Of a stretch of 64,000 nucleotides of DNA, positions 1 to 64,000 are shown in pieces. The notes beneath the pieces are model-generated. The model worked only from the letters and a program-made list of their open reading frames with translations, had not been told where the DNA came from and did not search any database. The first letter of the stretch is position 1. The number at the start of each line of letters is the position of its first letter. A program made the translations under genes and the position numbers. This stretch comes from Zygnema cylindricum (lineage: Eukaryota > Streptophyta > Zygnematophyceae > Zygnematales > Zygnemataceae): NCBI GenBank assembly GCA_037447655.1, contig JBBHKE010002185.1, forward strand, positions 62,001 to 126,000. Direction: 5' to 3'.

Positions 1-1142
1 AATCTTTTGAAAGAATAATCAAAAACTGAGAAATCAATAAAACATTAAAAATGATTTAGTTCACATTCAATTCTTCAAATTTCCAAACATTGAAAAAACA
101 AGGTAAGAATTTCCCTATCAATTTTGGAACAGCAATAATAAAAGCTCTCAAAAAAGTAAAAATTTATGGTTTGAAAGGATTTGAGTCATTCTTGGGCTCT
201 TTTGCTTTTGAAGAAGTAAAGTCCTCCAATTTCCTTCTCTTCGAATAGCAAATTTCCCATTTCCCACTACATCAGGTTCTTTTACTCTCTATTCCTCACA
301 TCCTCACCCTTCATGGCTCCAAGCGCTCCCTCTCCACATGAATCATCGCTAAGAGAAGGCAAGTTTGTTTAGCCTATAGGTAATTGGAGTGAGATTTAGC
401 GCTGGAAACACTTCCCACTCCGCTTGAGTCCTTAGGACACAAGGACGCCCCATATCTCACCAGCTGCCGCTGGGAGTGTGGTCACTTAGTTTCCCTCCAA
501 TCCGTTTCCACTTCACATTGTGGTTCCACCTACACGGGTCAGAGCACCCTCACCAGTCACGATAGTCAATTTTCAGGTGAGCAAACTTCTCATTGGATTC
601 TAACCAAAGCTTTCATACCATATGTAACAAGATTCCCTAACTCTCACAAAATCTCATTACTACAACCATTCTCAACCACACATTCCATTCATTGGAAGAA
701 TACACATTCACATTGAAACACTCACATTAAGGATAAACTTTTAATTAGAAGTAGTTATCTTGTCCGCATAACATATAGCTTGGTATCTTGCCCTCTTGGC
801 TCAACCCTTCCTTTAAAGTCTATTTCCTCTACTCTGCTCTCTTAAGTATTCCCCCCTCCTAACTACCAAAATGCTAATAGTTAGTGAGAGATTTCAGTGC
901 AAAAATGCCATTGCTCCAAAATGGTATTGTTTGCTTGAGACCAGGATTCGTCTAGAATTTCTACAAATTTTCCAAAGGAAGATATGCCTACTCTCCTTTT
1001 CGAATTCACCATTTACCCATCATCGCTTTGGACAAGCCAGGTCAAAGTCAACGCTTCGTTGAACAGGCTTTAACCTGGGCCAAATTTTGATCAGTTAGGA
1101 CTCAAACCGTCCAATGCAAAAATGTGCAAAATCTCTGACTTT
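1..1142. other. Unassigned DNA left of the solo LTR
   Basis: I see no convincing gene here. Open frames are short and lack recognisable domains. The stretch is AT-rich up to about 300 and pyrimidine-rich after that, with CT-rich tracts typical of plant LTR or leader DNA. It could be the end of an old gypsy-type element, but no priming site, polypurine tract or terminal TG/CA pair could be fixed. Confidence 0.4.
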
Positions 1143-1832
1143 CTAGGTGAAATTCTGTGGTCTCCATTGACCCACAGAATGAGCAGCCTATGTAAAGCCT
1201 CTAGGATAATATTTGCCCCTTCTACTTTCCCGTTGAATACGCGCCGCCCAGGCACACAAATATTCTGACCAACTTCACCCTTGTGAGGACAAGACTCCCT
1301 TGAGTCAAACGCAAAAAGAATCACTGAATTTGCTCACCCGAGTAGTAAGTTATGGTTGGTCAAAGATGACCTTTATAGTTACAAGCTCTCTTAGAGAGAG
1401 AGGTACCTAAATATTACTAAGTCTCGGTCTGCCTACTCATGACTACCTACTACTAAACCCTAGTCCAATAGGAACACTATATAGTACAAGAAGGTACAAT
1501 GGGCGATGTACTTATTGTACGACCATTGTACGACAAGGTCTAGAAGGTGACATCTGTCAAATCGAAAGCCATGGTTCCTCCTCCCATCTTCTCCGGTATC
1601 AAATAATGTGGCGCCACGTGGCACCGCGTGACGCTATCTCCGTATGCCGCCAAAAGCTCACTTCGCGTGGCGGCTATAATACCGGCCGTCCGATCAAAAC
1701 ATATTTTACACGGTTCAGATTCGCGTACATGCAGAAATTGCTCCTTTTGGTTAGTCTGCTGTTAATTAGCTGTTGCGTTAATGTTTATGTATTTATAAAA
1801 CCCGTCACGTGTATCGTTTCGATAACGCCTTA

Positions 1833-1883
1833 TTGGTTAAGGCTTACCTCTACAAACATAACCACAGACCATGGTTCAAATCT
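1833..1883 (+). promoter_or_regulatory. Second tRNA-like A-box/B-box pair in the solo LTR
   Basis: TTGGTTAAGGC (1833-1843) fits the tRNA D-arm A box and GGTTCAAATCT (1873-1883) fits the T-arm B box, about 30 bp apart as in tRNA genes. It lies antisense to the LTR and upstream of the tRNA-like segment found in all other LTRs. A related A-box-side sequence occurs near 22950 in the 22758-24898 LTR. No clean cloverleaf can be drawn. Confidence 0.45.
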
Positions 1884-1984
1884 TGTTTATAGCAGTTTAT
1901 GGTTATTTGTTAGTTTGTTAGAACTCTCTACTTCTACGCTTATAAATACCTATTGTACCCCACATATGTCATCGTTAACTCTAA

Positions 1985-2056
1985 GCTATCTGTTAAAGCT
2001 AACGGCTATTAAGGATGACAGGTACTAGGATCAAATCCTGATTCTGGCAGTTCACT
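1985..2056 (+). promoter_or_regulatory. Antisense tRNA-like pol III-type unit (solo LTR)
   Basis: The B-box variant GGATCAAATCC is at 2028-2038 within a short T-arm-like hairpin (AGGA/TCCT). A T-run (TTTT) follows near 2053-2056, as expected for RNA polymerase III termination. The A-box side near 1985-2005 is degenerate. The position inside the LTR matches that in the other LTRs of the window. Confidence 0.45.
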
Positions 2057-2240
2057 TTTGCTACAAACTACGAATCAGCCTATCCCCTTTAGACAGCCAT
2101 GGCACTAGCTCTCTCTCTGGTCTTCAGTGACTGCAACAAGTATGGGGACCGGAGAGATTTGAGCAAGAAGTAGGCTGCCTTTGTTGACTTACTCTATTTA
2201 TTTTTCCAATACAGACCTAGAAAATACATAAATTTCAACA

Positions 2241-2530
2241 CTAGGTATCATTTTGTAACCAATCAAAAGCTACCTTTCACTACGTAACATTTGAGTGCAA
2301 AAGTGCGCGCGAATTGAAACGCGATTTTACACGTTCGTGCATCAAAAATTTCACGCTCAAAACTTCCTACTTAACTTATATAATATGTCTTATGACGTTT
2401 CGTACAGAAAATTGTAAGAAATGAACCATCATACGTACCTAACAACTATTAGTACTTTATAAAAAATACACCAACTTTTGCTACTAATTTGACAATTAAC
2501 TTGCTATAACAAACACTCATTTGTTATTTT
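2241..2530. other. AT-rich spacer without a gene
   Basis: AT-rich sequence between the solo LTR and the first LTR of the tandem copia element. No open frame, tRNA or repeat motif is evident. It is probably the older DNA into which both elements inserted. Confidence 0.4.
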
Positions 2531-3528
2531 TGCAATCCTGTGTCCTCCATTGGACCACAGAATACAAGAAGCCTCTAGATAGTATTTAACTAACCCACTT
2601 CAAGCCACAACCACTGCTGTCCAAAAAGGCAATCTCACAGTTTGAATGCACCCCAATGCAACATGGACTCCCTTGAGTCTGTAGCAAAAAGAATCACTAA
2701 AAACGGCCGACCAGCCGATAAGTTATGAGTTAGTAAAAATACTTAATTGTACAAACTCTCAGAGGGAGATGTGACTACCTACCAAAGTTTTCTAAGTCCT
2801 GATTCCCTCTAACAACTTCTATCTACCGAAGTACAGACCAATAACATTACTGTACCGTACCAAAAAGTACTACTGTCGGTGTACCTTTTGTACGGCTTCT
2901 GTACAAGAAGGCTATTAAGCTGAGGCGTGTCCGCGTTTCACTCTTTTGTACGTTCCTCGGAATTCTCATGACCGAATATCATCTCTCCATTCGGCTCTAG
3001 GAAATGCCACGTCACAAAACGCCAAAGTGACCTTTCCGAGATCTCGGCGAAGACGTAAGCCGTTGGATAAGAACGAACATTAAATATCGTCCGTCAAAAC
3101 AAATGTCATATTCATTTGTTTCGTGCAGAATTCTGTCCGCATTGAATGTTACCTGATCTATGATGTTACGTTTACATTTCCTTTAATTGGTTTAGGGGAC
3201 ATAACATTCTTTAAATATCAATCATACCCTATATACTCTGGCGAACATCTACGACAGAGTGGTTTGAGCGGACGGCTACGCCACACTCTACCGGTCGGGG
3301 GTTCGAGTCCTGCTAGACTCAACCTTTTTGTAGAGAGTGACGTAAGTTCACTCTCTAACTATGTCTATGGAGCTGAGGCAACCATGGCAACATCACTCTC
3401 TCTCTCTTTCAGTGACTACAACAAGTATGGGGGTAAGAGAGAAGGGATGAAGACAAGCTGCCTACATGTTTCTTTTTCCGCTAATATATTAAGACCTAGA
3501 AAAAATCCAAATGATATTTATTTTAACG
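2531..3528 (-). mobile_element. Copia LTR1 (3' LTR of minus-strand element A)
   Basis: Starts TGCAATCCTG and ends TTTTAACG (CA mutated to CG), directly before the polypurine tract of the internal region. Its left half (2531-3055) differs at many positions from LTR2 and LTR3, while its right half (3056-3528) is identical to LTR2. That makes it one edge of a recent tandem duplication. The 215-residue open frame at 3123-3770 runs across LTR and antisense RNase H sequence and is not a gene. Confidence 0.9.
3253..3329 (+). promoter_or_regulatory. Antisense tRNA-like pol III-type unit (LTR1)
   Basis: The sequence shows an A-box-like GAGTGGTTTGAGCGG (3257-3271), a perfect B box GGTTCGAGTCC (3300-3310) and TTTTT at 3325-3329. 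TTTGAG before the B box can pair with CTCAA after it, giving an acceptor-like stem. It is antisense to the retrotransposon. The layout is that of a type-2 RNA polymerase III promoter with terminator; transcription is inferred, not shown. Confidence 0.6.
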
Positions 3529-5100
3529 CTCCCTTTGTTTTCTGGTCTAATTTTAATTTTTCTTTCAACCCGCATTTTTCGCGACAATATTTTAATTTAA
3601 GAGAGGGCACAAGTTTGGTCATCATGTCAACAACCATTTCTTCATCAGGTCTATACACAAGATGTAAAATATTATTTTCAACTTTTTCTCTCACGAAGCT
3701 TAATTTTATGTCCATATGTTTTGCTTTGAAATGGTATTTTGGATTGGCTGCAATTGCAATTGCAGCTTGATTATTACAAAAGACTTCATGCACTACCTCC
3801 TTCATATATCCCAGTTCTTGCAATAATGACTTCACCCACATTAGTTCTTTTACAGCAAAACAAGACGCCATACACTCAACCTCTATAGTAGACTGAACAA
3901 CCACCTTTTGTTGTTTACTGCTCCAACAACAAGCACCTGCCTCCACATACAAAACATATCCAAAACTGCATCTTCTCATAAGTGCATCCCCAAAACTGGC
4001 ATCACTCCAAGTGGTGATATCAGTGTGCTCCCCTCCCAAATGCTACCATAATTCTCTTGTTCCAACGAGATATTTCATGACTCTTTTGGCTGCCTCCCAA
4101 TCTCTCTTTCTAGGATTGTTAAGACTCCTATTGAGGACTCTTGCTGCTGCTACTATCTCCAGCATTGTACAGTTTATAAAGTAGATTAAACTTCCTACGA
4201 CCTGTCTGTAAGGAATGGATTTCAGAAACTCTCTCTCCTCTTAACTCATCTGATCATATAAGATTATCACTCCTCCTTCTACACTCCCATCACTTACTTT
4301 CTTCAAGTCCATAAAAGTGGTACAACTATTAGCTTTGTCTATTTGAAATTTCTCACGCATATTTCCTATTGCTTCTTTCTGAGTGAACCTTATGATCCTC
4401 TTCCCCCTATCTCTTTCCATTTGAATTCCCAAAATATATCTTGCCTCCCCTAAATCTTTCATGTCAAATCTGCTTCTAAGATCTTTCTTCAACTTATTAA
4501 TCTTTTCCTAAGACTTACTTAACACTAGTAGATCATCTACATAAATTGCAATAAAGATCACACCATCATCATCTTCAAACATATAGATAGTATGGTCAGA
4601 ACTGATCCTGATATATCGTAGACCGGTAAGAAACTCATCTAGTTTCTTATTCCATTGTCGGGATCTTCCTTCAGTCCATATACCGACTTTATGAGCCTGC
4701 AGACTTTGCTCTCTTCTCCTTCCTCCACAAACCCCTCTGGTTGCCTCATGAAAATTTCTTCCTCTAACTCACCATTAAGAAAAGCATTCTTAATGTGCAT
4801 CTGGTGTATTTCCATGTCTTCTGCTGCTGCCCGACTAAGGAAAATCCTTACTGATGTGAACCGAACAATTGGAGCAAAGGTCTCATCATAGTCAATCCTC
4901 TCTTTTTGGGTGAACCCCTTTGCTACCAATCGAGCCTTATATCTCTCAATGGTTTATCTGGGTTCAGTTTTAGTTTAAACACCCATTTACAGCCAATCGG
5001 TTTCCTATCCGGTGGAAAATCTGCTAGTTCCCAAGTATTTGCTTCCATGATAGAGGCCATCTCATCATTTATGGCTCTAATCTATCTGTCTTTCCTTTGA
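3529..5100 (-). pseudogene. Copia reverse transcriptase and RNase H, copy A (broken)
   Basis: Read on the minus strand, this is the C-terminal part of a copia polyprotein. The RT part (4929 down to about 4490) has the motif AKGFTQKERIDYDETFAP, the block QMHIKNAFLNGEL (the catalytic Asp of this motif is His here) and an intact YVDD box near 4530-4545, soon followed by a stop. The linker ILGIQMERDRGKRII (near 4430) leads into RNase H (4039 to 3529) with WSDASFGD, the variant STIEVECMA block, FCNNQAAIAIA and HMDIKLSFVREKV. The region ends in the polypurine tract beside LTR1. Several stops and frameshifts make it non-functional. Confidence 0.9.
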
Positions 5101-6930
5101 CTGTTTACTGCCTCCGAGTATGATTGAGGCTCATCTGTGTGAGATAGCTTAGTTACTTTGTGAGCTGCCTATTTTTCCTGGATCCTTTTGCTGCTCCTTC
5201 TCCCCCCCTCAAAATCTGAAGCTGGAATGGATGGAAGTCTTAGATTTATCCACGCTGTATCATCGGCTCCCTTGTCCACGAAAGTCGGTTCTGGTCCTAC
5301 TTCTTCTATCTCCTCGAGGTCTATAGGAGTATGTGAGGTTTTTGGTAAGTCTTTTGTATCTTGGATCTCCTTTGAATCTGCAATCACGGTTTCACTCAAG
5401 TCTCTTTTAAAAACGACCGAGTTCTCCTCACTTTCGGAATCGAATCTGAGTTTTATCATCTTTCTATATTTGAAGGGATCAAATGACTTTCCTTCATCCA
5501 TGACAACTAGGTATTTGACCAAAATGATATCTTTCTTTGCTAAGTCATAAACTTTATAACCCTTAACATCCTCATCTTTTCCCACAAAGTATCCAGGTTT
5601 TCCCTTAGCATCTAGTTTCCAGTTTTTCCTATTCGTGTTAAGACTGTAAACTTGGCTACTTAACATTTTAAGGTATAAGATATTTGGTTTCCTTCCAACC
5701 CATCTCTCATAAGGTGTCACTCCCTTTACAGCTAAGGTAAAGACTCTATTTTTAATGTAGTTGGCAGAGTTCATTGCCTCTGCCCAAATTCTCTTTCCTA
5801 TTTTCTTGTCGGCCAACATATTTCATGCACTATCTCTTAGTGTTCAATTCAACCTATCAGCTACCCCATTTTGTTCCGGGTTATATGGTACAATTTTCTG
5901 GTGCTTCACTCCCTCATCTCTCAAATATTCCTCAAACTGGTTAGAGGTATATTCCCCCCCATTATCACTTCTTATTCTCTAAATGGGGGTTTCATGCAAC
6001 TTCTCACTCCATGCTTTATATTCTTTGATGTACGTTAACGTTTGAGACTTTGTTTTTAAAAAATACACTTTAGAGTATTTAGACCAGTCATCGGTTATTG
6101 TCAACATAAACCTCTTTCCTCCAACCGAAGGTAATTTTGCAGGTCCCCAAATATCTGTGTGGCCCAAATCTAGTATTTTCTCACCTCTATATGTGGCGCC
6201 TTAAGGAAAGGGAAGTCTGTGAGCCTTACCTTGAGAACAGCCACTACAATCATCCATCATTTCATTATCCCAAACTGAATGCCTTCTACTACCCCAAGCT
6301 TTTTCATTTCCCTCAACTTATCAAAATGCACATGCGTCAATCGTTTATGCGAAATCATCAACTTTGGAACACCAACTTATTAAGCATTCTTTTTTTCATT
6401 ACTCAAGTTAAGCCCAAACATTCCTTGGCTACCCTTATCAACCGTGAAGTAAACTTCATTTCAATACTTAGTTGTAAAGACTCCCTTTCTACTGAAGGTA
6501 TCAAACTCTTTGTCATATAACACAGACATAGAGACAAAATTTTTACTCAGCTAAGGAATGTAGTGTACATCTGAGAATGTGAGTATAGAAGTCTACCCTC
6601 CTCTAAGACTTTTAGAATCTACCGACCCCACTAGATCTTTAGTAACCACTCTCCCATCCCATACTCTAAAACTATAGTAGTGAGTTTTCTTAGCTTAGTG
6701 AAGAGTTCCTTATCACGATACATATGCATGGATGCACCTGAGTTGATGATCCATTCTTCCTGTGGAGGTTCCCGAATTTCTCCAAATGCACACTTCTATC
6801 TCCGAGGGATCTCCTTCTCCTCCAAACTCTCGTCAAGGAGAAGCTCCCCATCCTCCTCAGAAGACTCATCCTCAGTTTCTCTTGTCACTCTTGTGACCAA
6901 AAGTGCCTTTTTCTTCCTTGTAGAATAACC
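5101..6930 (-). pseudogene. Copia protease and integrase, copy A (broken)
   Basis: On the minus strand the order is: acidic post-knuckle linker (about 6920-6780); protease motif WIINSGASMHM near 6750-6720, where catalytic DSG has become NSG; GAG-pre-integrase around 6430-6200; the integrase core with HTDIWGP (near 6160), a DNGGEYTS-type block near 5965-5945 and QNGVADRLN (near 5850, Glu to Asp). Then follows KKIGKRIWAEAMNSANYIKNR and the open frame 5819-5169 with the YFVGKDEDVKGYKVYDL block and a Ser/Glu-rich linker to RT. The family uses a D,D-35-E triad for strand transfer, and the Glu is substituted here. Stops at several points confirm decay. Confidence 0.88.
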
Positions 6931-7866
6931 ACCTCCATGGTTTTCTTAGAGCCTCAGCTCCAACAACTTGATAGAATCTGCGATAAAGTGTCCTGACTTT
7001 TTGCAAAAATGACAAAGGCCCTCTGGGGGACTTGGTCCCCCAGACTGATTTATTTCCCCTTTGTACGTTTTCTTCAGGTCTTTCCCCTATGGATCCCCTT
7101 CTGCTGCTAGAGCTTGAACACTCTTCCCTCCTCTCCTAATCTCCATGGCATTTTCCTGCACAAGTATCATCCAGACCACTGTATTCCACTTCCATGAACT
7201 ATCAGTTCTTTCTTGTACTCGGTAGACTATGTTCTCGTACTCGTCTGGTAACTTCATGCTGAGAGTGTTAACTTTCATTTTCATTGTACCTTTCCATCCG
7301 GCACTTTCCATCTCCATATACAAACAAGAAAGATCATTACAATAATCTAGCATCTTTCCCCCTTTGTAAGTGTAACTCGCTAGCTTTTGCTCAACCAATT
7401 GGAGCTCGTGAATAGTTCCTGCTCTATAGATCTCCACTAAACTCTCCCACAGCTCCTCGGCCTTGTAAATGTGAAGGTGATGGGTGGCCAAACGTTGAGT
7501 GAGGTGTCATAGAATAAAGTTCTAAGCAGCCATGTTTATGTCTTCCCACATTTGAGTATCGTTCTCCACGGTCTTCACGGCCGCGGATCCTAGTGCCATG
7601 GCAATAGGGGTGAGAAGTGTCTCCATCCCATTCCCCTTTTCGGAGACAATGTTGTCCCCATTATTAGCCTCCTCGCAGAAGCTGTCGTTGCAACACAAAG
7701 CCTTATTCCTCCAAATCCCGGCGGAATTCCAAAAGGTGGACGTTTCACTTGTTCACTGAAGATACCCCATAATTATTTTTCGCACAAAGCTCCTATCATC
7801 ATGGCTTCCCAATAGATAAACCCAGATCCATTCAAGGTGGGCACCCTAGAAGGTGGGCCCATAACC
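6931..7866 (-). pseudogene. Copia gag, copy A (broken)
   Basis: Gag forms the virus-like particle core. The reading frame begins at the LTR junction with MGPPSRVP (the codons are the priming site itself), continues NGSGFIYWEAMM, then breaks. The best segment is 7491-7087 (134 residues) with the UBN2/gag_2-type signature EELWESLVEIYRAGTI and MKLPDEYENIVYRVQE. A zinc knuckle CHFCKKSGHFIADS follows near 7010-6970; its last Cys is Ser. Two adjacent stops near 7780 and later frameshifts disable it. Confidence 0.85.
7852..7866 (-). other. Primer-binding site: initiator tRNA-Met anticodon-loop type (copy A)
   Basis: On the minus strand the LTR end is followed directly by GGTTATGGGCCCAC. This is complementary to the anticodon stem-loop of eukaryotic initiator tRNA-Met, which contains GGGCCCATAACC, and not to its 3' end. 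That is the half-tRNA priming arrangement known for Drosophila copia. Confidence 0.85.
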
Positions 7867-8862
7867 TGCAATTCTGTGTCCTCCATTGGATCACACAATA
7901 CACGAAGCTCTAGATAGTATTTAACTAACCCACTTCATGCCACAACCACTGTTGTCCAAAAAGGCAAACTGATAGTTTGAATCCACCCACTGCAGCCTGG
8001 ACTCCCCTGAGTTGGTAGCAAAAAGAATCATTGAAAACGGCCAACGAGCCGATAAGTTATGAGGCAGTAAAAATGCCAACTCCTACAAACTCTCAAAAGG
8101 AGAGGTGACTACCTACCAAAATTTTCTAAGTCTTGATTCCCTCTTACAACTTTTATCTACAGAAATACAGACCAATCAAATTACTGTACTGTACCAAAAA
8201 GTACTACTGTCGGTCTACCTTCTGTACGGAATATGTACAACAAGGTTGTTAAGCGGATGCGTGTCCGCTTTTCACTCGTCCGTATGTTCTTAGGAATTCT
8301 CATGACCGAATGTCATCTCTCCACGTGGCTCTAGGTCATGCAACGTCACAAAACGCCAAAGTGACCTTTTCGGGATCTCGACTAAGATGTAAGCCGTTGG
8401 ATAAGAACGAACATTAAATATCGTCCGTCAAAACAAATGTCATATTCATTTGTTTCGTGCAGAATTCTGTCCGCATTGAATGTTACCTGATCTATGATGT
8501 TACGTTTACATTTCCTTTAATTGGTTTAGGGGACATAACATTCTTTAAATATCAATCATACCCTATATACTCTGGCGAACATCTACGACAGAGTGGTTTG
8601 AGCGGACGGCTACGCCACACTCTACCGGTCGGGGGTTCGAGTCCTGCTAGACTCAACCTTTTTGTAGAGAGTGACGTAAGTTCACTCTCTAACTATGTCT
8701 ATGGAGCTGAGGCAACCATGGCAACATCACTCTCTCTCTCTTTCAGTGACTACAACAAGTATGGGGGTAAGAGAGAAGGGATGAAGACAAGCTGCCTACA
8801 TGTTTCTTTTTCCGCTAATATATTAAGACCTAGAAAAAATCCAAATGATATTTATTTTAACG
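7867..8862 (-). mobile_element. Copia LTR2, chimeric middle LTR of the tandem
   Basis: It starts TGCAATTCTG next to the priming site of copy A and ends TTTTAACG next to the polypurine tract of copy B, so it serves both internal regions. Its left part (7867-8120) equals LTR3, and its right part from 8390 equals LTR1. The simplest reading is a crossover near 8390 between a 5' and a 3' LTR. Confidence 0.9.
8587..8663 (+). promoter_or_regulatory. Antisense tRNA-like pol III-type unit (LTR2)
   Basis: Identical to the unit in LTR1: A-box-like stretch, B box GGTTCGAGTCC at 8634-8644 and TTTTT at 8659-8663. Confidence 0.6.
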
Positions 8863-10433
8863 CTCCCTTTGTTTTCTGGTCTAATTTTAATTTTTCTTTC
8901 AACCCGCATTTTTCGCGACAATATTTTAATTTAAGAGAGGGCACAAGTTTGGTCATCATGTCAACAACCATTTCTTCATCAGGTCTATACACAAGATGTA
9001 AAATATTATTTTCAACTTTTTCTCTCACGAAGCTTAATTTTATGTCCATATGTTTTGCTTTGAAATGGTATTTTGGATTGGCTGCAATTGCAATTGCAGC
9101 TTGATTATTACAAAAGACTTCATGCACTACCTCCTTCATATATCCCAGTTCTTGCAATAATGACTTCACCCACATTAGTTCTTTTACAGCAAAACAAGAC
9201 GCCATACACTCAACCTCTATAGTAGACTGAACGACCACCTTTTGTTGCTTACTGCTCCAACAGCAAGCACCTTCCCCCATATACAAAACATATCCAGAAG
9301 TGCATCTTCTCAAAGGTGCATCCCCATAACTGGCATCATTCCAAGTGGTGATATCAGAATGCTCCCCTCCCAAATGCAACCATAATTCTCTGGTTCTAAC
9401 TTGATATCTCATGACTCTCTTGACTGCCTCCCAATCTCTCTTTTTACGATCGTTTAGACTCCTACTGATGACTTCTATTGCTGCCGCTATGTCTGGCCTT
9501 GTACAGTTTATAAAGTAGATCAAACTTTCTACGACCTGTTTGTAAGGAATAGACTTCAGAAACCCTCTCTTGTCTGGACTCATCTGATAATCTAAGATTA
9601 TCACTCCTCCTTCTACACTCACATCACTTACTTTTGCAAGTCCAGGGGAGTGGTACAGCTGTTTGCTTTCTCCATTTGAAATTTCTCAAGCATATTTCCT
9701 ATTGCTTCTTTCTGAGTAAGTCTTATGATCTTTTTACCTCTATCTTTTTCCATTTGAATTCCCAAAATATATCTTGCCTCCCCTAAATCTTTCATGTCAA
9801 ATCTGCTTCTAAGATCTTTCTTCAACTTATTAATCTTTTCCTAAGACTTACTTAACACTAGTAGATCATCTACATAAATTGCAATAAAGATCACACCATC
9901 ATCATCTTCAAACATATAGATAGTATGGTCAGAACTGATCCTGATATATCGTAGACCGGTAAGAAACTCATCTAGTTTCTTATTCCATTGTCGGGATCTT
10001 CCTTCAGTCCATATACCGACTTTATGAGCCTGCAGACTTTGCTCTCTTCTCCTTCCTCCACAAACCCCTCTGGTTGCCTCATGAAAATTTCTTCCTCTAA
10101 CTCACCATTAAGAAAAGCATTCTTAATGTGCATCTGGTGTATTTCCATGTCTTCTGCTGCTGCCCGACTAAGGAAAATCCTTACTGATGTGAACCGAACA
10201 ATTGGAGCAAAGGTCTCATCATAGTCAATCCTCTCTTTTTGGGTGAACCCCTTTGCTACCAATCGAGCCTTATATCTCTCAATGGTTTATCTGGGTTCAG
10301 TTTTAGTTTAAACACCCATTTACAGCCAATCGGTTTCCTATCCGGTGGAAAATCTGCTAGTTCCCAAGTATTTGCTTCCATGATAGAGGCCATCTCATCA
10401 TTTATGGCTCTAATCTATCTGTCTTTCCTTTGA
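8863..10433 (-). pseudogene. Copia reverse transcriptase and RNase H, copy B (broken)
   Basis: Same order as copy A. The RNase H part is better preserved because the block 9232-9758 differs. An open frame 9622-8852 (256 residues) carries MSPDKRGFLKSIPYKQVVES, the linker RDWEAVKRVMRY, LGGEHSDITTWNDASYGD and the full RNase H C-terminus. The Asp-containing motif DASYGD and the E-containing STIEVECMA block are present. RT is identical to copy A, including QMHIKNAFL (Asp to His), YVDD and the stop just after it. Confidence 0.9.
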
Positions 10434-12263
10434 CTGTTTACTGCCTCCGAGTATGATTGAGGCTCATCTGTGTGAGATAGCTTAGTTACTTTGTGAGCTG
10501 CCTATTTTTCCTGGATCCTTTTGCTGCTCCTTCTCCCCCCCTCAAAATCTGAAGCTGGAATGGATGGAAGTCTTAGATTTATCCACGCTGTATCATCGGC
10601 TCCCTTGTCCACGAAAGTCGGTTCTGGTCCTACTTCTTCTATCTCCTCGAGGTCTATAGGAGTATGTGAGGTTTTTGGTAAGTCTTTTGTATCTTGGATC
10701 TCCTTTGAATCTGCAATCACGGTTTCACTCAAGTCTCTTTTAAAAACGACCGAGTTCTCCTCACTTTCGGAATCGAATCTGAGTTTTATCATCTTTCTAT
10801 ATTTGAAGGGATCAAATGACTTTCCTTCATCCATGACAACTAGGTATTTGACCAAAATGATATCTTTCTTTGCTAAGTCATAAACTTTATAACCCTTAAC
10901 ATCCTCATCTTTTCCCACAAAGTATCCAGGTTTTCCCTTAGCATCTAGTTTCCAGTTTTTCCTATTCGTGTTAAGACTGTAAACTTGGCTACTTAACATT
11001 TTAAGGTATAAGATATTTGGTTTCCTTCCAACCCATCTCTCATAAGGTGTCACTCCCTTTACAGCTAAGGTAAAGACTCTATTTTTAATGTAGTTGGCAG
11101 AGTTCATTGCCTCTGCCCAAATTCTCTTTCCTATTTTCTTGTCGGCCAACATATTTCATGCACTATCTCTTAGTGTTCAATTCAACCTATCAGCTACCCC
11201 ATTTTGTTCCGGGTTATATGGTACAATTTTCTGGTGCTTCACTCCCTCATCTCTCAAATATTCCTCAAACTGGTTAGAGGTATATTCCCCCCCATTATCA
11301 CTTCTTATTCTCTAAATGGGGGTTTCATGCAACTTCTCACTCCATGCTTTATATTCTTTGATGTACGTTAACGTTTGAGACTTTGTTTTTAAAAAATACA
11401 CTTTAGAGTATTTAGACCAGTCATCGGTTATTGTCAACATAAACCTCTTTCCTCCAACCGAAGGTAATTTTGCAGGTCCCCAAATATCTGTGTGGCCCAA
11501 ATCTAGTATTTTCTCACCTCTATATGTGGCGCCTTAAGGAAAGGGAAGTCTGTGAGCCTTACCTTGAGAACAGCCACTACAATCATCCATCATTTCATTA
11601 TCCCAAACTGAATGCCTTCTACTACCCCAAGCTTTTTCATTTCCCTCAACTTATCAAAATGCACATGCGTCAATCGTTTATGCGAAATCATCAACTTTGG
11701 AACACCAACTTATTAAGCATTCTTTTTTTCATTACTCAAGTTAAGCCCAAACATTCCTTGGCTACCCTTATCAACCGTGAAGTAAACTTCATTTCAATAC
11801 TTAGTTGTAAAGACTCCCTTTCTACTGAAGGTATCAAACTCTTTGTCATATAACACAGACATAGAGACAAAATTTTTACTCAGCTAAGGAATGTAGTGTA
11901 CATCTGAGAATGTGAGTATAGAAGTCTACCCTCCTCTAAGACTTTTAGAATCTACCGACCCCACTAGATCTTTAGTAACCACTCTCCCATCCCATACTCT
12001 AAAACTATAGTAGTGAGTTTTCTTAGCTTAGTGAAGAGTTCCTTATCACGATACATATGCATGGATGCACCTGAGTTGATGATCCATTCTTCCTGTGGAG
12101 GTTCCCGAATTTCTCCAAATGCACACTTCTATCTCCGAGGGATCTCCTTCTCCTCCAAACTCTCGTCAAGGAGAAGCTCCCCATCCTCCTCAGAAGACTC
12201 ATCCTCAGTTTCTCTTGTCACTCTTGTGACCAAAAGTGCCTTTTTCTTCCTTGTAGAATAACC
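10434..12263 (-). pseudogene. Copia protease and integrase, copy B (broken)
   Basis: Encoded fragments are identical to copy A, shifted by 5,333 bp. The protease has NSG in place of DSG near 12080, the integrase core carries HTDIWGP near 11490, and the open frame 11152-10502 covers the integrase C-terminal region and acidic linker. It shares every stop with copy A, so the damage predates the duplication. Confidence 0.88.
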
Positions 12264-13199
12264 ACCTCCATGGTTTTCTTAGAGCCTCAGCTCCAACAAC
12301 TTGATAGAATCTGCGATAAAGTGTCCTGACTTTTTGCAAAAATGACAAAGGCCCTCTGGGGGACTTGGTCCCCCAGACTGATTTATTTCCCCTTTGTACG
12401 TTTTCTTCAGGTCTTTCCCCTATGGATCCCCTTCTGCTGCTAGAGCTTGAACACTCTTCCCTCCTCTCCTAATCTCCATGGCATTTTCCTGCACAAGTAT
12501 CATCCAGACCACTGTATTCCACTTCCATGAACTATCAGTTCTTTCTTGTACTCGGTAGACTATGTTCTCGTACTCGTCTGGTAACTTCATGCTGAGAGTG
12601 TTAACTTTCATTTTCATTGTACCTTTCCATCCGGCACTTTCCATCTCCATATACAAACAAGAAAGATCATTACAATAATCTAGCATCTTTCCCCCTTTGT
12701 AAGTGTAACTCGCTAGCTTTTGCTCAACCAATTGGAGCTCGTGAATAGTTCCTGCTCTATAGATCTCCACTAAACTCTCCCACAGCTCCTCGGCCTTGTA
12801 AATGTGAAGGTGATGGGTGGCCAAACGTTGAGTGAGGTGTCATAGAATAAAGTTCTAAGCAGCCATGTTTATGTCTTCCCACATTTGAGTATCGTTCTCC
12901 ACGGTCTTCACGGCCGCGGATCCTAGTGCCATGGCAATAGGGGTGAGAAGTGTCTCCATCCCATTCCCCTTTTCGGAGACAATGTTGTCCCCATTATTAG
13001 CCTCCTCGCAGAAGCTGTCGTTGCAACACAAAGCCTTATTCCTCCAAATCCCGGCGGAATTCCAAAAGGTGGACGTTTCACTTGTTCACTGAAGATACCC
13101 CATAATTATTTTTCGCACAAAGCTCCTATCATCATGGCTTCCCAATAGATAAACCCAGATCCATTCAAGGTGGGCACCCTAGAAGGTGGGCCCATAACC
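12264..13199 (-). pseudogene. Copia gag, copy B (broken)
   Basis: Identical to the gag of copy A. The main open segment is 12824-12420, with a zinc knuckle near 12340-12300 whose last Cys is Ser. The frame begins at the priming site 13185-13199. The stop and frameshift pattern is the same as in copy A. Confidence 0.85.
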
Positions 13200-13453
13200 T
13201 GCAATTCTGTGTCCTCCATTGGATCACACAATACACGAAGCTCTAGATAGTATTTAACTAACCCACTTCATGCCACAACCACTGTTGTCCAAAAAGGCAA
13301 ACTGATAGTTTGAATCCACCCACTGCAGCCTGGACTCCCCTGAGTTGGTAGCAAAAAGAATCATTGAAAACGGCCAACGAGCCGATAAGTTATGAGGCAG
13401 TAAAAATGCCAACTCCTACAAACTCTCAAAAGGAGAGGTGACTACCTACCAAA
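13200..13453 (-). mobile_element. Copia LTR3, truncated
   Basis: The first 254 bp of an LTR, starting TGCAATTCTG after the priming site and matching LTR2 base for base up to CTACCTACCAAA. At 13454 similarity stops abruptly, so the right three quarters of this 5' LTR, including the tRNA-like unit and the expected target-site duplication, are deleted. Confidence 0.88.
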
Positions 13454-14300
13454 GTAGACAAACAGACTGCCACCATTAACTGCCATTTATAAAAGAAATA
13501 ACAGTCAAAAGGACATTCTGGAAGGGGTACCCAAGTAAAACCCCCTTACATTAGAAATAATGATGGAAATATAGCGATTTTTTTACGAAATCGGGGGGAA
13601 GGGGGTTCGCGGCGCAGTTGAGTGTACTGGTCGTACATTTATCTGTACGGTCCGTACAGATATCGCCGATAGTTATCGATTACGGTGTTATCGCCAATAA
13701 TAACCGATAAATATCAGGTATTTATCCGCGATAGCACCGATAACGTTACATCGTACCAATGTATCGATTATCGGCTACCCGAAAAAAATCCCATATCATT
13801 TATCGGCAAATCCTTAGCGATACACAACACTATATGTTACTTCCGCTGGTACATATCTTGTATTTAGACTTTGCATTAGAAGATTCTTTCAAGATTTTTA
13901 GCATTGAATATTAACCTACGTGTTACCAACCAGAATGAGCCACGCAAATAAAAAGTGGTTTATTAATGCGATCTAATGGAAAGCACGCTCTTCAGTTAAC
14001 GAATCTGTACAATTACTGAAACGCCTAATGGAAGTCCGCGCAATGTTCCATCACGTAGAGCTTGTAACCCACGTGTTCTAAATTGAGTGGCACCACGTAA
14101 GCTACGATTCAATATTGAATATCCTTCAAAAGTTTCACACCGACAAATCTCACTTCAAATCTTGACTTACATACCATGTACCTGCGTTACCAAGTCATAA
14201 TACGACAAAACTTTTGTGATTTTTGCAAACGCCAGTCTTCTACGCCAAGTCATTGGTCAGTGTTACCTCCCATAAAGTATTGGCAAGATTCTTTGTAATG
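13454..14300. other. Unassigned DNA without a gene
   Basis: Non-LTR sequence between the truncated LTR3 and the fold-back element. It includes a G-rich stretch near 13590-13610, the TATCG-rich patch listed separately, and AT-rich DNA with scattered ACGTG motifs near 13915-14100. Open frames are at most about 60 codons and show no family signature. Confidence 0.4.
13655..13835. repeat. Degenerate TATCG/CGATA-rich patch
   Basis: Motifs such as ATCGCCGATA, GTTATCGATTA, TAACCGATAA, GATAGCACCGATAA and GATTATCGGC recur on both strands about every 10-20 bp. The spacing is irregular, so it is not a clean satellite. It is preceded by two GTAC-centred inverted pairs (GTACGGTCCGTAC, about 13645-13657). 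Confidence 0.55.
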
Positions 14301-14500
14301 CAATTTTGCTTATAGAAACAAAATAAGTGGTACGGTTTAGTAAGGATATGCGCGGATTTTTGTAAGCTACCCCACTTTTCGCCTAACATAACCACGACTG
14401 ATAGAACTTGGTGCCATTAGTCAAAAACTAGGGTAGTTTACAAAAATCTGCAACTATCCATACTAAATCGTACCACTTATTTTGTCTTTATACGCAAAAC
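14301..14500. repeat. Fold-back (MITE-like) element with ~70-bp inverted arms
   Basis: The left arm 14301-14372 and right arm 14431-14500 are inverted, imperfect copies: AAAATAAGTGGTACG on the left against CGTACCACTTATTTT on the right, and GATTTTTGTAAGCTACCC against GGGTAGTTTACAAAAATC. The spacer is about 58 bp. This is the layout of a small non-autonomous DNA transposon or a long hairpin. Its right end abuts the next LTR, so no target duplication could be confirmed. Confidence 0.75.
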
Positions 14501-15469
14501 TGCAATTCTGTGTCCTCCATTGGACTACATAATACAAGAAGACTCTAGATAGCTATTAGCTAACCCACTTCCAATGGCAACCACTGCTACCTTAGCAAAC
14601 AATCTGACAATCTGACTGCACCCCTTTGCAGCCTGGACTCCCTTGAGTCCGTAGGAAAAAGAATCTCTGAAAACGCCTAACCATGCGATAAGTTATGAGG
14701 CAGTAAAAATGCCAATTTGTACAAACTCTCAAAGGGAGAGGTGACTACCTAACAAAATTTTCTAAGTCCTCATTCCCTCTAATAACTTCTATCTACTGAA
14801 GTACAGACCAATCAAATTACTCTACCGTACCAAAAAGTACTATTGTCGGTGTACCTTTTGTACGCATATGTACGACAAGGCTTTTAAGCGGACGCGTGTC
14901 CACTTTTCACTCGTCCTTACGTTCCTCGGAATTTCCCACGACCGAATGTTATCTCTCCACGTTGCTCTAGGTCATGCCACGTCACAAAACGCCAAAGTGA
15001 CCTTTCCAAGATCTCGGCGAAGTTGTATGCCGTTGGATAAAAACCGGCGTTAAATATCGTTCGTCGAAACAAATGTCAGATTCATTTTTTTCCTGCGGGA
15101 TCCAGTCCGCACTAGTTTTAACCTATTCTATGATGTTACATTTACATTGCCGTTAATCAGATTAGGGGACGTAACATACTTTAAATATGAATCACACCCT
15201 ATATAATCTAGCGAACATCTATGACAAACAGGTTATAGCGGACGGCTACGCCACGCTCTACTAGTCGGGGTTCGAGTCCTACTGGACTCAACCTTTTTGT
15301 AGAGAGTGACGTAAGGTCACTCTCTAACCCTGTCTATGGAGCTGAGGCACCCATGGCTCCATCACTCTCTCTCTCTTTCAGTGACTACAACAAGTATGGG
15401 GGTAAGAGAGTAGAGATGAAGAAAAGCTACATGCATGTTTTTTTTTTTCGCTAATATATTAAGACCTAG
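14501..15469 (-). mobile_element. Copia LTR, right end missing
   Basis: Begins TGCAATTCTGTGTCC and follows LTR1/LTR2 throughout, including the GTAC blocks, CGCCAAAGTGACC and the CT-rich segment near 15365. It stops at AAGACCTAGA (15469), about 30 bp before the expected end. No internal region is attached; it is a truncated solo LTR or an element end. Confidence 0.85.
15225..15298 (+). promoter_or_regulatory. Antisense tRNA-like pol III-type unit
   Basis: AGGTTATAGCGG forms a weak A box, GGTTCGAGTCC (15269-15279) is a perfect B box, and TTTTT follows at 15294-15298. The segment between them, GGCTACGCC, is also kept in LTR1, LTR2 and the LTR at 42374-43393. Confidence 0.58.
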
Positions 15470-15545
15470 AGGCCTTTGGTAATCAATTTGAAAACTTTTA
15501 AAAAGGCCGACTTTTTGTCTTTCTTCACCCGTAAACGGCGTGTCC

Positions 15546-15655
15546 TAACTCTAAGATCTCCATAGGTCCTTAGAGTTGGCAACTTAGACAAAGCCTGTAG
15601 GATAGCCCTGACCCCTTTGTGCTTGATCAAGACTGTCTGCCACCCTGATAAACAA
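15546..15655 (-). mobile_element. Copia LTR left-end fragment
   Basis: AACTCTAAGATCTCCATAGG and the following ~90 bp match the left end of the N1-type LTRs (AACTCTGAGACCTCCATTGG). Both ends are broken. The preceding 15470-15545 is unassigned. Confidence 0.6.
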
Positions 15656-15660
15656 CAAAT

Positions 15661-16162
15661 TGTCAAGCTCGTGTGCGTTTGCGGCACACCTTTATATTAT
15701 CAAGGATTTCCAAGCCCTTTTTACCCAATACGGTCATCAGGGTACAGAGGTGTGAGTGCACCCTGCCGGACAAGATCCTTGTGTTTACTAAACTGAGTGG
15801 GACGCACTATATTTTGCGCCTAACGGAGGCTAGACGGCCAAGTTCTTCGCCTCAAAGATTGCAGTTTTGTTACATGAACCAGCTTCCGCCAGCCTTTATG
15901 GGGGGTACATTGTGGATTGCCTCCTAACTGTTGAGATTGTCATGTAAATTATGCTGTTAGCTGTTAGTAGGAATTCAGTTTAGGTTCAACTGACCTCTGG
16001 TCCATTAATTACCCTAGGTCAAAGTCAGGTGTCCCATCGCTAGTTAAGGATTTTTGGTAGATTAGTGGTTCTAGTTTAAACTCTCAGTTCCCGATTTAGC
16101 CGGAGTCTGAAGTATAACTTTTTGCCTTTAGTGTGGTACAACTTTGTTTTTCTTATGTCTGT
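15661..16162 (+). repeat. Repeat family R, copy I, part A
   Basis: Closely matches 43394-43870 (for example TACCCAATACGGTCATCAG and GCTGTTAGCTGTTAGTAGG) and, more distantly, 20122-20600. No coding domain is recognised. The N1 element interrupts it at 16163, and it resumes at 19709. Orientation is arbitrary. Confidence 0.7.
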
Positions 16163-17341
16163 TGAAACTCTGAGACCTCCATTGGTCCTCATAGTTGGCA
16201 ACTCACAAGAAGCTTATCTAGATAGTGCCGACTTTTAAGTTTATTTAAAACCCAAATGATTGAGCCCTTGACAATCAGAACCCGCTTCAACCGTGTGAAA
16301 TAACACTTTCTAAGTGCCTAGTTCCACCACAGAATGCAAAGTAAGAATATGACTTTTGGAAAACATTCCCCACAATGAATTTCCTTTAGAAATTCAGCCA
16401 CCCTGGCAGGCAAACAATATGACCGACTACATTTTTGTGTAGCCTGGACTCCCTGAGTCTAGAGCAAAAAAAGAATCACTCAAAATGGTCCACTGAGTGA
16501 GTTTTCATTAAATTGAAAAGTTTGCCTATTTATACAGATGCTCTCCGGGAGAAAGGCGACTACCTACCAAAATTATTCTAAGTCCTAAAACCCCTCTCTA
16601 TGCTTCCTAGTATCAAGGTACGGTCCAATCATAAGACTGTACCGTACAAAAAAGTACAGGTGCCGTTGTACTTTCTATACGGTCAATGTACGCCATCGTC
16701 ATAATGTAACATTTGTCACATTCAGAATTATTATCTCGCATTCCGAAAATCCCGCCATCCTCTCGGATCCTGCCACGTGTCATCCGGGGTGGCGGTGCCC
16801 GTAAACGCCAAATTGTCCACTCAAAAATCCCGGCTCGCACCATGGCCGTTCGATGAAGACCAACATTAAACATTGGCTGTCTAAAAAAAATATCCTTTCG
16901 TTAATTCCGTGCGGTCCGGAATTCGTGCGATCGAATGTGTTTCTGTGTACAGGCGGTCCCGTAACCAGTTAAATTAAAGATAGTGCGCGTTCAGATTTAT
17001 ATAACTATCGTACCCCAAGTACTATAGCATTGATCGTAGTCTACACCATAAAGCTACCGGCTGTCGAATTCTTTACGGACGATAGGTCCCAGGATCAAAT
17101 CTTGGGTCCGTCAAGATCCTTTTAGTAAACCTACCAAATACTACAACCTGTCTCTCTCTTTGGGCAGCATGGGAAACCATGGCTCTGTCTTCCTCTCCAA
17201 CCTTCATTGATTGCGACAAGCCTATATTGATTGCTACAAGTGTGGGGGTTTGGAGAGTGGAGCGAGAGGCAGGCTGCTTTTTGCGGACTTCCTCATATTG
17301 ATTTCCTTTATTCATACCTAGAAAATACGTACATTTCAACA
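16163..17341 (-). mobile_element. N1 LTR (3' LTR)
   Basis: Starts TGAAACTCTGAG and ends TTTCAACA before CTCCCCTTATTTTC. It contains CCACGTGTCATC (G-box/ABRE-like) near 16780. Its antisense tRNA-like unit is at about 17040-17123, with B-box variant GGATCAAATC, hairpin TTACGGAC/TCCGTCAA and TTTT at 17120-17123. Confidence 0.85.
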
Positions 17342-17343
17342 CT

Positions 17344-18543
17344 CCCCTTATTTTCTAGTCTACTTTCCTCTCAACTCCTACCAAAAACATTTTTTTTTGT
17401 TTCTCTTTTCTTTTCTTCTCATAAAACTTTAAGTAAACAACCTCATATTCAATTAGGTCTATTAAATGAGTTGGAATATATATTGCATCTTGTTGATCAC
17501 ACGTTTTATTTAGCATCCCACTTTTCATAAATCCGAACAAAGATTTTATCCACCTCATCTCTTTTACTTCCACACAAAATTTAATTTTCCTCTTGCAATT
17601 TCAAAAGTGAGCCCCATCTCCAATCTGCAACACACACCCAGATGCTAACCCTTTTAGAGGCACACCTTCATAGATGGCATCACTCTCATTAGTGATGTCA
17701 AAACCATTACCCCCCAAATTCATCCCTAAATCAAGGGTCCCCACTACGTTCCTCATAAAATCTACATCTTTCGAACTCATTTTTTTATCCATGATAGTTA
17801 CCCCATTTTTTGCACTTTCGTCACTCTCTCGTACGGAATTATTTCCACTATCACTTTCTATTTTTATTCCCAAAATACATTTCTCCTCCCCTAAATTTTT
17901 AATCAAATATTCCTCTTCTCCCTTATCTTTTAGAGCACCCTTTAGATTTACTTCTCCCCTTTCCTCGGAATTTGTTGAAGTCTCCCTTTCCGACCAGTTT
18001 TTTGTTTCCAAAATATCTATGAAACTATCCTCAATATATTGAACTCCCTCAATTTTCTCCTCTCTCTTTAATTCCTTTATACCTCCAAAAGCACACTGTT
18101 GCTTTTGTGGAATTTATGTGTGTTTTTTTTTTCTTCCACATATTACTGATACCGAGAAGCTCCAAAATATCTTCATCCTCGTTCTCCTCTTCCCCCTTGA
18201 TCCTCCTCATCAACATTCCAACTTCTAATTTCTTCGAAAAAAGAACATTTCTCCATATAGTGACCTGGCTCCCTACAAAAGAAGCAAACCCCTTTTTTCA
18301 AAGCTCCCCTTTTTTTCCTCTCCCTCTCTTTCTACAAAAATTCCGATAAGGTTTACCTTTGTCTTTCTTCCTCTCATCACGCTTCCGCTCGTCACTGCCG
18401 TTCCTCTCATCACGCTTCCGCTAGTCACCACTAGCTGTTAGTGCATTCACCCTGTTACTTCCCCTACAAAGCTCCAAAGTAAACTCCCAATACGTGACGT
18501 TTGTTACATCAAACGTAGGCACCCTAGATGGTGGGCCCATAAC
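17344..18543 (-). pseudogene. N1 internally deleted gag-RNase H remnant
   Basis: On the minus strand the frame begins at the priming site (MGPPSRVPTF), loses the Gag core, then gives TLELCRGSNRVNALTA, a Lys/Arg/Asp-rich stretch and the intact zinc knuckle CFFCREPGHYMEKC (near 18290-18250). An acidic linker follows. The open frame 18011-17601 joins an RT-end motif (CILGIKIESDSG) to RNase H-like fragments (DFMRNVVGTLDLGMNLGG; NESDAIYEGVP; ASGCVLQIGDGA). RT, integrase and protease are missing. The same fusion is present in N2, so this is a lineage and not a random deletion. Confidence 0.8.
18530..18543 (-). other. Primer-binding site of N1
   Basis: Reads TGTTATGGGCCCAC on the minus strand next to the 5' LTR. 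It differs from the initiator tRNA-Met anticodon-loop complement only at the first bases. Confidence 0.8.
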
Positions 18544-19708
18544 ATGAAACTCTAAGACCTCCATTGGTCCTCAGAGTAGGCAACTCACAAGAAGCTTATT
18601 TAGATAGTGCCGACATTAAGTTTGTTTTAAACCCAAATGATTGACCCCTTGACAACCATAACCCCATAATAGCTTCAACCCTGTGAGTTAACACTTTATG
18701 TGTGCTCAATTCCACCATAGAATGCAAAGATAGAATATGACTTTTGGATAACATTCCCCACATTGAATTTCCCTTAGAAATGCAGCCAGCTTGGCACGCA
18801 AACACTCTAACCGACTACACCCCTCTGTAGCGTGGACTCCACTGAGTCTGCAGCAAAAAGAATCACTGAAAATGGTCTATTGAGTGAGTTTTAATTAAAA
18901 GGCAAAGTTTTCCTATTTATAGAGATGCTCTTTGGGAGAGCGGTGACTACCTACCAAATTTATTCTAAGTCCTAAAACCCCTCTCTATGCTTCCTAGTAT
19001 TGAGGTACGGTCCAATCGTAAGACTGTACCGTTCAAAAAAGTCCAATTACCGTCGTACTTTTTGTACAGTCAATGTACGACATTGTCATACTATGACAAT
19101 TGTCACATCCGGAATTATTATCTTGCGTTCCGGAAATCTCGCGATCCTCAAGGATGTTGCCACGTGTCATCCAGAGTGTCGATGCTCGAAAACGCCAAAT
19201 TGTCCATTCTGGAATCCCGGCTCGCACAACAGCCGTTCGATGAAGACCGACATTTAACAGTGGCCGTCTAAATAAAACATCATTTCGTTAAATTCCGTGC
19301 GGTCCGAAATTTGTGCGATCTAATGCGTTTCTATGTACAGGTCTTCTTGTAACCAATTAAATGAAAGATACTGCACGTTCAAATTCATATAACTATCGTA
19401 CCCCATGTACTTTAGCACTGATCGTAGTCTACAGGATGAAGCTACCGGCTATCAGATTCTTGACGGATGACAGGTCCGCGGATAAAATCCTGGGGCGTCA
19501 AAGATCCTTTTGGTAAACCTACCAAATACTACAGCCTGTCTCTCTCTTTGGGCAGCATGGGCAGCCATGGCTTTGTCTTCCTCTCCAACCTTTAGTGACA
19601 GCGAAATGTGTGGGGGATTGGAGAGTGGAGCGAGAGGCAGGTTGCCTTTGCGGAATTCCTCATATTGATTTCCTTTATTCAGACCTAAAAAATACATACA
19701 TCTCAACA
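18544..19708 (-). mobile_element. N1 LTR (5' LTR)
   Basis: Starts TGAAACTCTAAG and ends TCTCAACA. It contains CCACGTGTCATC near 19160. The tRNA-like unit near 19440-19515 is degenerate: the B-box position reads GGATAAAATCC, and TTTT follows. It has clear substitutions against the other N1 LTR, so insertion is not very recent. Confidence 0.85.
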
Positions 19709-21240
19709 TCAGTTCGATGGCAATTGCTCTCCGCTCATTGGCTCCTTGCATTGCGTTGACCATTTGGATCTGAAACCGAACAAACTCTGTTGTATAAGGC
19801 GCTTGGGGCTGAAGGAGACTGGTTGGTGTTTCAGTACTGTCTCTTGATAAAAACCATAGAAAATTGCAACAAACCTTCTTTTGGAGAACCTTTGTTTGTT
19901 ATGACATTGTGACCATACTGCCATCTTGGTTTGCATTTGTCTTTTGTGGAATTCGTAGTCCGGTTGGGTAGTTGGCACTATCTTTCCTTTTGGGCGATTT
20001 GGGACTTGTTGTTGATTGATACCGAGAGGGGTCTTGCCAGTTCCAGGTTGCGGAATCTCAGGAGTTAAGGAAGAAATTACTTGTTTCGGTGTCTTCGAGA
20101 GAGATTTCGTCTCCTGTCAAGCTCGTTGGCTTTATCGGCACTTCTCTAGATCACCATGGATTTTCGGGCATCTTCTCCCTTGTACAGTCATCGGAGTACG
20201 AAAGAAGGAGTGCACCCAGCCGGATCAGATCCTTTTTTTTTCCAAACTGAGCGGAACACACTTTATTGCGCGCCTAACGGAGGTCGGAAGACGGAGGTAT
20301 TACGTTTCCAGATAACCCTTTTTGTTACATACAACTAGTTTCAACCTGTCACTTTGGGGTCTTCATTGTGAAATGCGGCGTAACTTTTGGGATTATCTTA
20401 TAGATTTTGCTGTTGGCTTTCTGTAGGAGGTTAGTTCTAGTCCACGAGACAAGCAGAGCATTTATCACCTTAAGTCAAAGTTAGGCGTTTCACGTCCATT
20501 TCAGAACTTTGTGCTCAAGAGTGTATCATAGAATGACCTCTAGCTTGCAATCTAGCCAAAAATAGTCGCATAAATTTTTGCCCTGAGTGTAATGCAACGT
20601 GTTTTGTTTTATGTCCCTACGATAACAATTCCTTTCCTGTGATTAGATCCTTGTATTGCTTTGACTTCCGCACTTTCGGTAGGACAAACTTTTCTTGTAT
20701 AAGGCACTTGGGGCCGAAAGAGGTAGGTTGCTGTTTGAGTATTGTCTCCGAGAAAAACTCTAGAAATTCCAGCAAACTTTCTTGTGATTGTTACCCTTTT
20801 GCCATCTTGGTTTTGCATCCGTCCTTTGTGGAAATCGTAGTCTGGTTTGGGGGTTGGCACTGTCTTTCCTGTTTGGGCGATTTGGGATTGGTGTTTGTTG
20901 GAAACCAAGAAGGGTCTTGCCAGTTCCGGGTTGCCGAAACCGAGGGGTTAAGGAGGCCTTACCTGTTTTGGTGTTTGCGGAAGAGATTTTGTCTCCTCTT
21001 GTTGTCAGCGTTACGTTTTGGGGGTAGGCTGAGCTCGCTTACTATCATTCGACATTCTTTCTTTATTCTCTATTTTTCTAGGGCAAGGTGATAGTGTTAA
21101 TTCTGAGACAGTATATCTATATTTTATCTTTTCATTATTCTGAGTGAACGTATCTTTGTTCTCTCTTCGGTAGCCCTTTTTGGGGCTTCGGTCGGTTTTC
21201 TTGTTTTGGGATTTACGAAATTATATGAGTGGCGCGAACA
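19709..21240 (+). repeat. Repeat family R, copy I, parts B, A' and B' (tandem)
   Basis: 19709-20121 matches 43865-44280. Then a second, more diverged unit starts near 20122 with TGTCAAGCTCG, the same start as 15661, and runs to about 21240. Copy I is therefore two tandem units, A-B and A'-B'. On the minus strand three copies share a partly conserved frame (DSANYP and TNANQDGS-like blocks), but no domain is recognised. It could be the LTR or leader of an unidentified retrotransposon. Confidence 0.6.
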
Positions 21241-21265
21241 AAACGTAAGGAAAGGTACGGAATAT

Positions 21266-22757
21266 GTTCTTGCAACAACCACTTAACCCACATCAATTCA
21301 TCCATAGCAGAACAAGAGGCCATATAGTGAGCCTCCATAGTAGACAAAGCAACTACCTTTTGTTTATTACTGCTCGAACAGCAAGCACCTTCCCCCCCAT
21401 ACAACACATAATTAGAATTGCATCTTCTCATAGGTGCATCCCCATAACTAGCATAACTCCAAGTAGTGATATCACTGTGCTCCCCTCCCAAATGCAACCA
21501 TAATTCTCTGGTTTCTACCAGATATAGCGTGACTCTCTTGGTTGCCTCCTTGTCTCTTTTTTTAAAATCATTAAGACTCCTACTCAGTACTCCAACTGCT
21601 GCCTCTATGTCCGGCCTGGTAAAATTCATGAAGTATATTAGACTTCCTACAACCTGCCTGTATGGGATAGACTTCATAAACTCTCTCTTTTTTCGACTTA
21701 TTTGATCATCTAGGATTATCACTCCTCCCTCTACACTCTTATCACTTACTTTCTTAAAGTCCGTGGGAGTGGTTTAACTGTTTGTTTTTCCATCTTGAAT
21801 TTCTCAAGCATATTACCTATTGTTTCTTTAAGAGTATATCTAATGATCCTTTTCCCCCTATCACTTTCCATTTGAATTCCCAAATTATTATTTACCTCCC
21901 CTGAATCCTTGATGTCAAATCAGCTTCTAAGATCTTTCTTTAGTTTATTGATCTTTTTCAAAGACTTACTTAACACCATTAGATTATCCACATAAATTGC
22001 AATAAAAATCTTACCATTCTCATCTTGAAACATATAGATAGAATCCTCAGAGCTGATTTGGATGTATCACAAACAAGTGAGAAACTCATCTTGTTTCATA
22101 TTCCACTGTCGGTGAGCTTGCTTAAGTCCATATAAGGACTTTATGAGCCTGCATTCTTTGCTCTCTTCCCAATTCTCCACAAATCCCTCTAGATGTCGCA
22201 TGAAGATTTCTTACTCTAACTCCCCATTGAGAAATACGGTCTTTACATCCATTTGATGAATTTCCATGTCCTCTGCTGCAGCTAGACTGAGGAGAATCTT
22301 TACAGATGGGAACCGAACAACTTGAGCAAACATCTCCTTATAGTCAATCCCCTCTTTTTGGGTGAACCCCTTTGCTACCAAACGAGCTTTATATCTTTAA
22401 ATGGTAGTATCTCGGTTGAGTTTTAGTTTAAATACCTATTTACAACTGATAGATTTGTTGTCTTGAGGACAATCCGCTAGTTCCAAAGTATTTGTTTGAT
22501 GATGGAAGCCATCTCATCATTTATGGCTCTAATCCATCTGTCTTTTTCTGGGCTGTTCACTGCCTCCAGGTATGACTGAGGCTCATCAGAGGAGATAGCT
22601 TAGTTACCTTATGAGCAGCATGTTTCTCTTGTATCCTTTTGCTACTCCTTCTCCCTCCCTCAAGTTCTGAAGTTGGAATGGAAGGAAGTCTCGGGTTTCT
22701 CTTTACTACCTTATCAACTCCCTTATTCATGGAAGCTGGTTCAAATTCCTCTTATTT
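21266..22757 (-). pseudogene. Copia M0: RNase H, RT and integrase tail (truncated)
   Basis: Minus-strand frame. RNase H sequence (21722-21266: LGGEHSDITTWSYASYGD, STMEAHYMASCSAMDELMWV) is cut at its 3' end by the junction with repeat R. RT lies at about 22440-21790; its YVDD box reads YVDN near 21990. The acidic integrase-RT linker (22757-22441) is interrupted at 22757 by an inserted LTR, and the element resumes at 24899. Stops are frequent. Confidence 0.82.
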
Positions 22758-23261
22758 TGTGTTGAAAAGAAGTAATTAATATTCACTTATTAATTTAAAC
22801 TCTAGAGTGAAAAGAGAGAGAGAGAAAGAGAGAGCCACATTGGCTGCCGCCATAGAAAGAAAGAAACAGGCAGACAGGCAGACAGATTGATAGATTGGCA
22901 AAATATTGCCATGAAAATAATTTGAGCATGGGTCTATATAGTATTGCATAAACGTACGCCTTACCAATCAAGGCATTAACGAAATGATAGAGGCATTCAA
23001 TTTGCTATGTATTTAAAGTGTAACGCATAACGTCACTTTCATTAAAATAGACCAAAATTGACAAAACGACATCTAAAGTCAAACGGCGCTTGCAAACACG
23101 AATCTAACAGTGTAAAATTCATGATTGGCTGGACTTCGTCGCCCCCGCCAAACCCGAATGAATCTTTGACGGGTTTCTAACATAGCGGGGCGCTGTGTCA
23201 AGTGGCGCCACATCTTTGGACACCGGAAAGGATGGGAGGAGGAACAATGGTGTTGTTCTTT

Positions 23262-24483
23262 GGTCTAATATAGACCGCAGAAGCCACCCAAACTATCATG
23301 CAAAAATCTAAGCAAAGTCAGGCCATTGAACAATCATATTAAATTGTGCACCCTCCCAATGTGTACACAGACGCAACAAATTACATACACAGATGCATTA
23401 ACAATCCGTACACAGACAAAACAAAATGCATACACAGATGCATTAACCAAGTGTACACAGACGCAATAGAATGCATACACAGATGCATTAAACAATTACT
23501 AGGGTTTCGTGAAAATCTCAACTCCCCCTAGGACAAATGGCATAAACAATGCATGACAAACATATATATATAAATGACATATATAAACAATAATAGTAAA
23601 TGAATGCAATCTCACATAAACGAAAGTATAATCAAATAAAAAATATATCACTTAAGTGCATGACCTAATCGGAAACCCTAAATTACTACATCTTTGATCC
23701 CTACTTTTTTTTAACTAGCATTGATGATTTTTCCTAATGAAGCTCAAATCTATATAGACATTTGTGAGCTCTAAACAAATCGCTACGTGTTAAATTAACC
23801 AGCGTAACTTCCACAAACTAATAATTAACCATAATAACCTACCACGACAAAAACTCCTAACCTTAAATTACATAACTGTCATTTTATCCTATTTAGCCAT
23901 TAAAACCTACTACTAAGAATACACTTATTGTAAGCGTACACCTGAAAGTCGACCAATCATAAGAGTACACTTGTTTGCAAGTGTAACACTACAAACACAC
24001 AAATTATTTTGCAAAAATCCTAAATGATCCCCTGAATAGAAACTGTAATAAACAATACTAAATTATTAATACACATAAGTCAATAAAATGTTTCCTCAAA
24101 TATTAACATTGGCGTCCATAAAATCGGCCGCTTGGTGTCGAAACTACGTTGTCGCTTGTGACAAAACCGTAGTGAAGTGACATCCCATAAGTACGGTCCA
24201 CTTGTTAATATGTCATCATAAAATGCGATCCATTGAAAATGTCGGTAGACATCGTCCAGCGCTCAATTTACACTTTAAACATTTCGTACATTTCACATCG
24301 GATCGCTTCGCGTCGGCAAATCGATTTTGGCATTCCGCTCCACTCAATTTGTTCCTTACGTCGCTTTAATTTCAGTCGTACACCTACTCCCCCAATCCGC
24401 AAATTTGTTCAAGCCTCCACAGTACTTCTCAAAATTACTTACAAACCCAAATACGTGCACGAATGTACGAAACTGAATCTTCC
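23262..24483. other. Extra AT-rich segment inside the LTR
   Basis: Sequence with no counterpart in the other LTRs of the window. It includes the 23361-23495 minisatellite, AT-rich DNA (23560-24080) and a CG-containing part (24110-24480) that may be a diverged LTR promoter module. No gene is evident. Confidence 0.45.
23361..23495. repeat. Minisatellite, three units of 43-47 bp
   Basis: Units start at 23361, 23408 and 23451. Each consists of two half-units, TACACAGACGCA and TACACAGATGCATTAA, about 22 bp apart, giving six TACACAGA blocks. It is not a CRISPR array: units are short, spacers are near-identical and the context is a plant LTR. Confidence 0.85.
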
Positions 24484-24898
24484 TAAAAACAACAGATGGC
24501 TCCCATGTTGACAAGTGTCATCCAAAAGGCCATGTTGTACAATGGCCGTACAAGAAATACAATCGGCCACTGTACCTTCTTGTACTATACACCCTTTTGA
24601 TTGGCCGAGGGTAGAATAGTAAATAGTTGTGAGTAGGAGTTAAGGGACTTAGCGTGTTTGAGGCACCTCTCTCCTGGTGACCTTTTGTATTTTTTGGCCA
24701 TCTTTGGCCAGCCATAACTTACTGCTCAAGGGAGCAAATTCACTGATTCTTTTTGCATTTGACTCAAGGGAGGGTGGTCAAAATATTTGTGTTTCAGGGT
24801 GGGACTTATTCAGTGGGTAAGGGAAAGGGTCAAATATAATCTTAGAGGCTTTACATAGGCTGATTATTTGGTCGGTTAATGGAGACTACAAAATTTCA

Positions 24899-26258
24899 TT
24901 CGGTGTCCTCGAAGTCCATATGAATATGTGAGGTGTCGGGTAGATTTCTTGTATCTTGGATCTTCCTTGAATCTGCAATCTCTGTTTTACTCATGTTCAT
25001 TTCGGGAAAGACAAGACTCTCCTCGCTTTCAGACTCAAAACAAATGTTTATCTTTTTAGTATATTTGAAGGGGTCAAATTACCTCCCTTCATCCATGACA
25101 ACTAGGTGTTTGACCAAAATAATATCTTGCTTTTTTAAGTTATAGACTCTTTATCCCTTGACATCCTCATCATATCCTACAAAGTATCTAGGTTTGCCCT
25201 TAGCATCTAGTTTCCAGTTTTTTTTATCTGTAATAAGATTGCAATTTTGGATAACGAATGCTTTAAGGTGTGAGATATCTGGTTTCCTTCCAACCAATCT
25301 CTGATAAGGTGTCATTCCCTTTACAGCTGAGGTAAGGACTCTATTCTTAATTTAGTTGGCACAGTTCATTGCTTCTACCAAAAATCTCTTTCCTATTTTC
25401 TTGTATGCGAACATACGGCATGCACTATCTCCTAGTGTTCAATTCAATCTTTTAGCTACCCCAATTTTTTCCGAGTAATATGCTATAGTGTTCTAGTGTT
25501 GAACTCCCTCATCTCTCAGGTATTCCTCAAATTGGTTACAGGTATGTTCTTCCCCATTATCACTCCTTAAACTCTTAATGTGGGTTCCATGCAACTTCTC
25601 TCCTAGCTTTATATTCTTTGAAGTAAGTTAGTGTTTCACACTTTTCTTTTAGGAAGTAGACTCTTGAGTACATAGACTAGTCATCGATTGTTGTTAACAT
25701 AAACCTCTTCCCTCCAACCGAAGGTACTCTTGCAGGCCCCCAGATATCTGTGTGGACTAGATCTAGTACCTTTTCCCCCCTATATGTGGCAGCTTTGGGA
25801 AAAGGAAGTCTTTGAGCTTTTCCTTGAGCACATCCAATACAATCATCCGCCAAAGTGAATGCCTTGTACTAAACAAAGCTTCTTCATTTCCCTCAACCTA
25901 TAAGAATGCAAGTGCCCCAACTGCTTATGCCAAATCATCAATTTTGCAACACCAAAATAACAAGCATTATTCTTTTCATTACTCAGGTTAAGCTTAAACA
26001 TGCCTTGGATACCCTTATCTGCCATGAAGTAGTCATCATCTCCGTATATAGCTGTGAAGACTCCCTTTCTAGTGAAGGTATCAAACTCTTTTTCATCTAA
26101 CACAGATGTAGAGACAAGATTTTTACTCAGCTAAAGAATGTAGAGTACATCTAAGAATGTGAGTATCGAAGTCTTACCCTCCACTAAGAATTTCAGAACT
26201 ATTGACCCCACTAGATCTGTAGTAACCACTCTCTTATCCCTATACTCTATCTCTACAG
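24899..26258 (-). pseudogene. Copia M0: integrase, GAG-pre-integrase and protease tail (broken)
   Basis: Minus-strand remnants: protease tail (SVLYIL-type stretch, 26240-26104), GAG-pre-integrase (26103-25843: MFKLNLSNEKNNACYFGVAK, LMIWHKQLGHLHSYRLREMK), integrase core (about 25790-25300) and an acidic linker (25145-24899). Multiple stops and frameshifts are present. Confidence 0.8.
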
Positions 26259-26636
26259 TATGAAGTGCTTTCCCGCCATATTGTTGAAATCCCAGGTTTG
26301 AGTATCATTCTCCTCGTTCCTCAGAATAGGTGACATGAATGGTGAACCAGTTGCTATTGGTGTGGTCGTCTCCTTCTCCGCTCTTTTGTCCACCACCTCT
26401 CCTTCCTTTGTCTCCTCCGTTAAAGATGGACCTGCTTTCTTTGTGAATCTGCTTCCTTCAAACCCTGGAGGAATTCCAACACTTGATGGACGCCCTAATC
26501 GTCCACTCACTATCCCCCAAAACCTTTTTTCGCATAGAGCTCCTATCATCATACTTTCCCAGTATATGAAGCCAGTTCCATTAAAGATTTGTACCCTAGA
26601 GGGTGGGCCCACAAGCTGAAACTCTATGACCTCCAT
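26259..26636 (-). pseudogene. Copia M0: gag N-terminus, start inside the LTR
   Basis: An open frame begins at 26636 within the LTR end (MEVIEFQ), passes through the priming site (LVGPPSRVQIFNGTGF) and runs to AGKHFIL. At about 26258 it jumps straight to protease sequence (TVEIEYRDKRVVT). The rest of Gag, the zinc knuckle and the protease active site are deleted. The N-terminal part matches the Gag of element Q closely (EKRFWG, PPGF, TPIATGS, DTWDFNNMA blocks). Confidence 0.82.
26603..26616 (-). other. Primer-binding site of M0 (mutated)
   Basis: Reads GCTTGTGGGCCCAC on the minus strand. The GGGCCCAC core is kept and the first bases differ from GGTTATGGGCCCAC. Confidence 0.75.
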
Positions 26637-27287
26637 AAGTCTTCATTGTGGACAGCTTCCAAGAAGGCTCTAGGATAAACGTGACCCCTTTGTGTTTCAG
26701 CAAGAACAACTGCCACCTTGGCAAACAAAAACTCTGACCAAACGCCAAAGTGACCACTCCGGCATTTCGGCAATGATGTGTGCCGTTGGATTTGCAATGA
26801 GACGCAATTTTAGATGTAATAAATATTGACGCCACATTTGTTTCGTTGTCGAAACAAAATTCGTGGTATCTGTTTTGAAATAGTGTCGTACTTCGTACTT
26901 TCATAAAACTGTGTCTATGCACGCCATATACAGTTTTAGTTAAATGGATTTGTTCCTCCCTAAATATATTTATATCTATCAGATCTATAGCATTTAGCAT
27001 TTGTCTTAGTCTAATAGGATAAAGTTGACCTTTATCGGCCAACTTGACAAACCGCAGGTACCAGATCAAATCCTGAGTCCGTCATGTATATTTTTAGTTA
27101 CCAACTAAAAACAACTGCTGTTGAACTAAGGCAGCCATGGATCAACCATCCTCTCTTTCCTTCTGTGACTACAACAAGTATGGAGGCTTGAGAGAGGAGG
27201 TGAAGGCAATCTGTCTGTCCTTTTGTTTTTCTTTTATGCTAACGTATTAAACCTAGAAAAAACTCTAGAAATCTATTAATTGTAACA
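26617..27287 (-). mobile_element. Short copia LTR shared by M0 and M1
   Basis: Bounded by a priming site on its left (M0) and a polypurine tract on its right (M1), so it acted as 5' LTR of one body and 3' LTR of the other. At 671 bp it lacks about 350 bp of the usual middle: sequence jumps from ACTCTGACC to AAACGCCAAAGTG. The antisense tRNA-like unit remains (about 27008-27095), with GATCAAATCC at 27064-27073 and TTTTT at 27091-27095. Confidence 0.85.
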
Positions 27288-28950
27288 CTCATTTTATTTT
27301 CTAGTCAAATTATAATTTTTCTTTCAACCCGTATTTTTCCCGACAATATTTTAATTTAGGAGAGGGAACGGGTTTGGTCATTATTTCAACCACCATTTCT
27401 CCATCAGGTCTAAACACAAGATTTAAAATTTTGTTTTCAACTTTTTCTCTTACGAAGCTTAATCTTATGTCCATATGTTTTGCTTTGAAATGGGGTTTTG
27501 GATTGGCTGCAATTGCGATTGCAGCTTGATAATCGCAAAAGATTTTATGCACTCCCTCCTTCATATATCCCACTTCTTGCAACAATGACTTCACCCACAT
27601 TAGTTCCTTTACAACAGAACAAGACGCCATATACTCACCCTCCATAGTAGACTTACCAACCACCTTTTGCTGTTTACTCCTCCAACAACAAGCACCTTCC
27701 CCCACATACAAAACATATCCAAAAGTGCATCTTCTCATAGGTGCATCCCCATAACTGGCATCACTCCAAGTGGTGATATCACTATGATCCCCTCCCAAAT
27801 GGAACCATAATTCTCTAGCTCCATCCAGATATCTCATGACTCTCATGGCTGCCTCCCAGTCTCTCTTCCTAGGATCATTAAGACTCCTACTAAGTACTCC
27901 AACTGCTGCCGCTATGTCCAGCCTGGTATAATTCATAAAATAGATTAAACTTCCTACGACCTGTCTATAAGGGATAGACTTCATAAACTCTCTCTCATCT
28001 AGACTCATCTGATCGTTTAAGATCATCACTCCTCCTTCTACACTCCTATCACTTACTTTTTTCAAGTCCATGGGAGTGGTACAACTATTAGCATTTCCTA
28101 TCTAGAATTTCTCAAGCATATTACCTATTGTTTCTTTATGAGTAAGTCTGATAATCTTCTTCCCCCTATCTCTCTCCATTTGGATCCCCAAAACATGTTT
28201 TGCCCCCCCTAAATCCTTCATATCAAATCTGCCCCTAAGATCTTTTTTTTGCCTATTGATCTTCTCCAAAAACTTACTCAACACCAGTACATCATCTACA
28301 TTAATTGTAATAAAAATGACATCATTCTCATCTTCAAACATATAAACGGAATGGTTAGAGCTGATCCGGATATATACCAGATCGGTGAGAAACTCATCTA
28401 ATTTCTTATTCCACTATCGTGAAGCCGGCTTCAGTCCATATAAGGACTTTATCAGCCTGCAGACTCTCTTCTCCTTCTTCCACATGCCCATCGGGTTGTC
28501 TCATGAAAATTTCTTCCTCTAACTCACCATTAAGAAAACTAGTCTTAATGTCCATCTGGTGTATTTCCATGTCTTCCGCTGCTGCCAGATTGAGGAGAAT
28601 CCTTACTGATGGGAACCAAACAACTAGAGCAAAGGTCTCCTCATAGTCAATCCCCTCCTTTTGGGTGAACCCCTTCGCTACCAATCGAGCCTTATATCTC
28701 TCAATTGTATTATCTAGGTTCAATTTTAGTTTAAATACCCATTTACACTCAATAGGTTTTTTGTATGGAGTTCAATATGCTAGTTCCCAAGTATTTCGTT
28801 CCATGATAGAAGCCATCTCATCATTTATGGCTCTAATCCATCTTTCTTTCTCTAGACTATTCACTACCTTCGAGTAAGATTGAGGCTCATCTAATGAGAT
28901 AGCTTAGTTACTTTATAAGTATCTTGTTTTTCTTGTATCATTTTGCTGCT
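27288..28950 (-). pseudogene. Copia M1: RNase H and RT (broken)
   Basis: The best-preserved RNase H of the minus elements is the open frame 28071-27310, 253 residues, with MSLDEREFMKSIPYRQVVGS, WSDASYGDAPMRRC, STMEGEYMASC, FCDYQAAIAIA and HMDIRLSFVREKVENK. RT occupies 28723-28102, with AKGFTQKEGIDYEETFA and an intact QMDIKTSFLNGEL block. The YVDD box reads NVDD (near 28300). Frameshifts separate the pieces. It ends at the LTR 26617-27287. Confidence 0.88.
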
Positions 28951-30652
28951 CCTCCTTCCTCCCTCAAACTCCGAAGCTGGAATGGATGGAAGTCTTCGAT
29001 TTCTTCTCATTGTCTCATCGGCTCCCCTGTCCGTGGAACGCGGTTTTTATCCCGCTTCTTGTATCTCCTCAAAGTCCATGGGAGTTTGTGAGGTTTTCGG
29101 TGAGTCTCCTATATCTTCGATCGCCCCTGAATCTGCAATCACGGTTTCACTCATGTCCGTTTCAGCAACTACCGAGTTCTCCTCACTTTCGGACACAAAT
29201 CTGATTCTTATCTACTTTGTATATTTGAAGGGGTCAAATGACTTCCTTTCATCCATGACAACTAAGTGTTTAACCAAAATGATATTTTTTTTTGCTTAGT
29301 CATAGAATCTATATCCCTTAACATCCTCATCATATCCCACAAAGTATCAAGGTTTTCCCTTAGCATCTAGTTTCCAGTTTTTCCTATCCGTGTCTAGACT
29401 GTAAACTTGGCTACCGAATACTTTAAGGTGTGAGATATCTAGTTTCCTTCCAACCCATCTCTTATAAGGTGTCACTCTCTTTACAGCTGAGGAAAGGACT
29501 CTTTTCTTAATGTAGTTGGCACCGTTCATTGCTTCTACCCAAAATCTCTTTCCTATTTTCTTGTCTGCCAACATCCTACATGCACTATCTCCTAGTGTTT
29601 GGTTCAACCTCTCAGCTACCCCATTTTGTTCCGGGTTATATGGTACGGTTTTCAGGTGCTGTACTCCCTTAGCTCTTAGATATTCCTCAAACTGGTCAGA
29701 GGTATATTCCCCCCTATTATCAGACCTTACCTTCTTAATGGGGGTTTCATGCAACTTCTCACTCCAAGCTATATATTCTTTAAAGTAAGTTGATGCTTCA
29801 GACTTTGTTTTCAAAAATTAGTCTCTAGAGTCTCTAGACCAGTCATCAGTTATTGTCATCATAAACCTCTTTCCTTCAACCGAAGGTACTTTTGTAGGTC
29901 CCCATTTATCTGTGTGGACCAAATCTATCACTTTTTCACCTCTATATGGGGCGGCTTTGGTAAAAGGAAGTCTGTGAGCCTTACCTTGAGCACAGCCACT
30001 ACAATCATCTATCATTTCATTATCCCTAAACAAAATGCATTTTACTAACCCAAGCTTTTTCATTTCCCTCAACCTTTCAAAATGCACATGCCCTAACCGC
30101 TTATGCCAAATCATCAACTTAGGAACACCAAAATAATAAACATCATTCTTTTCATTACTCATGTTAAGCCTAAACATTCATTGGCTACCGTTATTTGCGG
30201 TGAAGTAAACTTCATCCCGATACTTAGCTGTAAAGACTCCCTTTCTAGCGAAGGTATCAAACTCCTTGTCATTTAGCACAAACGTAGAGACAAGATTTTT
30301 ATTAAGCTGAGGAATGTAGAGTACATCTGAGAATGTAAGTATAGAAGTCTTACGCTCCACTAAGACTTTCAGATCTACTGATCCCAGTAGATCTACAATA
30401 TCCACTCTCCCATCCCCATTCTCTATCTTTATAGTCACGTTCTTTCTTAGTTTAGTGAAGAGTTCTTTATCACGACACATATTCATGGATGTACCTGAGT
30501 CGATAATCCATCCTTCCTCTGAGCTTCCCGAATTGCTCCAAGGGCAGTGTTGTAGGTCATGGGCATTAAGACTCGGCTGTGATCCACTACCACTAGGAGT
30601 CACACTTGCACCAGCAGGAGCAGGTGGAGCACTAGGGCTAATAGGAGCACAC
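28951..30652 (-). pseudogene. Copia M1: protease and integrase (broken, gag lost)
   Basis: The protease frame 30603-30178 keeps the active-site motif WIIDSGTSMNM. Integrase keeps HTDKWGP (near 29910), RSDNRGEYTS (near 29710) and QNGVAERLNQT (near 29610), that is all three acidic positions, in frames 30177-29818 and 29814-29347. Upstream of the protease an unusual Pro/Ser/Gly/Ala-rich insertion (about 30640-30540) replaces the usual CAFGAIRE linker. At 30653 the element is cut by a plus-oriented LTR, so gag and its 5' LTR are missing. Confidence 0.85.
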
Positions 30653-31511
30653 TTTTATCTAAAATATATGTGCCGGCCACAGGATTTGATCCCTGTACCT
30701 ATCGGCCGGCAAACGGTAGATAGCCGGTAGCCTTAGCCATTAAGTCTAGAAACTAATGTTACGTAGTATATAGTTTGATATTTATTTAAAGATGTACGCG
30801 TAGGATTAATCATTTAACTGTAATTTATTACGGGATACATAGATCCGGTAATGTGTAAAGTACGGATTACGGTACGAACAAGAAATCAATTCCGCGCATT
30901 TATTTCGTAGGTGAAACGAATACCGCGCATGTATTTATTACGGCTACGATTAAATCCGAATTTAATCGGACGGCCGGAATTAGCGCCGAGATCGCGGAAG
31001 AAGATTTCGGCGGTTTGCGGCCATCGCCACATCAGATGACACGTGGCGAATTTATATTGGATCGTGGAATCTCCGGAGATTATGGCACCGAATCCGGATA
31101 TGACATGTGTCGACATTTAGGCCATGTCGTACAATGTCCGTACATAAAGTACACCGACAGCTGTACTTTTGCGTACAAAATTGTATTCTGATTGGTTCCG
31201 TACATCAGTAGATAGAGTCTGTGAGAGAGATAGGACTTAGAAAAATTAGGAGATAGGACCCTCTCTCCTAGAGAGCTTCTGTACAAAAGGTCAACTTTGA
31301 CCCTCCATAACTTACTGCTCAGAGGAGCAAATTCAGAGATTCTTTTTGCTATCGACTCAAGGGAGTCTTGCCATCACAAGGGTGCAGGTGGTTAGAGTTT
31401 TTGTCTGCCAGGGAGGGAGTTGTTTTCGCTGAAACACAAAAGGGTCAGATTATCCTAGAGGCTTCTTGGAAGCTGTCCACTCTGAAGACTTATGGAGGTC
31501 TCAAAGTTTCA
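30653..31511 (+). mobile_element. Plus-oriented copia LTR lacking its first ~190 bp
   Basis: Starts inside the LTR just upstream of the tRNA-like unit and ends GTTTCA after TTATGGAGGTCTCAAAG. It contains GATGACACGTGGCG (G-box, 31036-31049), the GTAC blocks near 31128-31165 and the GACTCAAGGGAGTC hairpin near 31354. The next bases (AGAGATGCC) are not a priming site. Confidence 0.82.
30671..30760 (-). promoter_or_regulatory. Antisense tRNA-like unit with perfect acceptor-like stem
   Basis: TGCCGGCC (30671-30678) pairs perfectly with GGCCGGCA (30704-30711) around a T-arm-like hairpin containing the B-box variant GGATCAAATCC (minus strand, 30682-30692). The A-box side, TTAATGGCTAAGGC on the minus strand, lies at 30739-30752. 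Confidence 0.6.
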
Positions 31512-31650
31512 AGAGATGCCTCTCGCCATGGGAAATTTATACGCAACTCAACACATGGATTAGTTGTGGAACTCTTAACGCCGGAGAGGGAATTATGTAC
31601 CAAGGCAACGATTATTTCTACCCGAGGACTTTGTATATTGGATGCAATAG
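31512..31650. other. Unassigned 140-bp segment
   Basis: Joins the plus LTR to the M2 internal end. It matches neither LTR nor internal sequence elsewhere in the window. Two plus-strand frames are open across it, but no family is recognised. It could be filler DNA from break repair, or host DNA. Confidence 0.35.
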
Positions 31651-32111
31651 ATCCTTTCAACCAGCATTTTTCCATACAATATTTTAATTTGGGAGAGGGC
31701 ACAGGTTTGGTCATCATGTCAACCACCATTTCTTCATCAAGTTTATACACAAGATTCAAAATTTTATTTTCAACTTTTTCTCTTACGAACCTCAATCTTA
31801 TGTCTATATGTTTAGCTTTGAAATGATGTTTTAGATTGGCTGAAATTGCAATTGCACCTTGATTATCACAAAAGACTTCATGCAATCCCTCCTTCATATA
31901 CACTTGTTCTTGCAGAAATGACTTGACCCACATACATTCTTTCACAGCAGAACAACAGGCCATATACTCAACCTCCATAGTAGACTAAGCAACCACCTTA
32001 TGTTGCTTGCTGCTCCAACAAAAAACACCTTCCCCCACATACAACACATACCCATAAGTGCATCTTCTGATAGGTGTATCCCCATAACTGGCATCACTCC
32101 AAGTAGTGATA
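31651..32111 (-). pseudogene. Copia M2: RNase H end (left part, 3' LTR lost)
   Basis: Minus-strand frame with MEVEYMACCSAVKECMWVKS, FCDNQGAIAISAN, KHIDIRLRFVREKVENK and MVVDMMTKPVPSPKLKYC. The copy stops at 31651, short of the polypurine tract and 3' LTR. On the right it is interrupted by element P at 32112 and resumes at 38514. Confidence 0.85.
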
Positions 32112-33146
32112 TGATTAAATTAATAGATTTCTAGAGTATTTTCTAGGTTTAATATGTTAGTATAAAAGAAAAAGAAAAGGACGGATAGCCTGCCTTCACC
32201 TCCTCTTTCTAGCCCCGGTACTTGTTGCACTCACTGAAGGATAGAGACGGTGGATGATTCATGGCTACCTTAGTTCAACAAACAGTTATTTTTAGTAGAT
32301 TACTAAAAATATACCTTACGGACCCGGGATTTGATCCCGGTACCTGCGATTCGTCAAGTTGGCCAATAGAGGTCAGCTTTATTCTATTAGAATAGGACCT
32401 ATGCTAAATGCTATAGTATGTGATAGATATATATATATTTAGGGAGGTACAAATCCATTTAACTAAAACTGTATACGGCACGCATAGATATAGTTTTATG
32501 AAAGTACGAAGTACGACACTATTTCAAAACGGATACCACGCATTTTGTTTTGACAGCGAAACAAATGTCGCGCAAGAATTTATTACGGCTAAGATTGCGT
32601 CTCGGTGCAAATCCAACGGCGCACATCATCGCCAAAATCGCGGAGTGGTCTCTTTGGCGTTTTGTGACGTGGCATGACCTGGAGCCAAGTGGAGAGATGA
32701 CATTTGGTCGTGAGAATTCCAAGGAATGTACGGACGAGTGAAAAGCTGACACGCGTCCGCTTAATAGCCTTCTTGTACATAGGCCGTACAAAAGGTACAC
32801 CGACACTAGTACTTTTTGGTACGGTACAGTAATCCGATTGGTCCGTACTTTAGTAGATAGAAGTTATTAGAGGGAATGAGGACTTAGAATATTTTTGTAG
32901 GTAGTCACCTCTCCCTTTTAGAATGTACGAATTGGCATTTTTACTACCTCATAACTTATCGCCTGGTTGGGCATTTTCAGAGACTCTTTTTCCTAAGGAC
33001 TCAAGGGAGTCCAGGTGACACAGCGGTGCAATCAGATTGTCTGCTTGTCTGCTTGGGTAGTAGTGGTTGTCATTGAAAGTGGGTTAGTTAAATACTATCT
33101 AGAGGCTTCTTGTATTTTGTGGTCCAATGGAGGACACAAAATTGCA
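32112..33146 (+). mobile_element. Element P 5' LTR
   Basis: Starts TGATTAAATT and ends AAAATTGCA. The antisense tRNA-like unit at 32314-32385 includes a perfect T-arm: CCGGG (32324-32328), a 7-nt loop and CCCGG (32336-32340), with A-runs (T on the minus strand) near 32305-32309. The bases after it (GGTTACGCGCC, 33147 on) are a mutated priming site. Confidence 0.88.
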
Positions 33147-34246
33147 GGTTACGCGCCAACCCTATAGGGTGCCCACATTCAATGGATCTGGGTTCATCTA
33201 TTGGGAAGCCATGATGATGGGAGCTTTGTGCGAAAAACGAAACTGGGGTATCGTCAGTAGACAAGTGAAACATCCACCTTCGAAAATTTCGCCGGGATTT
33301 GGAGGAGTAAGGTTTTTTTGTAGCAGCGACTGCTTCCGCGGGGGAGGCAATTGATGGGGATAGCAGTGTGTCGGAAAAGGGGAAAGGGAAGGAGACATCC
33401 CTCACCCCTATTGCCATGGCACCGGGATCGGCGGCTGTGAAGACCGTGGAGAATGATACTCAAATGTGGGAAGATTCAAACCTGGTTGCCTAGAACTCCA
33501 TTCTAAGATACCTCACTCAAGGTTTAGCCACCCATCACCTTCACATTTACAAAGCCGAGGAGCTGTGGGAGAGTTTGGTGGAGATCTATAGAGGTGGAAC
33601 TATTCAAGGGCTCCTGTTGGCTGAGCAAAAGCTAGCGAGTTACACTTACAGAGGAGGAAAGATGTTAGATTATTGTAATGATCTTTCTTGTTTGTATATG
33701 GAGATGAAAGTGCCAGGTGGACAGGTACTATGAAAATGAAAGTTAACACCCTTACAATAAAGTTACCAGATGAGTTCGAGAACATAGTTTACCGTGTACA
33801 AGAAATGCCTGATAGTTCATGGAAATGGAACACAGTGGTCAGGATGATACTTGTTCACGAAAACACAATGGAGATAAGGAGAGGAGGTAAGAGCTTTCAA
33901 GCTCTAGCAGCAAAAGGGGACCGATGGGGGAAGGACCTTAAGAAACCTTACAAAGGAGAAAGAGATCATTTTGGGAGACCGAGGCCCCCAAAGGGTCTTT
34001 GTCATTTTTGCAAATAAACAAGGACACTTCATCGCATATTGTGTTAAGGTATCGAAGTTGAGGCTCAAAAAGAATTGTGGAGGAGGTTTTTACGGAGGGA
34101 AGAAAAAGGCACTTGTGGTTACAATGGTGACAGGAGAAAAAGAGGATGAGTGCTCTGAGGAGGATGGGGAGCTTCTTCTTGACGAGATTTTGGAGGAGAA
34201 GGAGATCCCTTGCAGACTGAAGTGTGCCCTTGGAGCAATTCGGTAA
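33127..34246 (+). pseudogene. Element P gag (frameshifted)
   Basis: The frame starts inside the LTR at 33127 (MEDTKLQ), crosses the priming site and reads VPTFNGSGFIYWEAMM. A frameshift lies in the T-run near 33315. The core follows (ATHHLHIYKAEELWESLVEI; MKLPDEFENIVYRVQ-type block at 33760-33800) and EIRRGGKSFQALAAKGD. The zinc knuckle begins CHFCK but is broken by a stop after the second Cys (near 34015). An acidic linker rich in Glu leads to the protease. Confidence 0.85.
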
Positions 34247-35931
34247 GCTCCAGAGGAAGGATGGATTATCGACTCAGGTGTATCCATGAATATGTGTCGT
34301 GATAAAGAACTCTTCACTAAGCTAAAAAAGATCCCGATTGTAGAGATAGAGTATCGGGATGGGAGAGTGGTTACTATAGATATAGTGGGATCACTAGATC
34401 TGAAAGTCTTAGTGGAGGTTAAGACTTCTATACTTACATTCTCAGATGTACTCTACATTCCTCACCTGAGTAAAAATCTTGTCTCTACGTATGTGCTAGA
34501 TGACAATAAGTTTGATTCCTTCACTAGAAAGGGAGTCTTTACAGCTAAGTATCGGGATGAAGTTTACTTCACGGCAAATAAGGGTAGCCAAGGAATGTTT
34601 AGGCTTAACCTGAGTAATGAAAAGAAGAATGCTTATTATGTTGGTGTTCCTAAGTTTATGATTTGGCATGAGCGGTTGGGGCATGTGCATTTTGATAGGT
34701 TTAAGGAAATGAAAAAGCTTGGGGTAGTAGAAGGCATTTAGTTTGGGGATAATAAAATGATGGATGATTGTAGTGGCTGTGCTCAAGGTAAGGCTCACAG
34801 ATTTCCCTTTCCCAAAGCCGCCACATATAGAGGTGAGATAGTGTTAGATTTAGTCCACACACATATTTGAGGACCTGCAAAAGTACCTTCGATTAGAGGA
34901 AAGAGGTTTATGATGATAATAACTGATGACAAGTCTAGATACTCTAGAGTCTACTTTCTAAAAACAAAGTCTAAAGCATCAACTTAATTCAAAGAATGTT
35001 AAGTATGAAGTGAGAAGTTGCATGAAACCCCCATTAAGATGATAAGGAGTGATAATGGAGGGGAATATACCTCTAACCAGTTTAAGGAATATTTGAGAGA
35101 TGAGGGAGTATAGCACCAAAAAATTGTACCATATAACCCGAAACAAAATGGGGTAGCTGAGAGGTTGAATTGAACACTATGAGATAGTGCATGCAGTATG
35201 TTGGCAAACAAGAAAATAGGAAAGAAATTTTGGGCAGAAGCAATGAAAAGTGCCAACGACATTAAGAATAGAGTCCTTACCTCAGCTGTAAAGAGAGTGA
35301 CACCTTAGGAGAGATGGGTTGGAAGGAAACCAGATATCTAACACCTTATAGTATTTAGTAGCCAAGTTTACAGTCTTGACACGGATTGGAAAAACTGGAA
35401 ACTAGATGCTAAGGGAAAACTTGGATACTTTGTGGGATATGATGAGGATGTTAAGGGATATAGAGTCTATGACTTAGCAAAGAAAGATATCATTCAGGTC
35501 AAACACTTAGTTGTCATGGATGAAGGGAAGTCATTTGACCCCTTCAAATATACAAAGAAGATAAGAATCAGATTTGAGTCCGAAAGTGAGGAGAACTCGG
35601 TCGTTCCTGAAAGAGACATGAGTGAAACCGTGATTGCAGCTTCAGGGGCGATCCAAGATACAGAGACTCACCGGAAACCTCACATACTCCCATGGAATTC
35701 GAGGAGATACAAGAAGCGGGACAAGAACCGCCTTCCACGGACAGGGGAGCCGACGAGATAGTGAGAAGAAATCCAAGACTTCCATCCATTCCAGCTTCGG
35801 AGTTTGAGGGAGGAAGGAGGAGCAGCAAAATAATACAGGAAAAACAAGATGCTCATAAGGTAACTAAGCTATCTCACCCAGATGAGCCTCAATCTTACTC
35901 GGAGGTAGTGAATAGTCTACAAAAAAATTGA
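34247..35931 (+). pseudogene. Element P protease and integrase (broken)
   Basis: The protease keeps WIIDSGVSMNM (34263-34296) in an open frame to 34741. GAG-pre-integrase reads MFRLNLSNEKKNAYYVG. In integrase the first catalytic block reads HTHI-stop-GP (Asp to His near 34860), the second is SDNGGEYTS (near 35050), and QNGVAERLN (35147-35170) keeps Glu. Further stops occur at 35113, 35170 and 35309. From 35432 the YRVYDLAKKDI block and acidic linker are open. Confidence 0.87.
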
Positions 35932-37469
35932 TGGATTAGAGCCATAAATGATGAGATGGCTTCTATCATGGAAGCAAATACTTAGGAACTAGCAGATTGA
36001 CCTCCATACAAAAAACCTATGGGGTGTAAATGGGTTTTAAACTAAAATTGAACCCAGATAATACAATTGAGAGATATAAGGCTTAATTGGTAGAGAAGGG
36101 GTTCACCCAAAAAGAGGGGATTGACTATGAGGAGACCTTTGCTCCAGTTGTTCGCTTCCCATCAGTAAAGGTTCTCCTCAGTCTAGCAGCAGCAAAAGAC
36201 ATGGAAATACACGAGATGAACATTAAGATTGCTTTTATTAATGGTGAGTTAGAGGAAGACATTTTAATGAGACAACCCGAGGGGTTTGTGGAAAAAGGAG
36301 AAAAGAGCAAAGTCTGCAAGCTCATAAAGTCCTTATGTGGACTAAAGCAAGCTCCCTGACAGTTGAATAAGAAACTAGATGAGTTTGTCACCGATGTGGG
36401 ATATATCCGTATCAGCTCTGACCATTCTATCTATATTTTTGAAGATGAGAATGGTGTCATTTTTATTGCAATTTATGTTGATGATCTACTTGTGTTGAGT
36501 AAGTCTTTGGAGAAGATCAATAGGCTAAAAAAAGATCTTAGGGCAAATTTGATATCAAGGATTTAGGGCAGGCAAAATATATTTTGGGTATTCAAATGGA
36601 GAGAGATAGGGGGAAGAAGATTATCAGACTTACTCATAAAGAAGCAATAGGTAATATGCTTGAGAAATTCCAGATGGAAAATGCTTACAGTTGTACCACT
36701 CCCATGGACTTGAAAAAAGTAAGTGATGGGAGTGTAAAAGGAGTGATGATCTTAGACGATCAGATGAGTCCAGAGGAGAGAGATTTTATGAAGTCTATCC
36801 CTTATAGACAGGTTGTAGGAAGCTTAATCTATTTTATGAACTGTACCACGCTGGACATAGCAGCAGCACTTGGAGTACTTAGTAGGAGTCTTAATGATCC
36901 TAGGAAAAGAGACTGGGAGGCAGCCAAGAGAGTCATAAGATATTTGGTTCGAACCAGAGAATTATGGTTCCATTTGGGAGGGGAGCACACTGATATCACC
37001 ACTTGGATTGATGCCAATTATGGGGATGCACCTATGACAAAATGCACTTTTGGATATGTTTTGTATGTGGGGGAAGGTGCTGGCTGTTGGAGCAGCAAGT
37101 ATCAAAAGGTGGTTGCTCAGTCTATTATGGAGGCTAAGTATATGGCGTCTTATTCTGCTGTAAAAGAACTAATGTGGGTGAAATCATTGTTGCAAGAAGT
37201 GGGATATATGAAGGAGGGAGTGCATGAAATCTTTTGCAACAATCAAGCTGCAATCGCAATTGCAGCCTATCCAAAACATCATTTCAAAGCAAAACATATG
37301 GACATAAGATTAAGCTTCGTAAGAGAAAAAGTTGAAAAATAAATTAAATCTTGTGTTTAAACCTGATAGAGAAATGGTGGCTGACATGATGACCAAACCT
37401 GTGCCCTCTCCTAAATTAAAATATTGTCGTGAAAAATGCGGGTTGAAAGAAAAATTAAAATTAGACTAG
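35932..37469 (+). pseudogene. Element P reverse transcriptase and RNase H (broken)
   Basis: RT: GFTQKEGIDYEETFAPVVRF (36099 on), EMNIKIAFINGEL in place of the Asp-containing QMDIKTAFLNGEL (Asp to Asn), and an intact YVDD at 36474-36485. RNase H: 36584-37342 with HTDITTWIDANYGD, SIMEAKYMASYS, FCNNQAAIAIA and HMDIRLSFVREKV, then a stop at 37340 and the tail DMMTKPVPSPKLKYC. It is non-functional. Confidence 0.88.
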
Positions 37470-37482
37470 AAAACAAGGGGAG
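37470..37482 (+). other. Polypurine tract of element P
   Basis: AAAACAAGGGGAG lies directly before the 3' LTR start TGTTGAAATT. The same tract in reverse (CTCCCCTTNTTTT) borders the LTRs at 17342, 45724 and 53027. It primes plus-strand DNA in LTR retrotransposons. Confidence 0.82.
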
Positions 37483-38513
37483 TGTTGAAATTAAAAGATT
37501 TCTAGAGTATTTTCTAGGTTTAAATATGCTAGTATAAAACAAAAAAAAGGACAGAGAGCCTGCCTCCACCTCCTCTCTCTAGCCCCCATACTTGTTGTAG
37601 TCACTAAAAGACAGAAAGGGTGGTTGATCCATGGTTGCCTTAGTTCAACAGACAATTATTTTTAGTAGGTTACTAAAAATATACTTGACGTACCCGGGAT
37701 TTGATCCAGGTACCTTTGGTCCGTCAAGTTTGCCGATAGCGGTTAGCTTTATCCTATTAGACTAGGACCAGTGCTAAATGCTATATTATGTGATAGATAT
37801 ATATATTTAGGGAGGAACAAATCTATTTAACTAAAACTGTATACGGCACGCAAAGATACAGTTTTATAAAAGTACGAAGTACGATTCTAATTCAAAACGG
37901 ATACCACGTATTTTTCAACAACGAAACAAATGTCGCGAAAGTATTCTTTACGGCTAAGATTGCGTCTCGTTGCAAATCCAATGGCGAACATCATCGCCGA
38001 AATCCCGGAGTGGTCACTCTAGCGTTTTGTGACGTGGCATGACCTAGAGCCTAGTGGAGAGATGGCATTCGATCATGAGAATTTCGAGGAATGTACAGAC
38101 GAGTGAAAAGCGGACACGCGTCCGTTTGATAACCTTGTCGTACATAGGCCGTACAAAAGGTACACCGGCAGTAGTATTTTTTGGTATGGTACAATAATCT
38201 GATTGGTCCGTACTTCAATAGATAGAAGTTAATAGAGGGAATCAGGACTTAGAAAATTTTGGTAAGTAGTCACCTCTCCCTTTGAGAGTTTGTACAAATT
38301 GGCATTTTTATTGCCTCATAACTTGTTGCCTCATTGGGCGTTTTCAGAGATTCTTTTTCCTACGGAGTGAGGGGATTCGAAGCTGCACACGGGTGAAATC
38401 AAGTTGTTTGCTTCTCTGCTTAGGTAGCAGTGGTTGTCATTGAAAGTGGGTTAGTTAAATACTATCTAGAAGCTTTTTTTATTTTGTGGTCTAATGGAGG
38501 ACACAAAATTGCA
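37483..38513 (+). mobile_element. Element P 3' LTR
   Basis: Starts TGTTGAAATTAAAAG and ends AAAATTGCA. The antisense tRNA-like unit has ACTTGACG (37683-37690) pairing perfectly with CGTCAAGT (37722-37729) around GGGATTTGATCC. An A-run at 37674-37678 (T on the minus strand) lies at the terminator position. Confidence 0.88.
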
Positions 38514-39690
38514 TGATATCAGTGTGCTCCCCTCCCAAATGCGACCATAACTCTCTCGTTCTGACCAGATATCTCATGACTCTCTTGGCTGCCTCCGAAT
38601 CTCTCTTCTTACGATTATTATGACTCCTAGTGAGTACTCATACCACTGCCACTACGTCCAGTCTTGTTCAGTTCATTAAGTAGAACAAACTTCCTACGAC
38701 CTCTCTATAAGGAATAGACTTCATAAATTCTCTCTCTTCTGGACTCATCTGATCATCTAAGATTATCACTCCTCCTTCTACACTCCCGTCACTTACTTTC
38801 TTTAAGTCGATAAGAGTGGTACAACTATTTGCTTTCTCCATCTCGAATTTCTCAAGCATATTACCTATTGCTTCTTTCAGAGTGCGTCTAATGATCCTTT
38901 TCCCCCTATCTCTTTCCATTTGAATTCCCTAAATATATCTTGCCTCCCCAAAAAATTTCATGTCAAATCTGCTTCTAAGATTTTTTTTAACCTATTGATC
39001 TTTTCCAAAGTTTTACTTAACACCAGCTAATTATCCACATAAATTGCAATACAGATCACACCATCCTCATCTTCAAACATATAGATAGAATGGTGTGAGC
39101 TGATCCCGATATATCCCAGACCAGTGAGAAACTCATTTATTTTCTTATTCCATTGTCAGGGAGCATGCTTAATTCCGCATAAGGAATTTATGAGTCTGCA
39201 TACATTCCTCTGTTTCCCAGCCTCCACATACCCCTCTGGTTGCGGCATGAAGATTTCTTCCTCTAGCTCACCATTGAGGAAGGCGGTCTTAATATCCATC
39301 TGATAGATTTCCATGTCTTTCGCTGCTTTTAGAGTGAGGAGAATCCTTACTGATGGGAAACGAACAACTGGAGCATATGTCTCCTCATAGTCAATCCCCT
39401 CGTTTTGGGTGAATCCATTCGCTACCAATCGAGCCTTATATCTTTCAATGGTATTATCTAGGTTCAATTTTAGCTTAAATACCCATTTTTAGCCAATAGG
39501 TTTTCTATTTGGAGGACAATCCGTTAGCTCCAAAGTATTTGCTTCCATGATCGAAGCCATCTCAACATTTATGGCTCTAATATATCTGTCATTTTTTGGT
39601 CTGTTTACAGCCTCCAAGTATGACTGAGGCTCATCAGGATGAGATAGCTTAGTTACTTTATGAGCAGCCTGTTTCTCTTGTATCATTTTG
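38514..39690 (-). pseudogene. Copia M2: RNase H start and RT (broken)
   Basis: Continuation of M2 right of element P. RT on the minus strand has ANGFTQNEGIDYEETYAPVVRF and an intact QMDIKTAFLNGEL block (39467-39156). The YVDD box reads YVDN followed by a stop (near 39035). The linker open frame 38919-38668 has MERDRGKRII and MSPEEREFMKSIPYREVVGS. Confidence 0.85.
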
Positions 39691-41300
39691 CTCCTCTTTC
39701 TCCCACTTTCAAACTTTGACGCTCGAATAGAGGGAAGTCTTGGGTTTCTTGTTACTGTCTCTTCTCTCCCTCATCCATAAAAGATGATTCTGGTTCCTCC
39801 TCTTCTGTCTCCTCAAAGTCAATAGGAGTATGTGACGTATCTCGTAACTCTCATGCATCTTGGATCTCCTCTGAATCTGCAATCACTATATCACTCATAT
39901 CTTTTTCGAGAAAAACAGAGTTTTCCTCACTTTCGAACTCAAACCTGATTCTTATCTTCTTGGTATATTTGAAGGGGTCAATTCACTTTCCTTCATCCAT
40001 GACAACTAGTTGTTTGACCAGAATGATATCTTGCTTTGCTAAGTCATAGACTCTATATCCCTTGACATCCTCATCATATCCCACAAAATATCCAAGTTTT
40101 CCCTTAGCATCAAGTTTCCCGTTTTTCTTATCCATATATAGACTGTAGACTAGGCTACCGAATACTTTAAGGTGAGAGATATCCGATTTCCTTCTGACCC
40201 ATCTCTTATAAGGTGTCATATCTTTGATTGTTGAGGTTAAGAACTTATTCTTAATGTAGTTGGCACAGTTCATGGCTTCTGCCCAGAATCTCTTTCCTGT
40301 TTTCAAGTCAGCCAACATACTGCATACACTATCTCCTAGGGTTCGGTTTAACCTATCAGCTACCCCAATTCGTTCTGGATTATGTGGTACAATTTTCTGG
40401 TGCTGAACTCCCTCATCTCTCAGGTATTCTACTAGGTAGAGGTATATTCTCCCCCATTATCACTCTTTATTCTCTTAATGGGGTTTTCATGCAGCTTCTC
40501 ACTCCAGGCTTTATATTCTTTGAAGTAAGTTGGTGATTTAGACTTTGTTTTTAGAAAGTAAACTCTAGAGTTCCTAGACTAGTCATCAATTATTGTCAAC
40601 ATATACCTTTTCCCTCCAACTGAGTGTACCCTTGCTGGTCCCCAGATATCTATGTGGATTAAATCTAGTACCTTTTCCCCACTATATGTGGCGGCTTTAG
40701 GAAAAGGAAGTTTGTGAGCCTTACCTTGGGCACAACCACTACAATCATTCACCATTTCATTATCATTGAACTCAATATCTTCTACTTCACTAAGCTTCTT
40801 CATTTCCCTTAACGAATCAAAGTGCACATGCCCTAACCGCTTATGCCAAATCATCAACTTTGGGACACCAACATAATAAGCATTCTTCTTTTCATAACTT
40901 AGGTTAAGCCTAAACATTCCTTGGCTACCCTTATCAACAGTGAAGTAAACTTCATCCCCATACTTAGCTATAAAGACTCCCTTTCAAGTGAAGGTATTAA
41001 ACTCTTTGCCATCTAACAAAGATGTAGAGACAAGATTATTACTCAGCTGAGGAATATAGAGCACATCTGAGAAAGTGAGTATAGAATTCTTACCCTACAC
41101 TACTACTTTCAAATCTACTGATCCCACTAGAACTTTAGTAACCACTCTCTCATCCCCATACTCTATTTTTACAGTAGGGATTTTCTTTAGCTTAATAAAG
41201 AGGTCCTTGTCACGACACATATGCATGGATGCACCTAAGTTGATGATCCATCCTTCTTGTGGAGCTTCCCGAATTGCTCTAAAGGCACACTTTTGTCTTT
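39691..41300 (-). pseudogene. Copia M2: integrase and protease (broken)
   Basis: The protease motif reads WIINLGASMHM (DSG to NLG) in 41370-41095. GAG-pre-integrase and the integrase start are at 40917-40579, with MIWHKRLGHVHFDSLREMKK, the CSGCAQGKAH zinc-binding type block and LIHIDIWGP. The C-terminal part at 40318-39983 has KTGKRFWAEAMNCANYIKN and YFVGYDEDVKGYRVYDL. A Glu/Ser-rich linker follows. Confidence 0.85.
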
Positions 41301-42378
41301 GAGGGATCTCCTTCTCCTCCAGAATCTTGTCAAGAAGAAGCTCCCTATCCTCCTTAGAGGACTCGTCCACTATTTATCTTGTCATTCTTGTGACCGAAAG
41401 TGCCTTTTTCTTCCCTCCGGAAGTAGCCCCTCCACGATTCTCTTGGATCCTTAGCTCCAACAGCTTGACACAATTCATGAAAAAGTGTCTCGGCTTTTTG
41501 CATAAATGTCAAAGGCCCTTTGGGGTCCTCAGTCCTCCAGTCTGAACTCTTTCTCCTTTGTATGGCTTTTTCGCGTCTTGTCTCCACTTGTCCCCTCGAG
41601 CGGCTAGAGCTTGAACGCTCTTTCCTCCTCTTCTAATCTCAATCGTGTTCTCTTGCACAAGTATGATGCGGACCACTGTATTCCACTTCCATGACCTATC
41701 AGTCATTTCCTGTACTCGGTACACTATGTTCTCATACTCGTCGGGTTACTTCACGATGAGAGTGTTAACTTTCATTTTCATTGTACCTCTCCATCCGGCA
41801 CTCTCCATCTCCATATACAAAAAAGAAAGATCATTACAGTATTATAACATCTTTCCCCCTTTGTAAGTAGAATTTCCCAAACTTTGCTCTGCCAACTAGA
41901 GCTCTTGAATCGTACCATCTCTATAGATCTCTATCAAACTCACCCACAACTCCTCAACCTTGTTAACGTGAAGGTGGCGATTTGCCAAAGCTTGAGTGAA
42001 GTGTCTCATAATGAAGTTCTTGGCAGCCATGTTGGTGTCTTCCCACCTTTGAGTGTCGGTCTCCGCAGCCTTCACGATCGCCGCTCCGCATGTCGCGGGA
42101 ATAGGAGCAATAGGAGTAAAAGGTGTCTCTTTTTTTTTCCCCTTTTTGGACACACTGCAATCCCCATCATCTACCTCCTATATTGCAACTGATGTTGCTA
42201 CAAAAAGCCTTATTCCACCAAACCTCGGTGGGGTTTCTTGAGGTGGACGTTTCACTTCTCCACTAACAATACCCCAATATACTTTTTCACACAAAGACCC
42301 TCTCATCATGGCTTCCCAATTGATAAACCCTGATCCATTGAAGATGGGCACTCTAGAGGGTGGGCCCATAACTTGCAA
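41301..42378 (-). pseudogene. Copia M2: gag (broken)
   Basis: The frame starts at 42378 inside the LTR end and reads MQVMGPPSRVPIFNGSGFINWEAMM across the priming site. It then gives VYWGIVSGEVKRPPQ and RFGGIRLFVATS. Later segments are ENDT-like NMAAKNFIMRHFTQALANRHLH (42153-41896) and VQEMTDRSWKWNTVVRIILVQENTIEIRRGGKSVQALAARGD (41724-41509). The zinc knuckle near 41515-41480 is degraded. Confidence 0.83.
42360..42373 (-). other. Primer-binding site of M2
   Basis: AGTTATGGGCCCAC on the minus strand directly follows the LTR end. It matches the initiator tRNA-Met anticodon-loop complement. Confidence 0.83.
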
Positions 42379-43393
42379 TTTTGTGTCCTCTATTGGATTA
42401 CAGAATTCAGGAAGCCTTTAGATAGTTGTTTAACTTACCCACTTTCAATGGCAACCACTGCTGCCCTAGCAAACAAGATGACAATTTGATTGCACCTTAG
42501 TGCAGCCTTGACTCCCCTGAGTTCGTAGAAAAATGAATCTCTGAAATCGCCCAACCATGCGATTTATTATAGGGTGGCAAAGATGCAAATATATACAAAC
42601 TCTCAAAGAGGGAGAAGACCATCTACCAGATTCTCTACCAGATTCTTCTAAGTCCTAGCTCCCTCTCACAACCCCTATCTACTGACTGTACGAACCAATC
42701 AGAAAACTATACAATACAAGAAATTACTACTAGTGATGTACTTTTTGTACGGCCTTTGTACGACAAGGCCATTAAGCGGACGCATGTCCACTTTTCACTC
42801 GTCCATACGTTCCTTTGAATTCCCGCGACCAAATGTTACCTCTCGAAATGGGGCCAAGTCACCCCACGTCACAAAATGCTAAAGTGACCATTCCGCGATC
42901 TAGGGGATGATGTGCGCCGTTGGATAGAATTTAGTATTTGATCTCAACTGTCGAAACAAATGTCTGATTCATTTACTTCGTGGGAAATCATATCCGTACA
43001 GTATTTAACTCGTTCTACGTATCTATGTTTGTAATTTTGTTAATCGGAATAGCTACCGTAAAACTCTTTAAATATTTATCAAACCCTATATACTTTAGCA
43101 AACTTCTACGACAGACTGGTTAGAGCAAACGGCTACGCCTTGCTCTATGAGTTGGAGGTTCGAGTTTTGCCGGACTCAACCTTTTGACAAGAGTGACTTA
43201 GGTCATTGTTGTACTCTACAGGTGTAGTTGAGGCAGCCATGGCTCCACTACTCTCTCTCTCTCTTTCACTGACTACAACAAGTATGGGGGATGGAGAGAG
43301 AGAGGTGGAGGCAGACTGCTTTAGCTCTCTTTTCTGTTTTTCTATTTAGACCTAGAAAATACTTATATCAAATCTTTTTCGTTATTTTCAACA
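42374..43393 (-). mobile_element. Copia M2 5' LTR
   Basis: Starts TGCAATTTTG and ends TTTCAACA, then continues directly into repeat R (CCTTTATATT). Since R copy I has the same CCTTTATATT junction preceded by other sequence, M2 probably inserted into an R copy. The antisense tRNA-like unit is at about 43108-43185 (ACTGGTTAGAGC A box; GGTTCGAGTTT; TTTT at 43182-43185), with TAGAGCAA/TTGCTCTA pairing. Confidence 0.88.
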
Positions 43394-44560
43394 CCTTTAT
43401 ATTACGAAGTATTTTCGAGCCCTTTTTACCCAATACGGTCATCAGTGTACGGAGGAGAGAGTGCACCGAGCGGGACAAGATCCTTGTATTTACCAAACCG
43501 AGCGGGAATCACTATATTTTGCCCTTATCGGAGGCCAGACGGCCAACTTCTCCCGCCTCAAATATTGCGATTCCGTTACATGGGACTAGCTACCGCCAGC
43601 CCTCGTGGGGGGTACATTGTGGATTGCCACGTAACTTTAGGGAATATCACCTAGATTATGCTGTTAGCTGTTAGTAGGAATTCAGTTCAAGTTCAGCTAA
43701 CCTCTGGTCCATTAATTACCCCAGGTCAAAGTGTGGTATCCCAACATCAGTTCAAGATTTATCGTAGATTATTGGTTCCAATTTAAACTCTCAGTTTCGG
43801 ATTTAGCCAGAGTCTGAAGTATAACTTTTTGCCCTGAGTGTGGTATGGCCTTATTTAACCTATGATAGTTCGATAACAATTGCTCTTTGGTCATTGGCTC
43901 CTTCCATTGCGTTGACCTTTTGGATCTGAAATCGGAAAAACTTTGTTGTATAATGCCCTTGGGGCTGGAGGAGACAGGTTGATGTTTCAGTACTGTCTCG
44001 TGATAAAACCCTATAAAATTGCAACAAACCTTATTTTGGAGAACCTTTGTTTGTTATGTGATAGTGACCCTACTGCCATCTTGGTTTGCATTTGTCCTTT
44101 GTAGAAATCGTAGTTTTGTTGGGTAGTTGGCACTATCTTTATTTTTTGGGCGATTTGGGACTTGTAGTTGTTTGATACCGAGAGGGGTCTTGTCGGTTCT
44201 GGGTTGCAAAAACCGAGGAGTTAAAGAGGACATTACATCTTTCGGTGTCTTGAGAGAGATTTCGTATCCTCTTGTTGCCAATGTTGCTTTTGGGGGTATG
44301 TTGAGCTCGCTTGCTCTTATTCTGAATCCTAACTTTATCTCTATTTTTTTAAGGTCAAGGTGATATTGTTAATTTTGAAACTCCTTATTATTTTTTTTAT
44401 TTTCCGTTATTCTGCGTGGAAGTGTCTGTGTTCTCTCTTTGGTAGTCCTTTTTGGGCTTCGGTTGCGTTTCAGCCGGGGTTGACTACTAGAATCTTTTGG
44501 ACAAGAACAGTGGGTTTTGAGGGAATCTTTGTTAGACTTCCAATGGACTAGCCCAAACCC
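43394..44560 (+). repeat. Repeat family R, copy II (single unit)
   Basis: Uninterrupted counterpart of 15689-16162 plus 19709-21200. It ends in a T-rich stretch and GGTAGTCCTTTTTGGGCTTCGGTTG, matching GGTAGCCCTTTTTGGGGCTTCGGTC near 21170. It shows where N1 inserted in copy I. No protein domain is recognised on either strand. Confidence 0.7.
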
Positions 44561-44735
44561 ACTCTTTTTTGTCAGCCAAATGAGGGAAATAAGGGAAGAG
44601 AGGAAACATCTTCCCACCTCCCCATGCACTCATTCCTATTTCCTATCCGTTTGTAATGCATGCATGTCTATAGGAGGGATGTGAGCAACAATGCGCAAGA
44701 TCATCATTGTCGGAAGCATCCGCATTTGGGGGGAA
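44561..44735. other. Unassigned spacer
   Basis: About 175 bp between repeat R and a degenerate LTR start. No gene, repeat or motif is recognised. The exact left end of the following LTR is blurred by divergence. Confidence 0.35.
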
Positions 44736-45723
44736 GGTTATATGAAGGACTCCAATACACACTATTTTTGGTTGTGGGCCCTTCTCTTTTGTTTCCCAAC
44801 CATGCTCAAAAATATTGGATCAACTCCGCCCCAGTGAAGGCAAGACTCCCGTGAGTCGCCTATAAAAAAAATATAGCAATTTGCTCCTTTGAGCTGTAAG
44901 TTTTTGATGGTCAAAGATGACCTTTTATATAGATTCTCTATGAGAGAGAGGCGACAACATAAGAATTGTCTAAGTCCTAAACCCCTCTTTAAACTCCCTT
45001 CTCTTGAAATAAATCACCAATCTAATAACTAAGCAGTATAGAAAGGTACTGGTGCCAGAGTACTTTCTATAGGGCCACTGTACGGCATGGCCAAGAAATT
45101 GAAGCTTGTCTCAACAGGACTTGTTCTAATGCTCTCTTCAGATGCCGTGAATGAATGAAACATCGCCACGCGTCATCTTGTGTGGCTGTGACCGAAAACC
45201 GCCAAAGCGGTCATCTCGTGATGTCTGCTCGTATTTTGGTCGTCCTTTCCAAAACAACTTTTAATACTAGCCGTTGAAATAAATGTTTCAAACATTTGTT
45301 TTGTTTGGTACCTTGATTCGCACTATGTATACAATCGGATCTATGCACGAAAGTCCGTTTGCTTGGTTAATCAAATTCTCTATGAGTACCTCTTTAAATA
45401 GCTATCACACCCTATATCTTTAACATAGTTTCTAGACTATAGGACAAAGATAACGGCTACCGGCTACTCGGAGGTACAGTAGGTACCAAGATCAAATACT
45501 AGGTCCGTCCAACCTTTTTGGTAACTCTAATCTGGATTGCTCCCTGTCTCCTTTAGACAGCTTATGCAACCATGGCTCTAACTCCCCTTCTAGTCTTGAG
45601 TGACTTTGACAAGTATGGGGACTTGAAAGAGAAGTTAGAGGCACGCTGTCTTTGCTACTTTCCTAATTTTCTTTTTCACAACTTAGACATAAAAAATACC
45701 AACCATAAACCATTAATTTCACA
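44736..45723 (-). mobile_element. Copia M3 3' LTR (left end degenerate)
   Basis: Recognisable from about 44780 by the AAGACTCCCGTGAGTC block, GGTCAAAGATGACC and GTAC-type blocks, and ends ATTTCACA before CTCCCCTTATTTTC. CCACGCGTCATC replaces the usual CCACGTGTCATC. The antisense tRNA-like unit is at about 45430-45519, with ATCAAATAC and TTTTT at 45515-45519. Confidence 0.78.
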
Positions 45724-47340
45724 CTCCCCTTATTTTCTAGTCACTTTTTAAGTTAAGACCACACTTGTCGCTGCAAAAAATAATTTAAGAGAGGGTATAG
45801 GTTTGGTCATCATATCTGCTACCATTTCACTATCTGGTCTGTACTCTAAACTAATTATTTTGTTATTGACTTTCTCCTTAACAAAAACTTGTCTAATATC
45901 CATGTGTTTCGCTATCAAGTGGTGTTTGGGACTGGCAGCAATAGCGATGGTTGCGTGATACACCACATTTGAAATGACCAAGATCACTAAGCAAAGACTT
46001 GACCCACATTAATTCTTTACAACATAACAAGAGGCCATATACTCAACCTCCGTGGTGGATTGAGCAATAATATTTTGCTATTTACTGCTCCAGGAACATG
46101 GCACATCTCCCATATACAACACATATTTAGAGGTACACCTCCTCATAGGAGCATCCCCATGATTGGCATCACTCCAAGTGGTGATGTCATTGTTATCCCC
46201 ACCCAAATGTAATCATAGATCTCTAGTCCCTATTAGATATCCAAGGACTCTCTTTGCTGCCTTTCAATCTCTTTTTGTGGGAGCATTCAAACTCCTGCTT
46301 AACACTCATAGAGCTGAAGCTAAATCAGGCCGGGTACAATTCATAAAGTAGATTAAGCTGCCTACTACTTGTTTGTACGGAATAGTCTTCATGAACTTCT
46401 GCTCTTCAAGACAAAATTCATCATCCAAAGTTGTAACTCCTTTTTCCAAACTCCCCTTACTTCCCTTCTTTAGTTCTATTAGAGTTGAATAGCTATTAGC
46501 CATGTTCATCTGAAACTTTTCGAGCATAATCCCAATGGCCTCCTTCTGAGTTAAACAAATTATTCTCCTTTCTTTATCTCTCTCTACTTAAATTCCCAAA
46601 ATTTATTTTGCCTCCCCTATATCCTTCATTTCAAATTTGCCTTCTAGATCCTTTTTCACTATATTGATTTTATCCATAGATTTACTTTATACAAGTAAAT
46701 AATGAACATAAATGGAGATAAAAATGATACCTTCTTTATCTTCAAACAGGTAAATTGAGTGATCTGGGCTGATCTCAATGTATCCCCGACCTGTAAGAAG
46801 CTCATCAAGCTTCTTGTTCTACTATCGGGGTGCCTGTTTCAGTCCATACAGAGATTTGATCAATCGGCATACCTTGCTCTCTTCCCCTTGCTCCACAAAC
46901 CGTTCATGATGTCGCATGAATATCTCATTTTCCAGCTCTTCATGCATGAAGGCAGTCTTGATGTCCATTTGGTGCACTTCCATGTCTTTCGCTGCCGCCA
47001 GACTAAAAAAAATACGGACAGAGTGAACTTGACGACCATGGCAGACGGCTCCTCGTAGTCAATTCCCTCTTTCTCAGTGAATCTTATGGCCACTAATTGG
47101 GCCTTGTAACGCTCAATGGTGTTATCTGAGTTAGGTTTCAGTTTGAAGACCCACTTACACCCAATTGGCTTTTGGTCAGGTGGAAAATCCACTAGCTCTC
47201 AAGAATCGGCCGCCATAATTGAGGCCATCTCCTCATTAATGGCTATCTTCCATCAATTCCTTTTAGGACAGTTCATCGCCTCACCATAAGTTTGGGGTTT
47301 CATCTGGATGAGACAGTTTGGTTACCTTGCTGTTAACTTA
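45724..47340 (-). pseudogene. Copia M3: RNase H and RT (broken)
   Basis: RNase H end: 45987-45748 with TIAIAASPKHHLIAKHMDIR and MVADMMTKPIPS. A middle part at 46527-46306 has LEKFQMNMANSYSTLIEL and QKFMKTIPYKQVVGSLIYFM. The YVDD box reads YVHY (near 46700). RT start: 47192-46860 with PIGCKWVFKLK and GIDYEEPSAMVV, frameshifted before the catalytic Asp block. It resembles element Q more than element A, so it belongs to a different subfamily. Confidence 0.83.
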
Positions 47341-48556
47341 TTCCTATTGCAATATTTTGCTGCTTCTCATTCCTCTTTCAAAACTTGCAGCTGGAATTGA
47401 TGGTTGTTGTGGATTCTTTCGAACACTTTCGGCTTCTCCCCTATCATTTGGTTCCGGGTCTATTTCCATCATGTCTTTCGTCTTTGACTGAGTTATGACT
47501 TGAGGTTCCACAACTGTTTCATGCTTGGTTTGATTTGATCCTGCAAAGTTTTCATCTTCTTGAAAACTTGGATAGTTAGGAAGCTCAAAGTCATCAGAGT
47601 TTTCTAACTCAAATCTCATTCTGACTGACTTTTTATGCTTAAAAGGATCTACAGATTTTCTTTTATCCATAACTACCAGGTGCTTAACTAATATTATATC
47701 TTTCTTTCTAAGATCATAAACTCTGTAACATTTTACATCCTCATCATATCCTAGTAGGTATCCAGGTTTTCCTTTAGGATCTAGCTTCCAATTTGACCGA
47801 TCTCTACTTAGACTAAACACTTGACTACCGAAAAACCTTTAAGTGTGACATATTTGGTTTTTGGCCAATCCATCTCTTTTAGGGTGTTTGTCCTTTCACT
47901 GATGAAGTAATACTCTATTCTTGAGGTGGTTTGCATATTTCATCGCCTCAGCCCATAACCTCTTTCCTATCTTTTTATCTGACAAGATGCTTTTGGCACT
48001 ATCACTTACTGTCCTATTTAACCTCTCGACTTCACCATTTTGTTCAAGATTTTCATAAACTGTCTTTTAATCTTGTACTCCCTCCTCTCTAAAAAAATCC
48101 TCAAACTGGTTGGAGGTGTATTTTCCACCATTATCACTCCTCACTTTCTTGATTCGAGTTCCATGGAGTCTTTCACTCAATGCTTTGTATTTTTTAAAAT
48201 GTTTTGGGGCCTCAGATTTAGCTTTCAAAAAATATACACTCGAATTCCAAGACCAATCATCAGTGATGGTCATCATATACCTTTTACCTCCACATGAAGG
48301 AACTTTTGTAGGTCCCCAGATGTCTATATGTAACAAATCTAAGACTTTTTCTCCTTTATAAGTGGTTATTTTTAGGAAGGGTAACCAGTGGGACTTACCT
48401 TGAGCACACCCTCTACAGTCACTTAGGCTCTCACTTCCCCCAAACTGAATTCCTTCCACTACTCCCATCTTTTTCATTTCTTTTAACTTGTCTAAATGCA
48501 CATGTCCAAGTCTCTTATAATAAAGCCTTATATCATGAATACCAAAATAATAAAGT
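47341..48556 (-). pseudogene. Copia M3: integrase (broken; gag and protease lost)
   Basis: GAG-pre-integrase and core are in one open frame, 48570-48067: YKRLGHVHLDKLKEMKKMG, CRGCAQGKSH, LLHIDIWGP, KVRSDNGGKYTSNQFEDF. The C-terminal part at 47820-47344 has YLLGYDEDVKCYRVYDLRKK, a NSDDFELPNYP block shared with element Q, and an acidic linker. At 48556 the internal sequence joins an LTR start directly, so gag and protease are deleted. Confidence 0.85.
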
Positions 48557-50498
48557 TGCAACTCTGACACTCTATTGGTTCCAGAGTATGCAACTCACTA
48601 AAAGCCTTTGGAAAGCCTCTGCCCCTTTGCCTTTGACCAAGCTTGGCTGTCGCTCTGACAGACTCGAGAAAAATTTGACCTCACCCCTCTGAAGTGATGA
48701 CTCCCCTTAGAGTGCTGCAAAAAGAATCTCCAAATTTGCTCCCTTGAGCAGTAAATTATGGATGGTCAAAGATGACCTTTTGTACAGAAGCTCTCTCAGA
48801 GAAAGGCGGCTACCTCAGATTTGCCTAAGTTTTAAACCCCTCCCTAAATCCTGTACTACTAGAGTACAGACTAATCAAATTATTGTATAGTACAGAAAGT
48901 TACTAGTGTCAAAGTACTTTCTGTACGGCCATTGTACGGCTTGTGTTGAAATGTCTCTCTTTCTTATTTGTATTTTCTAGGTCATTGAAATGGAACAAAA
49001 TAAAATGGTCTTACCTAGGCTCTAACCTCTCTCTCCCTGGTTTTCATACTTGTTGTAGTCATCGAAAACCGGAGTGAGAGAGAGAGATAGATTGATAGCT
49101 GCCTAAGCAGCCAGAGAGGGCAGAGGTCAATATGAGTAGACTGTACCAAAAAGATACGGACCAGCTAAGAACTGATCCTGGTCCCTATGGTTCGCCAGAA
49201 TAACCGGAGCCTTGTCTTATAGTTTAGGACCATAGCTGGGATATATAGGGTTTAATAGATATTTAAAAATATACATGCAGATCAAACTGATTAACTAGAT
49301 CTACAAAAAATCTTACATAGAAAGAGTGCGACTTTCGTATACACTCCGGATCGTACTAAACAAATTGATCGGACATTTATTTGAACGGCGGACGTTAGTA
49401 CATCAGTTGTCTTGGACCGCTGTCATTGAAGCCGACATAAAGGAATGGTTATTTTGGCGGTTTATAGACGATACATCATCGGATGACACGTGGCGCGGCA
49501 TCAATGGAAAGCCAAATCACCGGGAAGCATCAGGACAAGTTTGAGTGTGACAAAAGTCCTCACTATGGCTATGCCATACCTTAACCCTACAGAAGGTACC
49601 ACGAGACTTGTACCCTCTTTTACGGTATAGTCTTGTGATTGGTGCTTTATAGCAGTAGATAGGGATTTTAGCGAGGAGTTTTGGGACTTAGCAAATTGTA
49701 GGTAGCCGCCTCTCTCCCATAGTGGTTTTATACAAATAGGTATTTTTGCCGCTTCATAGCTAATCGCATGTTTGGGCGTTTTCATAGATTTCTTCTCCTG
49801 TGGACTCACAGGGTCCGAACTACACAAGGGTCTAATCATTAATATACTTTGCCTGCCAGGGTGGCAATTGTTTCTCAACAAAAAAGGCCATTGAAAATTC
49901 ACTAGAGACTTCAAAAACAAAGGGAAATTATGTGATCCAATGGGGAACACATAATTACATCATGGCCAGAACGTGGACGCCTGTCATATCCGAACTCGTT
50001 TTCATATTCTCCGGAGATGACGCAACCCAATGTGATCTTGCCGCGTGTCATCGGGTGTGTCTACACCATAAACAGCCAAAGCATCCATTCTGCGATGTCG
50101 GGGCTCACCATGGCTATCCGATTAGATCAACTTTTAATACAAGTTGTTGAAATAAATGTTCGCAACATTTATTTGGTGTGGTACTTTAATGTTCAACGGG
50201 TTCTATGTCCTATCGTTTGTTCCATCAATTAAATGAAATGTCTTACGTGTAAATGTTTAAATAGCTATCATACCCTATGTATCCTAGCACAGGTCCTAGT
50301 TTATAGGGCAAAGCTATTTGTTACCGGCTACTCTGACGGATAGTAGGTACCAAAATCAAATCTTGGTTCCAACAACCTTTTTGGTAAGGATGACTTGATC
50401 TGCTATGTCTCTTAAGAGAAGCATAAAAAGAGATGGCTCTAACTCCCTCTCTAGTCTTCAGTGATTGCGTCAAATATGGTGATATGAGAGAGAAGTTG
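48557..50498 (-). mobile_element. Minus copia LTR split by a nested solo LTR
   Basis: Left part 48557-48943 starts TGCAACTCTGACAC and carries GGTCAAAGATGACC and the GTACGGCCATTGTACGG block. Right part 49960-50498 continues with CATGGCCAGAACGTGG and GCGTGTCATCGGG, and has the antisense tRNA-like unit at about 50290-50382 (AATCAAATCT; TTTTT at 50378-50382). It could be the 5' LTR of M3 after deletion of M3 gag. The end is cut at the junction with the gypsy fragment. Confidence 0.75.
48944..49959 (+). mobile_element. Plus-oriented solo copia LTR nested in a minus LTR
   Basis: Starts TGTTGAAATG and ends ATAATTACA. It contains GATGACACGTGGCG (49481-49494) and GTAC-rich promoter blocks. The antisense tRNA-like segment (about 49155-49235) is degraded. 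Flanks GCTTG and TCATG may be a decayed target duplication. No internal region is present. Confidence 0.75.
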
Positions 50499-51662
50499 TC
50501 ATGCATGAGAGGCAAGCAAGCAAACAAGTATCACAACCAGCAAATTCATGCTCACAAACATATATACCAATGAAAATACACATGTAAAGACAAAAATATA
50601 TACACCATGAGAAGGAATAATGGTGAATATGACCCAAAGAGAGAAGGGGAAGAATACTCCCCTAGAGTATTCAATAATACTCCTAATAAAAGTGAAGTGG
50701 ACCCAATAATTCTCCCCTTAACCCCTTAGCATGAAGAGGAGCTGGTTAACACAGCTAAGGGCCTGGAACAGATATGCAGGCTGTGGTCAGCCCGGTTGAA
50801 AGATAATGGAGGAATAAGGCACTCCATGTGGAACCCTTGATCAACACCTGTACATGTATAAACCCTCTGCAACCTCAACATCACGATAGTATCGTTTTTT
50901 ACCTTATGGAGAATGTGTGGAGAGACCTTAGTGTCGAAGGTATCCAAGAGATGACGCGAGTTGGTGAGAAAGGCGGGCTCACTCAAACTATCTCACAATG
51001 GTGGGGTGTCTGGAAGGATAGTTTTTGGGAAAAGAGAGTCGCAATTGTCTTCCCTAAGGTCAATACTAGAAAATGAAGGGAGAGGGGAAGCAGAATGTGC
51101 CATAGTGGGGCGACAGCTTGCGAGCACAGACAAGGGGGAGAAATATTTTGCTTCCCGGAAAAAGTAGAGGGATGGTAGGAGAAGGTCTGATCATGCATAT
51201 CGACTCCCCCACCGATTCCAAAGATAACATCCTATCCCAATGAGCATTCGTAGTCGTTGCATTTGGTGACCAATGCTCGGACATAAACTTCCACGGACTA
51301 ACCCTCAGTTCCGTTTTGGAATCGAAAGGTGAGCAAGTCCTTCGTGATTCAAAGCACCGGCTCCGTGGTACCGGCTGAAGTGAGAAGCCGAGTAGCGGTG
51401 GCTTGAAGCTTGTCTGCGCTCATATCAAGCTTGAGCACACATCTAGATCCGAAGATCACGGGTTTGACTCCAGTGTCCATGAGAGGGAGAGAAGGAGCAA
51501 CATCGTTAACGAAGAAGGACTTTTGAGAGATGTTCAGGAAACTGATGTGAGGATCAAGGTCACGGCGCTCATCTGCGATAACCGGCTGAATAAATGAAAG
51601 ACTACGATTCAGCTGCAACGCCTTTAAAGCGACAGCTGCAGCGAACTCATCAACAAGGGGAG
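50499..51662 (-). pseudogene. Ty3/gypsy-like fragment: protease and PHD-like finger
   Basis: On the minus strand, 51618-51349 contains LMDTGVKPVIFGSRCVLKL: an aspartic-protease DTG motif followed by the pattern seen in retropepsin domains of plant gypsy-like polyproteins. Farther on, 50986-50726 contains GVDQGFHMECLIPPLSF with nearby remnants of Cys positions, which resembles a PHD finger (consensus with WH-x-x-C-L-x-P-P-L). RT is absent. The matching Gag lies at 56407-57569, beyond inserted element N2. Family recall, not a search, supports this, so the PHD call is tentative. Confidence 0.6.
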
Positions 51663-53026
51663 TGAAATTCTATGGGCTCCATTGCCACACAAAATTCGCA
51701 GATCCAAAAAAGCTAATCTTGATAGTGCCGACTCCAAGTTTATATAAACCGAAATGATTGACCCCTTGACAATCAAAACCCCATTACAGTTTCACCCCTG
51801 TGAAATAAGACTTTCTGTGTGCTCAGTTCCGCCACAGAATGCAAAGTTAGAATATGAGTTTTGGATAATATCCCCCACTTTGACTTTCCCTTAGAAATTT
51901 TGCCACCCTGGTAGGCAAACACTTTGACTATTTACACTCTTGTGTAGCCTAGACTCCCTTAAGTCCGCAACAAAAAGAATCACTGAAAATGGTCAAGTAA
52001 ATTGATAGTTATGGCTGGCAAAAGTTTGCCTTTTATACAACAAGCTCTCTGGGAGAGGCGACTACCTACCAAAAATATTCTAAGTCCTAAAACCTACTCA
52101 CAACCCCTCTAGACCAATCAAATAAACGTATATTATTTAATGTACATACAAAGTACGGTAGCCGCCGTACTTTATGAAATGAAGTATGCGGTACCACTCT
52201 CGGTCTGCCATGGGGCAGACTAGTCAACGCCATTCTGTCCCTTTCTTCTCCGACATCTTATAGAGTGGTGCCACGTGTCATTTGTTGACTGTTGAATTTA
52301 TTAGATTGCCGTTCCGTGTTGACCGTTGAAATTCTACATCAACACGGAACCTACTAAGGTACGCACAAATCATACGAGTGTACCGTACATGAAAGTACAA
52401 GTGCCGAAGTACTTTTTGTATGGTCCATGTACGACATCGACATGATGTGACATTTGTCACATACAGACCTGTCGTCTTGCTTTTCGGAGATCCCGTAATC
52501 CTCTAGGATGTTGCCACTTATCATTCGGAGTGGCGACGCTCGAAAACGCCACGTCGCCCACTCCGGAATCCCGGCTCGCACCACCACCGTCGATTCAAAT
52601 CCAAATTGCATTTGCGCCATCGAAACAAATGTCCGTACCATTTGTTTCGCAACTGCTTCTATGTTCTAGATGTCGTTAACCTAGTTAAATGAAAATCTCT
52701 ACGTATGACTGTATATGTATATTTATTAAACCCCATGATACATAACACAAATCATAGACTTAACGGATAGAGCTAACATCTACGGTTTGTTTGACGGACG
52801 GTAGGTACCTGGTTCAAATCCTATATCCGTCAAATGTTATTTTAGTAAAAACTTCCTTTGTCTACTCTTGTCTCTATAGAGAGCTTAGGCAGCCATAACT
52901 CTAGCTCCCTATCCAACCTTCAGTGACTACAACAAGTGTGGGGGCATGGAGAAGGGAGTCAGAGGCAGACTGCCTCTTCTCATTTTCTTTCCTAAATCAT
53001 ACCTAGAAAATACTCAAATATCAACA
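51663..53026 (-). mobile_element. N2 3' LTR with duplicated promoter module
   Basis: Longer than the other LTRs (1,364 bp) because the GTAC/G-box promoter module occurs twice: 52140-52280 with CCACGTGTCATT, and 52375-52570. Between them is a perfect 12-bp inverted repeat, GTTCCGTGTTGA (52311-52322) and TCAACACGGAAC (52339-52350). The antisense tRNA-like unit has a perfect B box GGTTCAAATCC (52811-52821), stem TTGACGGA (52791-52798)/TCCGTCAA (52826-52833) and TTTT at 52840-52843. Confidence 0.88.
52758..52843 (+). promoter_or_regulatory. Antisense tRNA-like pol III-type unit (N2 3' LTR)
   Basis: A-box-like AACGGATAGAGCTAAC, B box GGTTCAAATCC (52811-52821), an 8-bp acceptor-like stem around it and a TTTT terminator. 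The same unit recurs in the 5' LTR, with its B box at 56191-56201 and TTTT at 56220-56223. Confidence 0.62.
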
Positions 53027-55030
53027 CTCCCCTTATTTTCTAGTCTATCTTCCCTTCGACTCTTACACATAAATAAAGAAACACTCCCTCCCCCTTTTTC
53101 TTTTTCTTTTTCCTTTTCTTTTCATAAAACTTTAAGAAAATACCCTCATATTTTAAAAGGTCTTTCAGACAAGCTAAATTAAACATTCCATCTTGATGAT
53201 CACACATTTTATTTAGCATCCCACTTTTTATAAAACCGAGCAACGATTTTATCCACCTCATCCCTTTTCCATCCACACAAAGTTGGATTTCCCTCTTATA
53301 GTTCAAACAGCCAGCCCCATCTCCAATATGTAACACACATCCGGATGTTAACCCTTTTACAGGCACACCTTCATAAATGGCATCACTCTCATTAGTGATG
53401 TCAAATCCATTGCCTTCCCAAATTTTCCCAAAACCAAGTGTCCTCACTTAGTTGCTCATAAGATCTACGTCTTCCGTACTCATGTTTTTATCCATGATAC
53501 TCACCCCATTTTCTAAACATTCCTTACTTTCTCCCATGGAATCCTTTCCACTATCACTTTCTAATTTGATTCCCAATAAATATTTCTCCTCCCCTAAACC
53601 TTTCATTAAATATTCTTCTCCCCTATCCTTAAAAACCCCCTCTAGTTTTACTTCTCCCCTTTCATCGGAATCCCTTGAAGTCTCCTTTTCCGAACAGTTT
53701 TCCGTTTCCAAACTATCTATAAATATATCATCATTATTTTGATTTTTCCCTTTTTCGATTATGGATCCTAGATCTGACTTTCTCATTTCTAAGTCATCAT
53801 TTCTACACTCCTTCACATCCTCATCAAGTCTAATTCCCACAACTACCTCCTCTCTTTTTACTTCCCTTATACCTCCAAAAGCACACTGTTGCCTTTGTGG
53901 AATTTTTGTATGTATTTCACACTTCTCCATACTACCAATGTGGAGAAGCTCCAAAATATCTTCATCCTCTTTCTCCTCTTCCCCCTCTTCCTCTTCATCC
54001 ACATTACAACTTCTAAGTTCCTCCAAACGAGGACATTCCTCCATATAATGACCCGATTCTCTACAAAAGAAGCAAACCACCTTTTTCAAAGCTCCCCTTT
54101 CTTTTCCTCTCCCTCTCTTTCCACCAAAGTTCCGATAAGGTTTACCTTTGTCTCTCTTCCTCTCATCACCATCACTCCTCTCATCACGCTTCCGCTTGTC
54201 ACCGCCATTCCTCTCATCTTGATTCCGCCAGTCACCACCAGCCGTTAGTGCATTCACCCTATCACTTCCCCTACGAAGCTCCAAAGTGCTTTCCCTCATT
54301 AGAGTCATCCCCATGGTAATGCTCCAAGTTCATGAGGAGCCATCCATTTCTTGCATACGGTTAATTATGTTTTCATACTCATCTGGAAGTTTCATGATTA
54401 GTGTGTTAATCTTTCTCTCCTCATATTCTACATACCCTGCACTAGCAAGCTCAACATATAATGCAGCAATATCATTGCAAAACTCTATCATGCTACCGCC
54501 TTTATAAACATAGGCCTCTATTTCTTTTTTTACTAACTGCTGCCTCTGCATACTCTCACTCTTATAAATTTGAATTAGTGTTTCCCAAATTTCCGAAGAA
54601 TTGGTTAGATTTAAAAGAGTGATAGCTATAGACTTAGACACGTATCTAAGTATGAGATGTTTTGCTATAGTGTTTTTGTATTCCCATATTTTTCTATCAT
54701 TTTCTTCAGTGTTTGGTTCAATTATAGTCCGTACAAGTGGAACTGTAGCCAAGAGCCTAGCCCCCCCCACCATCGGTGTTCCTTTTTCCTTCTCCCCTAT
54801 TCCCCGTTCCTTGGCAATGAAATTCCCTTCACCTTCCGTTGCATCTGAAATCCGGTTGGTTTTCTGGGAAGCCCCATATGAATCTCCATAGTGAGTTCCT
54901 CCAAAGCCCGTTGGTGGACACCTCACTTGTCCCGATACAATTCCCCACAAGTGTTTTTCAAAAAGCAATCCCTCCATCGTTTACTCCCAATAAGTGAAGT
55001 CTCTTCTCTCAAACATAGGCACCCTGGATG
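53027..55030 (-). pseudogene. N2 gag-zinc knuckle-RNase H-like fusion frame
   Basis: One minus-strand frame runs from the priming site to about 53040, interrupted by three in-frame stops: TAA near 54982, TGA at 54330 where relatives have Trp (SSW-W), and TAA at 53448. Order: MGPPSRVPMF; Gag core 54977-54330 (LHLWGIVSG-type start, SSEIWETLIQIYKSESM, MKLPDEYENIINRMQEM); LELRRGSDRVNALTAGGD; a Lys/Arg/Asp repeat; an intact zinc knuckle CFFCRESGHYMEEC; an acidic stretch; then RT-end (YLLGIKLESDSG) and RNase H-like pieces (NESDAIYEGVP, SGCVLHIGDGAGC). Protease, integrase and RT catalytic parts are absent. A Lys-run forms the C-terminus. Confidence 0.82.
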
Positions 55031-55044
55031 GTGGGCCCATAACT
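55031..55044 (-). other. Primer-binding site of N2
   Basis: AGTTATGGGCCCAC on the minus strand directly follows the LTR end. It is the initiator tRNA-Met anticodon-loop type, as in the autonomous elements. Confidence 0.85.
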
Positions 55045-56406
55045 TGAAATTCTATGGGCTCCATTGCCACACAGAATTCGCAGATCCAAAGAAGCTAATC
55101 TATATAGTGCCGACTCCAATTTTATATAAACCCAAATGATTGACCCCCTGACAATCAGAACCCTATTAAAGCTTCACCACTGTGAAATAAGACTTTCTGT
55201 GTGCTCAGTTCCGCCACTGAATGGAAAGTTAGAATATGAGTTTTTGATAATATCCCCCACTTTGACTTTCCTTTAGAAATTTTGCCACCCTCGCAGGCAA
55301 ACACTCTGACCGATTACTCCTTTGTGTAGCCTAGACTCCCTTGAGTCCGCAAAAAAAAGAATCACTGAAAATGGTCAAGTAAATTGATAGTTATGGCTGG
55401 CAAACGTTTGCCTTTTATACAACAAGCTCTCTAGGAGAGGCGACTACCTACAAAAAATATTCTAAGTCCTAAAACCTACTCACAACCCCTCTAGACCAAC
55501 GAAATAAACGTATATTTTTTGATGTACATACAAAGTACGGTAGCCACCGTACTTTATGAAAGGGAGTATGCGGTACCACTCTCGGTCTGCCACGCGGTAG
55601 ACTAGTCAACGCCATTCTGTCCCTTTCTTCTCCGGCATCTTATAGAGTGGTGCCACGTGTCATTTGTTGACTGTTGAATTTCTTTAGTTGCCGTTCCGTA
55701 TCAACCGTTGAAATTCTACATCAACACGGAACCTACTGAGGTACGCACAAATCATACGAGTGTACCGTACATGAAAGTACAAGTGCCAAAGTACTTTCTG
55801 TACGGTCCATGTACGACATCGACATGATGTGACATTTGTCACATACGGACCTGTCGTCTTGCTTTTCGGAGATCCCGTAATCCTCTAGGATGTTGCCACT
55901 TATCATTCGGAGTGGCGACGCTCGAAAACGCCACGTCGCCCACTCCGGAATCCCGGCTCGCACCATGACCGTCGATTCAAATCCAAATTGCATTTGCGCC
56001 GTCGAAAAAAATGTCCGTACCATTTGTTTCGCAACTGGTTCTATGTTCTAAATGTTGTTAATCTAGTTAAATAAAAATCTCTACGTATGACTGTATATAT
56101 ATTTATCAAACCCCATGATACATAACACTTATCATAGACTTAACGGATATAGCTAACATCTACGGTTTGTTTGACGGACGCTAGGTACCTGGTTCAAATC
56201 CTATATCCGTCAAATGATATTTTAGTAAAAACTTCCTTTGTCTACTCTTGTCTCTCTAGAGAGCTTAGGCAGCCATAGCTCTAGCAACCTATCCAGCCTT
56301 CAGTGACTACAACAAGTGTGGGGGCATGGAGAAGGGAGTCAGAGGCAGACTGCCTCTTCTCATTTTCTTTCCTAAATCAGACCTAGAAAATACACAAATA
56401 TCAATA
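55045..56406 (-). mobile_element. N2 5' LTR
   Basis: Starts TGAAATTCTATGGG and ends ATCAATA. It carries the same duplicated promoter module. The inverted repeat between the modules is imperfect here (GTTCCGTATCAA against TCAACACGGAAC), showing the substitutions accumulated since insertion. Confidence 0.88.
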
Positions 56407-57569
56407 GGGAGAGGCTTTGGGAACCTTATTAGGAAAAGGAGAGGCCCTGGAGCTTCATCAATCATGGCAGAAAGGATGTTGAGCCGTTCCTTGACTCGAT
56501 GTGCATCATGTATGGTACTATCCAGAATGGTGAGAGCTTCAGCCACAATGGATGAAGCTGTGTCAGGTAGAGGAGAGAGAGATTCTTTCTCGAAAGAAGG
56601 TGGAATACGCGAATTTTGTAATTAACCCTCTTCATTGTGGTCAAGCAAGCCTTTATCAAAAGTAACTGCTCCTTGTTGGACGGTAGAATCACAAAGGATG
56701 GGCCAGCCAACGATGGCATGTGGATGAATGTCCTTGCCACCCCCGTGAATTGGGGTTTCATTTTGGCCATGAAGGCATGAAATTGCTCTTTCATCATGGC
56801 GGCAATCATTGCAACTCGGCCTTTTCTCTCTCTCGTCGAGAGATTCTAAGCGGAGTTGCCTCTTTCTCAGTGTCTGTGGGAGGAGTGACCCGATTTGCAG
56901 AACGTGGGGGAATCCTACCGTTCTGAATCTGATTATGAGAATAAAAATTAGGGTCTTTTGTATGACAACGGTGGACGTAATGTCTTTTCTGCTGGCAATG
57001 TGTGCATGTGGCTGACTTATTTGGGCACATGCGGGCATCGTTCCTCGTGTTTCCACATCGAAAACACAATCCGTCCCCGTTATTGATAGGCGGGTTTTCC
57101 ATGGTTAGCGTCTTTGGAGGCATATTGTTGGGCCATGGGCTGCTTGGTGGAGAAAGTGGGGAAGCGACTTGTGAACCGTTATGAGCTTCCCACCAACATG
57201 ATTGCATCTCATATTCTACCGCATATTGAGCGGCTCGATCAAATGTAAATTTCATACGGTTAAGTCTGAGTGAGATGACTTTGTATAAAACGTTTCCATT
57301 GGTCTGGAAGCTCTCCAACAAATTTTTGAACAGCTTACGTATCAAACATTAGGTCTGGTGAAGCTTCTCATAGAGTCTCCATACGAGCACGTAAAGAAGG
57401 GGCGGTTTCACCTGGTTTACGCATGAAATTCATCAATTCTTTCACATGATCAGGGTTTTGCATCCGATACTCGGCTTCTAAGAAATCAAACATAACAGAA
57501 AGTGGATCCCGCAACGAAAATATCATCCTTTGTCGTGTTCGGACAGTAGCACGAGCCGCAACGGCATAT
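56407..57569 (-). pseudogene. Ty3/gypsy-like gag with two zinc knuckles (fragment)
   Basis: Minus-strand frame 57345-56806 contains a Gag tail with LCFRCGNTRNDARMCP and CTHCQQKRHYVHRC (about 57066-56965), two CCHC-type knuckles. Upstream, 57569-57346 reads as FLEAEYRMQNPDHVKELMNF-like Gag core with stops. Downstream 56546-56407 is helical (RVKERLNILSAMIDEAPG). It is the 5' neighbour of the protease at 51349-51618 before N2 inserted. A plus-strand LTR cuts it at 57570. Confidence 0.72.
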
Positions 57570-58567
57570 TGTTGAAATCACTAGATTTAGGGGAGGTATT
57601 TTCTAGGTCTTAATTAAAAATAAAAAAGAAAAAGAAAGCACAGGCAGCCTGCCTCCACCTTCTCTCAGTAGCCCCCATACTTGTTGTAGTCACAGAAGAA
57701 GAAAGAGGGTCGTGGAGCCATGGCTGTCTTAGCTCCATAGGCAGGACTTAAGAGTGACCTAAGTCACTCTCAACTAAAAAGGTTGAGTCCGGCATGACTC
57801 GAACCTTCGACCGGTAGGGCGAGGCGTATCCGTCAACCCTTACCAGTCTGTCGTAGTAGTCTGTTAGGATACATGGGGTTTGATAGCTATTTAGACACTA
57901 GATAGGCGACTAATCCGATTAACAAAATTACAAATAAAATACATAGAAATTTGTTGAAAATTTAGTTCGCACGAAACAAATGTACCGGACATTTGTTTTT
58001 GAACGACTGTCCGTTAAAGCCGATTTTGATCAGACGGCCCGCACCATTGCCGAGATCCCGTAATGGCCGCCTTGGCGGTTTTCGATCCTGACATGACCTG
58101 GCGACACGTGGCACGATGTCATTGAGAAGAGGAAATCCCGGAGAGCATGAGGACAAGTCCGAAGGAGACAAGCGTCCACTCCATGGCCTTGTCGTACACA
58201 GGCCGTACAGAAAGTTCATCGGCCGTAGTACCTTTCTGTACTATAAAATCTTCTGATTGGTTCCGTTCCTCATTAGATAGGAGTTGTGAGAGGGTTTAGG
58301 ACTTAGTAGATTGAGGAGGTAGCCGCCTCTCTCGCAATAAGCTTGTATAAGTATTGGCATCTTGGCCACTCCATAACTAATCGCATGGTTGGGCGTTTTT
58401 AGTGATTCTTCTTGCTGTGGACTCGGGGGAGTCCAGATTGCACAGGGGTGCAATCAGATTATCTATTTGTCTGCTTGGGTGGCAATTTCTCTAGATGAAA
58501 GTGGGTTAGCTGAAAACTACCTAGAGGCTTCCTCAATTTTGGTCCAAATGGGTGACACGGAATTGCA
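57570..58567 (+). mobile_element. Element P2 5' LTR
   Basis: Starts TGTTGAAATCAC and ends GGAATTGCA. It was inserted into the gypsy-like gag (left flank CATAT). It contains CGACACGTGGC near 58100 and the GGACTCGGGGGAGTCC hairpin near 58420. The antisense tRNA-like unit is at 57776-57850: AAAAA at 57776-57780 (T on the minus strand), B box GGTTCGAGTC (minus strand, 57796-57805). Confidence 0.87.
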
Positions 58568-58633
58568 CGTTATGGGCCCACCCTCTAGGGTGCCCATATG
58601 CACGTTATGGGCCCACCCTTTAGGGTGCCCATA
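58564..58633 (+). repeat. Tandem duplicate of the primer-binding site, 35-bp period
   Basis: TGCACGTTATGGGCCCACCC starts at 58564 and again at 58599, each followed by AGGGTGCCCATA. Both copies keep the priming core GTTATGGGCCCAC. A 35-bp duplication shifts the frame between the LTR start codon and Gag. Confidence 0.92.
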
Positions 58634-59810
58634 CTCAACGGATCTGGGTTCATTTACTAGGAAGCTATGATGATAGGGGCATTGTGTGAAAAACGATACA
58701 GGGGTATTGTTAGTGGACAAGTGAAACGTTCTTCTCAAGGAACTCCACCAGGGTTTAAAGGAGTGAGGTTTTCTGTAGCATGATCTGCTCCAACGGAAGA
58801 GACAGATGATAGGGACAGCAGTGTGTCCGAGAAGAGGAAAGGAAGGGAGAAACCTCCCACTCCTATTGCCACAGCACCCGGAGCGGTGGCTGTGAAGACC
58901 AAGGAAAACAACATTCAGATGTGGGAGTACACCAACATGAATGCCACGCACTTCATTTTGAGGCACCTCACTCAAGCTTTGGCGACCTCTCACCTTCACA
59001 TCCTCAAGGCCAAGGAGTTGTAGATGACCATAGTGGAGATCTATAGAGCTGGCACGATTCAAAAGCTCCAGCTGGTTGAGCAAAGGCTGACGAGTTACAC
59101 TTTCAAAGGAGGAAAGATGTTAGACTATTGCAACCATCTCTCTTGTCAGTACATGGAGATGGAGAGTGCCGGATGGACAGACACTATAAAGATGAAAGTT
59201 AACACTCTCATCATGAAGTTGCCCGAAGAGAATGAAAATAGAGTGTACCGATTGCAAGAAATGGATGATAGTGCTTGGAAGTGGAACACCGTGGTTCGAA
59301 TGATACTTGTGCACGAGAAGACCATTGAGATCCGGAGAGGAGGAAAGATCGTTCAAGCTCTAGTTGCCGGAAAGAACCGATGGAGGAAGGATCCGAAGAA
59401 GCCGTACAACAGCTTCAAAGGTGAAAAGAACCAATCGGGAGAACCGAGGACTACAAAGGGCCTTTGCCATTTTTGCAAAAAACCGGGGCACTTCATAACT
59501 GATTGCATCAAGCTATCGGAGCTGTGGCTTCAAGAAAATCGTGGAGGGGGCTCTCTAGGAGGGAAGAAAAAAGCACTTGTGGTCACACGAGTGAAAGGAG
59601 AGATCAAGGAGGACGAATCTTCCGAGGAGGAAGATGGGGAGAGCGCTGTGGCGAATCAGAAGAAGTCGGGCAATGTGCCCTGGACATCGGGAAGAAGGAG
59701 AGATGGATCATCGACTCAGGTATATCCATGCATGTGTCGTGACATGAACCTCTTCACTAAGCTAATAAAGATCCCTACTATGGAAATAGAGTATGGGGAT
59801 GGGAGAGTAG
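58634..59810 (+). pseudogene. Element P2 gag and start of protease (cut by element Q)
   Basis: Gag frames 58823-59023 and 59024-59815 are one frame separated by a single TAG where relatives have Trp (EELW). It contains IVEIYRAGTIQKLQLVEQRL, MKLPEENENRVYRLQEM, WNTVVRMILVHEKTIEIRRGG and an intact zinc knuckle CHFCKKPGHFITDC. The protease active site WIIDSGISMHV lies in another frame (about 59705-59740), showing two compensating shifts. The body ends at 59810 where Q inserted; the remainder must lie beyond Q, outside the window. Confidence 0.87.
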
Positions 59811-60844
59811 TGTAGAAATAAAAGGTTATTTTAGTATTTTCTAGGTTTTGTAAAATGCAGAAAAGAAGCAGAGGCAGTCTGCCTCTAACTCCTCTCTCTA
59901 ACTCCCACACTTGTGGCAGTCATTGAAAGTTGGAGAGGGAGATAGAGCCATGACCGCCAGTGCTATCTCTACGGGGGCAGATATTACGTTGGTAGATTTT
60001 ACCAAAATGAGATTGGCGGACCCAAGATTTGAACTTGGTACTTGCCGTCCGCCAAGGCAACCGGTAGTCGGTAGCCTTAACCATCTAGTCTAAACCAGAG
60101 ATACATGATATATGGTTTAATATTTATGTAGATGTTAACATTTAGACTATTTCATTCAACGGGATATTTCGACATAGATACAGTTTATAATGTACGGCGT
60201 ACGGTAGTTCCGAAACAAATATCGCGCATTTTGTTTTGAAGGCGAAACACATATTGCGCAAGTATTTATGACAGCCACGATTGAAATCCGGCATAATCGG
60301 ACGGCCACGAAGCATGCCGAGATCTCGGAATGGGTTTTCGGCGATTTGGGGACGACGTCCCATCAATCGCCACGTGGCGCAATTTCATTTGATTACGGCA
60401 TCTACAAGGATTCCAGGAAAGAATCCAAAAATGACATGTGTTTGCTTATTGGCCATGTCGTACAATGGCCGTACACTAAGTACACCAACACCTGTACCTT
60501 TATGTTCAATACACTATTACGATTGGTGCCGTTCCTCAGTAGATAGAGTTTTAGAGAGGGATATGACTTAGAAAATTTTTATAGATTAGACCCTCTCTCC
60601 CAGTGAGCTTCTGTACAAAAGGTCACCTTTGACCCTTCATAACTTACTGCTGAGGGGAGAAAATTCAGAGATTCTTTTTGCTATCGACTCAGGGGAGTCT
60701 TCCGTTCACAAGGGTGACGTTAGTCAGATTTTTTGTGTGCCACGGTGGCTGTTATTCTTGCTGAAACACAAAAAGGTCAGGGTTATCCTATAGGCTTCGT
60801 GTGAGTTGCCTACTCTGAGGTCCTATGGAGGTCTTAGAGTTGCA
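59811..60844 (+). mobile_element. Element Q 5' LTR
   Basis: Starts TGTAGAAATAAAAGG directly after P2 protease sequence (left flank AGTAG) and ends AGAGTTGCA. It contains the palindromic CGCCACGTGGCG (60369-60380), the GTACAATGGCCGTAC block (60458-60473) and the GACTCAGGGGAGTC hairpin near 60687. The 3' LTR is beyond the window. Confidence 0.88.
60004..60090 (-). promoter_or_regulatory. Best-preserved antisense tRNA-like unit (element Q LTR)
   Basis: TTGGCGGAC (60013-60021) pairs perfectly with GTCCGCCAA (60047-60055). Inside, CCAAG (60022-60026) pairs with CTTGG (60034-60038) around a 7-nt loop. Read on the minus strand this is a T-arm with loop TTCAAAT stacked on a 9-bp acceptor-like stem, with an 8-nt linker in place of the other arms. 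The A box GGTTAAGGC is at 60081-60073 and TTTT at 60007-60004. Pol III transcription is inferred from these motifs only. Confidence 0.68.
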
Positions 60845-61838
60845 GGTTATGGGCCCACCATCTAGGGTGCCAATATTCAATGGAGCTGGCTTCATATACT
60901 GGGAAAGTTTGATGACAGGAGCTCTATGTGAGAAACAGTTTTGGGGAAAAGTGAGTGGACGGGTGAGGCGTCCATCCAGTCTTGGGATACCTCCAGGGTT
61001 TACTGAAGACAGATTCACTAGAGATGCAGATGCATCTTTAACGGAGGAGATAAACGAAGAAGAGGTGGTGGACAAAGGAAAGGAGAAAAAGACGACCACA
61101 CCAATAGCAACTGGTTCGGCATTCATCTCACCTATTCCGAGGAACGAGGAGAATGATACTGATACTTGGGACTTCAACAATATGGCGGCAAAGCACTTCA
61201 TTCTCCGCCATCTTACTCAAGGACTTGCATGTCCTCATTTGCAGGTAGAAAGGGCATCCGATCTTTGGATGGCTCGTATAGAGATGTACCGAAGTGGTAC
61301 AATTCAGCAACAACAGTTGGCTGATCTGAAAGTTAAGGAATATGTATACAAAGGGGGAAAGATGTTGGATTTTTGCAATGAGCTTGCTACACTTTTCATG
61401 GAACTAGAGAGTGTTGGAAAAGTATTTAGTGAAATGGAAAAAGTCAACTGTTTACTGATGAAGTTGCATGATGAGTTCGAGAACATAGTCAACCGTGTGC
61501 AGGACTTGGCGGAATCAAGGTGGATTTGGAATTCAGTGGTAGGAATGATTCTCGTTCGGGAGATTACAATTGAGATCCGAAGGGGAGGAAAGAGTGGGCA
61601 AGCTTTGGCAGCTGAGACCGATTGGAGAAACAATAATTCCAAGAAACAGGCTGGAAATTATCGAGGGGAGGGGCAAAAAAATCAGAACGAGGAGTTCGGA
61701 CCAAGGACTCGTAAGGGTTTGAGCCATTTTTGTAATAAACTTGGGCACTATATGGCTGAATGTACTAAGTTAACCGAGCTGCAGTTAAAGGAGGGGAAGA
61801 CCGGTGGACCCACGAGAGGAAGAAAAAGGCCCTTGTAA
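60825..61838 (+). CDS. Copia Gag of element Q, 337 residues, start inside the LTR
   Basis: The longest open frame of the window that matches a real domain. It starts at ATG 60825 within the LTR end (MEVLELQ), reads through the priming site (VMGPPSRVPIFNG), and contains GFIYWESLMTGALCEKQFWG, NNMAAKHFILRHLTQGLACPHL, ERASDLWMARIEMYRSGTI, YKGGKMLDFCNELATLF, MKLHDEFENIVNRVQDL and EIRRGGKSGQALAAETDW (gag core, residues about 15-275). The zinc knuckle (about residues 302-316) reads SHFCNKLGHYMAEC, so the first Cys is Ser. A Lys/Arg-rich tail follows. The frame ends by frameshift at GRKRPL; relatives continue into the acidic linker and protease. An alternative start is the ATG at 60849 inside the priming site. 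Particle function is doubtful with the Cys loss. Confidence 0.82.
   Translation: MEVLELQVMGPPSRVPIFNGAGFIYWESLMTGALCEKQFWGKVSGRVRRPSSLGIPPGFTEDRFTRDADASLTEEINEEEVVDKGKEKKTTTPIATGSAFISPIPRNEENDTDTWDFNNMAAKHFILRHLTQGLACPHLQVERASDLWMARIEMYRSGTIQQQQLADLKVKEYVYKGGKMLDFCNELATLFMELESVGKVFSEMEKVNCLLMKLHDEFENIVNRVQDLAESRWIWNSVVGMILVREITIEIRRGGKSGQALAAETDWRNNNSKKQAGNYRGEGQKNQNEEFGPRTRKGLSHFCNKLGHYMAECTKLTELQLKEGKTGGPTRGRKRPL
60845..60859 (+). other. Primer-binding site of element Q
   Basis: GGTTATGGGCCCACC starts on the base after the LTR. This is the best-preserved copy: GGTTATGGGCCCA is complementary to the anticodon stem-loop of initiator tRNA-Met. The same bases code for Val-Met-Gly-Pro in the gag frame. 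Confidence 0.87.
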
Positions 61839-62400
61839 CACAAGTATATGAGGCGGAATCTGAGGATGAGGTCGATGACCTCCTATTGGATGACGAGTTG
61901 GAAGCGAAAAATGAGGTCGGAATTCCACGAAAGCAGAAATGTGCTTTCGGTGGATTAAAAGGTGAAGCAGGCTGGATTGTAGATTCAAGTGCATCCATGC
62001 ACATGAGTAAAGATAAACACTTGTTCACTAAGATAAGAAAGATTCCCACCGTAGAGATAGAGTACCGAGATGGGAGAATAGTCACTACTACTATTGTAGG
62101 ATCGGTAGATCTAAAAGTGTTAGTAGAACGAAAGACATCCATAGTTACATTCTCCGATGTATTGTTTATTTCGGAGCTGAAAAAAAACCTCATCTCTACG
62201 TTTGTATTAGATGATAAGGGTTTTGATACTAGCACTAGGAAAGGAGTCTTTACTGCTAGTTTTGAGGAGGAAGTTTATTTCAGTGCTGAAAAAGGTAGCC
62301 AAGGGATGTTTAGGCTGATTTTAAGCAATGAAAAGATGAAACTTTATTATACTGGTGTTCATGATATAATGTTGTGGCATTAGAGGCTTGGGCATGTGAA
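61839..62400 (+). pseudogene. Element Q linker and protease (frameshifted, mutated site)
   Basis: Open from 61886 to 62383. An acidic linker and KCAFGGLKGEAG precede WIVDSSASMHM, where the catalytic DSG is DSS, so activity is unlikely. Then come IEYRDGRIVTTTIVGSVDLK, SIVTFSDVLF and MFRLILSNEKMKLYYTGVHD. A TAG interrupts the conserved LWH-RLGHV block at 62381. Confidence 0.85.
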
Positions 62401-63560
62401 TCTAGATAAGTTAAGAGAGATGATAAAGATGGGAGTAGTGGAAGGGATTCAGTTCGGTGAAAGTGAGAATCTAACTGATTGTAATGGATGTGCTCAAGGT
62501 AAAGCACACAAGACAACCTTCCCAAAACTGCCACCTATAAGGGAGAAAAGATTCTAGATTTAGTACACACAGATATTTGGGGGCCGGCCAGAGTGCCATC
62601 ACCCGGGGAAAGAGATTTATGATGACTATCACCCATGATTGGTCTCGGTATTCCAGGGTGTATTTTTTGAAAAATAAGTCAGAGGCTCATGAATGTTTTA
62701 AACAATATAAAACATGGAGTGAAAAACTCCATGAAACCTCAATTTAGAGAGTAAGGAGTGACAATGGTGGAGAATATACCTCTAACAAGCTTGAGGATTT
62801 TCTGAGAGAAGATGGAGTGCAACACCAAACGACAGTTCCTAAAAATCCTAAGCAGAATGGTGTAGCTGAAAGATTAAATAGAACACTGAGTGATTGTGCT
62901 AGGAGTATGCTGTCAGATAAGAAGATAGGAAAGAAGTTTTGGGCCGAAGTAATGAACTGTGCAAATTATCTCAAGAATAGAGTTCTTACTTCAGCAGTAA
63001 AAGGCCAAACACCCTATGAGAGATGGGCAGGCCGAAAACCAGATGTTTCACACTTAAAGGTTTTCGGTAGTCAAGTGTTCAGTTTAGACACATATTGGTC
63101 AAACTGGAAGTCAGACCCAAAACGAAAACCAATATATCTATTAGGATATGATGAAGATGTAAAAGGATATAGAGTGTATGATCTCAAAAGAGAGGATATT
63201 ATCCTAGTGAAGCACCTAGTAGTTATGGATGAAGGAAAATTTATAGATCCCTTAAAGCATACAAAGACAGTCAAAATCAGATTTGAGTCAGAAAATTCTG
63301 ATGACTTTGAGCTTCCTAACTATCCAGGATTTTAAGAAGATGATGATCTTGCAGGTATATATCAGATCGAAAAGGACTCAAATGTGGAACCCCTAGTATT
63401 AACTCCAACCGAAGCGGAAGACGTGGTGGAAATCGACCCGGAATCAAATAATAGGGGAGAAGTAGAAACTGTTCGGAAGAATACCAGAGAGCCATCTATT
63501 CTCGCAACCGAGTTTGAGGGAGGAAGAAGAAACAGCAAAAGACTGTAAGAGAGACAAGTT
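62401..63560 (+). pseudogene. Element Q integrase (broken)
   Basis: CNGCAQGKAH (near 62480) ends the zinc-binding pre-integrase region. LVHTDIWGPARVPS (62559-62600) holds the first catalytic Asp. A frameshift follows, then VRSDNGGEYTSNKLEDFL (62750 on) with the second Asp. The open frame 62817-63335 carries QNGVAERLNRTLSDCARSML with the Glu, KKFWAEVMNCANYLKNR, YLLGYDEDVKGYRVYDL and NSDDFELPNYPGF. All three acidic residues are present, though in different frames. A Glu-rich linker runs to about 63560. Confidence 0.87.
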
Positions 63561-64000
63561 AACAATAAGGTAACCAAAGTGTCTCACCCTGATGAACCTC
63601 AAACTTATAATGAGGCAATGACTTGTCCTGAAAGAAATCGGTGAAAGACAGCCTTTAATAAGGAGATGGCCTCAATTATGGCGGCCGATACATGGGAATT
63701 GGTGGATTCTCATCCTGACAGGAAGCCAATTGGGTGTAAGTGGGTATCTAAACTGAAACTCAACCCAGATAACACCATTGAGCGCTACAAGGCTCGGTTA
63801 GAGGCGAAGGGGATTTACCCAAAAAGAGGGAATTGACTACGAGGAGACTTTTGCTCCAGTGGTCAGGTTTCCTTCGGTTCGGATACTTCTCAGCATGGCG
63901 ACAGCAGAAGACATGGAAGTGCATCTGATGGACATCAAGACGGCCTTCCTACATGGAGAGTTGGAAGAGGAAATTTTTATGCGACAGCCCAAAGGATTTG
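63561..64000 (+). pseudogene. Element Q reverse transcriptase, N-terminal part (runs off the window)
   Basis: VSHPDEPQTY-type linker, then AADTWELVDSHPDRKPIGCKW and LNPDNTIERYKARLEAKG. A 1-bp shift at about 63813 changes frame before the GIDYEETFAPVVRF block, after which MEVHLMDIKTAFLHGELEEEIFMRQP follows with the catalytic Asp intact. The YVDD box and RNase H are outside the window. Confidence 0.83.

Follow-up and report, generated by a model that had tools for sequence, protein, structure and literature searches.

The LTR at 59811..60844 (+ strand) carries in its U3 part, on the strand opposite to its element, a segment laid out like the internal promoter and terminator of a tRNA gene. An earlier note on this DNA had claimed such a segment for every LTR type in the window (the whole 64 kb stretch analysed here), and the question raised is whether these LTRs hold a small antisense Pol III gene or simply something that resembles one. 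Judged from the sequence, the arrangement is real, non-random and conserved and is made of known parts, and a function can be proposed for it. On balance we lean towards reading it as a degenerate but selected type-2 Pol III promoter with its terminator, placed antisense in the U3 of autonomous-type Ty1-copia LTRs, that would make an RNA of ~90-100 nt.

The Ty1-copia nest and its priming site

The window consists of nested and tandem Ty1-copia elements with copia gag, integrase-related and RVT_2 domains: of ten fragments, one has no match and nine match a gag of copia type, an integrase-related domain, RVT_2 or a zinc knuckle, the last falling below its cut-off in one fragment. The LTR-internal unit repeats with a period of ~5.3 kb; the LTRs alone are ~1 kb long, with gag, integrase and RT pieces between them. 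In protein searches, two protein fragments had no match at their cut-offs and a third had two distant matches (40-41% identity). Scans of viral and prokaryote contigs with the LTR motifs and the RT alignment found no relative, and one B-box-like pattern matched 37 viral contigs.

A profile built from the LTRs recovered 18 LTRs with a U3 part in the window, together with several fragments: 16 from the earlier note and two added by the profile search, at 18545-19710 (-) and 48950-49959 (+). Beyond these 18, the search found one remote LTR, running from 22815 (+; U3 profile E 0.0013, LTR profile E 8e-8), and one duplicated antisense unit; together with the added LTRs they serve as a small check on the earlier list. 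At 48557-50597, a - strand LTR is split by a + strand LTR inside it (about 48950-49959). A long inverted repeat at 14287-14507 (-), which matches MIR821 of Rfam below threshold (64.9 bits against a cut-off of 249), is perhaps a small inverted-repeat transposon.

The LTR at 59811..60844 begins with TGTAG and ends with TTGCA at the limit of the LTR profile match (60844), followed by the PBS GGTTATGGGCCCACC at 60845..60859 (+). This PBS or a near variant adjoins the LTR-ending CA, standing after eight LTR ends with at most two mismatches and after a ninth with three (12 matches in the scan). It complements the anticodon arm of eukaryotic tRNA-iMet, and we read the window's elements as primed by half a tRNA-iMet. 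At 58568 and 58603 the PBS and its following bases stand twice, 35 bp apart. Half-tRNA priming is mentioned for Drosophila copia and Ty5 (PMC10886601) and, in plants, for Osser, Bryco and part of Gymco-II (PMC6317226).

Layout and conservation of the antisense unit

The unit lies ~215-255 bp into the LTR, one of the LTRs being truncated, and reads, along the antisense strand, as a TATA-like block, an A-box-like stretch, a box B and a run of four or five T. In the LTR at 59811..60844 all of these parts stand on the - strand: the TATA-like block (CATAAATA antisense) at 60121..60128, picked out by the conservation profile and possibly belonging to the sense strand instead; the A-box-like TAGACTAGATGG, then GGTTAAGGC, at 60081..60092, read from the sequence and part of a signal that is weak overall; the box B AGTTCAAATCT at 60025..60035, matching at 10/11 positions; and TTTT (AAAA on the + strand) at 60004..60007, the candidate Pol III terminator. 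An acceptor plus T-arm minihelix spans 60014..60053 (-) as a weak Rfam tRNA match that skips the D and anticodon arms. Across 20 units the TATA-like block falls at -82 to -102 from the box B start, a match made without a control, which tells against the Pol III reading.

The numbering of a tRNA gene puts the start of box B at 52 and the end of the body at 73, so that the T-run, which starts at +25 to +29 from the box B start in all 18 U3-bearing LTRs, sits a few nucleotides past the expected tRNA end. This bears out the T-run that had been described near the tRNA-like end and argues for a Pol III unit; runs of four T may end Pol III transcription poorly, which counts against one.

All 16 box-B sites listed earlier are present, each antisense to its element and, as had been stated, on both genomic strands. 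On the + strand, the type I units are 2028 (1973..2061), 17091 (17037..17125), 19480 (19425..19513), 27063 (27008..27096), 45490 (45435..45523), 50353 (50298..50386), 52811 (52756..52844) and 56191 (56136..56224), and the type II units are 3300 (3245..3333), 8634 (8579..8667), 15269 (15214..15302) and 43158 (43102..43190). On the - strand, besides the 60027 unit described above, are the type I units 30682 (30659..30747, in an LTR truncated at its 5' side), 32329 (32304..32392), 37691 (37674..37762) and 49178 (49145..49233) and the type II unit 57796 (57772..57860). Units 19480 and 49178 belong to the two LTRs that the earlier list lacked; both carry the T-run (+28, +26) and a box B of 10/11, with cores changed to GGATAAAATCC at 19480 and GGATCAGTTCT at 49178. 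The LTR of unit 2028 (1148-2244) holds a duplicate unit at 1818..1890 (+) with good boxes, and no T-run lies near this second unit (at 1873). The remote LTR has an A-box-like TTGATTGGTAAGGC, a poor box B and TTTT at 22895..22985 (-).

The claim of a box B shared across the copies stands for 16/18 at 10/11 or better and falls short for 45490 and 50353, both at 9/11; these two copies, with the two changed cores, speak against a Pol III unit. The box-B changes between types (GGATCAAATCC, GGTTCAAATCC, GGTTCGAGTCC) are ones allowed in tRNAs, which speaks for it. The window is a dense nest of related elements, and the unit could instead be a landing pad that draws in sister elements, much as Pol III genes are targets of Ty1 and Ty3, whose integration depends on the target's box B being intact (PMC5911963). 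With units spaced ~3 kb apart, however, nearness to one says little, and the LTR-in-LTR insertion at 48950-49959 lies ~0.4 kb from the unit of the LTR that it interrupts; we find this reading very hard to credit.

Among divergent LTRs, box B is a local conservation peak: in a 20-column conservation profile of 13 LTRs (of 16, three sisters dropped) it reaches 0.76 against ~0.44-0.53 in its flanks. Separate alignments of the two types, from which three sisters, the remote LTR and the duplicate were omitted, gave values that favour a Pol III unit. Around the 11 type I units, no other 10-nt bin reaches the 0.83 of box B; in the 4 type II units, the box-B bin stands at 0.95 and the T-run bin at 1.00. 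A far type II bin, in the neighbouring hairpin, is also at 1.00. Two LTR blocks exceed box B in the profile, 59906-59925 at 0.80 and 60555-60574 at 0.87. The antisense unit is one of several constrained LTR parts, and the presence of other blocks as conserved or more so weighs against a Pol III unit. Within the window, then, the expectation that the boxes and T-run be better conserved than neighbouring LTR bases holds for box B and for the spacing of the T-run, and is weakened by these other blocks and by a box A that is marginal over controls.

The motif counts point the same way on strand. The pair counted is a box B matching at 10/11 or better and a T4 that begins 22-32 nt further on. It is found antisense in 16/18 LTRs, sense in 0/18 and in 40 of 1080 dinucleotide-shuffled LTRs, which argues for a Pol III unit, although the LTR copies are homologous, so that such counts are non-independent trials and motifs shared by descent argue against it. 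In the whole window, on both strands, the pair occurs 22 times, 16 of them at units and 6 elsewhere. After removal of three near-identical sisters, 15 of the 18 LTRs were aligned, and the box-B column then has the top mean of 982 antisense columns (10.09/11, against a mean of 5.0 and sd of 0.9). The 10.09 comes from 11 LTRs, the four type II LTRs being gapped at that column, which is a weakness of this alignment; on the sense strand, the best of 982 columns scores 7.87. An antisense T4 lies within 32 nt in all counted LTRs for only 26 of 952 anchor columns, those at 60020-60045. The best box-B match of the LTR, alone or tied, is at the unit in 17/18 when the consensus is relaxed to allow A or T at 54, and in 15/18 under the textbook consensus.

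Box A is weak by comparison with control windows, near background and marginally better than they are. On a seven-point score its mean is 5.6 vs 4.6, with 7/18 units at 6/7 or above (10.5% of control windows) and 17/18 at 5/7 or above (54%). The A box that had been claimed for every LTR type is thus weaker than described, GG.TA.RGC being present in 8/18 unit windows, while the raised mean stands. A box A near background counts against a Pol III unit, and together with the strong box B it would suit a TFIIIC-only site, in which box B serves as a boundary or chromatin element with no productive Pol III and the T-run is incidental. Such sites are known in yeast (PMC5911963), but a T-run kept at tRNA-gene distance in all 18 LTRs would not be expected of them, and we judge this explanation improbable.

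tRNA identity, RNA fold and the neighbouring U3

As a tRNA gene the unit was rejected, with 0 hits from ARAGORN (bacterial code) and 0 at Rfam gathering cut-offs. The "tRNA-like segment" of the earlier note survives in part: the tRNA fold was found in no unit, and an acceptor/T-arm part matches in the 60027 unit. Two units were scanned alone with the tRNA model; 60027 (type I) reached 20.0 bits vs a cut-off of 29 (E 0.037), on the acceptor and T arm only, and 3300 (type II) gave no tRNA match. Many type I units contain GGATCAAATC, with an A at 54 as in initiator tRNA. Origin of the unit from tRNA-iMet was considered and not adopted: the A at 54 and the PBS fit, but the acceptor of type I units differs from that of tRNA-iMet.

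The broken tRNA fold, the weak box A and the two changed cores are what would be seen in a relic, the functionless and inherited remains of a single capture of a tRNA or SINE piece by an ancestral LTR, and a SINE insertion was proposed by Kojima for similar LTRs (PMC10886601). An inert piece would not be expected to keep box B as a conservation peak while its flanks diverge, however, and we regard a relic as unlikely.

A further alternative is that the constraint falls on another feature which happens to resemble box B. This could be a Pol II factor site, or a hairpin that the genomic RNA (sense strand) forms at its 3' end. A type I minihelix is possible (11 rows; 74.8% of cells paired vs 20.6-54.2% when slid), and a neighbouring U3 hairpin exists. 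Yet the covariation of the minihelix is weak, being equalled in 20/500 shuffles (its pairing in 32/500), the motif is box-B-like on one strand only, and type II units retain just 1-3 of 7 acceptor pairs, with 3-4 of 5 in the T-stem, whereas type I units have 2-7 of 7 and 2-5 of 5; in the folded type II units 3300, 43158 and 57796, box B lies in a different hairpin. Conserved RNA structure is weakly supported as the main cause of the unit's constraint, and we consider another constraint of this kind an unlikely explanation. The DNA layout is the trait that the types share best, and we therefore infer that a promoter is favoured over an RNA fold.

The long U3 hairpin, at 59867-59965 and equivalent positions, has a conserved loop, CAYACTTGTNGYAGTCAHTGAA, with 16 matches in the window at no more than three mismatches (0.03 expected). 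On folding, the hairpin is more than 2 sd below mononucleotide shuffles in 7/15 copies; on the antisense strand it lies beyond the T-run, and Rfam miRNA-type matches at 43.2 and 49.0 kb, below their cut-offs, fall on it. A smaller inverted repeat lies between the hairpin and the unit (e.g. 59988-60007), its sequence varying by family (TTTTTAGT..ACTAAAAA in some, AGAGAGTGA..TCACTCTCT in others). At least ~190 bp before the LTR 3' end, a TATAAAAGG-like block is a candidate sense Pol II start; some families have a good copy of it and others a degraded one, and a scan for it picked other places in several LTRs. The TTTAAATA block may thus serve either the unit or the sense strand.

A candidate Pol III unit and known systems

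On the Pol III reading that we favour, TFIIIC would bind box B, with a weak box A, and TFIIIB may use the TATA-like block upstream; Pol III would then make an antisense U3 RNA of ~90-100 nt that ends at the T-run and whose start we infer from spacing. In the genomic RNA of an LTR element, U3 is found at the 3' end only, and therefore the antisense RNA would pair there. Alternatively, the Pol III complex itself could affect the element as a roadblock or insulator. Going further, we raise the tentative possibility of a lineage of autonomous copia elements that maintains a dedicated Pol III gene in U3, preserved over deep LTR divergence, whose ~95 nt antisense RNA would be a self-made regulator: a copy-number brake, a shield or an LTR insulator.

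Pol III promoters have been described in the LTRs of short passenger elements and of some animal retroviruses. If the favoured reading is true, two polymerase systems would run in opposite directions within one LTR, and protein-coding copia elements would carry a built-in source of small antisense RNA.

The analogy with Cassandra made in the earlier note is fair, since Cassandra and Ajax are likewise described as having a Pol III promoter inside the LTR, but theirs is of the 5S (5S rRNA) type and the elements are non-coding; Helenus and the foamy-virus U3 cassettes are closer. In Helenus (TRIMp3; Kojima, 2024, PMC10886601), tRNA-type A and B boxes are conserved in the LTRs while the tRNA fold is lost, and fungal Helenus families share half-tRNA-iMet priming with their Copia partners. 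Helenus elements, however, are short (< ~1.3 kb), non-autonomous and without genes, whereas the window elements have gag and pol pieces; and the role proposed for the Helenus boxes is to promote transcription of the element itself (their sense orientation is deduced from this role), whereas the unit in the window is antisense in U3 (16/18 vs 0/18). In the same author's view, the autonomous partners have to rely on Pol II promoters, and long stretches of LTR in common with Helenus are improbable; he also mentions that "not a few" Repbase LTRs contain a tRNA-similar part (PMC10886601), so similar cases may exist without a detailed report.

The foamy viruses (BFV, SFV, FFV) are coding retroelements that likewise have a Pol III unit in U3: bovine foamy virus is described as having a miRNA cassette there that is transcribed by Pol III, and A and B boxes are reported for feline foamy virus. 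The likeness is one of layout; these are vertebrate viruses whose cassettes make hairpin pri-miRNAs, and the descriptions at hand do not mention an antisense orientation. The folds of the window units vary. The antisense MIR of Polr3e is also a Pol III unit of tRNA origin that lies opposite to a Pol II transcript, and interference with that transcript is reported; it is a SINE in a host intron and not part of an LTR (PMC5358760). Other tRNA-derived SINEs share the internal A/B-box promoter, and differ in that the unit in the window is inside an LTR.

Among the papers listed in literature searches, judged by title and abstract start and with most subscription papers outside the search, none describes autonomous LTR elements with a tRNA-type Pol III unit in antisense. 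The elements in the window would work like Helenus and the foamy-virus cassettes but are not members of Helenus; the parts are known, and what is new is their arrangement, a putative Pol III unit that is antisense, in U3 and in protein-coding copia elements.
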